From Pseudisothecium myosuroides (lineage: Eukaryota > Streptophyta > Bryopsida > Hypnales > Lembophyllaceae): a stretch of DNA of 64,000 nt. Every line of letters begins with the position of its first letter. Position 1 is the stretch's first letter. A program made the position numbers and the translations under genes. Shown here piece after piece: positions 1-64,000 of this stretch. Under the pieces are notes generated by a model, which saw only the letters and a list, made by a program, of their open reading frames with translations, made no database searches and was not told where the DNA came from. The DNA is taken from NCBI GenBank assembly GCA_951799445.1, contig OX637288.1, positions 7,566,501 to 7,630,500 on the forward strand. The letters are read 5' to 3'.

Positions 1-930
1 CAATCATGGTTTGGATTGCGCATCTCATTCTTTCGATGGAATGCATGAGGTAAGCAACTTATGCCTTCTGCTTTTGAGTGGTTTTCACTGGTAGAAAGGA
101 ATCTGTTTTTCAGGTCTTGTTCCCGTGAGAGAATTCTAGTGCATTGAAGCATTAAATTATGTACGATTTGGATACTCCATGAATAACCGATGGATAATTC
201 GTGTTTCAAGTTGCACCTAGGGATCCAGTCACATTTTTACCTTGAAATAATGCATTTACAGAGTATCTTCAACCAGCATCTTTGGATGTGATAGAACCAA
301 GAAGTCTTTCATATGGCCATGTGTTGGCTTTAGAAATGGATGATTTCTAAAACCACGGGAAAGAAAGCTTAGGATTTAGTGGGTTTCTGCCTTTATTACA
401 AATGCACTAGCCTCGTTGGTTTAGGTTTCTGACAGCGTTTGATGGATGATGTTCAGGGGCTTGCGCTTGCAAATGGCCATAACCTTGGTTCTCCAGAAGG
501 ATCTGCTCTACCAGTTTCACAACTGCCACCCAACACCGAGAGTGGAATGAGTCTGCATGGCAGTGACCCTTTGGACTTACTTCAAACACTTGTGCGCACT
601 CTTCAGCAACAGATTTATGATCAGCAACAACAAATTTCTGATCAGAAACAGAAAATCCAAGAATTTGGTGCCCAAATTTTTTTGTTGCAACATCAGCAAC
701 GAATTCAGCAGCAACAACTCCAGGAATCCCGGATTCAAAATCCTCAGTGGCCATGCCAGTTTGGCTTTCAACAGCAGCTGCAAGACTTCAACCAAGGATT
801 TCCAAGCTTTGAGGTGGAGATGGAGCAGAGCATGCATCAAAATAATTACCTCGGCTTCATGGCTCCGCTGCCTGATAGAGGGGAAGTCCAGGAAGGCTTC
901 TCAGAGTTGGATACACTTATGTACATGTAG
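1..930 (+). CDS. Gene A: 3' end of a paralogue of gene C (Gln-rich tail)
   Basis: This is the last part of a spliced gene that enters from the left edge. Bases 1-49 are exon, GAG|GTAAGC is the donor, the intron runs 50-456, and GATGTTCAG| is the acceptor. The last exon, 457-930, ends in TAG. The same phase-0 junction exists in gene C (61035/61436), which supports the model. The exon encodes 157 residues rich in Gln, with runs of QQQ/QQ in the middle and a C-terminus ending Leu-Asp-Thr-Leu-Met-Tyr-Met. It is very similar to gene C but has a few small in-frame differences in the Gln-rich part. An alternative acceptor at CTGACAG is not conserved in gene C. The amino-terminal part lies outside the window, so the function is taken from gene C only: an unknown, possibly membrane-tethered regulatory protein. 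Confidence 0.75.
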
Positions 931-2401
931 AGTGATTTGGCTGTCGCAGTAATTTCATGGTAGCATATAAGTTTTACACAGAATATAGTACGGTACACTT
1001 CATACATTAGTGGGAAAGGTTACATTAAGAAATTTCAAGTCTTCTGTTTTATATTCACTTGAATGGAAGTATGTTTTACTCTTAGTCTGTGGCTTGGCAA
1101 TATTGTCGCTAGAGTTGCAATTTCTTAATGGCAATGATAATTAAGAATGAAAAGAACAAATATAAAAACCTTAATTGTTGTGCATCCTACCCTTGATCCC
1201 TAAATCCTGAGTCATTCCTCTGCAGCAATATTGCAAGTACCCCATATTACAATTGAGAATGACACTAGGTTAAACAGTGTGATGCGAGATCATTTACAGT
1301 AAAATTTCCCCAAGTGTTAGGCACCTAATATGTAAAACCACAAGATGACTATTGACAAAGTCCTATTTGTTGAACATGATATCTAGGTTTCTTTTCTTAT
1401 GGTAAAGAATCAGATAGAGAGCAATTGCTCGCAAAAAAGAATGCCTAGACTTGGAGCAATGAATTTCAGATCGTAGACACAAGTTAGAGGAAAGTGCTTG
1501 ATCTATGGCGGTGAAGAAAAATTGTCAACTGGACCACGCATCATCTGGTTGGCATGATCACCAAGTAGATTACAAAAGAAAAATGAATGAATACACAAAA
1601 TTTGCTTTTAAGAAATCGCACATCAATTTCCTTGCTCCTTGATTTATCAAGGTCTGTTGGGATTACGACCACAAGAGCAAGTTTCGCTGCTATCGATCTA
1701 AACATGGTGCCCCTCACTTCGTGTAATCTCGTTCAACTTTCTTGCAAATGCAATACCCCTAGACTTGGAAGATGTGAAGACAAACGCAAATGTGAAGAAA
1801 TACATGACATCAAGTATATAAATACAACCCCTTTTTAAACAAAAAATCGATGAATCACACTTAGGAACACAAGCACAATGCTCTACTTTCACACTTCAGT
1901 GCCAAACAAAACCTCAATCTCCGAACCACACCAAATGACATTCTGATGTGCGTGTTTGAAGCTTCCAAACCTTAGCTACTGCAAACACTAGTGTACAGCA
2001 TCCGCCTGCTCGAGCGATGCAAACTTGGAAATCACGAAACAATGGGTTTTTTGCAAAGAACTATGTGAGGAGCACCATTGGAGTAATCTATTATATTAAG
2101 TATAGATGGTCATGACCTCTATCACAACTCAATGTCAAAAAACTATCAAGTTTTCATCCCATTATTTCATCCCGTTTTGTCATTGCGCCCCTGTCGTGTT
2201 GCAATGGCCTCCGTTCTAGGTAAGACTGAACTACAATACAATAGCTACTAGCTAATGCTTTGTTGGGAAGGCCCCATTCCTCGGGAAGGGCTTGTATTAT
2301 CCAAAACCAAACTTAGCTACAATTTCAATGCAAAGTTTCACTGGTTTCACACTAGTTCAAAACTTTCTACTTGTGTTTGTAAGGTAAGTACAAAATTGTC
2401 A
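931..2401. other. 3' flank of gene A, duplicated downstream of gene C
   Basis: No gene is seen. From the stop codon to about 1610 the sequence matches 61892-62600 with only small changes, and 1653-1760 matches 63897-64000. This fixes the size of the duplicated unit to at least 1 kb past the gene. Copy C has an extra stretch of about 1.3 kb between these two blocks, which includes the nested CACTA/piggyBac elements. Short open frames here are not conserved in copy C and were left out. Confidence 0.7.
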
Positions 2402-2943
2402 TTAACCTCGCTAAAAGCCCAAGAGGTTTGATCAAAACAAAAATGTATTATAAAATATAAGTTTTATAACTTTTTTGAAGTCTGCATCAAAGAAGATAAT
2501 GTGAAGCACAAAAAGTAGAAAGTATCTATACGGTCAAATTATAAAACTACTTTTAGATTTTCTTCAAATGAATTTTGAAAATATAATTTCAAAAATTCAC
2601 CAAAAATGCAATTTTTATCTTTAGCATTTGATTTTTTTTAAATTGGTCAAAATTGTGGTTTCTATTGATTTGTGAAAAAATGCATAAGATCTAGTAATGA
2701 GAACATCAACACTTTCTCTAAATAATAAATTTTTCAACACTAGGTAAATTCTACATACTTTGTGCTATTTTCCTTATAATTTTTGTTTGACCATAGCAAT
2801 CCTAGTTTTGAATATAAAAATTAAAAGACATCCTAATCTAATTTGAACAAAAAAAAAATTTGAAAAAAAAAAAATTTGCCCAAAAATGCTACCCAAAGTC
2901 AGGTAGCGATTGAAAAATGGTCACTTTGGCGCTTAGGGGTTAA
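2402..2943. mobile_element. Possible short piggyBac-type miniature element
   Basis: The right end reads GGCGCTTAGGGGTTAA (TTAA at 2940-2943), matching the ends of the clearer elements at 26996, 54764 and 55701. A candidate left end is TTAACCTCGCTAAAAGCCC at 2402. The interior is AT-rich and non-coding. The left end is more diverged than the right, so the left boundary is uncertain. Confidence 0.4.
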
Positions 2944-3459
2944 CCAAAGACCGTCACATTTAGAATCTCACCATTCGGATTTACAATTTTCAATTTCTTA
3001 GCAATTTTGGTTTCTTTCATCTAGTACCTTGATAATTTTTGAAAGATGAATATCAAAGTTTTTTTAATAAAACTTTTTTTTCACGTAATTCAAACCCATT
3101 TTCCCACATATTGACCAAATCGCACAAATTATGGGACTTTCACGTTTTTCCTAAAAATGTTGAAAGACAAAACTTCAACTTTGGAAAGGACTAAAACAAA
3201 CTACTTTGAGAAGTTTAAGCACGTTGAACGTGCAGTTGGAGGCAATTTTATTCTAAAATTTTGGAAGGATGTACTTGAATAAGTTGGCTAAAGGATCATA
3301 ATTATAGTTGGATTTGTTAGATAATAAAAAAAGGATAAAAATTTTAGATTTGCTTTAGACTTTTTCTTTAGAATAATTTTGGGCCTCAAATCACAGACTG
3401 CAATAAATTAGAAATTAAGAAACTATCCACCTCCCACATCGTGTGCCCCATTGGATTAA

Positions 3460-4630
3460 TCCCTATAAGGCCATTAGAAGGAATTTCAGCCTCGAAGGGG
3501 CTACTAACTTTTCATTTTTACCCCCCCCGGAGTGCAATTATAGAAAGAATAAAATAAATAAAAAAATTGAAAAAAATTGATCAATAGTGCATTATCAACA
3601 CTTAAATATTTTTATTTAAAAAAAAAAAAAGTCTTTTTAGTTTTTTCCTAATTGCACTGGGGTAGGTTAGAACTCCCAGCTCCTTCGAGGGTTGAAATTT
3701 CTTCCAATGCAACATGCGTTTTTTGGCAATATAGAAATTTTGGGCAGATACATGTGACTAGAGATTTCCATATTTTAAGTTAAAATTTTAATAGAAGGTG
3801 GGGATGAGGAATATCTTTCATATGCACTAAATTTTATGACATTTGAAAATATGAGTAAAAACAAAAAAATTATTGCATAATATGTAGTTTGTTTTTCAAC
3901 TTGGGCAATTTGGGCAAATCAGAAAAAATGATTTTTTGCAAAAATGAAAACCTGAAATTGGTTTACTAGATTTATATATACATGGAAAACTTTGAATCAT
4001 TCTATTTTAATCAATGAGTCAAAAGTTATGAGGAATTTTAGTTTGTGGGTAGTTATAGAAACTCTAAACTAAAATAACCTTTGAAGTCCTTTATTTAACT
4101 CAATTTTTAATATTTTTGGAAAAAAAATAAAAGCATTGGGTGTAGATTGTTTATTGAAACATTACAACCATTGAAATTGATATTTTTCAATTCCATAATT
4201 AAGTTCTTAACAATTTATTGTTTTGAATCATTCTTTATTTTCTACTTACTATTTTTTTGCTATATGTTGTACAATTCCAAATGACTTGAAAATTTTCAAG
4301 CATGTAGTCAACTTGTCTAGGAAAAAGAATTCAAAGGAGAACCACCATTTTGGACATTTTTTGTTATATTGAAAAGTGAGCTTGTAAAGTGCAGCTGCCC
4401 TATTTTTGCAGGGCCAAAAAAATGATTTCAGTAAATTTGAATGCTTATATCTTGCAATCCGCATGGTGGAAATTTCTGAAATTTTTACCACATGTTTTCA
4501 AGTCATCATAATACAAGATCCTATGGTTACATGTGTCAAAAAAAGTTTTTTTTCAAAAATTTGGTACTTGTACTAGAAATGGCAGTTTTAGAGCATTTTG
4601 GGTGAAAACATAGTCATAGAACTTAAGGGA
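3460..4630. mobile_element. PiggyBac-type non-autonomous element R1 (TTAA both sides)
   Basis: TTAA lies at 3456-3459 and 4631-4634. The ends read TCCCTATAAGG and AGGGA next to the TTAA. The equivalent place upstream of gene C (about 58421) shows an uninterrupted site, CATTGGAATAAGC, which acts as an empty-site control. The interior aligns with R2 (9558-10481) and more weakly with the 26996 element, including the shared stretch ATACAAGATCCTATGGTTAC near the right end. It has no coding capacity. It is longer than its relatives (about 925 bp) because a foldback element is inserted near the left end. Confidence 0.75.
3472..3709. mobile_element. Foldback miniature element nested in R1
   Basis: A 238-bp stretch begins CATTAGAAGGAATTTCAGCC and ends in the near-perfect inverted copy GGTTGAAATTTCTTCCAATG. 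The inner arms also pair (CTCGAAGGGGC with GCTCCTTCGAG, and GGAGTGCAATTA with TAATTGCACTGG) around an A/T-rich centre. R2 lacks it at the same internal position, so it is a later insertion into R1. No target duplication was identified. Confidence 0.65.
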
Positions 4631-5115
4631 TTAAGTTGAAGATTTGCACCTTTGTTTTGAACGGTCTTATCCATTACAATCATCCTCCCAAGTGCCTCCC
4701 CTAATGTGCAACATTTGAGCCCACAAATCTTGGCCAACTGTAGATAGTGGACACGTTTGGAGAGAGGGACACAATCCATACCTTAAGTTTGGTTATTTGT
4801 TTTGTTTGGTTATTTGTTTTGTTTTGTTTTGTTTATTTTGTTACGTTGAGATCTCCCAGACCATGCATCCCCCAATGACATGCTTAGTATCATCAAAAAG
4901 TCCTCAACAAGGAGGAATGCATAGGCTTTGTTTGGTGGCGTTTGGACCTACGGCGAGAAAGTTATGTTTTTTTGAGTTATTTTTGAATTCAAAAAATGAG
5001 AACAAATTATTTTTAATTATATTTTGGCTGTGGCAGTAGCACAGGGCACACTATGAAGCATGAAGTCGGTCATTGCCATGTTTGTAATTCTTCGCGTTTC
5101 CAGAGTCTCATACTG

Positions 5116-5124
5116 CCACGTGTC
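5116..5124. promoter_or_regulatory. G-box/ABRE-like CCACGTGTC in copy B
   Basis: CCACGTGTC followed by a C/T-rich tract. The same nine bases and tract occur upstream of gene C at 59485-59493, so the box is retained in the duplicated promoter. CACGTG is the usual target of plant bZIP and bHLH factors. Function here is inferred from conservation between two copies only. Confidence 0.4.
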
Positions 5125-5507
5125 TTCTTCTCCCCCCCTCTTTTTGACCCTTTCACGGTCTTCTTACTCCCTTCATCCCCCCTTCGATTCCCCCTCGTCT
5201 TGCACCCTACCTTTGTTTTCCTGCCGTCCCCCCCACTGTCTGTACTGTACAAAGCCACCCCAGCTCTTGTGTTACATCATACTAGTGAGCTCACCAGTGC
5301 TTGTGACTCAATTTTCTCTTTTGGAGCTTCTGCAGACGCTTGCATGAACATTCCACTTCAATCTGTTCTTTTCGACCTGGAGCTTCACCCACTTTATTTT
5401 TTGTTTGTCAGTTGTGGGGAACGAGTGAAAATTTCACTCGTGGGCACTGTTGGTACAGTAAGCAATAAGAGGTTCTGGGTAGGGTTGGGGTACTGGATCA
5501 CATGTGT

Positions 5508-5612
5508 TTCAAGTAAAATTTTGCTGAAAATATCCTTAAAGGTCATTACTTAAAATCATATGTCTAGGACTATACTTAAAAACTCACTTAAAAATACCCC
5601 TTTCTCTTGTAG
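5508..5612. mobile_element. Fragment (right half) of a CACTA miniature element
   Basis: The sequence ends CCCCTTTCTCTTGTAGTG, the same terminus as the CACTA miniature element at 62828-63819, and its interior (AAGTAAAATTTT, ATGTCTAGGACTATACTTAAA) matches the right arm of that element. No left half is present. Copy B's homology to gene C ends where this fragment begins, so the two may share one breakpoint. Confidence 0.6.
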
Positions 5613-6103
5613 TGAATATGCTGTGAATGTACAAGTTTAAACATTAAAAATTTATGTCAATTTATGGTACACTTATCATTGTCACTTAGAAAATTCATAA
5701 TTTATTTCTTAAGTTGTTCAAATAGTGTATTATAAATTGTCCTAGAATCCCTTTTCATTTACACATTTGACCTGATAGAAACAAATCTTGTCATTACTAA
5801 CAACAATGTTTAGTTGCAATTTGGAACAATTAGAAGTGTCTCCACCTTCGTATGTGTTCATCACATTGGTCTTGTGTCATCTTAATGACATTTTTAGCAC
5901 TTGTCCTTTTGTTCTATGCCAATTGTTTTTATTTTACCTTAGTAGTTGTATAGATTGGATGCATGGAATTGACATTCCTTCGCAATGTTGTTGTAGGGCT
6001 GTTTCAAAATGACAAAAATGCACCTATTCATCCAAGAATGGGATCATTTCTACATCTGGTGCTTCATTATTCAACTAAATTCCAACCTCTTGTGCAAGAG
6101 TAC

Positions 6104-6319
6104 TCACTTGTGATCATAGGTATCACTCTTTCTCCTTTCTAGTTCCGAATCAATCTTCTTTAATTTGATCCCCAATCCCAACTTATCGTGTTTCCTGTTT
6201 TGGGGCCAAAAGATTTGACTGTGGCCAATAAACATCAAACCGGTACATTTCCTGCTTAGTTTACGGTTGCCAGAGATGATGACTGGATAATCAGCCGGCA
6301 ACAACCAGAAGTGTTTCAC
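6104..6319 (-). pseudogene. Possible exon relic, unknown product
   Basis: A 71-codon open frame with mixed hydrophobic and charged residues and a hydrophilic end (Lys-Lys-Ile-Asp-Ser-Glu-Leu-Glu-Arg-Arg). Base composition is less AT-rich than the surroundings. No family is recognised and no clear splice partners are seen. It could equally be chance. Confidence 0.2.
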
Positions 6320-7269
6320 CTTCTGTTACGTGGTGGATGCAAGGATCCGATTAACTCTTGAACGACGCGGCGGACGTTTTGAGGCCAATGAATGACAAGA
6401 GAATCTCCTGTGTAGGACAGAAGTGCAACTATTCATCCTCCAAATTTTGTGGGGAAAGGGAAGATAATCTACAGTAGCTTGACTTCCAATGAGTGCTTTT
6501 GCATTATTTTAATTCAATAATCCACATGGTGTCAAAACAGATGATTTCCACTGTTATGAGCCCGTCGTTTAAGGGTTAAGTTGGATACGGTATGTACCCA
6601 AATGGAATTACCGATCTCCTGTGAGGAAATGCCAAAAATACAAGGATTTGTCCCACAGTGTAATCTAAATTGAACCCAATTTTCTAATTTTCTAATTTTA
6701 GTTTACTCCCAGTGACAAAGTCATCTATACTAACACAAACAGTCCTCACTCAGATGGAAAGATAATCTCGTAGGATGCTACGATGATTCCACTCTATATG
6801 GAAGATGCCCATTTTTTTGATATTTTCACACTTGTGTTAAACACTGGTGTTGGGAATGAATTGGGACACAAGTCTTGGGAATGAATTTACGTACACCTTT
6901 AAACTGAAAATAGTCCGAAGGTGTACCAAAATTCATCCCTAATAAGACTTGTGCTAACAGCCAGGGTTCCTGGGTGGTTCTTCCACAATTACATTTGAAC
7001 TTCCAGAGAGTCCATTCAAGAGACAAGGGATAATAGGAAAATTGCCGTGATACATTTGATAAAGCCCATGTAATCAATATTTGCGAAGGTTCAAAATTAG
7101 ACTTCTTCTTGCTGAGTTCTACTTTTGACAATAATAGTATCACTGGTATGCTGCTTGGACATGACACGAGTCATGTCTGACACCCCCAACTTCTATGTGG
7201 CAAATTGTAAGCTGAAATGGTTGTGTTTCATGCACTTCACAAATCATCTACTCATATGTTAAGAAGTCT

Positions 7270-8200
7270 TCAGCCAAAGCACTCTACGCGCTTTGGGGTA
7301 GTTTTCTGGCATTAGTTCCTGGGTGATGCTGCGCTGCACTAGTTTGGGATTGCGCTCCATCTCTTGAACTGTAGATTCGGACTCCGCATAACCTCCTGGC
7401 AGTTGTTCACACTGAATGCCAAGCAGGCCTCAGGGAAATTATGTTCACAAGTGGTAGAACATTCAGCCAATTTCTTAGGGGTCAAGTGACTGAGAAGACC
7501 GGCAGCAAGAAACTGTTGAATGAGAAGCTCCTAACAAGGCCTTGAAGTGCTCGTCCAGCGCTGCGAGAAACTCGGGCACTGCTGGTGTTCTCCTATTTGC
7601 GATGCACAGCAAAGGGATCCATCTTGGCCATTTTCAGAAATTTGGAAATGTTGACGCTTGCCTTCGCTCACAGTCTTTTCCGATCCTCACAAATATCTCG
7701 CAACAACATGAAGGTACTCAATGTCAGTGGCCACTCATCTTTGAGTTGGAATGAGGTTGAATTGAAATGCGGTTACAACCTCCCTCTTTGAGAGATCAAC
7801 TGCATAAGAAATTCAAACATAGTGCGACAAAATTTGATCAATTCCAGTTGGCTCTTGTACTCAGAGATCTCTCGCACGACTAGAATTTGGAGGGTTTAGC
7901 AAAAATTTTAAGCCACATGCAATGTTTTGAAACATGCTTGAGCATCGTTTTTCAGAGAACATGCGAGTTTTGAAAAATACTTCGTCAAACATGCAAAGAT
8001 TTCAGCAAACATGTCCTAAAAAGGTTTTTCAATTAAGACAACGTTTAGTAGCAACGTTAAGTTGAAAGTCGTTTTTCCTCTCTGAATCGTTCTCACCTCC
8101 AGTCGAAGCCTCAGACACCGCAATTACCGAAGGTACTTCAATGGGGTCGCCATGCACTGAAGGGTGAGGCTAACAACAACCGCTACTGACCCACTGTGCG
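7270..8200 (-). pseudogene. Decayed gene fragments, unknown product
   Basis: Read on the minus strand, several stretches have protein-like composition but lie in different frames with stops: a piece around 8040-8160 containing Asp-Pro-Ile-Glu-Val-Pro-Ser-Val-Ile, one around 7600-7740 containing Glu-Tyr-Leu-His-Val-Val-Ala-Arg-Tyr, one around 7530-7600 containing Phe-Leu-Ala-Ala-Leu-Asp-Glu-His-Phe, and one around 7280-7420. The region is more GC-rich than its neighbours. I read it as the eroded remains of a minus-strand gene, family unknown. Confidence 0.25.
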
Positions 8201-9557
8201 ATCCAAGTAATTTGAACAAGATAAATTTTCAATTGGTGAGCTTAGCTCGGCTGAGAACGTCTCACGTGAATAACATAAAAAACAACAAAGAAAACAGTTG
8301 ATTGGAGCAAATGTAGATGGCAATTCAAGAAAAATTACTATGTTATGGAAATTAAGCAATTATAGAGTTAGGATCCATTCTTCATTGAGACACTTCTCTA
8401 CATAGTTAATAGTTCACCAATTTTTAAAATTAACTGCATATTCTAAAAGCTATAAAAGAAAGATAAAAGGGATTAAATTTTGAGGTATATCAAACAAAGA
8501 GAAGTAATAGTAAAAAAATTTAGAAATAATAAATTAAAATCTTAGTTAGAAGGTTTCAAAAGTTGTATTAAATCCACCACCAATCTACTATCAATTCAAT
8601 ACTAATACATTCTCAATCTACAAGACACTTAGCTTGATTTGAGGCATTTTCACGTTCTAAAAATGGTGGTCTAAAATCAAACACTATTGTTGGATGTCAA
8701 TGTGCATGGTACATTTTTTAAGGAATTATAGGTGCAATGTTGTGCTTGGTAGGGATTAAAAGGATGGTTGGGCAATTGCCTAAGCCTCAAATTTTAAGAC
8801 ACCTTCCCTCTTTCTCAGCTTTTAGGATTTGTAGTTGATTGTAAATTTGATGGAAAATTGACTTTATGGGAAAGTTCCAAGTTAGGAATTCACTTTTTTG
8901 CCGACATCTTTACTTAAGATAAACACCTCTTCCCTCTCCACTACCTCTATAATGGATGCCTCAAACATGTCCACTTTTAGGAACTTTGAAACGTCAGTAT
9001 TTGCAGAAGTCATAGCTCTTTTATGCTACAATCCTACAAACAACAGGAATCTGAGACATGAAATTCAAGCTTACGGAGAAGCTGCAAACCTCATTTTTTT
9101 TACCACTTAAAATATGATCGGGAATATATGACTCTTCCGTCAAGTAGAGGATAGAAACACCGTTAGTGAATTAATCCATTTTTCAATATTGACAAAATCC
9201 TGACACCAATATGCTGCAACTTGAGCATCTCTTCCAATACGCGGTGGAAACATCCAAAACCGTCAATATAAGCAATTCAGCATGGTTGGATGGTTGGATG
9301 CACCTTTTTTTAAATAATATTTTTGTAGTATTAGCAAGTGCAAATCATAAATATCCAAAAACAAAATTAGATTTTTTGGATGTGGTGTGTAATTTCTATG
9401 ATTTTTCAAAGTGTTTGCTCCTTAGACCATTAAAATTGTCACATTGGTGGATCCTAAACCAAAATCTGTAGATTTCAATAGTCAACAAATCAAAATTAAG
9501 TATGTGTCTTTCAAATGCGTTAGCGAATTAAAATTAAGCATTTGAAGGATACATTAA

Positions 9558-10481
9558 TCCCGAAAGGATTAGCCTGTTATTTTTAGCAACATAGCAATTT
9601 TGGGCAGATACTTGTGACTAGAAATTCGCATATTTTAGGCTAAAATTTTCATAGAAGGTACGGATGAGGAATATCTTTCATATGCACTAAATTTCATGAC
9701 ATTTGGAAATATGAGTCAAAAGTTATGAGTCAATATGTTGTTTGTTTTTCAACTTGGGTAGTCCGGACAGATAAAAAAACCACTTTTTTTAGAAACAAAA
9801 ATTTGAAATTGGTTTCCTAGATTTATATAAACTTGGAAAGCTTTGAATCATTCCATTTCAATTAGTGAGTCAAAGGTTATGAGGAGTTTTAGTTTGTGGG
9901 CAATTATGGATTTTCTACTCTAAAACAACTTTAAAGTTGTTTATTTCACTCAATTTTCAATATTTTTTGAAAAAAATAAAATCATAGGATGTAGATTGTT
10001 TATAACAACATTACAACCATTGGTATTGACATTTTTCAATTCCATAATTAAATTCTTAATACTTTTGTATTTTGAATCATTATCTACTTCTTTCTACTTA
10101 CTATTTTTTTTCCTATATGTTGCACAATTCTAAATGATTTGGAATTTTTTAAGCATGTAGCCAACTTGTTTAGGAAAAAAAATTCAAAGAAGAATCACCA
10201 TTTTGGACATTTTTTCATACAAATGTGACCTTGTGAAGTACAGCTACACTGCTTTTTGCAGGGACAAAAAAATGATTTCTACCAATTCAAACGCTAATGT
10301 CTTCCAATTCGCACAGTGGAAAATTCTGAATTTTTTTCCACATATTCTAAAACTAGCATACTATAAGATCCTATGATTACATGTGTCCAAAAATGGATTT
10401 TTTTCTAAAATTTGGTACTTGTACTAGAAATGGCAATTTTGGAGCGTATTGGGTGAAAACATAGTCAAGGAACTTCAGGGA
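9558..10481. mobile_element. PiggyBac-type non-autonomous element R2 (TTAA both sides)
   Basis: TTAA lies at 9554-9557 and 10482-10485. The 924-bp body aligns end to end with R1 (for example GGGCAGATACTTGTGACTAGAAATT and GATGAGGAATATCTTTC near the left, and TACAAGATCCTATGATTAC near the right). Terminal bases TCCCGAAAGGATTAGCC and CAGGGA are diverged versions of the CCCCTAAAGGCCC ends of the younger elements. It is non-coding and appears older than the elements at 26996, 54764 and 55701. Confidence 0.7.
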
Positions 10482-10485
10482 TTAA

Positions 10486-11884
10486 CAAAAGTCTATGAAT
10501 ATATTTTGTGATAGTCTAGGGTACAAGAATGGGAACACGGATGCTTTTGGGTGTTTATACCTTAACAAAACGCTAAACCCATCCTTCAAAAAGAGACTAG
10601 TAGAGTGAACTTTACCCTAGGAAAAAACGCAAGAATTTTTTATTTTTTACATATGATTTTTTTTTTAAATTTTAAATTTATATTTGCAATCAGAGGCTCC
10701 AAATTAAATAGGCGGAAAATAGGACTATCTTTAACCCAAAATAAGGGGCTTTTTTTTACATTTACCCCACAAAATACAAAATTCATCATGGTGGTCCCAC
10801 TTCATGCGATGGATTTAGTGTCATGCCTTCCAATATACTTAATTGGTATTTAACTCTTAAAATATGGGTTGGTGATTGTGGAAATCATCTCTTTTGGCAT
10901 TGTGTGAATCATTGGCAAAAAAAAGAAGCAAAACTACACTTACTAGAAGTCAAACTAATGTACAAGTTCTCCCCTTTTTACGCAAAATTCCAAGGATGAA
11001 TAGTTATACTTTTGTCTTACGCAGAAGGATTTTCTATCATTCATCAATCACAACATGGCTGAGACATCATTTATAGGTGAATTAATAAGTGAAACTAGTA
11101 TGAAATGGTTGAATGTCCATGGCCATTGATTTTTGAATGATAATGGGGTTGTCTAACGTAATGGGTGATTGCAAGAAACACTTGTACTATTTCTCGTCAC
11201 AGGTTGAATGAGGAAGTGGTAAGTATTGCAAAAAATATCCAATGAACATGAAATTCATAATGAAAGCTTATATGACAGTTAGTAAAATATTTGAATTTTT
11301 TCTATTTTTTCAAAATTAATGTAGTAGGTCAAAGTGAATTTCAAATTAATGTCACACATGTGGTTTGGAAAAATTTAAGTACTATTGAGTACTATATGTG
11401 AAAAATTTGGAGTTCAAATTTGATAAGCTTGCTCCTATAAGCAATGAATACCTTTTTAAGAGAGAGATTTCATACAAAGTACTTCAAGTTTCTTGTGCAT
11501 TGCCCTAAAGTATGCTTCAATCAACATGAACTTTTAAGCAATTGGATGATTGCAAGAAACACTTGTCCTATTTCTTCTCCCCTTGTCCTCAGAAAAGTAT
11601 TTTTTTGCTCATAACTTTTGCATCATTTTTAGTTTTGGGTAAAATTTGGAATGAAGGTACATGCGGTCGGTGCAAATAATAAATAAATTTTTAAATTTTT
11701 AAAAATTAGTTTACTATTTTTAATGTGTCTCCAATTGGATGTCTACCTTATACATTTTAGGGGTTCTTAGTCCTATGTTTGACCCAAAAATACAAATTCA
11801 AAGCAATAAATTAGAGATGCTGGAGGTCTACTAACATTACAAGGACTGATAATGAGTTTCTATGAAAATAGTAGCATGTCGGTT
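10486..11884. other. AT-rich intergenic DNA with two ends of a dispersed repeat
   Basis: No gene is supported. GTGATTGCAAGAAACACTTG at about 11166 and GATTGCAAGAAACACTTGTCC at about 11545 match the terminal repeat of the element at 26050-26769. After 11545 the homology continues inward (GCTCATAACTTTTGCATC). These are parts of one or two degraded copies of that family. Confidence 0.5.
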
Positions 11885-12255
11885 GCACACATGGAACTAA
11901 TTGGTTTTCGATTAGGAGGAAGTGAAGTTAATATCCAAGTTTTATTTTTCTCTAAAGAAGTAAGTTCTAATGTAATTGCTTCTTACCATTGTTGACTATC
12001 AGATCTTGATAAAGCGTCTTGCAAAGTAGTTGGGGGTTCAAATAAGGTATTTACCAAATTTGCTTGATGTGACCTATGAATATGACAAGGCTTACTTGTT
12101 TTAGCTGATTTTTGACATTGAATATATTCAAGATATTGTCTTGTTGGCTGAGCATTTCTTTTTGGTCTTGTAGGGTCAGGAATGGAACTTGGAGCTTGTA
12201 ATTGTGAAGTAACTTTGACTTCTTCATTAGATAAGTCTTGTCTATTGTCTTCCAA
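11885..12255 (-). pseudogene. pol: Copia pol connector and start of reverse transcriptase, truncated
   Basis: The frame ends Leu-Gln-Asp-Ala-Leu-Ser-Arg-Ser-Asp-Ser-Gln-Gln-Trp then TAA (11983-11985). Past the stop the same frame continues with Lys-Asn-Lys-Thr-Trp and Leu-Pro-Pro-Asn-Arg-Lys-Pro-Ile, the start of the copia RT domain. Homology is lost near 11885, before the catalytic residues. This marks the 3' truncation point of the element. Confidence 0.65.
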
Positions 12256-12367
12256 AGATAACTCAAAAAAATTGCTCTATTACTTTATGATGTGAAGGCA
12301 CATTTTGTTGATTTCTTGTATTGGTTGAACTTATCTTTGGTTGTTGTGCTGGCAACGGATGTTCCAC

Positions 12368-13805
12368 CTAATTTGTAATATCAAATTGTAAAGGCATTCT
12401 TTGAAAGGTAAAGTTGGTATGTTTATTTGGTTGTTTATTAGTTGGCATAATAGGAGGCATAGAGAACAAATGAGAATTGATTAATTCTTCTTCTTCATTT
12501 TCAGTAATACTTTGATAAGTCTTGTAAAGGATTTCATTGAAAATGACATCTCTTGATATGATAATATTTTTATTGTGATTATTTAGCAAACGGTAAGCTT
12601 TTGATTGTTCACAATAACCTATAAAAGTAGCTTCTATTGAATGAGAGTCCATTTTCTTTCTAGTTTCTTTTTGTACAAGCACATGGGCTTGACTTCCAAA
12701 TATTTTTAAGTAAGATAAATTAGGTTGTCTTCCAAACCATATCTCAAATGAAGTTATATTAACACTCATGGCTTTTGTTGGACTTCTATTTTGTAGGTAA
12801 TTTGTTGTCAAAAGGGCTTCCCCCCAAAATGCTTTAGGTAATTTTGCATATGATAGCATAGATAATATTGCTCCCACTAGAGTTCTATTCTTTTTCTTAG
12901 ACACACCACTCTGCTGTGGTGTATAGGCTGTTGTGTATTCTCTTTTAAATCATGCTTGAGAGCAAAAACCTTTGAATTCATGAGATAAATATTCACCTCC
13001 ACAATTAGATCTTCATGCTTTGATTTTGTTATTTGTTTGGTTTTCGACAAAGTTTTTGTAATGTATAAATTTGTCAAATGCTTCTGATTTTTGTTCATTA
13101 GATAAATAAAACAATATCTAGATAAATCGTCTATAAAGGTTATAAAGTATCTAGAACCTGAATGTGTTCCAATTTGCATTGGACTACATATGTCTGAGTG
13201 TACAAGTTGTAATAATTGAGTGCTTCTGGTTGCACCACTTTTTGGAATGTTTTGTTTGTGTTGTTTACCAATAGTACATGATTGACAAAAAGTCATATCG
13301 TTCTCATTAAAAGAATCCATTCCTTTAGATATTGTATGAAGTTGTTTAAGTTTGTGCTTATTAATATGACCCATTCTTAAGTGCCATAAATCAACTTTGT
13401 TTATATGTGTAATTGCAGGAATTGCAATTATTTTCTTGTTAGGTATTATAGTATTACCTAACTCATATAAATCAGGGTTTAATTGACAATTGGCTATTGT
13501 CTGACCAAATTTATTAATTAATGCTAACTGTCCAAATTTAATTTCAATCTCTCCACCTGCTTTGTCCAATTGTTTTACAGAAAACAAATTTTTGGCAAGT
13601 CCAGGAACATGGAGGACTTCAGGTATAAGTTTTTCCATACCATTCATGAATCTAATGTTTACATCACCATAAGCTTCAATTTCATAGGATGTAGAATCAT
13701 CACCTAAGTAAACAAGTTGTTTATTTCCATATTTCTGATAATTGGTAAATGCGTCAAACTCATGACACATATGCTAAGTGGGCAAGTGGCTCCACTATCC
13801 ATACA
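12368..13805 (-). pseudogene. pol: Copia protease/integrase region, frameshifted
   Basis: The protease motif Asp-Ser-Gly-Ala-Thr is visible at about 13787-13801 in one frame. A frame change follows, then the gag-pre-integrase segment (13770-12877) with His...His and Cys-Gln-Ser-Cys of the integrase zinc site, and the first core Asp in His-Ser-Asp-Ile-Cys, the second in Phe-Ile-Asp-Asp-Leu-Ser. Another frame change leads to 12904-12368, which carries the integrase C-terminal segment (Glu-Ala-Leu-Leu-Thr-Thr-Asn-Tyr-Leu, then a Gly-Tyr motif). The family cuts and joins retroelement DNA. At least two frameshifts inactivate it. Confidence 0.8.
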
Positions 13806-13856
13806 CCAGCTTGAAGTTGATTCTCCTTGTGTTATTAAAGCAGTTACTACGTATAG

Positions 13857-14747
13857 TCAATTTGACTTAGTGACTATATTATTTTGTCTTCTATTATTAT
13901 TATGGTTGGCTTTTTTTGCAACTATTCTTATCTTGTAATCTTTAATCAAGTGACCTAGTTTTTTGCAATGAAAACAAGTTTTTTTATCAAAAGAATCATT
14001 TTTTTTTTCAAATTGTTTAAAATTTCCACCTTTGTAAAATTTGTTACTCAAGTAATTTTTCTTACCATTGTTATAAAATTTCTTATTTGTATAAAGGGCT
14101 GATTGTGATTAATTATTCCAACTCATATCTTTCATAAGTGTTTCTTCTTGTATTAAATCTGTAATTAATGATTGTAGGGTGATTCCAGGTTGTCTTCTTA
14201 ATGAACTAATAAAAGTTCTGTAACTTGGGGATAAACTTTGCATAAGAGCTAATATAGCTTCTTCATCTTCAATAGAACATCCTATTGCAGCCAAATTCTC
14301 TAGATGAGATCTGAATAAGTGGACATGTTTTGTGACATTGTCACTTTCCTTCATTTTCAAAGTGTGTAACTTGTCTTTAAGATGCATTTTAGTTACTACA
14401 TCTTGAGATTCAAAAATTCTTGTTAACTCTTGCCATGCCGGATTTGTAGTTGTGCAAGACTGAATATGTGAAACAACATTGTTTTCTAAACAATTATTGA
14501 TGATCGTTAGAGATAATGAATCTCTTTCTTCCCAATGATTAATACTACCTACACTTGTGGCAGGTAAATTTCAGGATCCTGCAGCGACTTCTGCTGTAGA
14601 TGGTGCTACCGGCAAAGGTTTAGCACCACTCACTATAGACCACAATTTTTCTGTTTTGAAAATCAATGTCAACCTGTGTTTCCATATATTAAAGTATGTT
14701 CCATCAAATTTAGGAACATGAGTGATGTCAACTTTATGTGTTGCCAT
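13857..14747 (-). pseudogene. gag: Copia gag polyprotein with zinc knuckle, three in-frame stops
   Basis: The reading frame starts at ATG 14747-14745 and remains in one frame to 13857, broken by TGA at 14571-14573 and TAA near 14109. The N-terminus (Lys-Phe-Asp-Gly-Thr-Tyr-Phe-Asn-Ile-Trp) and the middle part (Ser-Pro-Ser-Tyr-Arg-Thr-Phe-Ile-Ser-Ser-Leu) are typical of copia gag. A zinc knuckle near 13960 reads CFHCKKLGHLIKDY, where the last Cys of the CCHC motif has become Tyr. Gag would form the RNA-containing particle. This copy cannot make a full protein. Confidence 0.75.
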
Positions 14748-15123
14748 TTTAATAACCTTGTCTTAGGATTGCTTGTATCTCACATTCATCAATAAAATCC
14801 TCAACTAAATATTCAAAATTACCTTCAACAAAGTTAGCTAATGCTTGGAGGTATGTTGGAGGGGCATTGAGAATATTGTGTACATTTTGTGTTGAATCCA
14901 GATGGTGTTCACCTTCCTCAACTGGAAGATGCTAGTCATCTTCCTCAATTTTAAGATCTTGCAGTGAGACTACTAGAGTTTGTATAAACGAGTTTGTGAG
15001 GTTAACATTTGTAAATGGTAGTGTAGTCTGGATTTCAACTATTCGATATTCTTTCTTACTTGAACATTCTAATTCAAATTGAGGAAAGCACATTGTTGTG
15101 CATTACTAATCGCTTTGATACTA

Positions 15124-15304
15124 TGTAGGAAAAATATGTTGTATATTTTTATATGAAATAAAGAACACTTTACATCCTTAAGACCTTGGCCAAAAGGTAT
15201 TAGTTAATAGTCGCAATTGTCCCTATGTAAAGTCACAACTATTAGCTTAATACTAATTAGTGTACTATATATGTACTATACAATGTATCTAATAACCTCT
15301 TCCA
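15124..15304 (-). repeat. 5' LTR of the copia element and adjoining primer-binding site
   Basis: Read on the minus strand the 181-bp LTR starts TGGAAGAGGTTATTAG and ends TTTTTCCTACA (TG...CA). It is followed at 15123-15110 by TAGTATCAAAGCG, close to the TGGTATCAGAGC primer site used by many copia elements with initiator-Met tRNA. No second LTR was found. Confidence 0.65.
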
Positions 15305-15334
15305 GCACGGGGTTAGGTTTATCTTAATGAGAAG

Positions 15335-18023
15335 TTAAGATGCTCTGTCTTTTTGACGGTCATGCCTCACGCTCCCCTTTTCACCCTTGCTCTCTAAAAT
15401 ATTTTCGTAGGACGTAGGAGGATCCTTCACCTCCTCCTGATGATGAAACCTCGCCATGACCCTTTTTTCATTGCTCCGTTCTGCTTTATTGGCCCTATCT
15501 TTCTTGCTTTCATCCTGCTTGCTTTTGTCTTCATGACTCTTCCCACTACCATTGCGTTTACGGTCCCACTTATGTCTGGAATCCATTAAATTGGCAGTCC
15601 CTTCCACACCAACGATGACCTCTCCTAGCCTATCTCTGTCACTATGGCCTATCTCTGTCACTAGGACCTTTGTCCTGGCCAACATTTTCTGTGCCCTTCT
15701 CGTTTTGACTTGAACTGCAAGGGTGATTATCGAGCCCAGAACTCTCAACATATCGCTCACCTCCCTCTACTTGCAACTCTACATCCCTGGTATCTCTCTC
15801 ATCATAAATGCGACCAACAACTCTTTTTGATTTCTTTTCCTTGATTTGCTTTCAACTCTTTGAATGATTTGGATCCACTCCAGAGCTTGTGATGGTCCTA
15901 CTAGCTCTTATCTCAAAGTTGGTTTCATTGTCATTATTGTGTAACACTATAAGAAATCGATGTTTTTTTTGACGTTAGAAAAAACATGGTACCGCGTCAT
16001 GTAAGACACGGTACAAAGTCCGTGTTGATGTCCCACAAAATTCGTCAAAACAGACAGGCAAAAAACGTGCTCTGTTAGGCCAAAAACGTGCAAAATTTGG
16101 GCTTGCTTTTGAAAGACATTACAAGAAACATGGTCTTCTAAGCTCTCTACAATGTGCCATGTGGATGCCACAGTGGCGCCACGTAGGAAAAAAAGCCACA
16201 TGGATTTATTTTTCATCCAGCCCGTCCATGATGTGGCATCTGACATGGCATTTGATGTGACATTTTTTGAAATGTGGCATCTGACGTGGCGTTTTTTGAA
16301 ACGTCAACTTAGATGTCCAGACGTTTTTTAAGACATCAATTGATGCACATTGTACCAAAGGGCAAGGTCAATGAAAAATAATTATTTAAAAATAAAATAA
16401 AAAAATAACATAAAATGAACAAAAAAAATTATTGAATTCAATAAAAAAAATTAAAAAACTTACCATCTACCATCAAGAGAATTTTTGATGGCCAAATGAA
16501 GAAATTACTTCATTAAAAGTTAGTGAGAATGAAGGGTAGAGGGGTCCTATTTATATCCCTTGTCCGTCCATAGTGAGACAAAAGATATGGGATACCTAGA
16601 ATATAGGAACTTGACCATTATAAATGAAGACATTATTCTAGACATCTAGACGTTGTTTCAAACATCTCAATGCTGTTTCAGACATCTTGATGTTGTTTCA
16701 GACATTTGAATCATGTTGTTTTAGACATTTTACATTGAACCCAGTTCTTGCTTTAATATCCCATATAGGTTGTCAATCTTCCTACCACCCTACTTGTATA
16801 AAGGATTCTCTTTTCATCCATAGTGTACATCCATCCATTGCCCTTTTTTTGCAAAGCATACCACGTGGCTATCCTTTCCTAAAATTTTCACATTTAGTCA
16901 GCATTTTATTATTAATTGTAGTAATTTTTTTTATTGATTTACCTAAAGTCAAAATGGGTCTGCTTGCTGACGTGGCAATCTATGTTTTTTTGGACGTTCC
17001 AGAAAACATCAATATGTTTCGTAAAAACTCAGGCCTGTTTTTTTGGACGTTCATTTTGACATGCTTGTCCGCACTGACATGTACCTGTCTAACTCTCTCC
17101 CAGGTGCTTGTTTCCGTGGATGTCACCAAAAATTTCAACTGCTGCGGACTCAAACCGGCAGACGTCGGACGTCACAAAAAACACAGGGCGTTTTCTGCCA
17201 GACGACCCCAAAAATGCGGGTTTCTTATAGTGTAATTTGTCAACCTTATAATCTCCTTTTCTAGATCTAAGGCTGTCATGGGACTCATAAATTCTCTCAG
17301 CCCTCAAATCAACCTTCGAATCAAGCCTTTGGTAATCCACCGCGTCGCCATTCTAGGCTTCCTCCAAATCGACCCTTACAAACTGTGTGTTCATCCAATG
17401 GGCATTGATCGATTCTTATGTAAGCAGAATGTAAAATGCGTAAAAATGCGTGACTTGTGATTAATGACTGGATCAATGAAGAAGAGAACTATTGCATGAA
17501 GAAAATAACTTACCTCGTTTTCTACACTGGAGGCCAGAGGTGAGTAACTGGTGAATCCAGGCGAAGGGAAGGGATTCCGGGACCTGGAATACGGCTGCGG
17601 CCTTTGTCTTGACAGCTTGAACCACCGGTAAGAACACTAGTGGTCACTTCGATCGAGAGGTGCAACTTTTGGGAGGCGTCCTCTTCTAGGAGGCAACTGT
17701 ACCTCTATGGATTTTGTTGGCTCCGCAAATTTGTAAGTCGCCCCTCTGCTCTGGGCAATGTGTGTAGCTTCCGCCTAGAACTTCTTGTGCGTTACTTCTT
17801 CTATATATGGAGGAGGATCATGGCCTGGTGGACCCTCATTGTCCATAATTCTATTGCCACCTCTTAGATAGACACTGCCTTCTCTCGGTCGCATTCTACT
17901 GTCCATCATCGGACCATCCCAGTCTACTTCTTCTATTCTGCCAAAGTAATCACCTGTACAATGGACTCGAGAACATGAAAACTCTATACAATATGTTAAG
18001 GAAAACGCCGTCTCTGAACACAT
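15335..18023 (-). pseudogene. Charged, Arg/Lys/Asp-rich gene relic split by a CACTA element
   Basis: Minus-strand pieces join into one hydrophilic protein once insertions are ignored: about 18023-17775, 17340-17236, then after the CACTA element 15941-15335. The last piece ends with a stretch rich in Asp, Lys, Arg and Ser. Removing the transposon joins ...Val-Asp-Lys-Leu-His to ...Asn-Asn-Asp-Asn-Glu-Thr in frame order. A tandem copy of AGTGACAGAGATAGGCCAT near 15640-15680 shifts the frame, and a TGA lies near 15855. The composition resembles RNA-processing proteins with Arg-rich tails, but no domain is recognised, so function is left open. The copia element lies directly beyond its 3' end. 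Confidence 0.5.
15945..17232. mobile_element. CACTA element, non-autonomous, 1,288 bp, TAA target duplication
   Basis: It starts CACTATAAGAAATC and ends GGGTTTCTTATAGTG. TAA flanks both ends (15942-15944 and 17233-17235), the 3-bp target duplication expected for CACTA/En-Spm. The interior contains many short repeats of the type ACGTGGCATC and GACATTT, and no transposase is seen. It interrupts the charged gene relic around it. Confidence 0.85.
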
Positions 18024-19818
18024 GGATTATAACAACTTGATAGGAAATCTTGTCAAACAAATAAGTGTCTTATTCTCAAGGAGCATTTGACATGACGACA
18101 TTCAGGCTAAATAGCAGTCACCGAGAGTGAAGGATTTGCGACAAATACTTGGACGTGAAAACACTTTGTAACGATAAAATGAGTGAACAATATTCAAGAG
18201 AAGAGAGCATTCCAAGTAATAGTCAAATACATGGGATGGTCTGCTAACCTTAAAAGAATTCTGAATCTCCACCTAGTAGCATGCATATAAGGACTAGCGT
18301 GCCCCAAAAACAAATCTACCTCCAAACTTTATACAATTGGAAGGTATTTGGTGGTCTCGCCCCGATCGAGAGCTTTTACGCACTGAAGCAAGAATTCTAA
18401 AATCATCCACTTGCTCCCTGTCCATCCTACTTCACGTGTTTGTTGCTCTCTCGTTCCAACATCTTCCTCTTCAGCTTCTCTTGAACAGCATTGTCATGTC
18501 TTTGATTTTCAAGATTTCCAATTATCTTGCTCCCCTTGGTAGACATTGTAAAGCATGATCATGAATCAATCCTATTTAGTAGATTTATTATTAGTGCAAT
18601 TGACATATAATTCATGTGGGAATTGAAGAAATTCTGACAGATTACAGTATGTTCACCATGAAATATCCAGGGAAAGAACATCAAATATCTATGATTTTTT
18701 GGACAGTATTTTCAAAATTTGTAGCATTTTGTTAGAACATATCCTAGCTTTTGACTCAAGTAGTTTTATGCATAGTAAGTAGTATAGCCCCAATTATAGC
18801 TACTAATAAAATAAGTCTAGGAAACTAAAACGAGAACAAAGTAGGTGGTATATAATAAATTGCCTAGTGTTTCCAAAGTAGTCCAACCGTGAGAAAACAA
18901 GTGGTATAAAATAAATTGCCTATTGTTTCCAAAATAGTCCAATCGTGACACTCCCCACTATAAGGCTCCCTACCTTGAACATCGGCCTGAGTTCCTATTA
19001 TAAAGCTTGCTGCTTTGAACCTTGCCACAAGAAAGGGCAAAATGGGCAATTTCATTAAAATGACATTTGTCCAAAAGACATCTTTTTTTTACCCTTAATT
19101 TTGAATTTTGTGCCTTTTGAAATTTTCTTTTCAATTTTAATGAAATATTTCTATCAAATAGTTCTTAGATGTTATGGATATCTTGAATAGATTGTATTGC
19201 ATAAAGTGTTTTTATTTGGAACTAGACATTTTAATAAAGAAAATGATGTGAAGCGCTAAATTTGTGACATTGAGTCCCTTGGAATGAGAGTCTATTCAAT
19301 AGATTATTGTTAAACTCAAAACTAACTTTTATTAAGATTAGCATATGGAATTTAATGAAATTGACTTTAATTTATAAAACAAAACTTAATTTGAAGATTT
19401 TTGGCTGCATTCTATTCATATGGTTTTTCAAAGTAGATTTTAGAATGATGATCCAAGGACTTGTATAATCTCTTGTAAACATGAAAAATTACACCACTTT
19501 TGAACTTTTTCTATCAATTTTGTTTTTATATGACCTTAAAGAGTACATTAATTATACCATGTTGTTTGTCACTATGATAAAAAAATTTGATAAAAATTTG
19601 ATACTATTTTTGGCATTTTTGTAATTACAACATATTATTTTATAAAGAAATTACTTGAAAAAATACTGTAATGTTTTCAAATTATGAAAAAGTGAAGTTT
19701 GATTTTGAATATACATGATATTACAATATGGGAACAACACCAAATTTTTGTAAGGTACGTTGTAATGTAGAATACTAGTGAAGTTTGACCAAACAAAAAA
19801 TGGAATGTTCTTTACGGT
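18024..19818. other. Intergenic AT-rich DNA
   Basis: No supportable gene. A local direct repeat, TATAATAAATTGCCTA(G/T)TGTTTCCAAA(G/A)TAGTCCAA, occurs twice between about 18850 and 18950. The remainder is AT-rich without recognisable ends of elements. Confidence 0.5.
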
Positions 19819-20459
19819 TTAACCCCAGAATGCCTTTGAGGACACATTGTGTCCTCGAGCGATCTTCTCTGGACAATAATGAAAAATTACAATTGATTTA
19901 TAAAAAAATTTGAACTACACTATTATGCGGCTGCAAATCCTGCCAAAGGAGAAATCGGTGGATTTCATAGCTGACATATCACTGATTTTATAATGCCACA
20001 TTAGTGGGACCTGGTCGAACTGCAGGGTCAGAACGTACCGTGCCACCTCAGCATTTGAGGCCCGGGCGGAGGAGAGCAACCCAGGAAAGGGCCGTTGGAG
20101 GACTTCTGGTCCGTCCTTTGGGACATATTTCTTCCCGCCACCAGAAACTCAAGCTTCCTTTGTACACGCGCCTGGCTCAAACGGCAGGGGGAATTTGGAA
20201 ACAATATAGGACTGAAGCGCGTGAGGACAAGGGTTTAGGGTTTGATTACCAAATTATGTGCGGTCGCTGTGAGGGGCTTTGGATCCGATTTGCGCAAGGA
20301 CTACTCCTGCTTCAGAGTGGAATTTTGGGGGGAGTGGTGAGGTTGTCCTGGCGATGGCGACTACTGGACCAGAAGGAGGCAATGCATACGGGGAAGTCGC
20401 AATCCTGCGCGAAGTTGTGATTGCCTGTGGGTAATGAATTTCGGTAGTGGGGTTAGCGA

Positions 20460-21230
20460 CGTCAAGGTTGTTATTGTGTTTTTTTTTCCGCCCACTATCT
20501 GTAATCTCTAAAGTTGCTCTATCGTTTGTACCTCCGCCCAATTAGGAAGGAAGCACAATGGACGATTTATGCAGCGAGCCGCAACTTCAAATCCCACAAT
20601 CTCGAGTGGAGCAAGCCAGGGTGATTGACAGTTGGCTCTTAGGAATTGGCGCAACTGAGAAGCAATGGAATTGAGTCCGCAATTGCTTGAATTCGAGTCA
20701 CTTGCTTGCGCTCCCGAGGTGCACAAAGATATTGCAGCTACCACCGGCGTTGAGGGCAACACATTGGAGGATTTTGTTTTATAGCAACGTCGCTTACATA
20801 GTAGGATGGAGGCAGAGACGTGACTTCCCAGACGAAATTTTCCATGCAGTGAGGGAAATCTGGCCAGACAAAAATGATTCACCCACTGTCGGCGAAAGAG
20901 GTTGCTCAGGTCGCAGCCCAAAACAGACTCCTCGTGCGATCTTCGGCGTGCAAAAGAAGGTTGAAGCATCGGGAGCAAATTCTGCGCCGCCAGGCTCCAC
21001 CAATCTGCGGCCAAGACAAGCAAAGGGGGGGGGGGGCAGAATCAGGGACCCCTGTCTCCGATGGGGGCCGCAGCTTCAAGTCAAGGGCCTGCTGAATCAC
21101 CACAAAGATGCTTGCCTACCAATCGACGGAGGTTGGAATTGTTCCAGACCGGGCTATAAGCAGGACCAGTGGAGGCCGCCGAAATTCAACCTCCCCAGAT
21201 AGTGTCTAATCCACTGGACGACGCAATTAC
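20460..21230 (+). pseudogene. Possible accessory reading frame of the piggyBac element, frameshifted
   Basis: Upstream of the transposase a plus-strand stretch has protein-like composition. One frame contains Phe-Pro-Asp-Glu-Ile-Phe-His-Ala-Val-Arg-Glu-Ile-Trp (about 20830-20880), and a neighbouring frame continues with Val-Ala-Gln-Val-Ala-Ala-Gln-Asn-Arg-Leu and an Arg/Lys-rich helix (about 20890-21000). The join requires one frameshift. It could be a helix-turn-helix or SANT-like accessory protein, or a 5' exon of the transposase gene. A run of nine G near 21026 and further stops show decay. Confidence 0.3.
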
Positions 21231-21450
21231 AAGCATCGCCGTAGCAGGGAGTTTGCTTGGAAGCAATCGGAGGACAAGGTGGTAGTCAGGGAAGGGGACG
21301 TTGGAAGGGGGTGCAAAGGAAGGGGCAATAGTTTTACCCCAACCAGGGGAAGTCACGGAGGGGAGGGTGACGGATCCCCTGCTCTGTAGGGGTGAGCGGG
21401 ATGGTAGTCGGGGAGGTCGCCGAGGGCGTGGCCGGGGAAGGGGGAAGAAG

Positions 21451-21783
21451 CACTATAACAAAACATGGTAAAAAAAAACCGCACTCAAAATCGAGTGCAG
21501 TTCTTTTTGCCATGTTTTTGTGCAGGCGCACGTAGTGGGCAATCAGCTTCTTTTGCAATTTTCCACTGCAATTTTTAAAATTTGGAAGATTGTCATATAT
21601 CGTTGGAAAGTTATTTTCAAGACCTTTCCAATGGTACATTACACGCCCCAAAATTCCAAAAATTACAGTGGAAAATTGCAAAAGAAGCTGACTGCCCACT
21701 ACGCGCGCCTGCACAAAAACGTGGCAAAAAGAACCGCACTCGATTTTGAGTGCGATTTTTTTTTACCATGTTTTGTTATAGTG
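21451..21783. mobile_element. CACTA foldback miniature element inside the piggyBac element
   Basis: A 333-bp near-palindrome starts CACTATAACAAAACATGG and ends CCATGTTTTGTTATAGTG. AAG is present on both sides (21448-21450 and 21784-21786) as the 3-bp target duplication. Each arm of about 130 bp contains a smaller palindrome (GCACTCAAAATCGAGTGC). It is non-coding. It shows that the CACTA family moved after this piggyBac copy landed. Confidence 0.85.
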
Positions 21784-22226
21784 AAGGTGGAGGGTGATGT
21801 GGGTAGAAGTGGAGATTCAGAAGACAATGGTGCTGTTTGTCAGAGGGGAAGGGGCACGGTGTGAAGAAAGGAAAGCGTAGCAAGGGGGTGATGAATTCGG
21901 GCACAGTTCTCCGTGGCATGGGGACACTGCTAGGGTGGTTTGCGCCCATAATTTAGGTGGAGACACCACAGTCACCGTGATGGTTGAGAGGTAGCGTATC
22001 AATGAATTTAATTTTTTGATTGCAAGATGCACGTCTTGGATTAGACCGATTGGTAGTAGGGGAGCCTTTTGGAGAACTGCCGCCTTCGGTTGAAGGAACC
22101 TGTGTAGATAAAGAGGTCACCGAGACGGATATAGACTGCAAAGAGACACTCGGGTGAGGGTGCGAGAGTGTAGAACACCTTTGAATTATTTGTGAAGGCA
22201 AGCAACCTGTAGCAGACGGGAATGAG

Positions 22227-24389
22227 TTGAATGACAGAAGGCATCGCCGAGATAGCCTTGACTGGTACAAGGCCTGCAACGACAGTGGAGGGTGTGAGCA
22301 TCTCGGAGAATCTATCAACATCCAGTCTGCGGTGGCACTTGTGGAAGGGGACGTTGTGGTGACCCAGGTATGGGTGCCTCGTCCTCTATTAGGGCTAAGT
22401 CCTCATGCTGGAGCAGTCAACATGTTACTGGGGGAGGTGATGAAGGAATTTGAGCACATCATTACTCGGTCAATTATGTATAAGATCGACTTTGGTGGGG
22501 TGCTGGGAATACACGCCCTGGAGAAGGACAAATGTATTCCGGTTACTGAAGGAGACAATGCTAGTGTAGCTCTGCCGCTTGAAGATGGGAACCACGATTT
22601 ACTGATGGGGACTCAAGACAGTACGTTCATCCTACAGCTGCCAAGTTATCTCAAAGACGCCGGGGAACACAGCGACGAAGTAGAAGCTGATCCAGAGTGG
22701 GAGGCCGATTTTCAAGACTAGCAAGGGAACTTCGATTCGGGTAATTCTGACTGGGTCCTATCCGATTCTGGTAGTGAGCCGGAAGTGGTAGAAGATAGTG
22801 TACGAGAAGCTCCTGATTTGGATTTCGAGTCATTTGGATTTGACCACCGCTTTGCGCCACAGCACTGGGAGGACTTGAGTACGACGCTGCTCTCAAATCG
22901 GGTTCAGTTCACCGGCCCAACTCTTGGTCCTGTCCGTTGCCCTGGCCGCCAACCAGTGTCTGTGTCGCACTTCTTCGCACTGTTTTGGCCATTGGAGACG
23001 GTGAAAAAGATTTGTGACCAAACAAATGCTTATGCGAGGCAACCGAGACATAGTAATCTGGCGAAAGCAAACGGGGGTTCTAAGTGGACGGACGTGTCAC
23101 CAAGAGAGATTTGCTGCTGGCTCGGGATTTGTATTTATATGGGGTTAAAAAAAATGCCAAATATCCGTTTGTATTGGGATCGCAGTTCCTTTTTCTATTG
23201 TCCCTTGATAAAGGGCACCATGCGTCGAGCTCGTTTTGAGCAGATGTGCCGAAACATCCACCTGGTGGACAATTATGGCTTAGTTTTAGATAAAGCTGAT
23301 GCCTCGTATGATAAAATAGCCAAAGTTCGTTGGTTACTTGAGTCCTTTGTGCAAAATTGCAAGGAACTGTACAATTGCGAGCGCCACATTTGTGTAGATG
23401 AAATTATGATTCCTCATCGTGGTAGGAGATGCACCATCAAACAGTATATGCCCGCCAAACTTTTCAAGTACGGGATCAAGGTTTGGTATTGTGCGAATAT
23501 TAAAAGTAGGTATGTCTACGATCTGGAGGTCTATACTGGGCGTAAGGGTGAGAGCATCGAGAAGGACCTTGGTGCAAAAGTAGTAAAGGCCTTAGTCTCG
23601 GATTTGAACGGGCTAGGGCATGTTGTTGTTACTGATCGTTTCTTCAGGTCACCGCGTCTGTTTGACGAGTTGTTGAAGCAGGGTTTCCTCGCCACAGGAA
23701 CGGTTATGCCCAACATGAGAGGAATGCCCCCGAATTTGGGAAAATATTCAAATGTAGCCGGTGAGCGTGGTAGGATCATTGTTTAGATGCACAGATCTCG
23801 TAGCATGAGTGCTATAGTTTGGTTTGATCGTATCCCAATTTTCCTTCTGAGCACATCAGTAGATCCGCTAGCTGAGGGCACATTGTGCTTCCGTTGGACT
23901 AGACATGACAACCAAAAGGCATTTCATACTTCACCCATTCTACTTGAGTATCAGGAGATGATGCGAGGGGTCGATTTAGTGGACCAATGTCAAATGGAGT
24001 ACACAGCACAGCTCCGAACCCACAAGTGGTGGCATCGATTGCTATTGTTCATCCTTGATACTAGTTTAGGAAATGCATACCTGTTGTATAAAAGTCATGC
24101 AGTTGCTTCTAGTCAGTGGGTCATGAGCAGGGTTCAATTCCATTACAAGATTGTAGGGTGGTTGTGTGACTCTTCAGTGCGAGTTGGGTGCACTGGAGCT
24201 TCTTTCAACCGCCGCAATCGTGGGCTACATTATTCTGCGAAGCACGGAAAGTTGCGTGCGAAGTGCGTCATTTGTGGGAGGAAACAAATCCGTTTCTGTC
24301 CAGGTTGCGGGGGCGCGTACATGTGCGAGGGTTCTTGCTACTTGAAGGTCCATACCATCCCGAAGTATGCAGCCAAAGTTTTGAAGTGA
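22227..24389 (+). pseudogene. PiggyBac transposase (DDE_Tnp_1_7 type) with two in-frame TAG codons
   Basis: A single frame of about 720 codons runs from about 22227 to TGA at 24387-24389, interrupted by TAG at 22719-22721 and 23784-23786; both are explainable as CAG to TAG. The catalytic Asp residues are visible: Asp in Val-Asp-Glu-Ile-Met-Ile-Pro (23397-23399), Asp in Thr-Asp-Arg-Phe-Phe (23634-23636), and the third in Gly-Val-Asp-Leu-Val-Asp (23973-23984). The N-terminal quarter is acidic, as usual for the family. The C-terminus has a Cys-rich domain (CVICGRK, CPGCG, CEGSC) that binds terminal repeats in known relatives. The enzyme excises and inserts the element at TTAA. The start is uncertain because the frame is open upstream of 22227 and a 5' exon is possible. 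Confidence 0.85.
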
Positions 24390-25601
24390 TTGCCTTTTGT
24401 AGGTTCTATCCAGCCACTTCGGGGACCCTGCAGAGGCGTGGCCGTGCCTCCTTGTTCGAGGATAACAACGGCAGCCACCTGGACGGCAACTTCTTGCCAG
24501 GGACTGTAGAATACTTGTGCTGGCTCTCGTCTCCGTGAAGACACTATCATTGGTTTAGGCTCGCAGCTTTGTCCTCTTGCAATAGGGTCTTGCACTTCTT
24601 TTCAGTCCTTGTTGGTTTTGTAGCGCTCCAGGGATCATCGGAAACTGAACTGTTTTAGTTTCAAAGGATACTCTCTATTTTCCTGAACAAACTTTTTTGA
24701 GACTCTGAATGTGATGGCAATTTTCAATGCCAAATTGGAGCTATTGGCTTTTGCTTATGTTGCGGAAGCCCCATTGCAAATTGTTTGTTTTATCTTTGTA
24801 AGTAAACATGCCACGTTTTGCCATTTTTGTTGGTGATGGTGAAAGCGTATCGAATCCTTGTTGCTCGTGACTTCCGGACCCCGCGGGAACTCCAAGAAAA
24901 CGGTTGGTACGATTCCCTTGCTGGCTGTGCCACGCCGTCGGCTTTGTGTGCCATCTCATGTTATGCGCGGTTTCGGACCGGTCTACGGAAGCTTCCCGCC
25001 GAGTCCACCCTTGGTTTCCCCGGTTGGTCTTCGGAGTATTATGTTGCATGAACTTGTAGGCAAATGCACCGTTCAATCTGGCCGAAATATGGTAGATGTG
25101 TTCATTCTCGTCGACCACGTGGAATCCACCGTTTGGATCACCATCGTTCATTCATTATTTTTTTTAATAAATTTGAGCAGCTTGCACGTAGGTTTTGTCT
25201 ACGCCGGACATCTTGTACTTTGTTATCATCGAGACACAATAATTACGTCTCTTAAAACGTGTTTTTTTTTATAAATGGGTCCTACATCTTGTCGCCTATT
25301 GAATAAAAAAAAGAAGGTTCTCAATCTGATTCGTATTTGTCCCGCAAGAGGTCTCGAAGTTTCCCCACGTCGCTCAAAAGCGTGCCTTGGCAACTGGGTA
25401 CGCAACAAATCCGGTCAATCTTGCACAATTTGGTGAAGAATTTGGTCGTCCCAAAAAATACTACAAAACACTGGACGACCGAGCTCCCAATCGATACAAT
25501 TACATTTTGCGTTATGCAGCTGTAGTAATTATCGAATTTGATTTCTGAGAAACCTCTCTGACAGGCTCACACTTTGAGGAAATCCTAGGGGCATTCTGGG
25601 G
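24390..25601. other. 3' part of the piggyBac element, no clear gene
   Basis: After the transposase stop the element continues for 1.2 kb. A minus-strand open frame of 136 codons (25151-24741) has plausible composition (for example His-Val-Val-Asp-Glu-Asn-Glu-His-Ile-Tyr) but no recognised domain, and a call is not justified. Several A/T tracts precede the right terminal repeat. Confidence 0.4.
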
Positions 25602-26049
25602 TTAACATGATCCAAATGAAAATATAATATTGAAGGTTACACATGTTGCAATTTTGTTCTCTCCAAAGAACTTTGCATGTGTTCAATTGCACATATTGCA
25701 TAGGCTATATTCTTCATCCTATATTTTGTGTGGAGTTCCTTAAATGCATTTGCAGAAGATGATTTTGGAAGTTCCCCCATAGTGGTACTACAGTCTCTTT
25801 ACAAAAGAAGATGCATAATCCACAAATCGTTCTGTAGTATATTACAACTTCTAGTTCCTTGTTCTTTATATGAATTTTAGACAAATGAAATGATCAATTT
25901 CTAAATTTGATTCAATTAATGAAATGAAGTTCAAGTTAGTTTCTCTTTTTTGATTTGAAAATTTGAGAATTTTTTGAAATTGGATATTTCATTGCAAATT
26001 AAACTTGGATCTAACACCCTAGACTGCTAACTTTATAGTTACAAAATAG

Positions 26050-26769
26050 GGTGATTGCAAGAAATACCTGTCGATTTTGTTGCATTTTATGATACTCATG
26101 CCTTTTTCTTTTGGAGTACTTTAAAATTAGATTTTTTTTTTTTAAATAAAAAAAATATGCCTAATGTATACACCATTATGATGAAGATAAAAATTGAAGG
26201 AAAATCATAGAAAAAATCTCTAAGTAGGAGAACTAGAAAAGTGCCAAATCTCAAGAAATTAATATTTACTGATGTTTGAAAATAGAAGAAATTTAATTTA
26301 AAAAAATAAAAATTGACCATTTGTAACAAATTTATAGAGATGGTCATTCACCAAAAAATCCACCAAGATAAATTTTTTTACATGTTTCAAAAAGCAAGTA
26401 GAAAGAGGCTCACTTTGTGGAGTTCTACACAATATATAATTAAATATTTTTTTAAATCCTTTGAAAAGTAGCTAAAAGTATATTAGAAAATCATCCCTCC
26501 AAATTTCAGCTCCAAATTTATTTTTTGGGTTACTACTTTGTTCAAAAATCCAAAAATTGGCACGAGTGACATAAAATTGGGGGCTATTTTTGGATATTAA
26601 AACATTTTTAAAAACCTTAAAAAAAATTAGAGAAGCCGTATAATAGTCATGAATACTTTGCCCATAAATTTTAAGTCATTTGGAGCCAAAATGCAAAAGT
26701 TATGGCCAAAAAACAAATCATCATGCAAGGTGTGGCACAATATAGGACAAGTGTTTCTTGCAATCACGC
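26050..26769. mobile_element. Non-autonomous element with GTGATTGCAAG ends
   Basis: The ends are inverted copies: GGTGATTGCAAGAAATACCTG at the left and CAAGTGTTTCTTGCAATCAC at the right. The 720-bp body is AT-rich and non-coding. Ends or halves of the same family occur near 11166, near 11545, and at 30690-31197 plus 53133-53592, where a copy is split by the 22-kb element. Superfamily unknown; no target duplication was identified. Confidence 0.65.
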
Positions 26770-26995
26770 AATGACATGGAAATTTGGTTTGCTCTATGAT
26801 GTTGTAAACTATTACCTACACCTATGGAGAAAATTTTAAACATTTAAAATATATTTTGTATTTTATAAGAATTTTTACAACCTTTTCTTCAAGTTTTCAT
26901 GATAATTTTATATCTTCACAAACTTAGAGTCTAAGATTTTAGAACTTCTAAAAGAAACATAGTTGCATCTTTGAAAAATAAATTTCATGTGTTAA

Positions 26996-27914
26996 CCCCT
27001 AAAGGCCCAAAGTCCCCTCGGGGGACACTTGGGATTTCGGGCAGGCTCGTGCGACCTGAAATTTAGACCTGATTTTTTGAAACTTTTTTTGAAGATAGGA
27101 AATCACATTAGCTTTCCAAAAATATAATTGTTTTTTCAATCGGTGCCCGGGAAAAAAAGTTATGCCGCCCGAAGTAAAAAAAGCAGTTCGCCGGGCAGAA
27201 AAAAAAAACTTTAAAAATTGAATTTTTTTTTTTTGATTTTTTTTCTCAAAGATCATGTTTTTGTCTATATTTGAAGCTTTTATTCATTCTAATTGGACTC
27301 AAAATGAGAAAGTTATGGACAATCTTGTTTTTCATGCAATCTAAGCGTCTTCTTCAAAAAGAAAACTTATAAAATTCATTTTTGAATGCAATTTTCGAAA
27401 TTTTTCAAATTTATTTTTGAAAAGGTTAAGTTTGTTTGCAAGAACAATCCCACCGATGGGATTATGGTTTTTTAACTCCATCTAAGAGCTATCGAAGATT
27501 TAGTGTTTTGTTCAATTTTGGACCTACTTCTACTTAACAATTTTTTTATATGTGAAAATCAAGTTTTGACATTCTGAAATTTTTTACCCCGACTCTCAAC
27601 TCAAATGTTCAACATAAAATTTTTTAACTTTATGGTGTGTAGTGCAAAAAAAGTCTACAAATGGCCGTCAAAGTCATCTGAAATTGCAATCCAGAGTTCA
27701 AAAAAACTTCTTTTTCCAACTTCAAACGCTAATATCTTCCAATCCGTACGGTCAAACTTCATGAAATTTTTACCACATGATTTGAGACAAGTTAAGTACA
27801 AGATCCTACGGTTAGATTCTAAAAAAAAGTTTTTTTTGGTTTAGGGAGTGATCGCAGCAGAAATGGCAGTTTTCAGTGGTTTCGGAGCCAGAAAATGCCT
27901 TGGGCCTTTAGGGG
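26996..27914. mobile_element. PiggyBac-type non-autonomous element M1
   Basis: TTAA lies at 26992-26995 and 27915-27918. Terminal inverted repeats CCCCTAAAGGCCCAA / TTGGGCCTTTAGGGG are perfect over 15 bp. A subterminal palindrome, GTCCCCTCGGGGGAC, follows the left repeat. The 919-bp body aligns with M2 and M3, including GATCCTACGGTTAGAT near the right end. It is non-coding. Confidence 0.85.
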
Positions 27915-27918
27915 TTAA

Positions 27919-30689
27919 TCATCCTAAGATGTGAAAATACAGAAAGAAGGATTTCTTTACTAGAACTTCATAGGGTATACTTGTGTTTATAAAGTTGTAA
28001 GTAGCTTGAGAAGAATTGAAATCAAAGAAGAAGGTGACTGACTTGAAGACAATCTAATTTCATTTAAAAAATTTTGATTCTTAACTTCCATATTAAAACC
28101 AAAATGCTCTTAGGTCCATATTTTGGATAATGAGTAGAGTGTTTGGCACAATAATGTTTTGTCCAAATTAATTCATACACGCCAAAAGTAACACTTGGAA
28201 TCTTTAATAATAATAAAATCCTTGCTTTATGATGAATTCCATGAAATGTAGGTAAATAACATAGTCACATGAAGATACAAGTAAAAGTATGCAATTCTTT
28301 TAAAAAAAGACTTGGAAATTAATATCTAAAAGATCTTTGTAGGAGGGAGAATGTACAGTAAGGTCTAATGAAACTTACAAATTTTTGGATTCCGTTGAGA
28401 TTAGGAGAACTTTGGGAGGCCCTTGTATGCTAAAAATGAACAAAATTTTGAATTATAAATTGCGTTGGAATCACACTAAAGTCTACTCCATCATCATTGA
28501 AAATCACACAAAGAGCTTGATGTTTTTGATAGACTATCTACCATCTAGAGTTGCCACCATTTGTAAAAACTACAACTTTTTTCTAATGGTACACATTAGA
28601 AATGAGCCTTCACAATTCCTTTAGAGATACTTGATTACACATCACTGGAATTGCTTGTATCATTTCTTGCATGTTTTTCACTCCATAGAAAATATTCATT
28701 GATTATCTTCCAAAAGTTCTCTATGAAACGGTAGATAGAATATAAAAGAAATCCAAATAGTTATATGATTTTGAATTATTCATTTTTCACTTGATATGAA
28801 GTTCAAGTGCACTTCTTTGCAAATTCAATGCAATTTGTGGTTCAGTCAAAATCAATTCATATTTGAGCGTGCTAGAGTTTCCTAAAGTTGTTGAACTTTT
28901 TAATAAAAACTAATTAAAAAATTTGTAAGTTTATTGACCCCCATTGTGGATTTAAAGCATTTTTGACAAAATAAATTATGGCTTGAGTAGAATCTAGCCA
29001 AAATATCTTTGTTTTTGCACAATTTTCTTTTTCTTCCCACCTCTACACAGATTGATTGAAAACCTTGCACAAAAATCATGAAGAATTGAATGACCAAACT
29101 AATCACATTGTTGAAGAACAAATAAAAATTGCTTTTCCAACATACTTGAATGTATTTCATCTATTGGCTCAAAACTCTACTGGTCATGAGGTTGAGATGC
29201 GGTTTTGTCATTTGATGGAAGTTGTTTTGCATGATTGCTTTAGGTATTCTTCTTGTGACAGCGGTGACGAGCTAGTGGACTGTACACACCTGCCGGTGTA
29301 CCTCACTAACCTCATTTTTGTGTGGTGGTTGGGATGGACACAGGTGAGGTCCATGGCTTCTTGAAGCATGTCAAAAATTATTTTTGCAAGACGTGATGTT
29401 TCTCCTAATCTTAGTCTTTTTTTTTCATCCCTCTAGTATTGAGGAATTGACGAAGATCTAAAATTCCATTGAACTTGAACAGTAACAGGCTTGGTATCAA
29501 TTTTACAATGACTCTAAATTCCATTTTGTTGATTACATGAATGTGTATCGATACTGATTGAAAGAAATGTCATGGTTCGGTACTTGGCTTAAACGAGCTG
29601 ATAGTTTGGAACTGATCTAATTAACACTCCCTTGGGTATATATAGGCTAGGATTTATTGATTTGGAACACTCAGTTTTTCGAACATCTTTAGAAACCTGG
29701 GCGGTATCTCAGAATGAGGTTGCAGGTTATCATATAATCAAAATGAGCATATTCCTGCATTCTGATGACTTCCTTACCGTTATTTCCCAATGCTTTGGTT
29801 GCATACATGAAGACAACTTGTGCTTTGTGATGCTGATTGGTAGGCATGTTTTTAACCGACGCTGTTTCAGTCTGTGTGTTGCCTCAAACTTTGCATAACA
29901 GGACAATTTCTATGCTGTCGAGGCAATTGAGGTGTACTTTACTTGCTATTCTTACACTTCAAGGGAACATGCTACCTTTGAATCCACACCTTCAGTGCAA
30001 GCATCTTGTGATTTTCTTACCAGAGAGCTCCTCTTCTAGCCATGCATGTGCGGGGGGAGTATAAGCTGAACTCACATGCTTCAGTCAAATTTTTGGGATT
30101 TGACTTGCTGCAGGTGGTGAACGTGGCTGAAGTTTCACTACAATTGAGATCCTGCTTCGAAAATAATGTGATATCATGTGGAATCTCTCACTGTTTATTG
30201 ATTTTGTGGCATCTATCTTGCAATTCTTCGTGCTGTAGTTTTTCTGTGACGTCCGTTTTCTTGCTCACTTGTGATCCAATTCGGGACCCGATTACTTCCA
30301 TGTTAATTAAATTCCAAAACAAGTCCGTCACACAGATAATGATGTTCAGTGTTACTGAGACTAGGTTTAAAATATTCTTGAAATGGAAATTTTGGAATGG
30401 TTCCAGTGAAATATAGTCATAGAGTTGTAGGGTTAAAGAATAATCAATGCACCATATCATGGTCACCACATTAAATTAAGGTGCAAATTTACCATGTTGT
30501 TGGTATCAATCTCATTTTATGATCAGGCTATAAATGGATACAATGACCACTTCAACTGAGCTTGAGGTTATAATTTCAATAAGTTTTATATTCCTTCTCT
30601 GTTGTGGGTACGTATACCAGCACAGTTGAACACTGAGTAAGCAGATGAATTGATACTGATGCAGGCTTGGTTTGGAGTGTGGCTGCAAG
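27919..30689. other. Intergenic DNA without a supported gene
   Basis: AT-rich sequence, slightly more GC-rich from 29.1 to 30.4 kb. Short open frames show no recognisable motif and no splice partners. No RNA gene or element ends were found. Confidence 0.45.
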
Positions 30690-31197
30690 AATGATTGGTT
30701 GATTTTTGCGCCATTTTGGTTGTTTTATGTTCTTTGGGGGAATACTTTAATATTAGAAAAATATTTTCTTTCAAAAAATGGTCAAAGCATACGCCTTTAT
30801 GAAGATGATATCCCAAGAAGGAAAAACATAGAAAAATTCTCCAACTAGAAAACCTATAAAAGTCTAAAATCTCAAAAAAAATAGGTATTTTAACATTTTA
30901 ATTTGTAAAATACAGAAAAATTCTCCAAATAGAAAACTTAGAAAAGTTTAATATCTCAAGAAAATAGGTGTTTTAATGTTTTAATTTATAAAAATAGAAA
31001 ATACCCTAATTGAAGTAAAAAATTGAAATAAAAAATTGAAAAAAATTGAAAAAAATTGAAATAAATAGGAAAAAATTGAAATAAAAAATGAAAAATAGCC
31101 TAATTGTGAAGACTTGATGGAGAAGGGATTTCAATAAACAAAAATGAGCTTGAAACCATCTTCAATGTTTAGAAGTGTACATGCTAGGGAGTCATTA
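30690..31197. repeat. Left half of a GTGATTGCAAG-family element split by the 22-kb element
   Basis: Sequence from about 30690 parallels the left half of the 26050 element: TTCTTTGGGGGAATACTTTAA, then TATGAAGATGATA, then GGAAAAACATAGAAAAATTCTCC. It also contains a local duplication of the CATAGAAAAATTCTCC block and an A-rich AAAAATTGAAATAAA simple repeat (about 31015-31100). The homology resumes at 53133, on the other side of the large element. Confidence 0.6.
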
Positions 31198-31232
31198 TGC
31201 CATATTTAACTACTTTTGGAATTTACGGGGAA
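31198..31232 (+). repeat. Left terminal inverted repeat of the 22-kb element
   Basis: TGCCATATTTAACTACTTTT followed by GGAATTT. It pairs with 53098-53132. The first internal palindrome (31257-31279) follows 25 bases further in. Confidence 0.75.
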
Positions 31233-31256
31233 TTCTGGACTTTGTGAAGGTCCTGT

Positions 31257-33303
31257 CCATCGGGAGATCTTCCCGATGGTATGTACAATGAGTCCGTAAT
31301 GCCGTTCAAAGGAGATTTATATCGCTTTGGGATGCTAAGTGGTCTAGAGATTTCCCGATGCAAGGAAATATAATCCTTCGGGATAGAGTGTTCGAACAAA
31401 TCAATGAATTTGAGATGATGTCAACTCCGACATTTGCTGTAAGCGGTACATTTGTATCCGGGGTTGCATTAATATGCGACATCACAGATCGGGAGAGCTC
31501 AGAAGATACTTCCCAAAGTATCACATAACACAAAAGAATGGATGAAGCAACATAATGCAATTACAGACATTTGGTAAGGTGTAATCACAGTCAGATAGAA
31601 AAGGTGGATTCGCCACTTATATAATCATTTGGATGCAACAAACAGGTGATAAATAACCCAGCTAGTCCACTTCCAACGACATGTTTTTTGGTGCCCAAGA
31701 CCAATCAAAAGGCGGTGCTATAATGTGCGGACGATCTAACTCTACAGGATCTACATCATCCCTCACATGCAACGCCGGTTGAAGCAAGTGCGGACGTTCC
31801 CAATCAAGAGGATCTAGGACAAGCATTACAACACTGTTATTCAAGAGTACCCTGCGCGTCCGAGGAATGTTCAAGACAGTCTTCAGTATTGCACGACGAT
31901 GGGGATACACCTGGTTCTTCCGTGGATTATCAGACCCGGCAAAAAATAGAAACCTTGACAGAATTTCCGGTGGTAGAATACGTCGAAGAAGAGCGGCCAG
32001 TGTTGAAGGTTGCATTGCGGACCACAAACCACAGTGAGTTTCTTGAACGAAATGTCGGAGAAGACCACCGAAGTCGGGCCGAATTTCGATATTCTGTGGG
32101 AGATCCGCCACACCGCCCTTCACGCAAAGATCCCCTGTTAGTACTAAGAGCATCGCCTTCTGCAAAGACCAAGTAAGCCTCAGCACCCAGACATGTACAT
32201 ACAGAAAACAACGTCAATTGATCGTGAGATCCCCCGACCAATATGCAATACAACAAAACCGCTAATTGAAAATACGCATGGGTAGTTATTTGAAGAACAA
32301 CGACTGAATGTCTTATTTGCTGCATAGTACAAGGAAATTAGCAATACTTCTACGGTGTCACTGCAGCCCAGAATACAGCACTAACAAGGGATGCAGATTT
32401 AGAATTCGCGTCAAATATAAAAAAAGGTTTAGGGTGACATACTAGAAGACCGAAAATACTCGAGCAAAGGAAGTTACGTAGCAAAAATTCAATTGCATTC
32501 GATTGAAGCAACAAAAATGGACATTACATAATCCGCCTAAGACTAATAATTCGATGCAAGGGAAAATGATCGTGAGATCTTCCGATCAAGCCGAAGAGAG
32601 AGGTCAAAATTATCAATTTCAAATCCGTACTTCAGCAAACCGGAATTGTAAGAGAACTCCCAAACAATCAGTAGAAGCACAACTACAACTTCACTGTCAT
32701 CCACAAGTACAAAAACAATATCACGGGACAATACAAGGACAGAAATGACATTTCAATGTTCACACGTCACGTCGTATTGTGCGATCTCCTGATGAAGCTT
32801 GCCGCGCAGGATGATGACGCCCAATGTTAAAATCTAATGAAGTGTTCAAAAAATTCCACTCTTCCGAGTAATATGATAAACAATTTCAAAACCAAATTTA
32901 GATTAAAGCTGCAAACGAAGAGTAAGAAAACAATTCTAAGTGAGGGTCATGCACCGGAAATGCATTCACATTAGATTTAAAAGACAAGGATAAATGCCCA
33001 GAATAGTCCGATCTACCAATAGAATCCACTTCCACGGTATACCATTAGATCTCTAGATGTGCATGCACGCGGATTAATAGTCAAGGTCGAGGTGATCCCT
33101 TCGAACTCATAATTATCTTAATCAAAGGCATTTAGGAAAAAAATTTATTTTCACATTTACTACGAGGCTGAATCAATGCCTCCTACAAACAAAGAATGTC
33201 CAGTATTTTGAAAATGCATTTACAATATTTACAATATGTTCAAGAGTTTTAAGCTACAAACAATAATATGCACGCAAAAAGGAGATCATGAGATATCATG
33301 ATG
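31257..33303. repeat. Palindrome cluster 1 (5 copies) near the left end
   Basis: Copies lie at about 31257-31279 (CATCGGGAGATCTTCCCGATG), 32221-32237, 32568-32587, 32781-32794 (degraded) and 33284-33303 (ATCATGAGATATCATGAT). Each is centred on GATC or GATAT with TCG-type outer bases. Confidence 0.8.
31662..32186 (-). pseudogene. Second HAD/NIF-like domain, degenerate
   Basis: A 174-codon minus-strand frame aligns by eye with the HAD domain at 33983-33331. It has Arg-Pro-Asp-Phe-Gly-Gly-Leu-Leu (compare Arg-Pro-Asn-Val-Gly-Gln-Leu-Leu), Leu-Trp-Ser-Ala-Met (compare Phe-Trp-Ser-Ser-Met), and Arg-Arg-Val-Leu-Leu-Asn-Asn where the other copy has a Val-Leu-Leu-Val-Asp-Asp motif. The nucleophile strand reads Val-Leu-Thr-Gly-Asp-Leu, so the catalytic Asp is lost. 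A likely acceptor, GGTGCTGAG|, precedes it near 32185. It is either a duplicated last exon or a second, decayed gene. Phosphatase activity is not expected. Confidence 0.55.
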
Positions 33304-33330
33304 AAGTCCGTCAAGGAAGAAAAACCAAAA

Positions 33331-33983
33331 CTAAACTACTGCCCTCAAAATGTCAGAGCCCGGTCTGGTCAATGGGACCGCCGGTGTCAGACCATTGTGG
33401 AGCGGATGCTTCTTGACATACGCCGGCACAGCTTCCTCTGACTTAAACAGACCTGCGAGCCAAGGACTGAGCACCCCCACAAGGTACTGCTCTTTCCAAT
33501 CCCCTTCAAATTTGCGGGGGAAAATGGCGCTATGACAATCGTTTAGGAGGTTTTTAAGTGGATCGTCATCAACGAGGAGAACATTCTCCGTTGACCTCAA
33601 ACCCAGCTTAGTGGCGAAATGATTTAGATCCTTCAAGAAGTAGGGCCTGTCCGGGTGTTTGGGGTCTCTGTAGGACGACTTTGTGCAGTCTTCGTGCGTG
33701 AGAACAGGCACGTGCTTCGCCTTAACAGACGTCCCTGGCAGCATTTGATTCAATACCTTCATCACATTTGCCAGTGTCATACTGCTCCAGAAAGCAATGT
33801 TTGCATGTCTGTGCACAAAGTCAAGTAACTGACCAACATTCGGTCGAAGTGTTACGATGCGTCTGTTCAACTCATTGAATGACCTGTGAATAAGAACTCC
33901 ATTAAGGTCAAAGACCACATAATACCGCCGCCTTTCTACCTGATTCGACGACTTCGCCACCGGTTCAGCAGGCACTCGGAAAA
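33331..33983 (-). pseudogene. Last exon: HAD/NIF phosphatase-like domain (DLNG type)
   Basis: The acceptor is TGTATTCTGTAG|TTTTCC, preceded by a 92-nt intron. The exon itself is fully open to TAG at 33331-33333. It carries the FCP1/NIF core in order: nucleophile strand Val-Phe-Asp-Leu-Asn-Gly, Arg-Pro-Asn-Val-Gly, Trp-Ser-Ser-Met, Lys-Asp-Leu, Leu-Val-Asp-Asp-Asp-Pro, and Ala-Ile-Phe-Pro-Arg-Lys-Phe. Canonical family members dephosphorylate Ser in the RNA polymerase II tail using Asp-x-Asp. Here the second Asp is Asn, so binding without catalysis is possible. It is the best preserved exon of the gene. Confidence 0.8.
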
Positions 33984-34075
33984 CTACAGAATACAAGAGA
34001 AGCACAGAGTCAGTGACCGGCCAATTCAAGATTTGTTATCTTGTATGTACATTGACAATAATGTAGGCATGTTAC

Positions 34076-35858
34076 CTGCGGGAGCTCGGACGCTACAAGC
34101 TGGCGACCCTTCCCCCCCCCCTTTCGTCGCCCAATCGTCTTCTTTCCCTCTCGCCGCCGCTCACTGATCCTTCCCCCCTCCTCTCGACGAGCATTCACCC
34201 CTTTTCTCTCTCGTCGGTGCTCACAGGTCCTCTTTCCCCCTCGTCAGCACTCACAGATCCCGTCTCAAGCTCGTCGTCGCTCGAAGGCACCACCCTTCTT
34301 CCTCTAACGCCGAGTTCCACTGCCTCCCACTCTTCGTCTGCATCAGGTGGATCCCCTCCTTCATACACTGCACGCGGACCATCCTGAAATATCCATTTAA
34401 AGACGGGCTTGTAAAGGAAACAGTTTGCTTGCCTTATGGATTCCAAATGAATTTTCTTGTCGATATCCAAACGCATCTTCCCATAGTGGTTTAGACTCGG
34501 TAAATGACCAAATGCTCTCATACGATCAACAAGACAAAACTTCATTATTTCTTCGGCCTTGTAAGGTAAGGCCTCCAAAACTTCGTCAGAATTGCACTCA
34601 CCGTCATCAGGAACCACCTCTCTTGCAACCTTTAGTGGAACACTGGAGGCCAGTGAAGCAATGTCGACAATCCTCGCCCGCCCTATGACAGGTTTACTCT
34701 TCCTTCTAGGAACAGGTTTGGGACTCAGGGGGACCAAGTCAACAAGGGTGTCGTTCAGTACAGCAACCGTGATGCCCATCGGCGGGAGCAATCGCTCCGG
34801 CATCGTCGTGGGATCCCCCGACGAAGACAATGCAACCACTCCTTCCTGGTGTTCAACCCCCTCGCTCTCTACTGGATTGCCATGTTGAATTGAGACCACT
34901 GACTCATCAACGATCGTGGGATCTTCCGATCCTTCAGGTCTCGGTGTCCGGCCTTGGTCATCCTTCCCTGCTCCACGTCAAGGGACAGCTAACTCAGTCT
35001 CAACAGGTAATGCATGGCTCGTCGTGGGATCCCTCGATGCAGGTTTTCTAGTGATACCCTCCGCGTGTTCCCTCTCCGGGGTAGGTTCGGAGTCACTGTC
35101 CCGCCTCCCGACATCAGACTCTTGCGTCATCGTGGGATCCCCCGATCCGAGGTGGTCATCATCCCCCTTCGACTCTTTCCTCCCCTCGCTGAGGTCGGCC
35201 GCATCCTCCCCGCTCCTCACCAGTGACTCGTTCGTCATCGTGGGATCCCCCGATTCTGGTTGGTGAGTGTCCCCCAGGGTTAATAAGACGAGGTCCGACA
35301 GCTGTCTATCAGCTCCTGAAGCACGAGATGCCTGCGCATCCTCCTGTTGCGGCTGAGTCGACTTGTCAGACTTCGACGGTAACGGTCCCAAGGCACAAGT
35401 CAGAAGCGTGTTTGCCGCGACTAGTGCTTTGGGATTGGGACTCCCAGTCGGCTTCGCTGGCGACTGTTTGCGCTGCACCAACGACTTACTTGGAGTCCAC
35501 TTCGAGGTCCCTCCCTTCCGATTTTTGCCTGCTGTCTTCCGCACTTGCTTGGCCGCCTTTGTGCTCCCGGTATCTTTTGCAGTGTCAGGTTCCTTGATCG
35601 CTTCTTACGCGGCTTCCTCTTGGATATCCTTGGGTCCGTTAATTGGATCCCTGAATTCACTTCGTCTGACGACCCGCTCGATATTGGAATTACAATTTCT
35701 TCAGCTCGTAACGGCTCTGGAATACTCTCATGCTGCTCTGTCAGCTTTTCTAGCTCCGCCTGTGCCGAATGAACTTCGGGAACTTCGTCAGCATCCTCCG
35801 CTGTACTTGGCGGATCAATCAGCTGCTCTCGCCGGGGGGAGGGAGTCGGAGATTTCGC
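34076..35858 (-). pseudogene. Acidic low-complexity exon containing five in-frame palindromes
   Basis: The exon starts after the acceptor CTTTCTCGCAG| and ends at CGCAG|GTAAC. It is rich in Glu, Asp, Ser, Pro and Lys. Five palindromes at 34803-34824, 34911-34930, 35021-35039, 35128-35147 and 35236-35255 are read as Ser-Gly-Asp-Pro-Thr-Met, Ser-Glu-Asp-Pro-Thr-Ile or Ser-Arg-Asp-Pro-Thr-Thr. A degenerate 30-nt tandem repeat (GAGGGGGAAAGAGGACC type) lies at about 34110-34260. A frameshift near 35600, TGA at 34978-34980 and a frame change in the G-rich repeat break the frame. Confidence 0.65.
34803..35255. repeat. Palindrome cluster 2 (5 copies) within coding sequence
   Basis: Each is a near-palindrome of the type CATCGTGGGATCCCCCGAT, spaced by 80-110 bases, all read in the same codon register on the minus strand. 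Confidence 0.85.
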
Positions 35859-35940
35859 CTGCGAGAAAGGCAATATCCCACCACATCTGAGCTCAGTTTG
35901 CCCTCCCAGATTAGCATGCGAGAGATATACGCTGCCCAAC

Positions 35941-35959
35941 GTCCGGAGATATCACGATG
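35941..35959. repeat. Palindrome copy in intron 35859-35983
   Basis: GTCCGGAGATATCACGATGG. Reading through this 125-nt intron would give a different protein end, but the donor AAG|GTTAGT and acceptor TCGCAG| with phase 0 support removal by splicing. Confidence 0.7.
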
Positions 35960-37750
35960 GTTCAGCAAATAATGCACACTAACCTTAGGGTGCTCAACCG
36001 ACCTTGTTCCTAAACCCGGTCTGTGTTGGGTGATGTCTTCAACTACAACAACTTCATCATCACTCTCAACTTCCTCGTCCTCGTGTTCGGCCTCCGAAAG
36101 AGGAAGGGGTGCCGCCTGCGCATGTTTGTCGTCCCAAATCTGCTTGGTGAAGACCTGACTTAACGTCTTAGCTTCCGCTGAATCTACAACTTCCAGCACT
36201 TTATCACCTTCCGAATACTGAAATACAACAATCGGAAATTAGTGACATTCAAATCCCCGAAATCAAAATGAGATTATCAGAAGAACAAAAGAAAAGACAA
36301 TCGTTGTAGTGCATACCAAGCCCAGATATGTGAACTCCGGACCCCCGTTGACATTGACAAAGACATAGTCGGTGCAAGCTAGTCCTTCGAATAGAATCAA
36401 CGCACTGCTGATCTTCAGATACGGCATCTGCTACCGACGCCAGTAAGGGTAGTCGTCCGGCATATCTTCCGCCTTGTACACCTGAGTGAGGCGGTCCAAT
36501 CCCGGGAAGAAGCTTTTGAAGCAAGTCCGCCGCTTGTGCTCTTTGCTGTGCCCAAAAATGAAGACAACAAAGACATTGAAACCGTCTCCGGCCGGAGCTT
36601 GAGGGAAGAAGTCTTCGGGCCCTGCCATGTAGTTCACAACGTGCCAGTCCCACAACCTAGCTTTGACTTCCATCCTTCGTTTCTCTATGTGAGCCACAAT
36701 CATGTGGAAACCTTCGGCATCTGTGAGGAGAACGGCGGCAGAGCGGGCTACGACTGTCTGGTCCTGCGGATCATAGTACTCCAGAGCGTCAAAGAGTCTC
36801 TTCAACTTCCGCTCTTCAAGAATTTTGGCGCGACACCCGCAGGACGTTGACTCGAACATGAACCAGATGTACAAGTGCTGCTTCTTCTTTCCCCTCCACG
36901 CTATGACGTCCCCTGCTGCCAAGGTGGCGCTGATGTCCCAGCTGCTTTTGTCCATGGTTTTACAGAGATAGTGCTCTGAAAATCCACGTGCATTTGCCTG
37001 CACCGATTCCTCCTCCGCCGTCAGCTTGAAATACGACTCTCACATATGGATTACCGACTGCGGAAGGTCAGCTGGATCGAACGTCCTGTTGAGATTTCTC
37101 GTCCGGTCCTGCAACCACTTCTTTCCAGCAGGGGTTTCCATTGCCTTGTTCACCCACATATCCACATCCTCATGCTGGATGTTCCTTTCCGTCGCAAACT
37201 CGACCTACAAAGAGTCCGGGTAAGGCTCGTACTCCACCATCCTCACGGGCAGCAGATGACCCTTGTAGTGTGACAAGAGTTTGTTCTTCATCGCCCTGAC
37301 CAACCGAATTTTGGCGCCGGCGTCAGCAAGAGAGATTATGCGTTTTCCACCTCTCTGTGATTTCGACTTTGCGACGGAGGTCTTCATGCTGATAACTTGG
37401 ACTTCGACTTTATCCGCAAGGAAATTGATGTCCTCCGGTCTAAGTCCGTAAAGGGGCTTGAAGTCGTTTGCCGCCAACGGTTTGCGATCCGTACTCCCGG
37501 ATACATTGACCAGCCCCGCCACGTCGGGAAGGAGACCTGCCATGAATCTCTCCTCTATCTTGATCCATCTCTGAACATCAGTGTCGTTCTCCAGGAAGAG
37601 TAGAGGGATTCTCAGTTCGGCAATGTCTTTCGCCTTTGCTCCCGCAAATATTGTTGCCATCGACGGCTGAAACGCCTGCCCAACAAAGGAGTAACAGTCA
37701 GTACGCGATTCGTAGACAGACCACGTGAACACAAGAAGTCCAATATACAG

Positions 37751-38070
37751 TCGTGCGATCCCACGATCAGTCAGTTACCACGAGGAAGTCGTTTAGGCAA
37801 CAGGCAGTCGTGAGATATCACGATGAGCCACTATCTTCTACATGCACAATTTGAAAACACCAAGCACTGAACCCCCAGCACAAAAAACTAAACTAGCGAC
37901 ATCTGGTATTTCATAACTTAACGTCGTGGGATATCACGATCTCCTCATTCTAACGTAGAACTACCCCGTATCGCAAAGCCAAGACTTAGTCGTGGGATCC
38001 CACGATGATGAGGTTCTAACGTAATTAAGGTCTGAGGTGTAGTGCAGGACCATCGGGAGATCCCACGATG
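37751..38070. repeat. Palindrome cluster 3 (5 copies) in intron 37676-38135
   Basis: Copies lie at 37751-37767, 37807-37824 (TCGTGAGATATCACGA), 37923-37940 (TCGTGGGATATCACGA), 37990-38007 (perfect TCGTGGGATCCCACGA) and 38052-38070. The intron otherwise has no protein-like sequence. Confidence 0.85.
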
Positions 38071-39562
38071 TTTAGGTAGAGGACACTCTGATGACCTAAA
38101 AACATTAAGTTTTCCTACTCCGGCGTCATTCTTACATTGTACTCTTGCGAGTGTGCTCTGCCCAATAGTGCTGGCTGTGGACTTCCCATACTCCGCTACT
38201 TGATTCTCGCGTTCAGCAGCTGCTTCGTGAAGTTCTGCTCCTTCTGTTCGCCAACAACATCCTGGTTCAGCGCCCGCGAGAAGTGCACTAGGTCTTCGTG
38301 GTGATCTTTGTCCGTCCACACAGGTAAAATATTAAAGGTGGAGGCTTACTTCTTGTCCTTCTCGGGAATCACACCAAGCCTAATCAGGTCCTTGAATGCC
38401 TGGACAGTGTGTTGGCTCCCTATTATGTAGTAGTGCGTCTTGGGGTTTTTAAAGATCTCCTTCTTCGGCGCTTGCTTCTCATAGTGTGACACTACCTGCG
38501 TCGGGCCGTAGGGTCCCGCTTTAAGAGGAAGCACTGTTATGACTCTATTCTCTGAGTCATAATCAGGTGTGATTCGTGCCTTCCTCGTTAGCGCATCAAG
38601 CCGCTCTGCCTGAATTCCCCTGTACACGAGCAGTGCTACAAGTGCTTGGTGCAGATAGTCATAGTACACGCGGATGAGCTCTCCTTTGCTGTCACAGATT
38701 GGTTTCCTGCCCCATTTGTACAGGCCACCGAAAGAGTTCTTGTACAGGGTCCTCATCGCATTCATCTCTTCCAGTGTCATCTTCTTCACGTCTGCCTCCC
38801 CTAGAGCAACAGCCCTGTGAAGCGGAAGCGGGGTATCCGATTTTTTCTTCTTTCCGGATGTCCCTGCTGCGGCATTCTCTTCGTCCCCGGGAGCTCCAAC
38901 TGCAGACTTCCTCTTCCTGGTCTTCTTTTTGGGGGACGGCGTGGGAGCAACCACTGTCACGACTTTCGGCCGAGCGTTTACATCTCGTAAGTCTTCCATG
39001 ATTATGTCCCACTGGTTCTTGAGCTCCTTAGGCTTCCATCGAGGCTTAGACGTGTCTTTGCACATCAGATGTGACCTTGCAGTCACAGACTCGCACAGAG
39101 TGAGGCTGAACTTCGCGTAGTCAAGGATCAGCCCAAACGTTATGATCTCCCTGGAAAGGGGAACCTTCTCCTCTACAACTAGGAGCGCTGTGTCTTCATC
39201 AAGCCCCTTCATTTCAAGTACCCTCAGTCCGGCAGTTGGGTGCCCCATTGTCCCATTCACCAGCGTGGGAAGAATAGTGGCGGAGCCGTCACTCTCTGCT
39301 TTCCAGGCGATTCTCCAATGTGTAATCTGCTCGTCGCATCGGAAAAAGGCTTGTGGTGGATGTGGACCTGTGTACTCCAAAGACGTGATGTAGCAGTCAA
39401 TGTAGGTACCAAGCTTCCTGGGTGTCAGTTCTTCTGGACCTTCAACGACTTGCATTTCACTGCAGCATGGTAGAAAGAGAGGTTAGTTTCCACATTGTCC
39501 GATAGAGCAGAATGATGGTGGTGCGATATTATTCCCATTCTAACTTTAATTTTTATCCTTAG

Positions 39563-40233
39563 TCGTGGGATCCCACGACGGATGTTATGAAAGAGAAGGA
39601 ATGGTTTCGTGATCATTTTGATGATCTAGTTTCACAAATTACCATTGTCGTGGGATATCACGATCGGTTACATTCACGGATAGTAGTGGGCAGGAGGTTA
39701 CTGCATCTCAACTCACTAACTGAAGGCGTCCCAGCATATGACGACGACACCAAATAATATAGAATGGATATTGGAATATCTTAGAAGGTGATTGGTGATG
39801 ATCTGTGAAACTACTGTTTGTCGTGGGATCCCACGATTGATTGTTCACATAATCAGCGCTATTTGTTAACGCGCATGCATCTCAATTTCTCTACCCACGC
39901 TAGACTTTCTCGTCGTGATTTCCCACGACGGTTTAGTACTTGAATGCTCTATGTAGGTGGCCTTCTAATTGTTAAGTCTGGGTCAGGCGCGGTCTTTACT
40001 ATCTTCCATTGGGGGATCCCACGATGGGTTACTAATCCGCTGCCTGGTCTGTGCCTAATATGTGGTCTGGGTTTAGATTGCGTCTTCACATCTTTTCATC
40101 TGGGGATCCCACGATGGGCCAGAAACCCTAGAACTCGTGTGGCTGCACAGTGGTGGGCGGCTAGGGTTTCAAGTCAGGGATCCTACGATGCTCGAATCTA
40201 CACAGGGATTGCCCTGTCGTGGGATCCCACGAT
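39563..40233. repeat. Palindrome cluster 4 (8 copies) in intron 39460-40492
   Basis: Copies lie at about 39563, 39647, 39821, 39912, 40010, 40101, 40175 and 40216, spaced 40-175 bases. Those at 39563, 39821 and 40216 are perfect or nearly so. Plus-strand open frames across this intron are side effects of the stop-free palindromes. Confidence 0.85.
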
Positions 40234-42311
40234 GCACGGTTTTAGGGTCACTATCCCCGGTAACAGGGTCACGTACTCATTACCGTGTGTTCTTCTCGGC
40301 ATATGTACTACCGTATTTCTCGGCCATGTTTATAACAGCGACTATGACAGAGGCTCTACTACCCTCGTTTTCAGCAAAGTGCGTACCAATGCAATTGCAA
40401 ACAGCCATACCCTAATTATTAGCAATGTTTATAACCTAGACATTGCAAGCAAGAAACGGAAAGTAATGAGAATATAGTTCAAAGTAACTTACGGGTCCTT
40501 CCAAACTGGGAGGTCTGCTGTACGCTGGGATGGAGCTGCTGCCATCGTAGCTTCCGCTTGCACGGGTCCGGCCTTGTTTTCAGCTACTACAAAAATGCCC
40601 TTCCGCTCTTCAAAAGGCTGCTGCATGAAATTCAAATGCAGAAGAAATTGTAGCTTCAATCATTCACTAAGAATCACAAACTCCTAACTTGTTTCTTCAT
40701 GACTAGCCAAGTGAATTTAATTGAAGAGAAGGTAAACTTAAATCTAATGTGACGGACTAAGTAGCCTATCGCACAGAAAACAAGCGTTTCTGATCATAGT
40801 CATAAAATCCCTGCACAAACCATGTTCCTAATATCATTCACAAACAAGTACTGTCTAACTAAATAACATACAATGAACTCTTCGCTCCATTCCTCTTTGG
40901 GAGCAACATTCCCGTTCCTTACTTCACTTTGCTTCAATTCAAACACTCACAGCAGTCCATACACATTGAACTCTAGTTCGTGAACTACATCAAGATTACC
41001 ATTCTAGGATCTACAGTGATGAACCATGAACTACGATGCGTGAGGAGAGCCTACACCTGCAAGGAGGGCGAGTGCCATACAGCCATTGTATCCATGTACT
41101 AGATTCATTTGACAAACTTGAATGGGATCAATTCTTTCCAAGCCTAGAAGCTAAACTCCAGAGCAAACGCACACCTCCATGCGATCACAATTCTACAACG
41201 AAGAAGTCAAATAATGAACCTCACCACCAGAGAACTACAAAATCAAAATGCAGGTTTTGAGGTTGGACTACAATGAACTAACCTGTTCAATGAGGTGGGT
41301 GAAGTCCAGCACCGTGTTGTTTTTCTCGCGCACAGGTCCGGACGCTTGCGCACCGCCTTCGCCAGGAAATGCTTCACGCACTACCGCACTCCACCACAAA
41401 AATTCACTGTCGTTCTCCGCGCACACACACTCCGCCAGCAAAATTTGAATACGCTCCTCTAATGTCCCTCGCCGCGCTCGACTCCGCAAACAAAAGTTCA
41501 ACGCCCCGCCAACCAAAGAAACTCGACACAACCCAACTCACTCCAAATGTAAAGCTAGAGACAACGAAACTCATGGACTGCAGCAACCCGAATGAACGCG
41601 CGAGGAAGGAAAGCGGAGAAGCGCACGACGTCGGGAGAAGAGGGATGCGTGCAGACATCGTGGGGAGGAAAGAAAACGAGGAGAGGAAACCTTCGGGGGA
41701 GTGTGCTGACGTGGCACTGTCAGGTGCAAGACGGCGCAGGTCATGACTGCCCACCCTCCTCATGATTACTGACATCATGAGGAGGGCTTGACTAGAAGTC
41801 TTAAGCTAAATAATCACTCATTACACGAAATGCTGAAATTAGGTCGCACACTTGCACCTCACTAATTTCCTGACATTCGATAATTACTACAAACATTTTT
41901 TTTGTTTCTCTATAAGAATGCACTATTTGTTATTTATTCGTTATTTGTTTTTATGCACATTGTTGCTATTGGAACTCTTGAAACTCCATGTCTACAAATA
42001 AAAATAATTGTAGAAACGTTTATTTACTTTGATGGCTTGTAAAGTAACTTTGTTGAAATAAGGCAACCTAGTTTTACTATTTTAAATGTCGGTATGGAAA
42101 AAAAATGTACAAGTTGTAAATACTCCGCTCATGAAGTGAAGAGTCATGAGCGAAAAAAGTCCATGCTACGTTTTCCCAAACTTACCACGTAACCTAAAAA
42201 AAAAACCTCGGTCTTGCGGTTCAAAGACCCTTTATTCCATAAATCATGCATGATGTTGTACGAGTTAATTTTAACAAAAAAAAATGTAGTTTTACTATTT
42301 TAAATACTGTT

Positions 42312-42857
42312 CACGTGAATTAGAATTTTGCAATGGGCAAGAAGTGAAAATAGTGGTGGAATCTAAATCATAAGAGCAATTCCAACTTCCACAATAGAAT
42401 TTTATGCATGCATGTATGAACCGTTCATGACGTTTTTAAAATGAAGCCATTCCATGGCAGGGCCTGACTGTTTCATTCCCAAATTTTTTTACTTCACGTG
42501 AATTAGAATTTTGCAATGGGCAAGAAGTGAATATAGTGGTGGAATCTAAATCCTGAGAGCAATTCCAACTTCCACAGTAGAATTTTATGCATGCACGTGT
42601 GAAATTCCATGACATTTTTAAAATGAAGCCATAGTTCAATGGCAGGGCCCATTTCATTCCCAATTTTTTTATTTTCATGTGAATTAGAATTTTTCAATGG
42701 GCAAGACTAGAAAATAGTGGTGGAATCTAAGGCTGGAGCAATTACATTTTTCTAAATCAAATTTTATGCATGCATGTATGAAATTTCATGACTTTTTAAA
42801 TATTATTTAAGCAGTTTCAAGCCATCACGCATTTCATTCCCGATTTTTTTTTTCACA
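42312..42857. repeat. Three tandem copies of a repeat of about 182 bp
   Basis: Units begin CACGTGAATTAGAATTTTGC (42312), CACGTGAATTAGAATTTTGC (42495) and CATGTGAATTAGAATTTTTC (42676). Each contains AATAGTGGTGGAATCTAA and TTTTATGCATGCA and ends in a T-run. The third copy is the most diverged. It lies in the central spacer of the 22-kb element, where it could serve as promoter or replication DNA, but nothing proves this. Confidence 0.85.
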
Positions 42858-43574
42858 TCGGTGGAGATTGTTCAAATAACAATAACAAATAACAATATTC
42901 CGTACATCGTTGTCAAATAATGATGTAGATGTATACCACGTTCGATCATTTCAAAAATCCAGATGAAGATTGCATGACCTACAATATTCTCATGAATGAC
43001 ATGATTCCAGGTTTAAGCATTCATCACCCGTCAAAGTGCATTAACAAATTTGAAAGCATTTAACTCATTAAATCATTCAGACTGAGATTTAAAATACAAA
43101 ATAAATAAATGGTTCAGTTTGTTCTTTGTTCCATCATGATTGCACATCCAAAGTCCTTCACAAGGGACTTTTTTGCGTTTCCCTCTCTCACTTTCCCCTA
43201 TGTAAACAACAATCTTATGACTTTTCATTGTGTCAACGGATTGCGATACAAGGAGAAGTCATGGATTGCCGTTTATGCAGGAAAAAATGAGAGGGAAACG
43301 CAAAAAAGCCCCTGGTGCTTTATTGCAAAATTCGTAGATGAAATAAAAATTGTGTCAATCATTGTTTAATCCGTAAAGTCCCATATTAAACCATAGGATG
43401 TTGTACTACATAACAAGAATTATATATGAAATCAATCTGTTAACTGACATTTTTAATTAGCAATATTGAGTTAGATTGAATTTTAAGTTTATATGTTCCC
43501 AGTCGGAGATGACGTAAACTTAATTGAGGAAAAAATTGGAAACAAATAATCAGTGTCATTTTCATTTTTCATAA

Positions 43575-43795
43575 TACCCTAAACCCTAAAAGCCGTAAAC
43601 CATGAACTGCAGACCCTGAAAACGTTAATGTAAAGCGCTGCCACTGTATACCCTAAATCCTATTAAACCCTGAAACCCTGAACCCTGAAACCAAGAACCA
43701 TGACCTTGAAACCGTGAACACTACACTACAACATGTACCCTAAACCCTATGACCATGGATGGTAGACCCTATGACTGTGGACCCTAGACCCTAAG
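43575..43795. repeat. Degenerate plant telomere-type repeats (CCCTAAA)
   Basis: ATACCCTAAACCCTAAAAGCC followed by many decayed units such as ACCCTGAAACCCTGAACCC and TACCCTAAACCCTATGACC. The CCCTAAA unit is that of most green plants. The position is interstitial, inside the 22-kb element. Confidence 0.75.
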
Positions 43796-44100
43796 ATTGC
43801 ATTCATTGGAATAGAAAATAACAAATATGAACATTCGAGAGTTCAAAATTTTTGTTGATTCTTTTTGTAAGTGAGGTGTTCCACATGTTTCAGGTGCTCA
43901 AGTTTTTGGGTTCACGAGATTTTGTACAGTTCGTTTCTGTAGGATACGTATAATCAGGTCGTGTAGGGGAAGAATTTCGAGTATTGATCGGGGAAGCGTG
44001 TGACATTCTGTGAAGTGAAAGTCTTCAGAGTTTGATCCGCTTTGGTCAAAGCATCATTGACTCCTAGAAAACGGTGCAACGATACCATCCTTGAATGCGG

Positions 44101-45979
44101 CAAATTTCAAAATGTCAGTGAAGAATCGGAATTTCAGTGAAGCCTGGATTTGCGAAGTTCCAGTCAGAAAGTCAAGAGCCCCACGCCCTCCCTCCTTGTA
44201 GTTGGAGATGCGTGGAATTTGAGAATGCAATCAACTTCCGAAGTGAAGGACCGCACGTACCCCCCAGCCGTTGTTGATTGTGGCACGGCATTCAAAAACG
44301 CATCCAACATTCAAAATCAAGAATCGCTTGGTGATTTCAAAATTCGCGGCGGGAATTCAGAGCTGAAGAATTCCAACCAGCCACCTGGTTCATAACCCAA
44401 AAAGAACTTGGAGCTTGCTCTTTTCGATTGCACACGTGAACAGGCGGAGCAGGCTGCGGAGTGGCGAGTGGGTGTCTGCCGACGTTGGCGACAGAGTGGG
44501 CGTGGAGGCGCACGAAGTTCTGACCGAGCCAGTTGCTGCAAGATAAGAATGCATCCCTTGCAAGTGTTATGCGATTCCGAATGTCGAGGATTTTGTAGTT
44601 GAATTGACGCCACTGCACTCTGTCACAAACTGAGGATGTCGTAGATTGAGAGTGAAACGGAGTCTGACTGCGATAATTTTCTTCGCGCATTGGTCTCATT
44701 TTGCGAAAAACTCACATGCTTAAGGGATCACCATGTTGTGGTGACATCGAGGTTCCTTTTGAATCGCGGGACGGCACTGCCCTAAAGGCAAGTTGATATG
44801 AGAACCTTGTACGTGGATGACAACCGGTCAGAACGTCTTCACAAAGTAGTGAAATTAGGTTGCGTTAGGAATTAGGCGGACTTACATGAGGAAAACCCAG
44901 CCATCAAATTCAACTACTTCTAAGAACGTTTCCTATTGTACCCATGGAGGTTTAGGAGTCTGAATTACAGCAAAATCCACTTTAAAAGTAGAGAATTTTT
45001 GTACAGTAACTGAGAATAGTTATAGAGTATCGAATGTCATGAAACCAATGACAGGAAACCTAATTTCACGATCTTTTGTAGATACGTCGGTCTACGACAG
45101 TAGAATACATGTATATATCCAACATACGTAAGCATCATGGGATCCCACGATCTCCGCTTATTGAGCGTGGGCGAGACCTCTCAGTCTTCGAGTATAGAGA
45201 TATCGCGGTCTGGTAGTCAAGGGATCTCCTATAATTTCATCGTGGGATCCCACGATCGATTGAACCTTGGCTATGGCCTTCCGGGTGTACGTCTAGGTGC
45301 CTTACTTATCGATGACCGTCATACTCCTCGTCGATCTTGTATAATCATCGTGGGATCTCACGATCACATTTTCGATTGGCACCAGGTTCTCCTTCTTGGG
45401 GGGTACCCTAACCTAAACACTCTTTCGGAATTTACAGGATACCGAACTCGTGGGATCCCATGATTGATTGATAATATGTCGGGGACTCATCAGAGTGATT
45501 CAGTTTGACCCACTACTTCATTTGTATTTCTGTAGCGGTCTGTGTGATCCCTTAGGAGGATCTTGGAATACTGCGATCTCTGGTTTAAGTGATTAAGCGC
45601 CAAGAGTGTCGTGGGATCCCACGATGTACTAAACGTTCTTTGGTTAATGTCTTCTAAACTTCTGCGACGTTTTCCTGGATGCCTTGGCTTCTTCCCAGTG
45701 GTTCTGGGACGGCCTTCTTGAGATCGCACTATTGCGTCTGGGCTTTCGAACTTCTTGTTGACAGTAACTAGATTCACTTGTTCATGTTGCGTTGCTGTGT
45801 GATCGTGAGTTCCCACGACTATACAGACGTTGATGCTTCTGTCCTTCATGTCGTGAGGTTACAATGCCATGAATGCAGCGCTCTTCTGTAGACATGCCTA
45901 ACTCCTTGAATGTATGATGTACAGGTTTTACAGATCGTTTTAATCTCGTCCAAGGGATTCGATAGAGCTCACTCTGACA
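44101..45979. other. Upstream region of the putative transposase gene
   Basis: 44150-44650 is GC-richer with open frames on both strands but no recognised protein. From 45130 to 45820 there are seven palindromes. A 5' exon or untranslated leader of the plus-strand gene may lie here, with an acceptor candidate TGTACAGGTTTTACAG| just before 45930. Confidence 0.4.
45134..45819. repeat. Palindrome cluster 5 (7 copies) upstream of the putative transposase
   Basis: Copies lie at about 45134, 45218 (degraded), 45238 (CATCGTGGGATCCCACGATCG), 45347, 45448, 45608 and 45802, at spacings of 20-190 bases. Confidence 0.85.
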
Positions 45980-46343
45980 ATGGATTCATTCTGTGAGTCT
46001 GCTGCTGACGCGGTAGTTCCGTATGTGGACGGAACGCATGTAGAGGGTGAATCACAGGATTCCACCGGTGGATATGAAGCGTTTGTGAATGGTGATTGGA
46101 TTAAGCTGTTTGTGCCTGGATTCAGTGAAGTTGGTTCAGGAATCGTTAAAGAGGTTCGTCCCCAGGGCCAATGGCTGGGTGTGCCCATACCTGTTGAGCC
46201 TTGGATTTACATTCTGGTGCGACCTCATTCTATCAAATTAGAATTCCAGGATTGAAATGCTTTCCTTGTCAGAGGGGTATGAACACATTAGAGGATGTTC
46301 AAGAGAATGTAGTGTTGTGGAGAGCCGCCGACGTTGTTAGAGC

Positions 46344-46362
46344 GTCGGGGGATCCCCCAATG
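46344..46362 (+). repeat. Palindrome inside a transposase exon
   Basis: GCGTCGGGGGATCCCCCAATGG is read Ala-Ser-Gly-Asp-Pro-Pro-Met-Asp, the same codon register as the five coding copies in the opposite-strand gene. Confidence 0.75.
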
Positions 46363-47292
46363 GATCCATGTCCGTATATTCGTCAAGGAGCCTGGTTTGG
46401 ACTTGATGTGCATCGGAAGGATGCCGACGGACTCCTTGTTTCCTCGGGTCGTATCATTTGTTGAAGTCCGGAGGATCATTTCCAAGAGGAGACACTTGGT
46501 GAAGGTTTCATAGGTGTGACAGTCCTCGATGTTTTTGTAGGTGACACCGAAGCCATAATGTCTCACGACAAGTGGCCAATTTTGGAGTGTTGGTTTCCCA
46601 ACGGTCGTTCGTTGAAGGAGACAGTGGATCATTTTGCTGCCATTCCCGATATCGACGACCCTCTCGCTTACCTCGGAGGTAGAATGAAAGCACCATACCG
46701 GTTTATAGTTCGCAAACCCAATCTGGAACTGAAGGAATCGCAGTACTCCCGCAAAACGACAGACGAGGAGATTCGGAAAGTCAGCTCGGAGAAGTGCTGG
46801 AGACGTCTGTGTTGTCAGCATTATAACCAGGAGTTCACGCTGTTAGTAAGGCAAAAGTACTACTTGAAGTCGTGTGACGAGCGCCGTGAATATGGAATTG
46901 GAGTGGGAGGACAACTACACAAAAGGTACGGGGAGTGGAAGCGGAAATACGTCACGCTAGAGGGAGTTGATGTTTGTGGCAAGGTGTGGTACATAATTCA
47001 CGGCATCCCGAAGTCCACTTACCACAGTTACATCAAGATGTACAACGACGGCATCGTATCAGGGACGCACGGAAACAAAGGGGTTAAGCGCCCGCGGACT
47101 CGGATTGTTCAGGTCGCTGGGACTATGAAAGCCATTATTGACAAGAATGCTGATCAAATGGCCCACCAAATGCGCGGCATCGGAAACGGAAGAACGGACA
47201 CTCTAAAATTCCTTCCTCCCGGAAGAAATTGGAAACGAGTCCGAGCAGACGCCAACGAGGTAGTGCCCCTTATCTCTTGTCACTGCTTTATT

Positions 47293-47340
47293 GATCGTGA
47301 GATCTCCCGACGAGATCAATGATCGTGAGATATCACGATC
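47293..47340. repeat. Two palindromes in intron 47260-47424
   Basis: ATCGTGAGATCTCCCGACG (47293-47311) and GATCGTGAGATATCACGATC (47320-47340), eight bases apart, within the intron separating the two large transposase exons. Confidence 0.85.
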
Positions 47341-49569
47341 ACTATTCTGGTGCATTGCTTGTCATTTGCATTCCTTCCCCTTCGCTCGTACCGATGCTTA
47401 AGCGTACCAATTCTGGATGTGTAGTTAAATGCCGACTACGGTCTGCCGCCCGTGAGCCAGTCGACTATTAGTAGACTCAAGTGGGAGCACTTCAACAACG
47501 TCTCCATTAAGCCTGTCGGAAGTTCGTTTGCAAAATGTACTACGTGCAACGACCTACAGCAGTTTATTCTGAAGTCTCCGAAAGGAAGCCCCGAGTACGT
47601 GGAGTTCGTAAAGCAACGGACTCATCATCTGAATCACCAAGCTTCTTGCCGTCGTTTGTATGCGTCTTGGCGTGAGGAATCCAAACGAGATCCTCGAAGA
47701 ATTTTATGTATAATTCACGACAAGATGGATACATCCAAGACGGCTCTACCCAGACTCTGGATGACAATGAAGGCCACGGCCAGTTTGGGGCAGCTTTCGA
47801 TGAGCGTTACTGGAATGGTAGCTCATGGCCATGGTGACGGTGCTTACGCCCATTATGCTCCATCTTGCTGGCCGGCGGACTCCAACTTCACCATTTCGTC
47901 TTTGGCGAGGTTGTTGCGCCGGCTGGAGGGTCCACCTATTCGAGAGGCAGGCGACCTCTTTCCATATCCGCCTGCTAACTCATTGTTCGAGGCACTGCTT
48001 CGAGGAAAGTCTAGATGTATGGACAGCCTAACCCTCACCGAACCTGGAGCTCGGGTCGAAAGTACCCCTCTTCCTGAAAATTTATATCTTCAGCTTGACA
48101 ACTCTGCCAAGGATAACAAGAACAAATATTTGATGGCGTTCTTATCCTTGCTCACTGCACGAGGTGTCTTCAAGGAAATTCAGGTTGGGTTTCTACTAGT
48201 CGGACACACTCACAAGGACATCGATGCATATTTCAGCCACCTTTCCAAGGCCCTGAAGACCAAGAACACTTTTGTCGTCGCTGACCTCATGAAAGCCTTC
48301 ATGCAGTCCCAAGAACTGTCATTTATGCCGGAGTTCATACAGGAGGTGAGGGATTTCAAGTCGTTCGTGGAGGGTTACCAATGCGATCGCGGGGAAAAAT
48401 TAATTGGATTGGGGGAGATGCACCTGTTCAAGTTCTACGTGGACACTGATGGGGTCCCCGTCATGAACTTCAAAAGGTCAGTAGTTGATTTGAACTGGTT
48501 GCCGTCGAAGAAACCTTCTGAACGCATTTGGAAGACTAATAGCAATGGTCGGCCCATGCTCCCTCACAGCTGTCCAAAGCCTGTTCCGTTTAAGCCCATG
48601 TGGGGCAGCGAGGTTCCGATACCGCATGGAAATCAAGAGAAGGCAAGGAAAGCGGCGCGGAAAGCTACCTTGAACAAGGGTTTCATGCTGGTAGGACTCG
48701 AGAAATACATTCAGTACTGGCAATACGGTATTTCTAGATGCGAGGGATTTGCAACTGCGTTCGGTCCATACGTGGATTACTGGAAGTGTGTTCTTGATGA
48801 GCTGAAGGAACCACTATCCGAGTGTCCTCCGGAGTTGGTGGAAGGCTTCTGGCCACAACACGATTGGAGGGTGGCGCGTAATGGAGTCCCTCGCCCAGGA
48901 TCGATGGTGAATCCCATGGACGTGATTCCGGAGGAAGAAGAGGAGCCGGAGCCTTACTGCGGCCCTGCAAATGAAGCGCCAAGGGAAAGCTCTAATCCAT
49001 GGCTAGACATACGACCAGGCTGTTGGGTACTTGTCAGACCGGAAGTCCCGGAATCATGTGCTGTTTGGCAGGGAAGAGCATTGTCTACTGTATGCAGAGT
49101 GGAAGGAGATGTGAATAACGGGAAGTTCTTGCTTCAGTACTGGCGACCCGATAACTCCGAAACGAGGCTGGAATTGATTTATCGGAATTGCTGGTACGGT
49201 AAATGGGTCGTTGAAAAAAGTCCCCCCACCTGGGTGGACGCGGGTGCAGCAGTGTATGCGAATTGGTCCAGGAGAGTGGATCAAAAATCACGGACGATTC
49301 CTCAGAAGAGTAGGGAGGCTACCTTAGTGAATTTGAATCGGGCAAACGTGGTGGACCCATGATTGAGTGCCTAGTCCGGTGTCCTGTTGTATATCAGTAC
49401 ATATTGTAAAAACATATTATTATATGTTTTATTCAATAACTTCACAATGACGCTATGGGTTAAGAAGCTTAAAGGTGATGTTATCCTATAGAAGTATATA
49501 AGTGGATGGGTTTGCCTTAAACCTTCATTCAACCTTATTAGTAAGTTTGTTTTCTACTTTGTAGTTCAA

Positions 49570-50016
49570 ATGTCGAATTGGAGGGGTTTTTCTGATGCTC
49601 AAGATGAAGAGCCACAACCGGACGCTGAGTTTGAGCTTTCACTATCACAGTTGCCAGATCAACCTCTTTTGCAGCGAGATATTAGGCGTCCTTAAGATGA
49701 AGCCGGACCGTCCAGACCACCAAAACAACCTCGTGTGGAGCGGCGATGGCACGGTAATCTTGATGCTGATGCTCGAGCGTTGGTGATCTTACTTCAAGTG
49801 GGATGTGTTGAACTAGGCACTCGTGAAGTGACGTTCGAGGCGAGTTATGAAGGCAAAAACCAAGACCACTATTTTTGTATGGTTCGGCCTGTGGAAGGTA
49901 GTCGTGGCCACCAACGATGGTTGGAAGGGCCTGTTAATCCTTTGACAAAGGCTAAGCGTGCAGAATATGTTGCTGCTACCGTCAAACGTATTCTCAAGTT
50001 TCTTCAAATGGAATAA
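49570..50016 (+). pseudogene. Small gene downstream of the putative transposase, unknown, one in-frame TAA
   Basis: ATG at 49570 opens a 148-codon frame to TAA at 50014-50016, interrupted by TAA at 49693-49695 (explainable as CAA to TAA). The first 60 residues are acidic and Gln/Pro-rich. The rest has a mixed pattern with Val-Thr-Phe-Glu-Ala-Ser-Tyr-Glu-Gly and a helical Lys/Arg-rich end. No family is recognised. It is more AT-rich than the transposase exons and no palindromes lie near it, so 49.4-51.7 kb might be a later insertion into the element. Confidence 0.45.
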
Positions 50017-51690
50017 AGTTTTGATTGGAGCTTTGTTTTTTACCTCTAGTTGATATTTGTTAAGTTTTAGTTCTTAAATTATGTTTTGAGTGTTTATTGA
50101 AATTACAGTGAGTGATTGTATTTATTAGAAGTAAATTGAAATTAGAATTTTAGTTAAGAAAGACTACAGTTGGAGTGAGTGTGAATGGGGAAGTGGTTAG
50201 AATCTTAGGTGGGCCTTGGTAGAGGCATGGGCTGAAGTGCCCCCACCTCTCACCTTAGATGGGGAGGAAAAAGGGGAGAAGGAATCTTAGTGTGTGGTTT
50301 TTGAGAGAGAGAGAGAAGAGAAAAGTGTGGAGAGAAAGGCTGAAGATTTCGATCGGCCATATCTTTTGTTAAAAGAATGTTTTTGAAATGAAAATTTGAG
50401 AGTTTATTCCTTATGATTTTGCGCTTCTAAAGACACTTCATTTGCTTGATTTGAAGTTGTGAGCAAAAAGTTACAAACGAGTGAGTGGAAGAAGGTCTGC
50501 TACCACCCGACAAAGAGGAGCAGAGATTCGAGCAGCCACCAAAGTTTGTAGGTTTTGTTTTTCTTCTTGAGATTTTCAAGCATTAAAGAAGTTTTTTTTA
50601 GCTTTTTGGAGACATATCATTTGAAGCAATTGAAGTTGTTTAGAGAAAATTGTGGGTTCTTGAAATAGAAGAGGTCCGCTGCCTTTCTAAAGAGAAGGCT
50701 GAGACTTTGCTTCGCCATAACTCTTGGACAGTACCTTATTTTTCTTTGAGATTTAAGGAGAAGTTAGTTTGTAAGTTTTAGCTTTCCAAAAAGTTATTAA
50801 ACTTGAAATTTGAATAAAAAGTGAAGGAGTTGTAGGGTCTTGAAGTAAGAGAGGTCTGCTGCCTTCAAATGAGAAGGCCGAGACTTTTCTTGTTCATAAC
50901 TTTTAGACAGTAACTTAGTTTAAATTGAGATTTTGAGGGGTGTTAGTTTATCTTATTAGCTTTCCAAATTGCTATTGCACTTAGCATTTGGAGCTTGGAG
51001 TCATATTTGGGAGTAGATCAAAGAACGCAGTCATACTAGATTGTAGTTTCATACTTCTTTCTATATTTCTTTGGGAGACTTGAAGACTTGAAGAGTCCAA
51101 GATATGAAGGTTTGAAGATTCAAGGACCGTACATGCCGAGGACCTATCCGTGTGTTGTGGCTTGTGGCTTTGTCATTCCTGGCCAGCTTTGGAGGCCCGT
51201 TGTCTTTAATTGTTGTTCCAATCCAGCTTTGGAGGATCGTTGCATTCAATTCTGCATTGTAAACTTGTTGCAGGCTATTTGGGTATCCAACTAGCCTCTT
51301 TTTGTGTTGTGGGCGACGAAGTGGGATTGATCACCCACATAGTTGAATCTTATGTCGCTCTCATTGGTGAGGCTGGATTAATGACCAGTTGACCAGTGAA
51401 TTTGAAGTTTAGGAGCCCATCATCCGGACGACAGCTCGTGTTCTGTTGTCCCGTTTTACCCGTCCGAAAACTTGTTTCTTATTACACACCCTTACCCAGA
51501 CCCTTTAGAGCCACCATATGATAGGATGGATGAAGATCGAGTGAAGATTCAAGTTTGAAGACTTTGAAAACTTTGAAGACCAAAAGAAGATACAAGTTAG
51601 AAGAATCACCATCGAAACTCTACAACTAGCAGCCAGACACTTCGCGTGTTCTCTAAGCGCACCCCTCTCACCACGACACCGGGGTCGCTA
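50017..51690. other. Non-coding stretch with a near-tandem repeat
   Basis: No gene is supported. Two related units of about 180 bp (about 50640-50815 and 50816-50990) share GAGGTC(C/T)GCTGCCTT, GAGAAGGC(T/C)GAGACTTT and CATAACT(C/T)TT(G/A)GACAGTA. An earlier, shorter relative (GAAGGTCTGCTACCACC) lies near 50490. A GA-rich tract is at about 50308-50335. The layout recalls untranslated parts of LTR retroelements, but no LTR pair was found. Confidence 0.5.
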
Positions 51691-51694
51691 CTGC

Positions 51695-51795
51695 CATCGT
51701 GGGAACTCCCGACGCACTGTGTCGGTCGTCGCGGCAATCGTGAGATGTCACGATGCATTCTGCGGGGCGCAATTGCCATCGTGATATCGCACGAC
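51695..51795. repeat. Three evenly spaced palindromes
   Basis: Copies at 51695-51713, 51736-51753 and 51777-51795 are spaced about 41 bases apart, with related spacers (GACGCACTGTGTC, ACGATGCATTCTGCG, ACGACGCATTCTAC). The local unit itself appears to have been tandemly copied. Confidence 0.8.
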
Positions 51796-51799
51796 GCAT

Positions 51800-53035
51800 T
51801 CTACATCGAGTAAGCGCAGCCGCAAGTGAGGGTTTCGAAGTACAGTCCGTTGAGTCAGTATGACTATTCTTCGATTAATTTTTCAGAGCTGCTTTTTGTG
51901 ACATGTATATGTAAAATAAATCTTTATGAATATATTAATATGTTTATGATTTCTATTCTTTGCGTGCGGCACGGGGGCAATGATTTGATAGCAGAAGCGC
52001 GGGGTGTCTTTCTTCCTCTCGTCTCCTGAAATGGAAGTGGTTTATGTTTGTGTCCGGAACAGAATACATTGCTCGGGTCATACATGCACTCAAATGAGTC
52101 TGAATAATGCATTTCTTTTCTCACAGTTAATCACTGTTGGAATTCTGGTCTTCTAGGTTTTGCATCTTCACAATTATATAGCGGACAACCAAGTACGAAT
52201 CTATTTTTTGCAATGAAAGAACCTTGATGTTCTTTACACAAACTCAAACTAATGTCATTATTTCGGATGGAATATTATGTTTACTTAGCCGTTATTCATC
52301 TTCAGATGTATGTTGAACGTCTGAGCACCTGTGACTCAGTGGTCTACAGTTCTTCAAATGTCACTGTGAGTAAGTTACTGTGATATGCCCCTGTCACTTC
52401 CTCATATCCTGACTACCTTAGCTCCACTATGTTAGCAGTCCATCGGGGGATCTCCCGGTGAATCCTAGAACCGGACTCCTTATTCCCAAGAGCAATTGCT
52501 CATTTGGTAATTGTCAACTGATGTTTGAATTTCAAATCCACTTGTGTGTACTTCCTTTGAACTCTCGGGATACCATATATCTTTGAAAGAATCGCCCCCC
52601 TCGTGCCTTATTGTGAATCATTCTTGATGAACTCGGATATCACTTGCACTTTAGCACAGGAATCAAATTGTACCCCACTTTGACACCAAGATTGTCAGTG
52701 AAGCCGACTCATATTCTACACCCCCGTCAGGGGATCTCCCGATAGAATTATGTGAAGATCAGCGCTCACTGAGGGATTAATATGGGATGGGAGCCATGTT
52801 TGCAACGAGTGGTGGTCATCGGGGGATCTCTTGATAGGTTCTGAGACTTCAGTTGTGCTGTAAATTGGATGCCTAAACTACGGAAACCCAGTCCACAAAT
52901 CTCCCAATACAATCATGTGAACTCTACCACGGATCCGCTATGTTACAACTACACGATTTCTTTCATTTCCAAGCACATGAAGCACTCCCCGACATACTTG
53001 TGGGTGCTGAATTGGATGCATGCAAAGCGTTCCTA
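51800..53035. other. Right subterminal region of the 22-kb element, no gene called
   Basis: AT-rich to neutral sequence with four spaced palindromes at about 52441, 52726, 52817 and 53036 of the CATCGGGGGATCTCCCGGTG type. No open frame is convincing. Confidence 0.5.
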
Positions 53036-53056
53036 TTTCAGGAGATCTCCAGATCC
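52441..53056. repeat. Palindrome cluster near the right end (4 copies)
   Basis: CATCGGGGGATCTCCCGGTG (52441), GTCAGGGGATCTCCCGATAG (52726), CATCGGGGGATCTCTTGATAG (52817) and TCAGGAGATCTCCAGA (53036). These are mostly of the GGGGGATCTCCC subtype, like the copy nearest the left end. Confidence 0.8.
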
Positions 53057-53097
53057 ATAGGAAAACATCAGGGGATTTCACCGCCTCTTTACTTCTG

Positions 53098-53132
53098 GAC
53101 TATTGAAAGTCCAGAAGTAGTTGAATATGGCA
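53098..53132 (-). repeat. Right terminal inverted repeat of the 22-kb element
   Basis: On the minus strand it reads TGCCATATTCAACTACTTCT then GGACTTT. Just inside, TTCTGGACT-ATTGA-AAGTCCAGAA (about 53093-53115) forms a local hairpin that the left end has only in part (AATTCTGGACTTT at about 31231). Confidence 0.75.
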
Positions 53133-53592
53133 TCATTCAACCATATTTGTACAAAATCAACCGGGAAGTCAACGTGGAGGACATAAAATAATTTATTTTT
53201 AGATGCTCCTTTGTAAGAACATGTCCACCTATTGTGGGAATAGAACATAGAATATATCCACCTATTGTGAGAATAGAACATAGAACATGTCCACCTATTG
53301 TGGAAATAGAACATAGAAATTTCAGCTTTAGATCATTAATTTTGGGTACCTAAAAGTACTCAAAATCCCTAACGTTGAAATTGTGACAAATTAGAAAAAT
53401 AGACTTTTAAATAGAAAATTACGTTTTTAATTCCTAAAAAATAATTAATATGATTTCAATGGAAATATACATCTCCAATAAAAAAAATTCAAGGTCATCT
53501 GGTTCATGCTTCAAAAGTTATAACAATTGACAACTCTCTCGAGCTAAGTGTGACATAATTAAGGACCAATGTTTTTTGTAAACATCCTAGGA
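53133..53592. repeat. Right half of the repeat split by the 22-kb element
   Basis: Beginning at the TCATTC target duplication, the sequence follows the right half of the 26050-26769 element: AATTTCAGCTTTAGATC, then TCATCTGGTTCATGCTTCAAAAGTTATAAC, ending GGACCAATGTTTTTTGTAAACATCC where the intact copy has GGACAAGTGTTTCTTGCAATCAC. Confidence 0.6.
53220..53318. repeat. Tandem repeat, 3 units of about 33 bp
   Basis: The unit CATGTCCACCTATTGTGGGA plus ATAGAACATAGAA is repeated three times with few changes, about 90 bases outside the right end of the 22-kb element. Confidence 0.85.
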
Positions 53593-54759
53593 TGAATGAA
53601 TATTTTCCCTCCATATTGCCCCTACTTGGATGGTGTCCCAGTATTCTTTGCCATTAGTTCTAGTCAAGTAAATATTGTAGTCATTACGCACCCTCCACAT
53701 GCATCAATGCGTGTCCCTCCCCTTCTATACATATTCAACATTTTTGGACTAAAACTACGGGCCTTCTATGGATAGGGAACACAATTGGATAAGGGTTCAT
53801 AATGGTGTAATTACGTCCTATAATTTTCTTAGTCTCCCACCATCCTTTTGATTACTAGAACACCCTCAACTGTTTGTATAGATGAGCCTTCCATTATCTT
53901 GCATTGTATTAATTCTTTAATGTCTAAATCTTTTTTTGAATATTTTCCCACATTTGCATTAATTTTTTTGAAATTATAATATTTACATCAAATTGGTCTC
54001 AAAAAAAATTGTCATTTGAAAGATTTTCAAGCATAACTCTAGATGAATGAAATATTAATATAGATCACTCCCTTGAAGCATAATATTCACCATCTAGAAT
54101 ATGGACTTTGGAACATATAGTGATTAATAAAATTTTCATCATCAAATTTGTATGCCAATTTTTTCTCCTCAAGGTTTGGTAGACATTTGCATATTTTCCT
54201 TCTATTTATTTTGATTCTTTTTTACCTCTATTAATATTCACTTTTGTTTGGATGCAAAACAAGAATGAATATGTGAGAGTAATATGCACGACTAATATAT
54301 GAGTCTAGGATTCCATTTGATGAACTCCTAGATATTATATAACAATTTCTAAAGCATCCACACAATTCTTTAGGAGAAATGTGCATAGTCTTTTGTTCAA
54401 AATTTTGTAGGAATTTGGAGAATGATTATGATTTTTTTTTTAAATAGTTAAATGCCAACCTTCAAACAAATGTTGTAAACAATAAACCATTGATGGCATC
54501 TATACAATTGGATGTACCATTGCACAAATCTATATTTATACTAAAAATCCTACCAAGCAAACTCTAATGGAGAAATTGTTTGTGAAAACATCTTGTACTG
54601 TGAACCTAAAGTCATATAATCTTTTATTTATAATAGCAGGCTTCTGGCATATCCTTCATAGAAATTGTGAATGTATCACTCTCCTACTACGTACTATTGC
54701 ACCAATCTTCCATTTTTGAAGATTGATGACTGAAGCTTTGAAATAGGATCAAACCTTCT
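53593..54759. other. Intergenic AT-rich DNA
   Basis: No open frame, element end or RNA gene can be supported here. Confidence 0.5.
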
Positions 54760-54763
54760 TTAA

Positions 54764-55696
54764 CCCCTAAAAGCCCGTTGTCCCTTCGGGGGACAAATGC
54801 CTTTTCGGGCAGGTACCTACGGGCTGAAATTGTGTTCTGATTTTTTGAATTTTTTTTTGGAGATAGAAAAACTGATAAGCTTCGTGGGAATATAATTTTT
54901 TTCTCAATCGGTGCCCGGGAAAAAAAGTTATGACCAAATAAGCTCAAAACAGGGGACGGGGGGCAGCCCGGGCAGCAAAAAAAAAATGGACAAAAATTTG
55001 AATTTTTTTTTTTAATATTTTTTTTCTAATAGATTATATTTTTGTCTATCTAGAAAGCTTTTATTCATTTCATTTGGATATGTTATGAGAAAGTTATGGA
55101 CATTCTTGTTTTTCGGGCAGTTTGAGCATCTTCTTGAAAAAAATAACTGTAGGACTCATTTCTGAATGCAATTTTTCAAATTTTTCAAAATTTTTTTTTT
55201 GGCATGGTTTAGTTTACTTGCTAGAACAATCTCACCATTGGGATTAGTGCATTTTAATTCCATCTAAGAGATATTAATATTTTAGGTTTTCCTTCTATCT
55301 CATACGTACTTCTACTTAACAATTTTTTTAAGGATGAAAATTAAGTTTTTTTGAGTTTCTTTTTTTTTCCTAGACTCTCAACTCAATTCTCTACTATAAA
55401 GATTTAAGCTCAAAACGCTGTAGTGCAAAAATTTTAAGTTAAAAATGTTTAAAGACAAAAAATCTGGTCCCGCAATGTGCTGAAAAACTTGTTTTTTCCA
55501 CTTTAAACGCAGATATCTTGCAATCTGTGCGGTCAAAAATTCTGAAATTTTTTCCACACATTCTCATACCAATTAGGTGTAAGATCCTACGGTTAGATGT
55601 GGAAAAAATACAATTTTAACTTTTTTTAACTTTTTGCTATAGAAATGGCAGTTTTCAGTGTTTTTTGGCAGAAAAAAGACCTTGGGCCTTTAGGGG
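54764..55696. mobile_element. PiggyBac-type non-autonomous element M2
   Basis: TTAA at 54760-54763 and 55697-55700. Ends CCCCTAAAAGCCC and GGGCCTTTAGGGG. The left subterminal hairpin is TTGTCCCTTCGGGGGACAA. The 933-bp non-coding body aligns with M1 and M3. Confidence 0.85.
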
Positions 55697-55700
55697 TTAA

Positions 55701-56625
55701 CCCCTAAAGTCCCGTTGTCCCCTCAGGGGACAAAATGGATTTTGGGCAAGCTCCTACAGTCTCAATATTTGTCGTAATTTTCTGATTTTTTTTTGTGAAG
55801 ATAGAGAATCACATTAGCTTTCCGAAAATGTAATTTTTAGTTCAATTGGTGCCCATGAGCAAAAGTTATGGCACAAAAACCCCAAATTTTAGTTCGGCGG
55901 GCAGAAAAAAACCCTTACAAAAACTTTAAATTAAAATTTTTAAAAATTTATTTCATATAGATTTTATTTTTATCTACATGGAAAGCTTTGATTCATCCCA
56001 TTTGGATTTGTTATGCAAAAGTTATGGACAATCTTATTTTTCGGGCAATTAGAGCATCTTCTTGAAAAAATAACTTGTAGGATTCATTCCTGAACTCAAT
56101 TTTGACAATTTTTCAAGAAAAAAAGTTTCACAAGGTTAAGATTTCTTACTAGAACAATCTCACCGTTGAGATTAGTATGTTTCAACTCTATCTTAGAGCT
56201 ATTAATGATTTAATTTTTCCTTCAATCTTGAATCTACTTCTATTTAACAATTTTTTAATGAGTGAAAAGCAAGTGTGTGTTTTTTTGAATTTTTTTCCTA
56301 GATTTTCAACTCAATTCTTCATCATATAAAAATAGAAATTCAAAATCATTAGAGCAAAAATTTTAAGTTAAGAAGGTTCAAAGTCAAAAAATATAGTTGA
56401 GCAAGGTGCAAAAAAACTTGATTCCTTCACTTTAAATGCAAATATCTTGCAATCTACATGGTCAAAGTTTTTGAAATTTCTTCCACACATTCTTACACTA
56501 GTCTAGTACAAGATCCTACGGTTAAATATGCAAAAAACAAATTAAATTTTTTTTATTGCTTTTTGCTATAGAAATGGCAGTTTTGAGTGGTTTTTGATGG
56601 AAAAATGGCCTTGGGACTTTAGGGG
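55701..56625. mobile_element. PiggyBac-type non-autonomous element M3, sharing a TTAA with M2
   Basis: TTAA at 55697-55700 and 56626-56629. Ends CCCCTAAAGTCCC and GGGACTTTAGGGG. The left hairpin is TTGTCCCCTCAGGGGACAA. M2 and M3 are head to tail with a single TTAA between them, so one inserted into the target duplication of the other. Confidence 0.85.
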
Positions 56626-56629
56626 TTAA

Positions 56630-57949
56630 AGTAAATTTGCACCAAGGGTTATCATAAGGTGTGTTATAAACTATAACCTTTTGGTAAGAATAAAATCTTG
56701 TGAGGTTAAATGTTTCCATTACAATTGAAGGGTTTGTTCATGCAAAAGAAAAAATTATAATCAAAGTAGAGAAAACATCTGATATTCAACTAATTATGAA
56801 CAAATTTATAGTCCATAATTAACATCGCATCTGCCAACCACTAATATAAAAAATGGAAGACAACTCAAAAGTGGTGAATATAAAAATAAAAAATTTAAAA
56901 AGAAATGATGAAAATATGAAATACATAGTCCAAATGTAGACTATGAAGTCAAAATAAAATCCAAATATTGTAGAATTTTGAATTAAAAAAATGGATTCAA
57001 ATCATCAATTTGGGTCTAAATAAATAAATAAATAAATAAATTTGACAATTTTTGGCCGCCCACCAATACATCTTCAATTACAAAACTTGTATATAATTCT
57101 AGAAAAAGTCCAAAAAATGGTTAAATTTGGAATAAACCATCCTACTTCTTGGTTTTAAATCTTTAATGCTTAAATCTTTTTTGAATTTAAAAAAAAAATT
57201 CCTTATATTTTTTTTGATGTATTATTTACTTCTATTTCATCAAATTAGTTATAGATGAAATTTATTTTAAAAAGATTCAACCATAGTCTTAGGAGGTGCA
57301 AATTAAAACATCTTTAAAAGGGGCCATAAACATTACTCTTTATGAATTTATTAGGATAAGGCAGTGTATAAAAGCATTTTGTTCATCATTTAGAATAGGG
57401 ATGTTGGAGCATAAGCTCAAGGGTTAACATCCCACTACTTTCTTATACCATATAATTATTTTGAAGATTATATTCTCATAGGTATAAATTATTGTCTGAA
57501 GAGAAATTTAACCCCTAATTGACTAAGGTATCAATGATGGATTTTTTGAGAACTTGGGCAATCATTATTGATTTCATAATTTAAAATTTTACATGAAATT
57601 CTTTGAGTGGATGCTAACCATCCTAATTTACATGTAAATCTTTGTTTCATGTCATTCCAATAAATATTGTAAAAGTTATAAGCTATTTTAATATCAATGT
57701 CAAAGCAGGCAACTACAAAAATATATTTTAAAGAAAGATTGATTAATTTTATTTCTTTTGCACAGATTGATACCTGCTCAAAAACACGTAAACCATTCAA
57801 TTTTGAATATTGAAGCGAGTTTTACTTTGCTGCCAATGAAGGTAAAAAAAACATATAAAGTCATTTTTTGAACTCTACTTTGAAAATTTCCAAAAATAAA
57901 CAAAAAACATGGAATAGATATTGCTTATTCAAACATTCTCACCATTGAG
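56630..57949. other. Intergenic AT-rich DNA
   Basis: No gene is supported. There is a simple repeat (AATA)n at about 57017-57041. Confidence 0.5.
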
Positions 57950-58650
57950 ATTTACAAACATTCTGACCATTGAGATTTCTTGTAAAAGTTGTTAGCAATT
58001 TTGATTTTTCCTTCATCTAGGGCCTTGATCATTTTTGAAAGTTGAATATTAAATTTTTTGGGTTAAACTTTTTTTCATCTAACCTTAGTCTTTTTTTCCA
58101 CATATTTACAAAATTGCACAAGATATAGGACATTTATGTTTTTCCTAAAAATGTTGAAAGACAAAACTTCACCTTTAGAAAGGGCTAAACAAAACTACTT
58201 TGGGAAGTTTAGGTACATTGAACATCCAATTGGAGGCGATTTTCACCCTAAATTTTTGAACAAGATAACTTAAAGGATCATATGGTTGGATTTGTTAGAT
58301 AATAAATAAAAAGGGGTAGGATTTTAGCTTTGCTTTGGATACAAGTATTTTGGAGCAGTTTTGGGCCTCAAAACACCATATTAAACTACTCATCTCTCAT
58401 GTCATGTGCCACATTGGAATAAGCTAAAAATTTGCATCCTTGTTTTGAATGGTTTAAGATAACCATACCCATTATAGTCAATCTCCCAGTTGCGTCCCCT
58501 AGTTCCATATGTGCAGCATTTGAGCCCACAAATCTCGGCCCAATGTAGATAGTGGACAAGCTTGAGGAGAGGAGTGAAATGGGCCAGGGTGAACCGACCC
58601 CCTCGCTCATTCTCCCAAAAAGTCCCCGACTTTTTTCCCAAGGGTACATG
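57950..58650. repeat. Upstream block of gene C duplicated in copy B
   Basis: Homologous to 2944-3455 and 4635-4790 (for example CCTAAAAATGTTGAAAGACAAAACTTCA, GTTGGATTTGTTAGATAATAA, and TTTGAGCCCACAAATCT). It lacks the R1 element and so shows the empty target site near 58421. Confidence 0.75.
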
Positions 58651-58655
58651 TTTAA

Positions 58656-59437
58656 AAAAAGATCCCCTATTTTGTGTTTAATTAATCTATTATCTACACA
58701 GCTACTCTGAGGCCTCTGATTGCAAACATGAATTTGAAATTTCTAAATTTTATCATGTATGGCAAATAGAAATTGAAGGTCCTGTATTTTTCCAAAGGGG
58801 ATAATACTAGGGACAAGCGAGGGGTCGATTGGTTGAGTCGAAAGTAGGGCAACGAGCCTCTTGCGGAGGTCCAACCAGGAGGTGAGTGTAAAAAAAAAGA
58901 CCCCCTATTTTGAGCCGTGTTTAATCAATTGTCAATTACTCTTCCAATCAATCTGGGGCCTCCAATTGCAAATATGAACTTAGAATTTGCAAATTTTATC
59001 ATGTGTCGCAAATAAAAAGCTCCTGCGTTTTCCCCAGGGTGAAAGGGGGGGGGCAAAACGGCCTCTGCAAGAGGCTCGCTAGTCGCTACACTACTTTAGA
59101 CTCGACCGGGTTGGTTTATGGCACCCCAGCCAACGCTGAAGTCGGCGCAGGACGCTAAATGAGTTTCACGAAGTGGGACCAGCAGGGTAAAAACGGAAGT
59201 TCTTGGGGGTAAAAGTAAAATCTTGCCCCTATTTTGAGCCGTGTCTAGGATATGTTCTAGACCTCTCCAAGCTAATTTGGGGTCTCTGATCGCAAATATG
59301 AATTCAAAATTTGCAAAAAAAATTTTGTGTGAAAAATAAAAAATTCCTGCGTTTTTCCCCGGGGTAAAATTCCTGCGTTTTCACACTGCCAGTTCCACTT
59401 CGTGGGACTCATTTAGCGTCCTGCGAAGTCGGCTGGG
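58656..59437. repeat. Nested foldback structure with a triplicated unit upstream of gene C
   Basis: A unit of about 145-160 bp, starting CCCCTATTTTG(A/T)G and ending TCCTGCGTTTTTCCCC, occurs three times (about 58656-58800, 58894-59040, 59224-59364). Two inverted-arm pairs surround them: about 58828-58882 with 59066-59122 (GAGCCTCTTGC / GCAAGAGGCTC), and about 59124-59180 with 59390-59437 (GGACGCTAAATGAGT / ACTCATTTAGCGTCC). Copy B lacks all of this. It is probably one or two foldback elements inserted into the promoter region of gene C. Confidence 0.7.
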
Positions 59438-59484
59438 TCATTGCCGTGTGCGTAATTCTTTGCGTTTCCAGACTTCGAGACCTG

Positions 59485-59493
59485 CCACGTGTC
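59485..59493. promoter_or_regulatory. G-box/ABRE-like CCACGTGTC upstream of gene C
   Basis: Identical to the box in copy B at 5116-5124 and followed by the same C/T-rich tract. It lies 440 bases before the start codon. A TATATAA at 59669-59675 could be a TATA box, but copy B does not keep it. Confidence 0.45.
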
Positions 59494-59934
59494 TTCTTCT
59501 CCCCCCCTCTTGGACCCACGGTCTTCTTCCCCTCCCTTGGTCCCCCCCTTCGATTCCTCTTCGATTCGTGCACTCCCCCCCTTGGATTGCAGCAGTCGCG
59601 GAGTCCCCCCCAACTGCTTGTCTGTACAACCCGGAACCCGAGCTCTATGTAAGCTTTCGCAGTTGCGCTATATAACTCAAGCTTAAGTTAGTAGTGATTG
59701 AGCTCACCACCAAGCTCGTGCCTCAGTTTTTTCTTCTGCAGTAGAGCTTTTGCAGATTCCACTTCAATCTTCTCCTTTCGACCGGGAGCTTCACCCACTT
59801 TTTATCTTTGTTGTCAGTCGTGGGGACTACTATTCTAGTACGAATTTCACTCGTGAGCACTGTCGGTAGGCAAACAGAGGTTCTGGGTGGGGTGGGGTAG
59901 TGGTTCTGCGGGATGTTCATATGCACTTGAGGCC

Positions 59935-61891
59935 ATGGAAAGGGAGAATAGGTTGCCTGCGTCTTTGATTTCGGAATTGTCTGGACTGCGTGATCATAGA
60001 AATTTGGCTGCTGCTGAATCCCTGAATGATTGGTTACAGGGGTGTTTTGGTTTGGAGTTACATTCGAGGGCAATCGTAGGCAGTGCAAAGGTTTCTTGGG
60101 TGGTGGACATCCATCGTTACTTTTATTTAGAGGAAGGTCTCTTGTCAAGTTTGGATACCTACCTGCGATGGGTGAACGCAACCCAAACATCACTAAATGA
60201 TTGGTTGGAAAGCGGGCGTCCAACGCTGCTGTACTCCTTTGCACAATTAATATTTCAGAATGAAGTAGGGGGGGGTCTTCCTGAAGAGCCCTTCGAGGCC
60301 TCAGTACCGTCTTACGCCGTTGTTGTGTCGGCACTGGTTCTGCTGGCTCTGGTATACCATTACCTCACGGGAAATGTCGACAGGGGTGGCTCTAGAGCAT
60401 ACTCACGCAGTTCTTTAGATTTTCGAGATATTTACGTGGCAATAGTCCTGTTCCTGGGCGCCTATGTCTGGATTAAGTTCAGAGAGGTAGCTCCTAAAGG
60501 AGTGCACCGCAGAGAACTACCGAGCAAGCAAGGTGACGTCAAGGTGGTGTATGAAGCACGATTGAAACCTCCCATGTGGAACGACAAAAAAGTGCCAAGG
60601 CTCGATCTTGGGCGGTTCGCCACCCCGCAAGAGGCACACAATAAGTTTCTCATTGCTGCTTTCTACTACAACCGAGCTGCAGGTTTGCTGGATGGCTGGT
60701 TTCCGGTCCCCCCCATGAGTGAGGAAGAGCGACATTTCACTGGCGAGGAGAAGAGGAAGTGGGTGATCGTTCAAGCAAAGAAGGTCTATGAAGATTTCAA
60801 AAAGAAGGAGGCGGAGGCAGCCTTGTCCCAGGAATTGTTTGAAGCTTGCGAAGTTCAGGCGACACCAGGACATGATGAGGTGAATGTGGATCCTTGTGGC
60901 GCGAGGTTGTTGAACTCAGCTGAACCTCAACAGCTACTCCGTGAGAATCAGGCGGAGAACTCGGCAATGGGTATGACCATGCTGGACAATCATGGTTTGG
61001 AATGCGCATCCCATTCTTTCGATGGAATGCATGAGGTAAGCAACTTATTCCTTTTGCTTTTGAGGGGTTCATTGTTAAAATGGAATCTGTTTTTAGGTCT
61101 TGTTCCCGTTCTTAAGCGGATTCTGATGCATTGAAGCATTAAAATATGTATGATGTGGATGCTCCATGAGTAAGCGATGAATTATTGGTGTTTCAAGTCG
61201 TAACTAGAGTCCCAGTCACATTTGAACCTTGAGATGATGCATTTACAATGTATCTTCAACCAGCATCTTTGGATGCGACGGAACCAAGAAGTCTTTCATA
61301 TGGCCATGTTTTGGCTTTATAAATGGATGATTTCTAATGCCACGGGAAAGGAAGCGCAGGCTTTAGTGGGTTTCTCACAAATGCACTCCCCTTGCTGGTT
61401 TAGGTTTCTGACACCATTTGACGGATGATGTTCAGGGTCCTGCGCTTTCAAATGGCCATGGCCTTGGTTGTCAAGAAGGAGCTGCTCTACCAGTTTCACA
61501 GCTGCCACCAAACACCGAGAGTGGGATGAGTCTGCACGGCAGTGACCCATTGGACTTACTTCAAACACTTGTGCGCACTCTTCAGCAACAGATTTCTGAT
61601 CAACAACAGAAAATCGAAGAATTCGGTGCGCAAGTTTTGAAATTGCAGCATCAGCAATGTATTCAACAGCAACAACTCCAAGAATCCCGGATTCAAACTC
61701 CTCAGAGGCCATGTCAGTTTTGCCTTCAACAGCAGCAGCTGCAAGGCGTCAACCAAGGATTCCCAAGCTTTGAGGTGGAAATGGAGCAGAGCATGCATCA
61801 GCATAATTACCCAGGCTTCATGGCTCCGCCGCCTGATGGAGCGGAAGTCCAAGAAGGCTTCTCAGATTTGGATACACTTATGTACATGTAG
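59935..61891 (+). CDS. Gene C: two-TM protein with AP2/ERF-like domain and Gln-rich tail, 518 residues
   Basis: Exon 1 is 59935-61035, the intron (GAG|GTAAGC ... GATGTTCAG|) 61036-61435, exon 2 is 61436-61891 ending TAG; phase 0 join. The start GAGGCCATGG fits a plant start context. An in-frame GTG at 59887 is not used because copy B has a stop in the same stretch. Layout: helical N-terminal part (1-123), membrane segment about 124-146 (Val-Val-Val-Ser-Ala-Leu-Val-Leu-Leu), a short basic loop, a second about 165-183, then about 207-258 with an AP2-like pattern (Leu-Gly-Arg-Phe-Ala-Thr-Pro-Gln-Glu-Ala...Ala-Ala-Phe). A Lys/Glu-rich helix and, from residue 368, a Gln-rich tail ending Phe-Ser-Asp-Leu-Asp-Thr-Leu-Met-Tyr-Met follow. 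It may be a membrane-tethered regulator, but the AP2 match is partial. No stops or frameshifts: the only clearly intact gene here. Confidence 0.75.
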
Positions 61892-62827
61892 AGTGATTTG
61901 GCTGTCGCAGTAGTTTCATGGTAGCATATAAGTTTTACACAGAACATAGTACTGTACACTTCATACATTGGTGGGAAAGGTTACGTTAAGAAATATCAAG
62001 TCTTCTGTTTTGTATTCTCATGAATGGAAGTATGTTTTTACTCTTAGTCTGTGGTCTGGCAATATTGTCGCTAGAGTTGCAATATCTTAACGGCAATGAT
62101 AAATAAGAATGAATAGAACAAATAGAAAACCCTCAATTGTTGTGCATCCTACCCTTGAACCCTAAATCCTGAGCCATTCCTCTGCAGCAATATTGCAAGT
62201 GCCCCATATTGCAATTGAGAAAGACATGAGGTTAAACAGTGCGTGATATGAGATCATTTACAGCAAATTTTCCCAAGTGTCAGGCACCTGATAGGTAAAA
62301 CCACGAGATGATTATTGACAAAATCCTCTTTGCTGAAAGCACGATTTAGGTTTTCTTTCTTATGGTAAAGAAACAGATAGACAATTGGACACGGAAAAGA
62401 ATGCCTAGACTTGGAGCAATGAATTTCAGATCGTAGACAGAAATGAGAGGGAAGTACTTGATCTATTGCGGTGAAGAAAACTTGTCAACTAGATCACGCA
62501 TCATCTGGTTAGCATGATCACCAAGCAGATTACAAAAGAGAATGAATGAATGCACAAAATTTTGCTTTTAAGAAATCACACGTACGTCAGTTTCGATTTA
62601 TCAAGGTTTTCAGGTCCAAAATTGGACAATGGCACGGTGGGATAATTCTTTGCTTCACTAATGGCCTAGTAAAGATCAAATGAACGTTTGGCCTCAAAAT
62701 TGTCTCTCCACTGTGTGTATTCAATTGGATGAAACTAGTCTTTTAAAAGTCTTAGTAAAGAAATACACAAAGGAAAACCACAACAGAGCAGATCCAATTG
62801 CTATTACCACACAAAGCTTGATGCCTC
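61892..62827. other. 3' flank of gene C, duplicated with gene A
   Basis: Matches 931-1610 up to about 62600, then diverges. No gene is seen. Conservation of this non-coding DNA reflects the recent segmental duplication. Confidence 0.65.
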
Positions 62828-63819
62828 CACTACAAGAGAAATGGGTGTTTTAAGTAGTGTCCTAAACATCACATCTTTTAAGTAACGTCTTTTAAGTAAG
62901 TTTTTAAATAAAATTTTACTAAAAAGACAATCTTTTTAGTAAAATTTTACTTAAGAACTTACTTAAAAGACGTGATGTCTAGGACACTACTTAACCCTTA
63001 ACTGCCTCAGCGACCATATATGGTTGATCTGAAATTTCAGGCTCATTTTGGTATGGGCAGTTAAATTCGTTTGATCGTTTTAAAAAAAAATTGGGCAGTT
63101 TTTAGGGTTAACTATTGAAAACTTTCATTTTTCACTGCAAACGGTAAACATTTGATTTTTGAGAGGTCTTCAAAGTCATATATGTCAATGCATGGAATAG
63201 TAAAGCTTCCTAATATTACTTTGTTTCCCAACTTTTGCCAATTTCACTTGATTTGAGATCTAAAAACTTGTACTTATCCATTTGCTTTGAAAATGGTCCC
63301 AATGGAAAGAGTAAAGTGTTTTCATGATTTTCACCATTGAAAATTTAAACATGCAAGTGTTGATTTGGAGTTATTTGCAATTAATACTTATAAAAAAATT
63401 GCATTTCACCAATTGCAAAGTGGATTGTGTAATAAGTTTGATAGCTTTTCATATGAAATTAAGTTTTTTGAAAGTGCATTTTAGTGTGCTAACATTATTT
63501 GTAGTCGTTCATGTCACTTCCCATCCCAAAAAACTTTTATATGCAAATTTCTAAAACATTGTGGGGAGGGCAGCATACTGAAAATAGAAAGCATACATTT
63601 CTCTTGTTATAATCTCACAACTCCTATGCAATTTCGCACTCAAAATTGGTATGCTTACTAATAATCAAGCTCTTTAAACATTTGTACAATTAGATTTTGA
63701 AAAAAATACAATTTGCTTCATTGGGGTTAACTATAAGCCCATGCTCTTTTTTCATAGTCAAAACACACTTGAAAAGGCTTGGACATTTAGGGGTTAAAAC
63801 ACCCCTTTCTCTTGTAGTA
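62828..63819. mobile_element. CACTA miniature element carrying a nested piggyBac-type element
   Basis: It starts CACTACAAGAGAAATGGG and ends CCCTTTCTCTTGTAGTA, flanked by CTC on both sides (62825-62827 and 63820-63822). Its own sequence is a foldback: AAGTAGTGTCCTAAACATCACATC pairs with GACGTGATGTCTAGGACACTACTTAA. The last base is A instead of the expected G. Confidence 0.8.
62995..63793. mobile_element. PiggyBac-type element nested in the CACTA miniature element
   Basis: TTAA at 62991-62994 and 63794-63797. Removing 62995-63797 restores CTACTTAAAACACCC, the exact mirror of GGGTGTTTTAAGTAG in the left arm of the host element. Ends CCCTTAACTGCC and CATTTAGGGG. A subterminal palindrome, ACCATATATGGT, follows the left end. 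The 799-bp body is non-coding. Confidence 0.8.
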
Positions 63820-63822
63820 CTC

Positions 63823-64000
63823 GTTGAGCCAAGTTTCGGTTGGGCCTTTGCATCGTAGATTTCAATATAAGTCAACCTTTTGCCATGTTTCAAACCTCTG
63901 TTGGGATGACGACCACAAGAGCAAGTTTCGCTGCTATCGATCTTCACATGGTGCCCCTCAGCTCGTGTAATCTCGTTCAACTTTCCTGCAAATGCAATAC
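63823..64000. other. Rest of the duplicated 3' flank of gene C
   Basis: From 63897 to the window end the sequence matches 1653-1760 (CTGTTGGGATGACGACCACA, GGTGCCCCTCAGCTCGTG). The duplication therefore continues beyond the window. No gene is called. Confidence 0.6.

Follow-up and report, generated by a model that had tools for sequence, protein, structure and literature searches.

The window analysed here is a stretch of 64,000 nucleotides from Pseudisothecium myosuroides (contig OX637288.1, positions 7,566,501 to 7,630,500), and it contains a copy of a giant, autonomous family of DNA transposons. This copy is 21,937 bp long, a 2.3-kb nested insertion counted in, and carries two divergent genes, both of them multi-exon as the preliminary description had proposed: gene T, which encodes a DUF7869 protein, and gene M, whose product joins a predicted ParB-fold domain to a NIF/HAD-like domain (Table 1). 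In the window copy neither gene is intact. The intact versions that the preliminary description had suggested looking for do exist, with both genes kept open in some other copies. A three-gene model was rejected: the third frame (49571-50013, a small one interrupted by one stop) sits in the nested insertion, which the six other copies read are without.

Table 1. Features of the transposon copy, in window positions.
Feature	Position	Strand	Remarks
Left copy of 4-bp target duplication, CATT	31193..31196		
Whole transposon copy, 5'-ATGCC...GGCAT-3'	31197..53133		ends compared in 20 copies
Left terminal inverted repeat	31197..31220	+	24 bp
Gene M exon 5, NIF/HAD-like domain	33331..33983	-	Pfam PF03031
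Gene M exon 4, palindromes at exact 108-bp steps	34076..35858	-	34806, 34914, 35022, 35130, 35238
Gene M exon 3	35984..36217	-	
Gene M exon 2	36317..37675	-	no Pfam match
Palindrome cluster, first intron of gene M	37751..38068		5 sites
Gene M exon 1, predicted ParB-fold domain region	38136..39455	-	IIGGQHT in relatives
Palindrome cluster upstream of gene M	39563..40232		7 sites
Tandem array, ~183-bp unit	42310..42853		3 units in window copy, more in six other copies read
Palindrome cluster upstream of gene T	45135..45818		7 sites
Gene T exon 1	45980..47259	+	window copy: in-frame stop, one base shorter than six other copies read
Two palindromes, gene T intron	47295..47338		
Gene T exon 2, DUF7869 domain, predicted RNase-H-type transposase core	47425..49362	+	open in window copy
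Nested insertion TGTC...GACA, own duplication CCGG	49380..51678		missing from six other copies read
Three palindromes spaced 41 bp, 3' of gene T	51697..51794		
Three degenerate palindromes, right subterminal region	52443..52834		
Right terminal inverted repeat	53110..53133	-	24 bp
Right copy of 4-bp target duplication, CATT	53134..53137		

The element starts with an A ahead of TGCC and stops with a T after GGCA; the empty sites of three other copies place these outer bases within the element, so that the inverted ends reported earlier are present on both sides, each 1 bp further out than had been thought. The terminal inverted repeats are identical end to end over 24 bp in copy c10 and show two differences in the window copy. 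The flanking duplication, previously taken to be 6 bp, is actually 4 bp (CATT). When both flanks were read, the flanking 4 bases matched in 18 of 20 copies, as against an average of 1.64 and a maximum of 5 when partners were shuffled among the same 20, and at widths of 3, 5 and 6 none of the 20 copies agreed. Terminal inverted repeats and target duplications of fixed length, the two marks of a cut-and-paste TIR transposon, are thus both present.

A search of the genome (388 Mb, 222 contigs) with the two ends, as the preliminary description had recommended, found further copies with the same ends. The first look gave 227 candidates for the left end and 177 for the right; the best 40 of each were scored, and on either side all 40 were at least 97% identical. 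End pairs were matched by eye among these 40 left and 40 right matches, yielding the 20 pairs of the pair analysis (the window copy and 19 others), with the other 20 left and 20 right ends outside the count; one left end without a partner among the right-end matches (L058) was left out before counting. Six complete copies were read, each 21.1-21.5 kb long, and these are mutually colinear at ~95-99% identity and differ in the unit number of the 183-bp array. Empty sites, which had also been proposed as something to look for, were found for three other copies (L047, L049, L055), whose joined flanks align over the junction, at 74-86% identity, to related repeats elsewhere in which the 4 bases are present once. 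For the window copy, whose flanks were earlier held to rebuild a known repeat, a search within the window gave no alignment across the joined flanks, and the idea that they match an empty site in some other repeat of the window was rejected for this reason. Copy L055 is inserted into a ~950-bp repeat family with three copies in the window (26992-27918, 54760-55700 and 55697-56629).

Exon 2 of gene T matches Pfam PF25273 (DUF7869) with E=4e-44; a search of the open-licence literature for DUF7869 found no paper. By prediction (a structural model together with a fold match), the protein has an RNase-H fold with a conserved acidic triad, D-D-D; for this fold, Foldseek on its own gives weak support. 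Among 69 genomic copies of exon 2 that were scored, 33 are open, counted by eye. The window copy was left out of the T and M comparisons, and copy c2 out of the M comparison, because of frame breaks. At 48202-48225 the window T reads GHTHKDID, and copy c10 and the relative P0001 read GHTHEDID. Gene T is, with good support, the predicted transposase of the element, and the initial reading of the locus as a large cut-and-paste DNA transposon with a DUF7869-like enzyme is well supported by the copies, the duplications, the empty sites and the predicted RNase-H-type core.

The second protein had been introduced as a HAD/NIF-domain partner. The NIF domain is real (the C terminus of M scores 51.3 bits with PF03031, where the cut-off is 21.8), but the N-terminal domain of M, for which a ParB fold is predicted, is probably more informative. 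NIF/HAD phosphatases have the catalytic motif DxDx; the domain in M reads DLNGVL, which does not match it, and on this sequence catalysis by the HAD domain is doubtful. For the N-terminal domain, the predicted model of an M relative (P0063) gave ParB-family chains at ranks 1-12 and sulfiredoxins after them. With Foldseek alone, sulfiredoxin is among the matches listed for the M domain and no ParB appears in the best 50; in comparison with ParB-family sequence profiles, the best E was 0.011, in 2 of 21, and no match to the ParB family in Pfam lies above the cut-off. M has been kept as the partner of T, under selection. The idea that M is unique to this genome was discarded: exons 1 and 2 joined into one query gave no matches, but 20 relatives came up when exon 1 was used by itself.

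The nearest named relatives of T come from the mosses Physcomitrium and Ceratodon and the liverwort Riccia. T relatives are encoded at 15 loci in the genome collection, of which 8 belong to a single bin with the label Trichormus, a genus that includes a species whose name refers to the fern Azolla; the contigs so labelled are likely to be host DNA. The DUF7869 genes L096-L110 lie on contigs assigned to bins of cyanobacteria and other bacteria and are probably eukaryotic contamination. On five of the eight Trichormus-bin contigs, a frame upstream of T on the opposite strand contains a comparable GG(S/Q)H stretch, with E values between 9e-5 and 5e-3 in a set of 945 frames, and the remaining three start 500-600 bp ahead of the T frame; the distant M frames also have a second stretch in the same order, with a profile comparison probability of 84%. 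T is 25-27% identical to its Trichormus-bin relatives in seven of the eight and 38% identical over a shorter piece in L104, and in a quick tree these sequences branch off apart from the moss group. Judged from such comparisons, the pairing of T and M appears to be old. A frame behind a distant M gene, L097:845-1255 (-), holds a methyltransferase-like stretch, ADIPYG, that was judged by eye only and has no significant match in profile libraries. Viral contigs yielded no confirmed relative of either T or M.

The other conspicuous feature of the element is a dispersed palindrome with the half-site ATCGTGRGAT, a site being defined as a match to TCGTGGGATCCCACGA with no more than 4 mismatches. Of the 37 such matches in the window, 36 lie within the element. 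Each of seven copies holds 34-38 sites, whereas the flanking 42 kb of the window have a single one and ten simulated 21.5-kb copies, generated under a first-order Markov model, average 0.7. Sites occur upstream of each gene, within introns, close to the ends and in the coding sequence of M, there in exact 108-bp steps; a GATC-methylation reading was dropped, several centres being GATATC. The strict 20-bp form has 50 sites in the genome (reversed control, 0). The view that this palindrome family is private to the element is right within the window but does not extend to the genome, where the palindromes occur also in a short non-autonomous family. Three strict sites were inspected, and each falls within a ~250-bp insertion whose ends are nearly those of the element, one such insertion being nested inside another; a 4-bp duplication was read by eye at all four short insertions so studied. 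A search with one short insertion gave 548 candidates, and the best 40, which were scored, all have at least 87% identity. These short copies retain the ends, one or two good palindromes and degenerate half-sites ~20-24 bp apart, and are without genes. By eye, 28 of the 50 strict sites were placed in short copies (27 in the 40 scored and one in L112) and 4 near giant-copy ends, within their reach; 18 are unplaced.

The preliminary description held that the element fits no family and represents a new superfamily, which was not established, the main known rival being Sola. Sola elements (Sola1-3) are said to have a 4-bp duplication and a DDD enzyme, reportedly described by Bao et al. in 2009, and the 4-bp duplications, the D-D-D triad and the Physcomitrium relative of T are in line with Sola. 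Excerpts of published work report Sola from Physcomitrella (PMC9033089) and describe it as comprising three groups (PMC4455052). From such descriptions, we give an even chance to the possibility that the element belongs to the known Sola superfamily, perhaps to Sola1, and was enlarged by gene capture, with DUF7869 as the Pfam name of its transposase. Weighing against it, curated bivalve Sola1 elements average 5.4 kb, a quarter of the present length, in the excerpt available (PMC10294476); and the Sola descriptions, as far as their excerpts go, mention no ParB-fold partner, the partner gene and the palindrome arrays both being absent from them. The size and the two long genes might also suggest a Polinton, a virus-like element or an assembly artefact, but we regard this as highly improbable, given that copies on many contigs are colinear and flanked by exact short duplications, and that DNA polymerase B, ATPase, protease and capsid genes had no match among 10 window frames and three translated pieces of copy c10. 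The target duplication of Polintons or Mavericks is 6 bp according to an excerpt (PMC10045372), a width at which the 20 copies show no agreement.

A giant autonomous family, taken together with those steps of the explanation that were observed or are well supported, seems to us very probable. With good support, T would pair the 24-bp ends and cut and paste with a 4-bp stagger, and it would also mobilise the short copies in trans. The dispersed palindromes are, with moderate support, putative cis-acting binding sites of an element-encoded protein, because the ~250-bp copies retain ends and palindromes without the genes; no other observation hints as strongly at a role of the palindromes in cis. 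Both its fold and its association with T make M the best candidate for the reader of the palindromes, an assignment that we make tentatively and at somewhat less than an even chance. Its ParB-fold domain would load at the palindromes as bacterial ParB does at palindromic parS, and the loaded M might mark or bridge the long element, joining ends 21 kb apart, or keep it from silencing.

CACTA elements carry subterminal repeats bound by their transposase, and the palindromes could similarly be binding sites of T itself, with M acting otherwise, e.g., via its HAD domain. That short copies without genes retain both ends and palindromes agrees with such a role for T, but the palindromes are clustered upstream of both genes, in introns and in the M coding repeats besides near the ends, and M is conserved as a partner, under selection; we consider binding by T possible but rather doubtful. 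Less probable still, and in our view unlikely, is that M and the palindromes form an anti-silencing system like VANC and the motif arrays of Arabidopsis VANDAL elements. According to an excerpt, those elements have arrays of a short motif across their length that are read by an element-encoded protein, VANC21 binding a motif that is dense in non-coding parts and often tandem (PMC5735166), and the motif described here is also dense in non-coding parts and present in the 108-bp repeats. However, the present motif is a palindrome, whereas those of VANDAL elements are arrayed in one orientation; it is retained in short copies without genes; and M, likened to VANC by description only, has a predicted ParB fold.

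Returning to M as the palindrome reader, the fullest form of this proposal would be a deep plant transposon lineage with a two-gene engine, in which a DUF7869 transposase and a ParB-fold clamp loading at dispersed palindromes handle a 21-kb element and mobilise its 250-bp derivatives; we offer this, from predicted models, as a conceivable but doubtful whole. If true, it would be a eukaryotic counterpart of ParB-parS, which it resembles in the predicted fold of the M domain and in palindromic sites repeated in cis. It differs in that the host system is a eukaryotic transposon and in that M has GGQH at the position where bacterial ParB carries an arginine motif. Fungal DNA transposons bearing TET/JBP genes are comparable in carrying a second gene whose product targets DNA or affects DNA silencing, but in the excerpt available that partner is a dioxygenase (PMC12730594) rather than a ParB-fold protein. 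Among the matches listed from the open-licence literature (titles and abstract starts), there was no described element like this one, nor any ParB in matches for ParB with eukaryotic DNA transposons.

The anatomy of the element suggests a likely role for DUF7869, a domain of hitherto no known function. The element is also an example of cut-and-paste transposition in which a single unit of 21 kb is moved and has reached high copy number. Moreover, it connects a eukaryotic transposon with a predicted ParB-fold protein and a palindrome array, which is relevant to the question of how the far-apart ends of long transposons are paired or how such elements evade silencing.

The remainder of the window holds other repeats. 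A transposase gene of the DDE_Tnp_1_7 kind, presumably piggyBac-type, lies at 22722-24389 in two successive frames, and a Copia-type retrotransposon remnant at 12368-14570 (-). Positions 1-1621 and 60987-62581 form a duplicated block, 87% identical, with a coding frame of a family that was not recognised.
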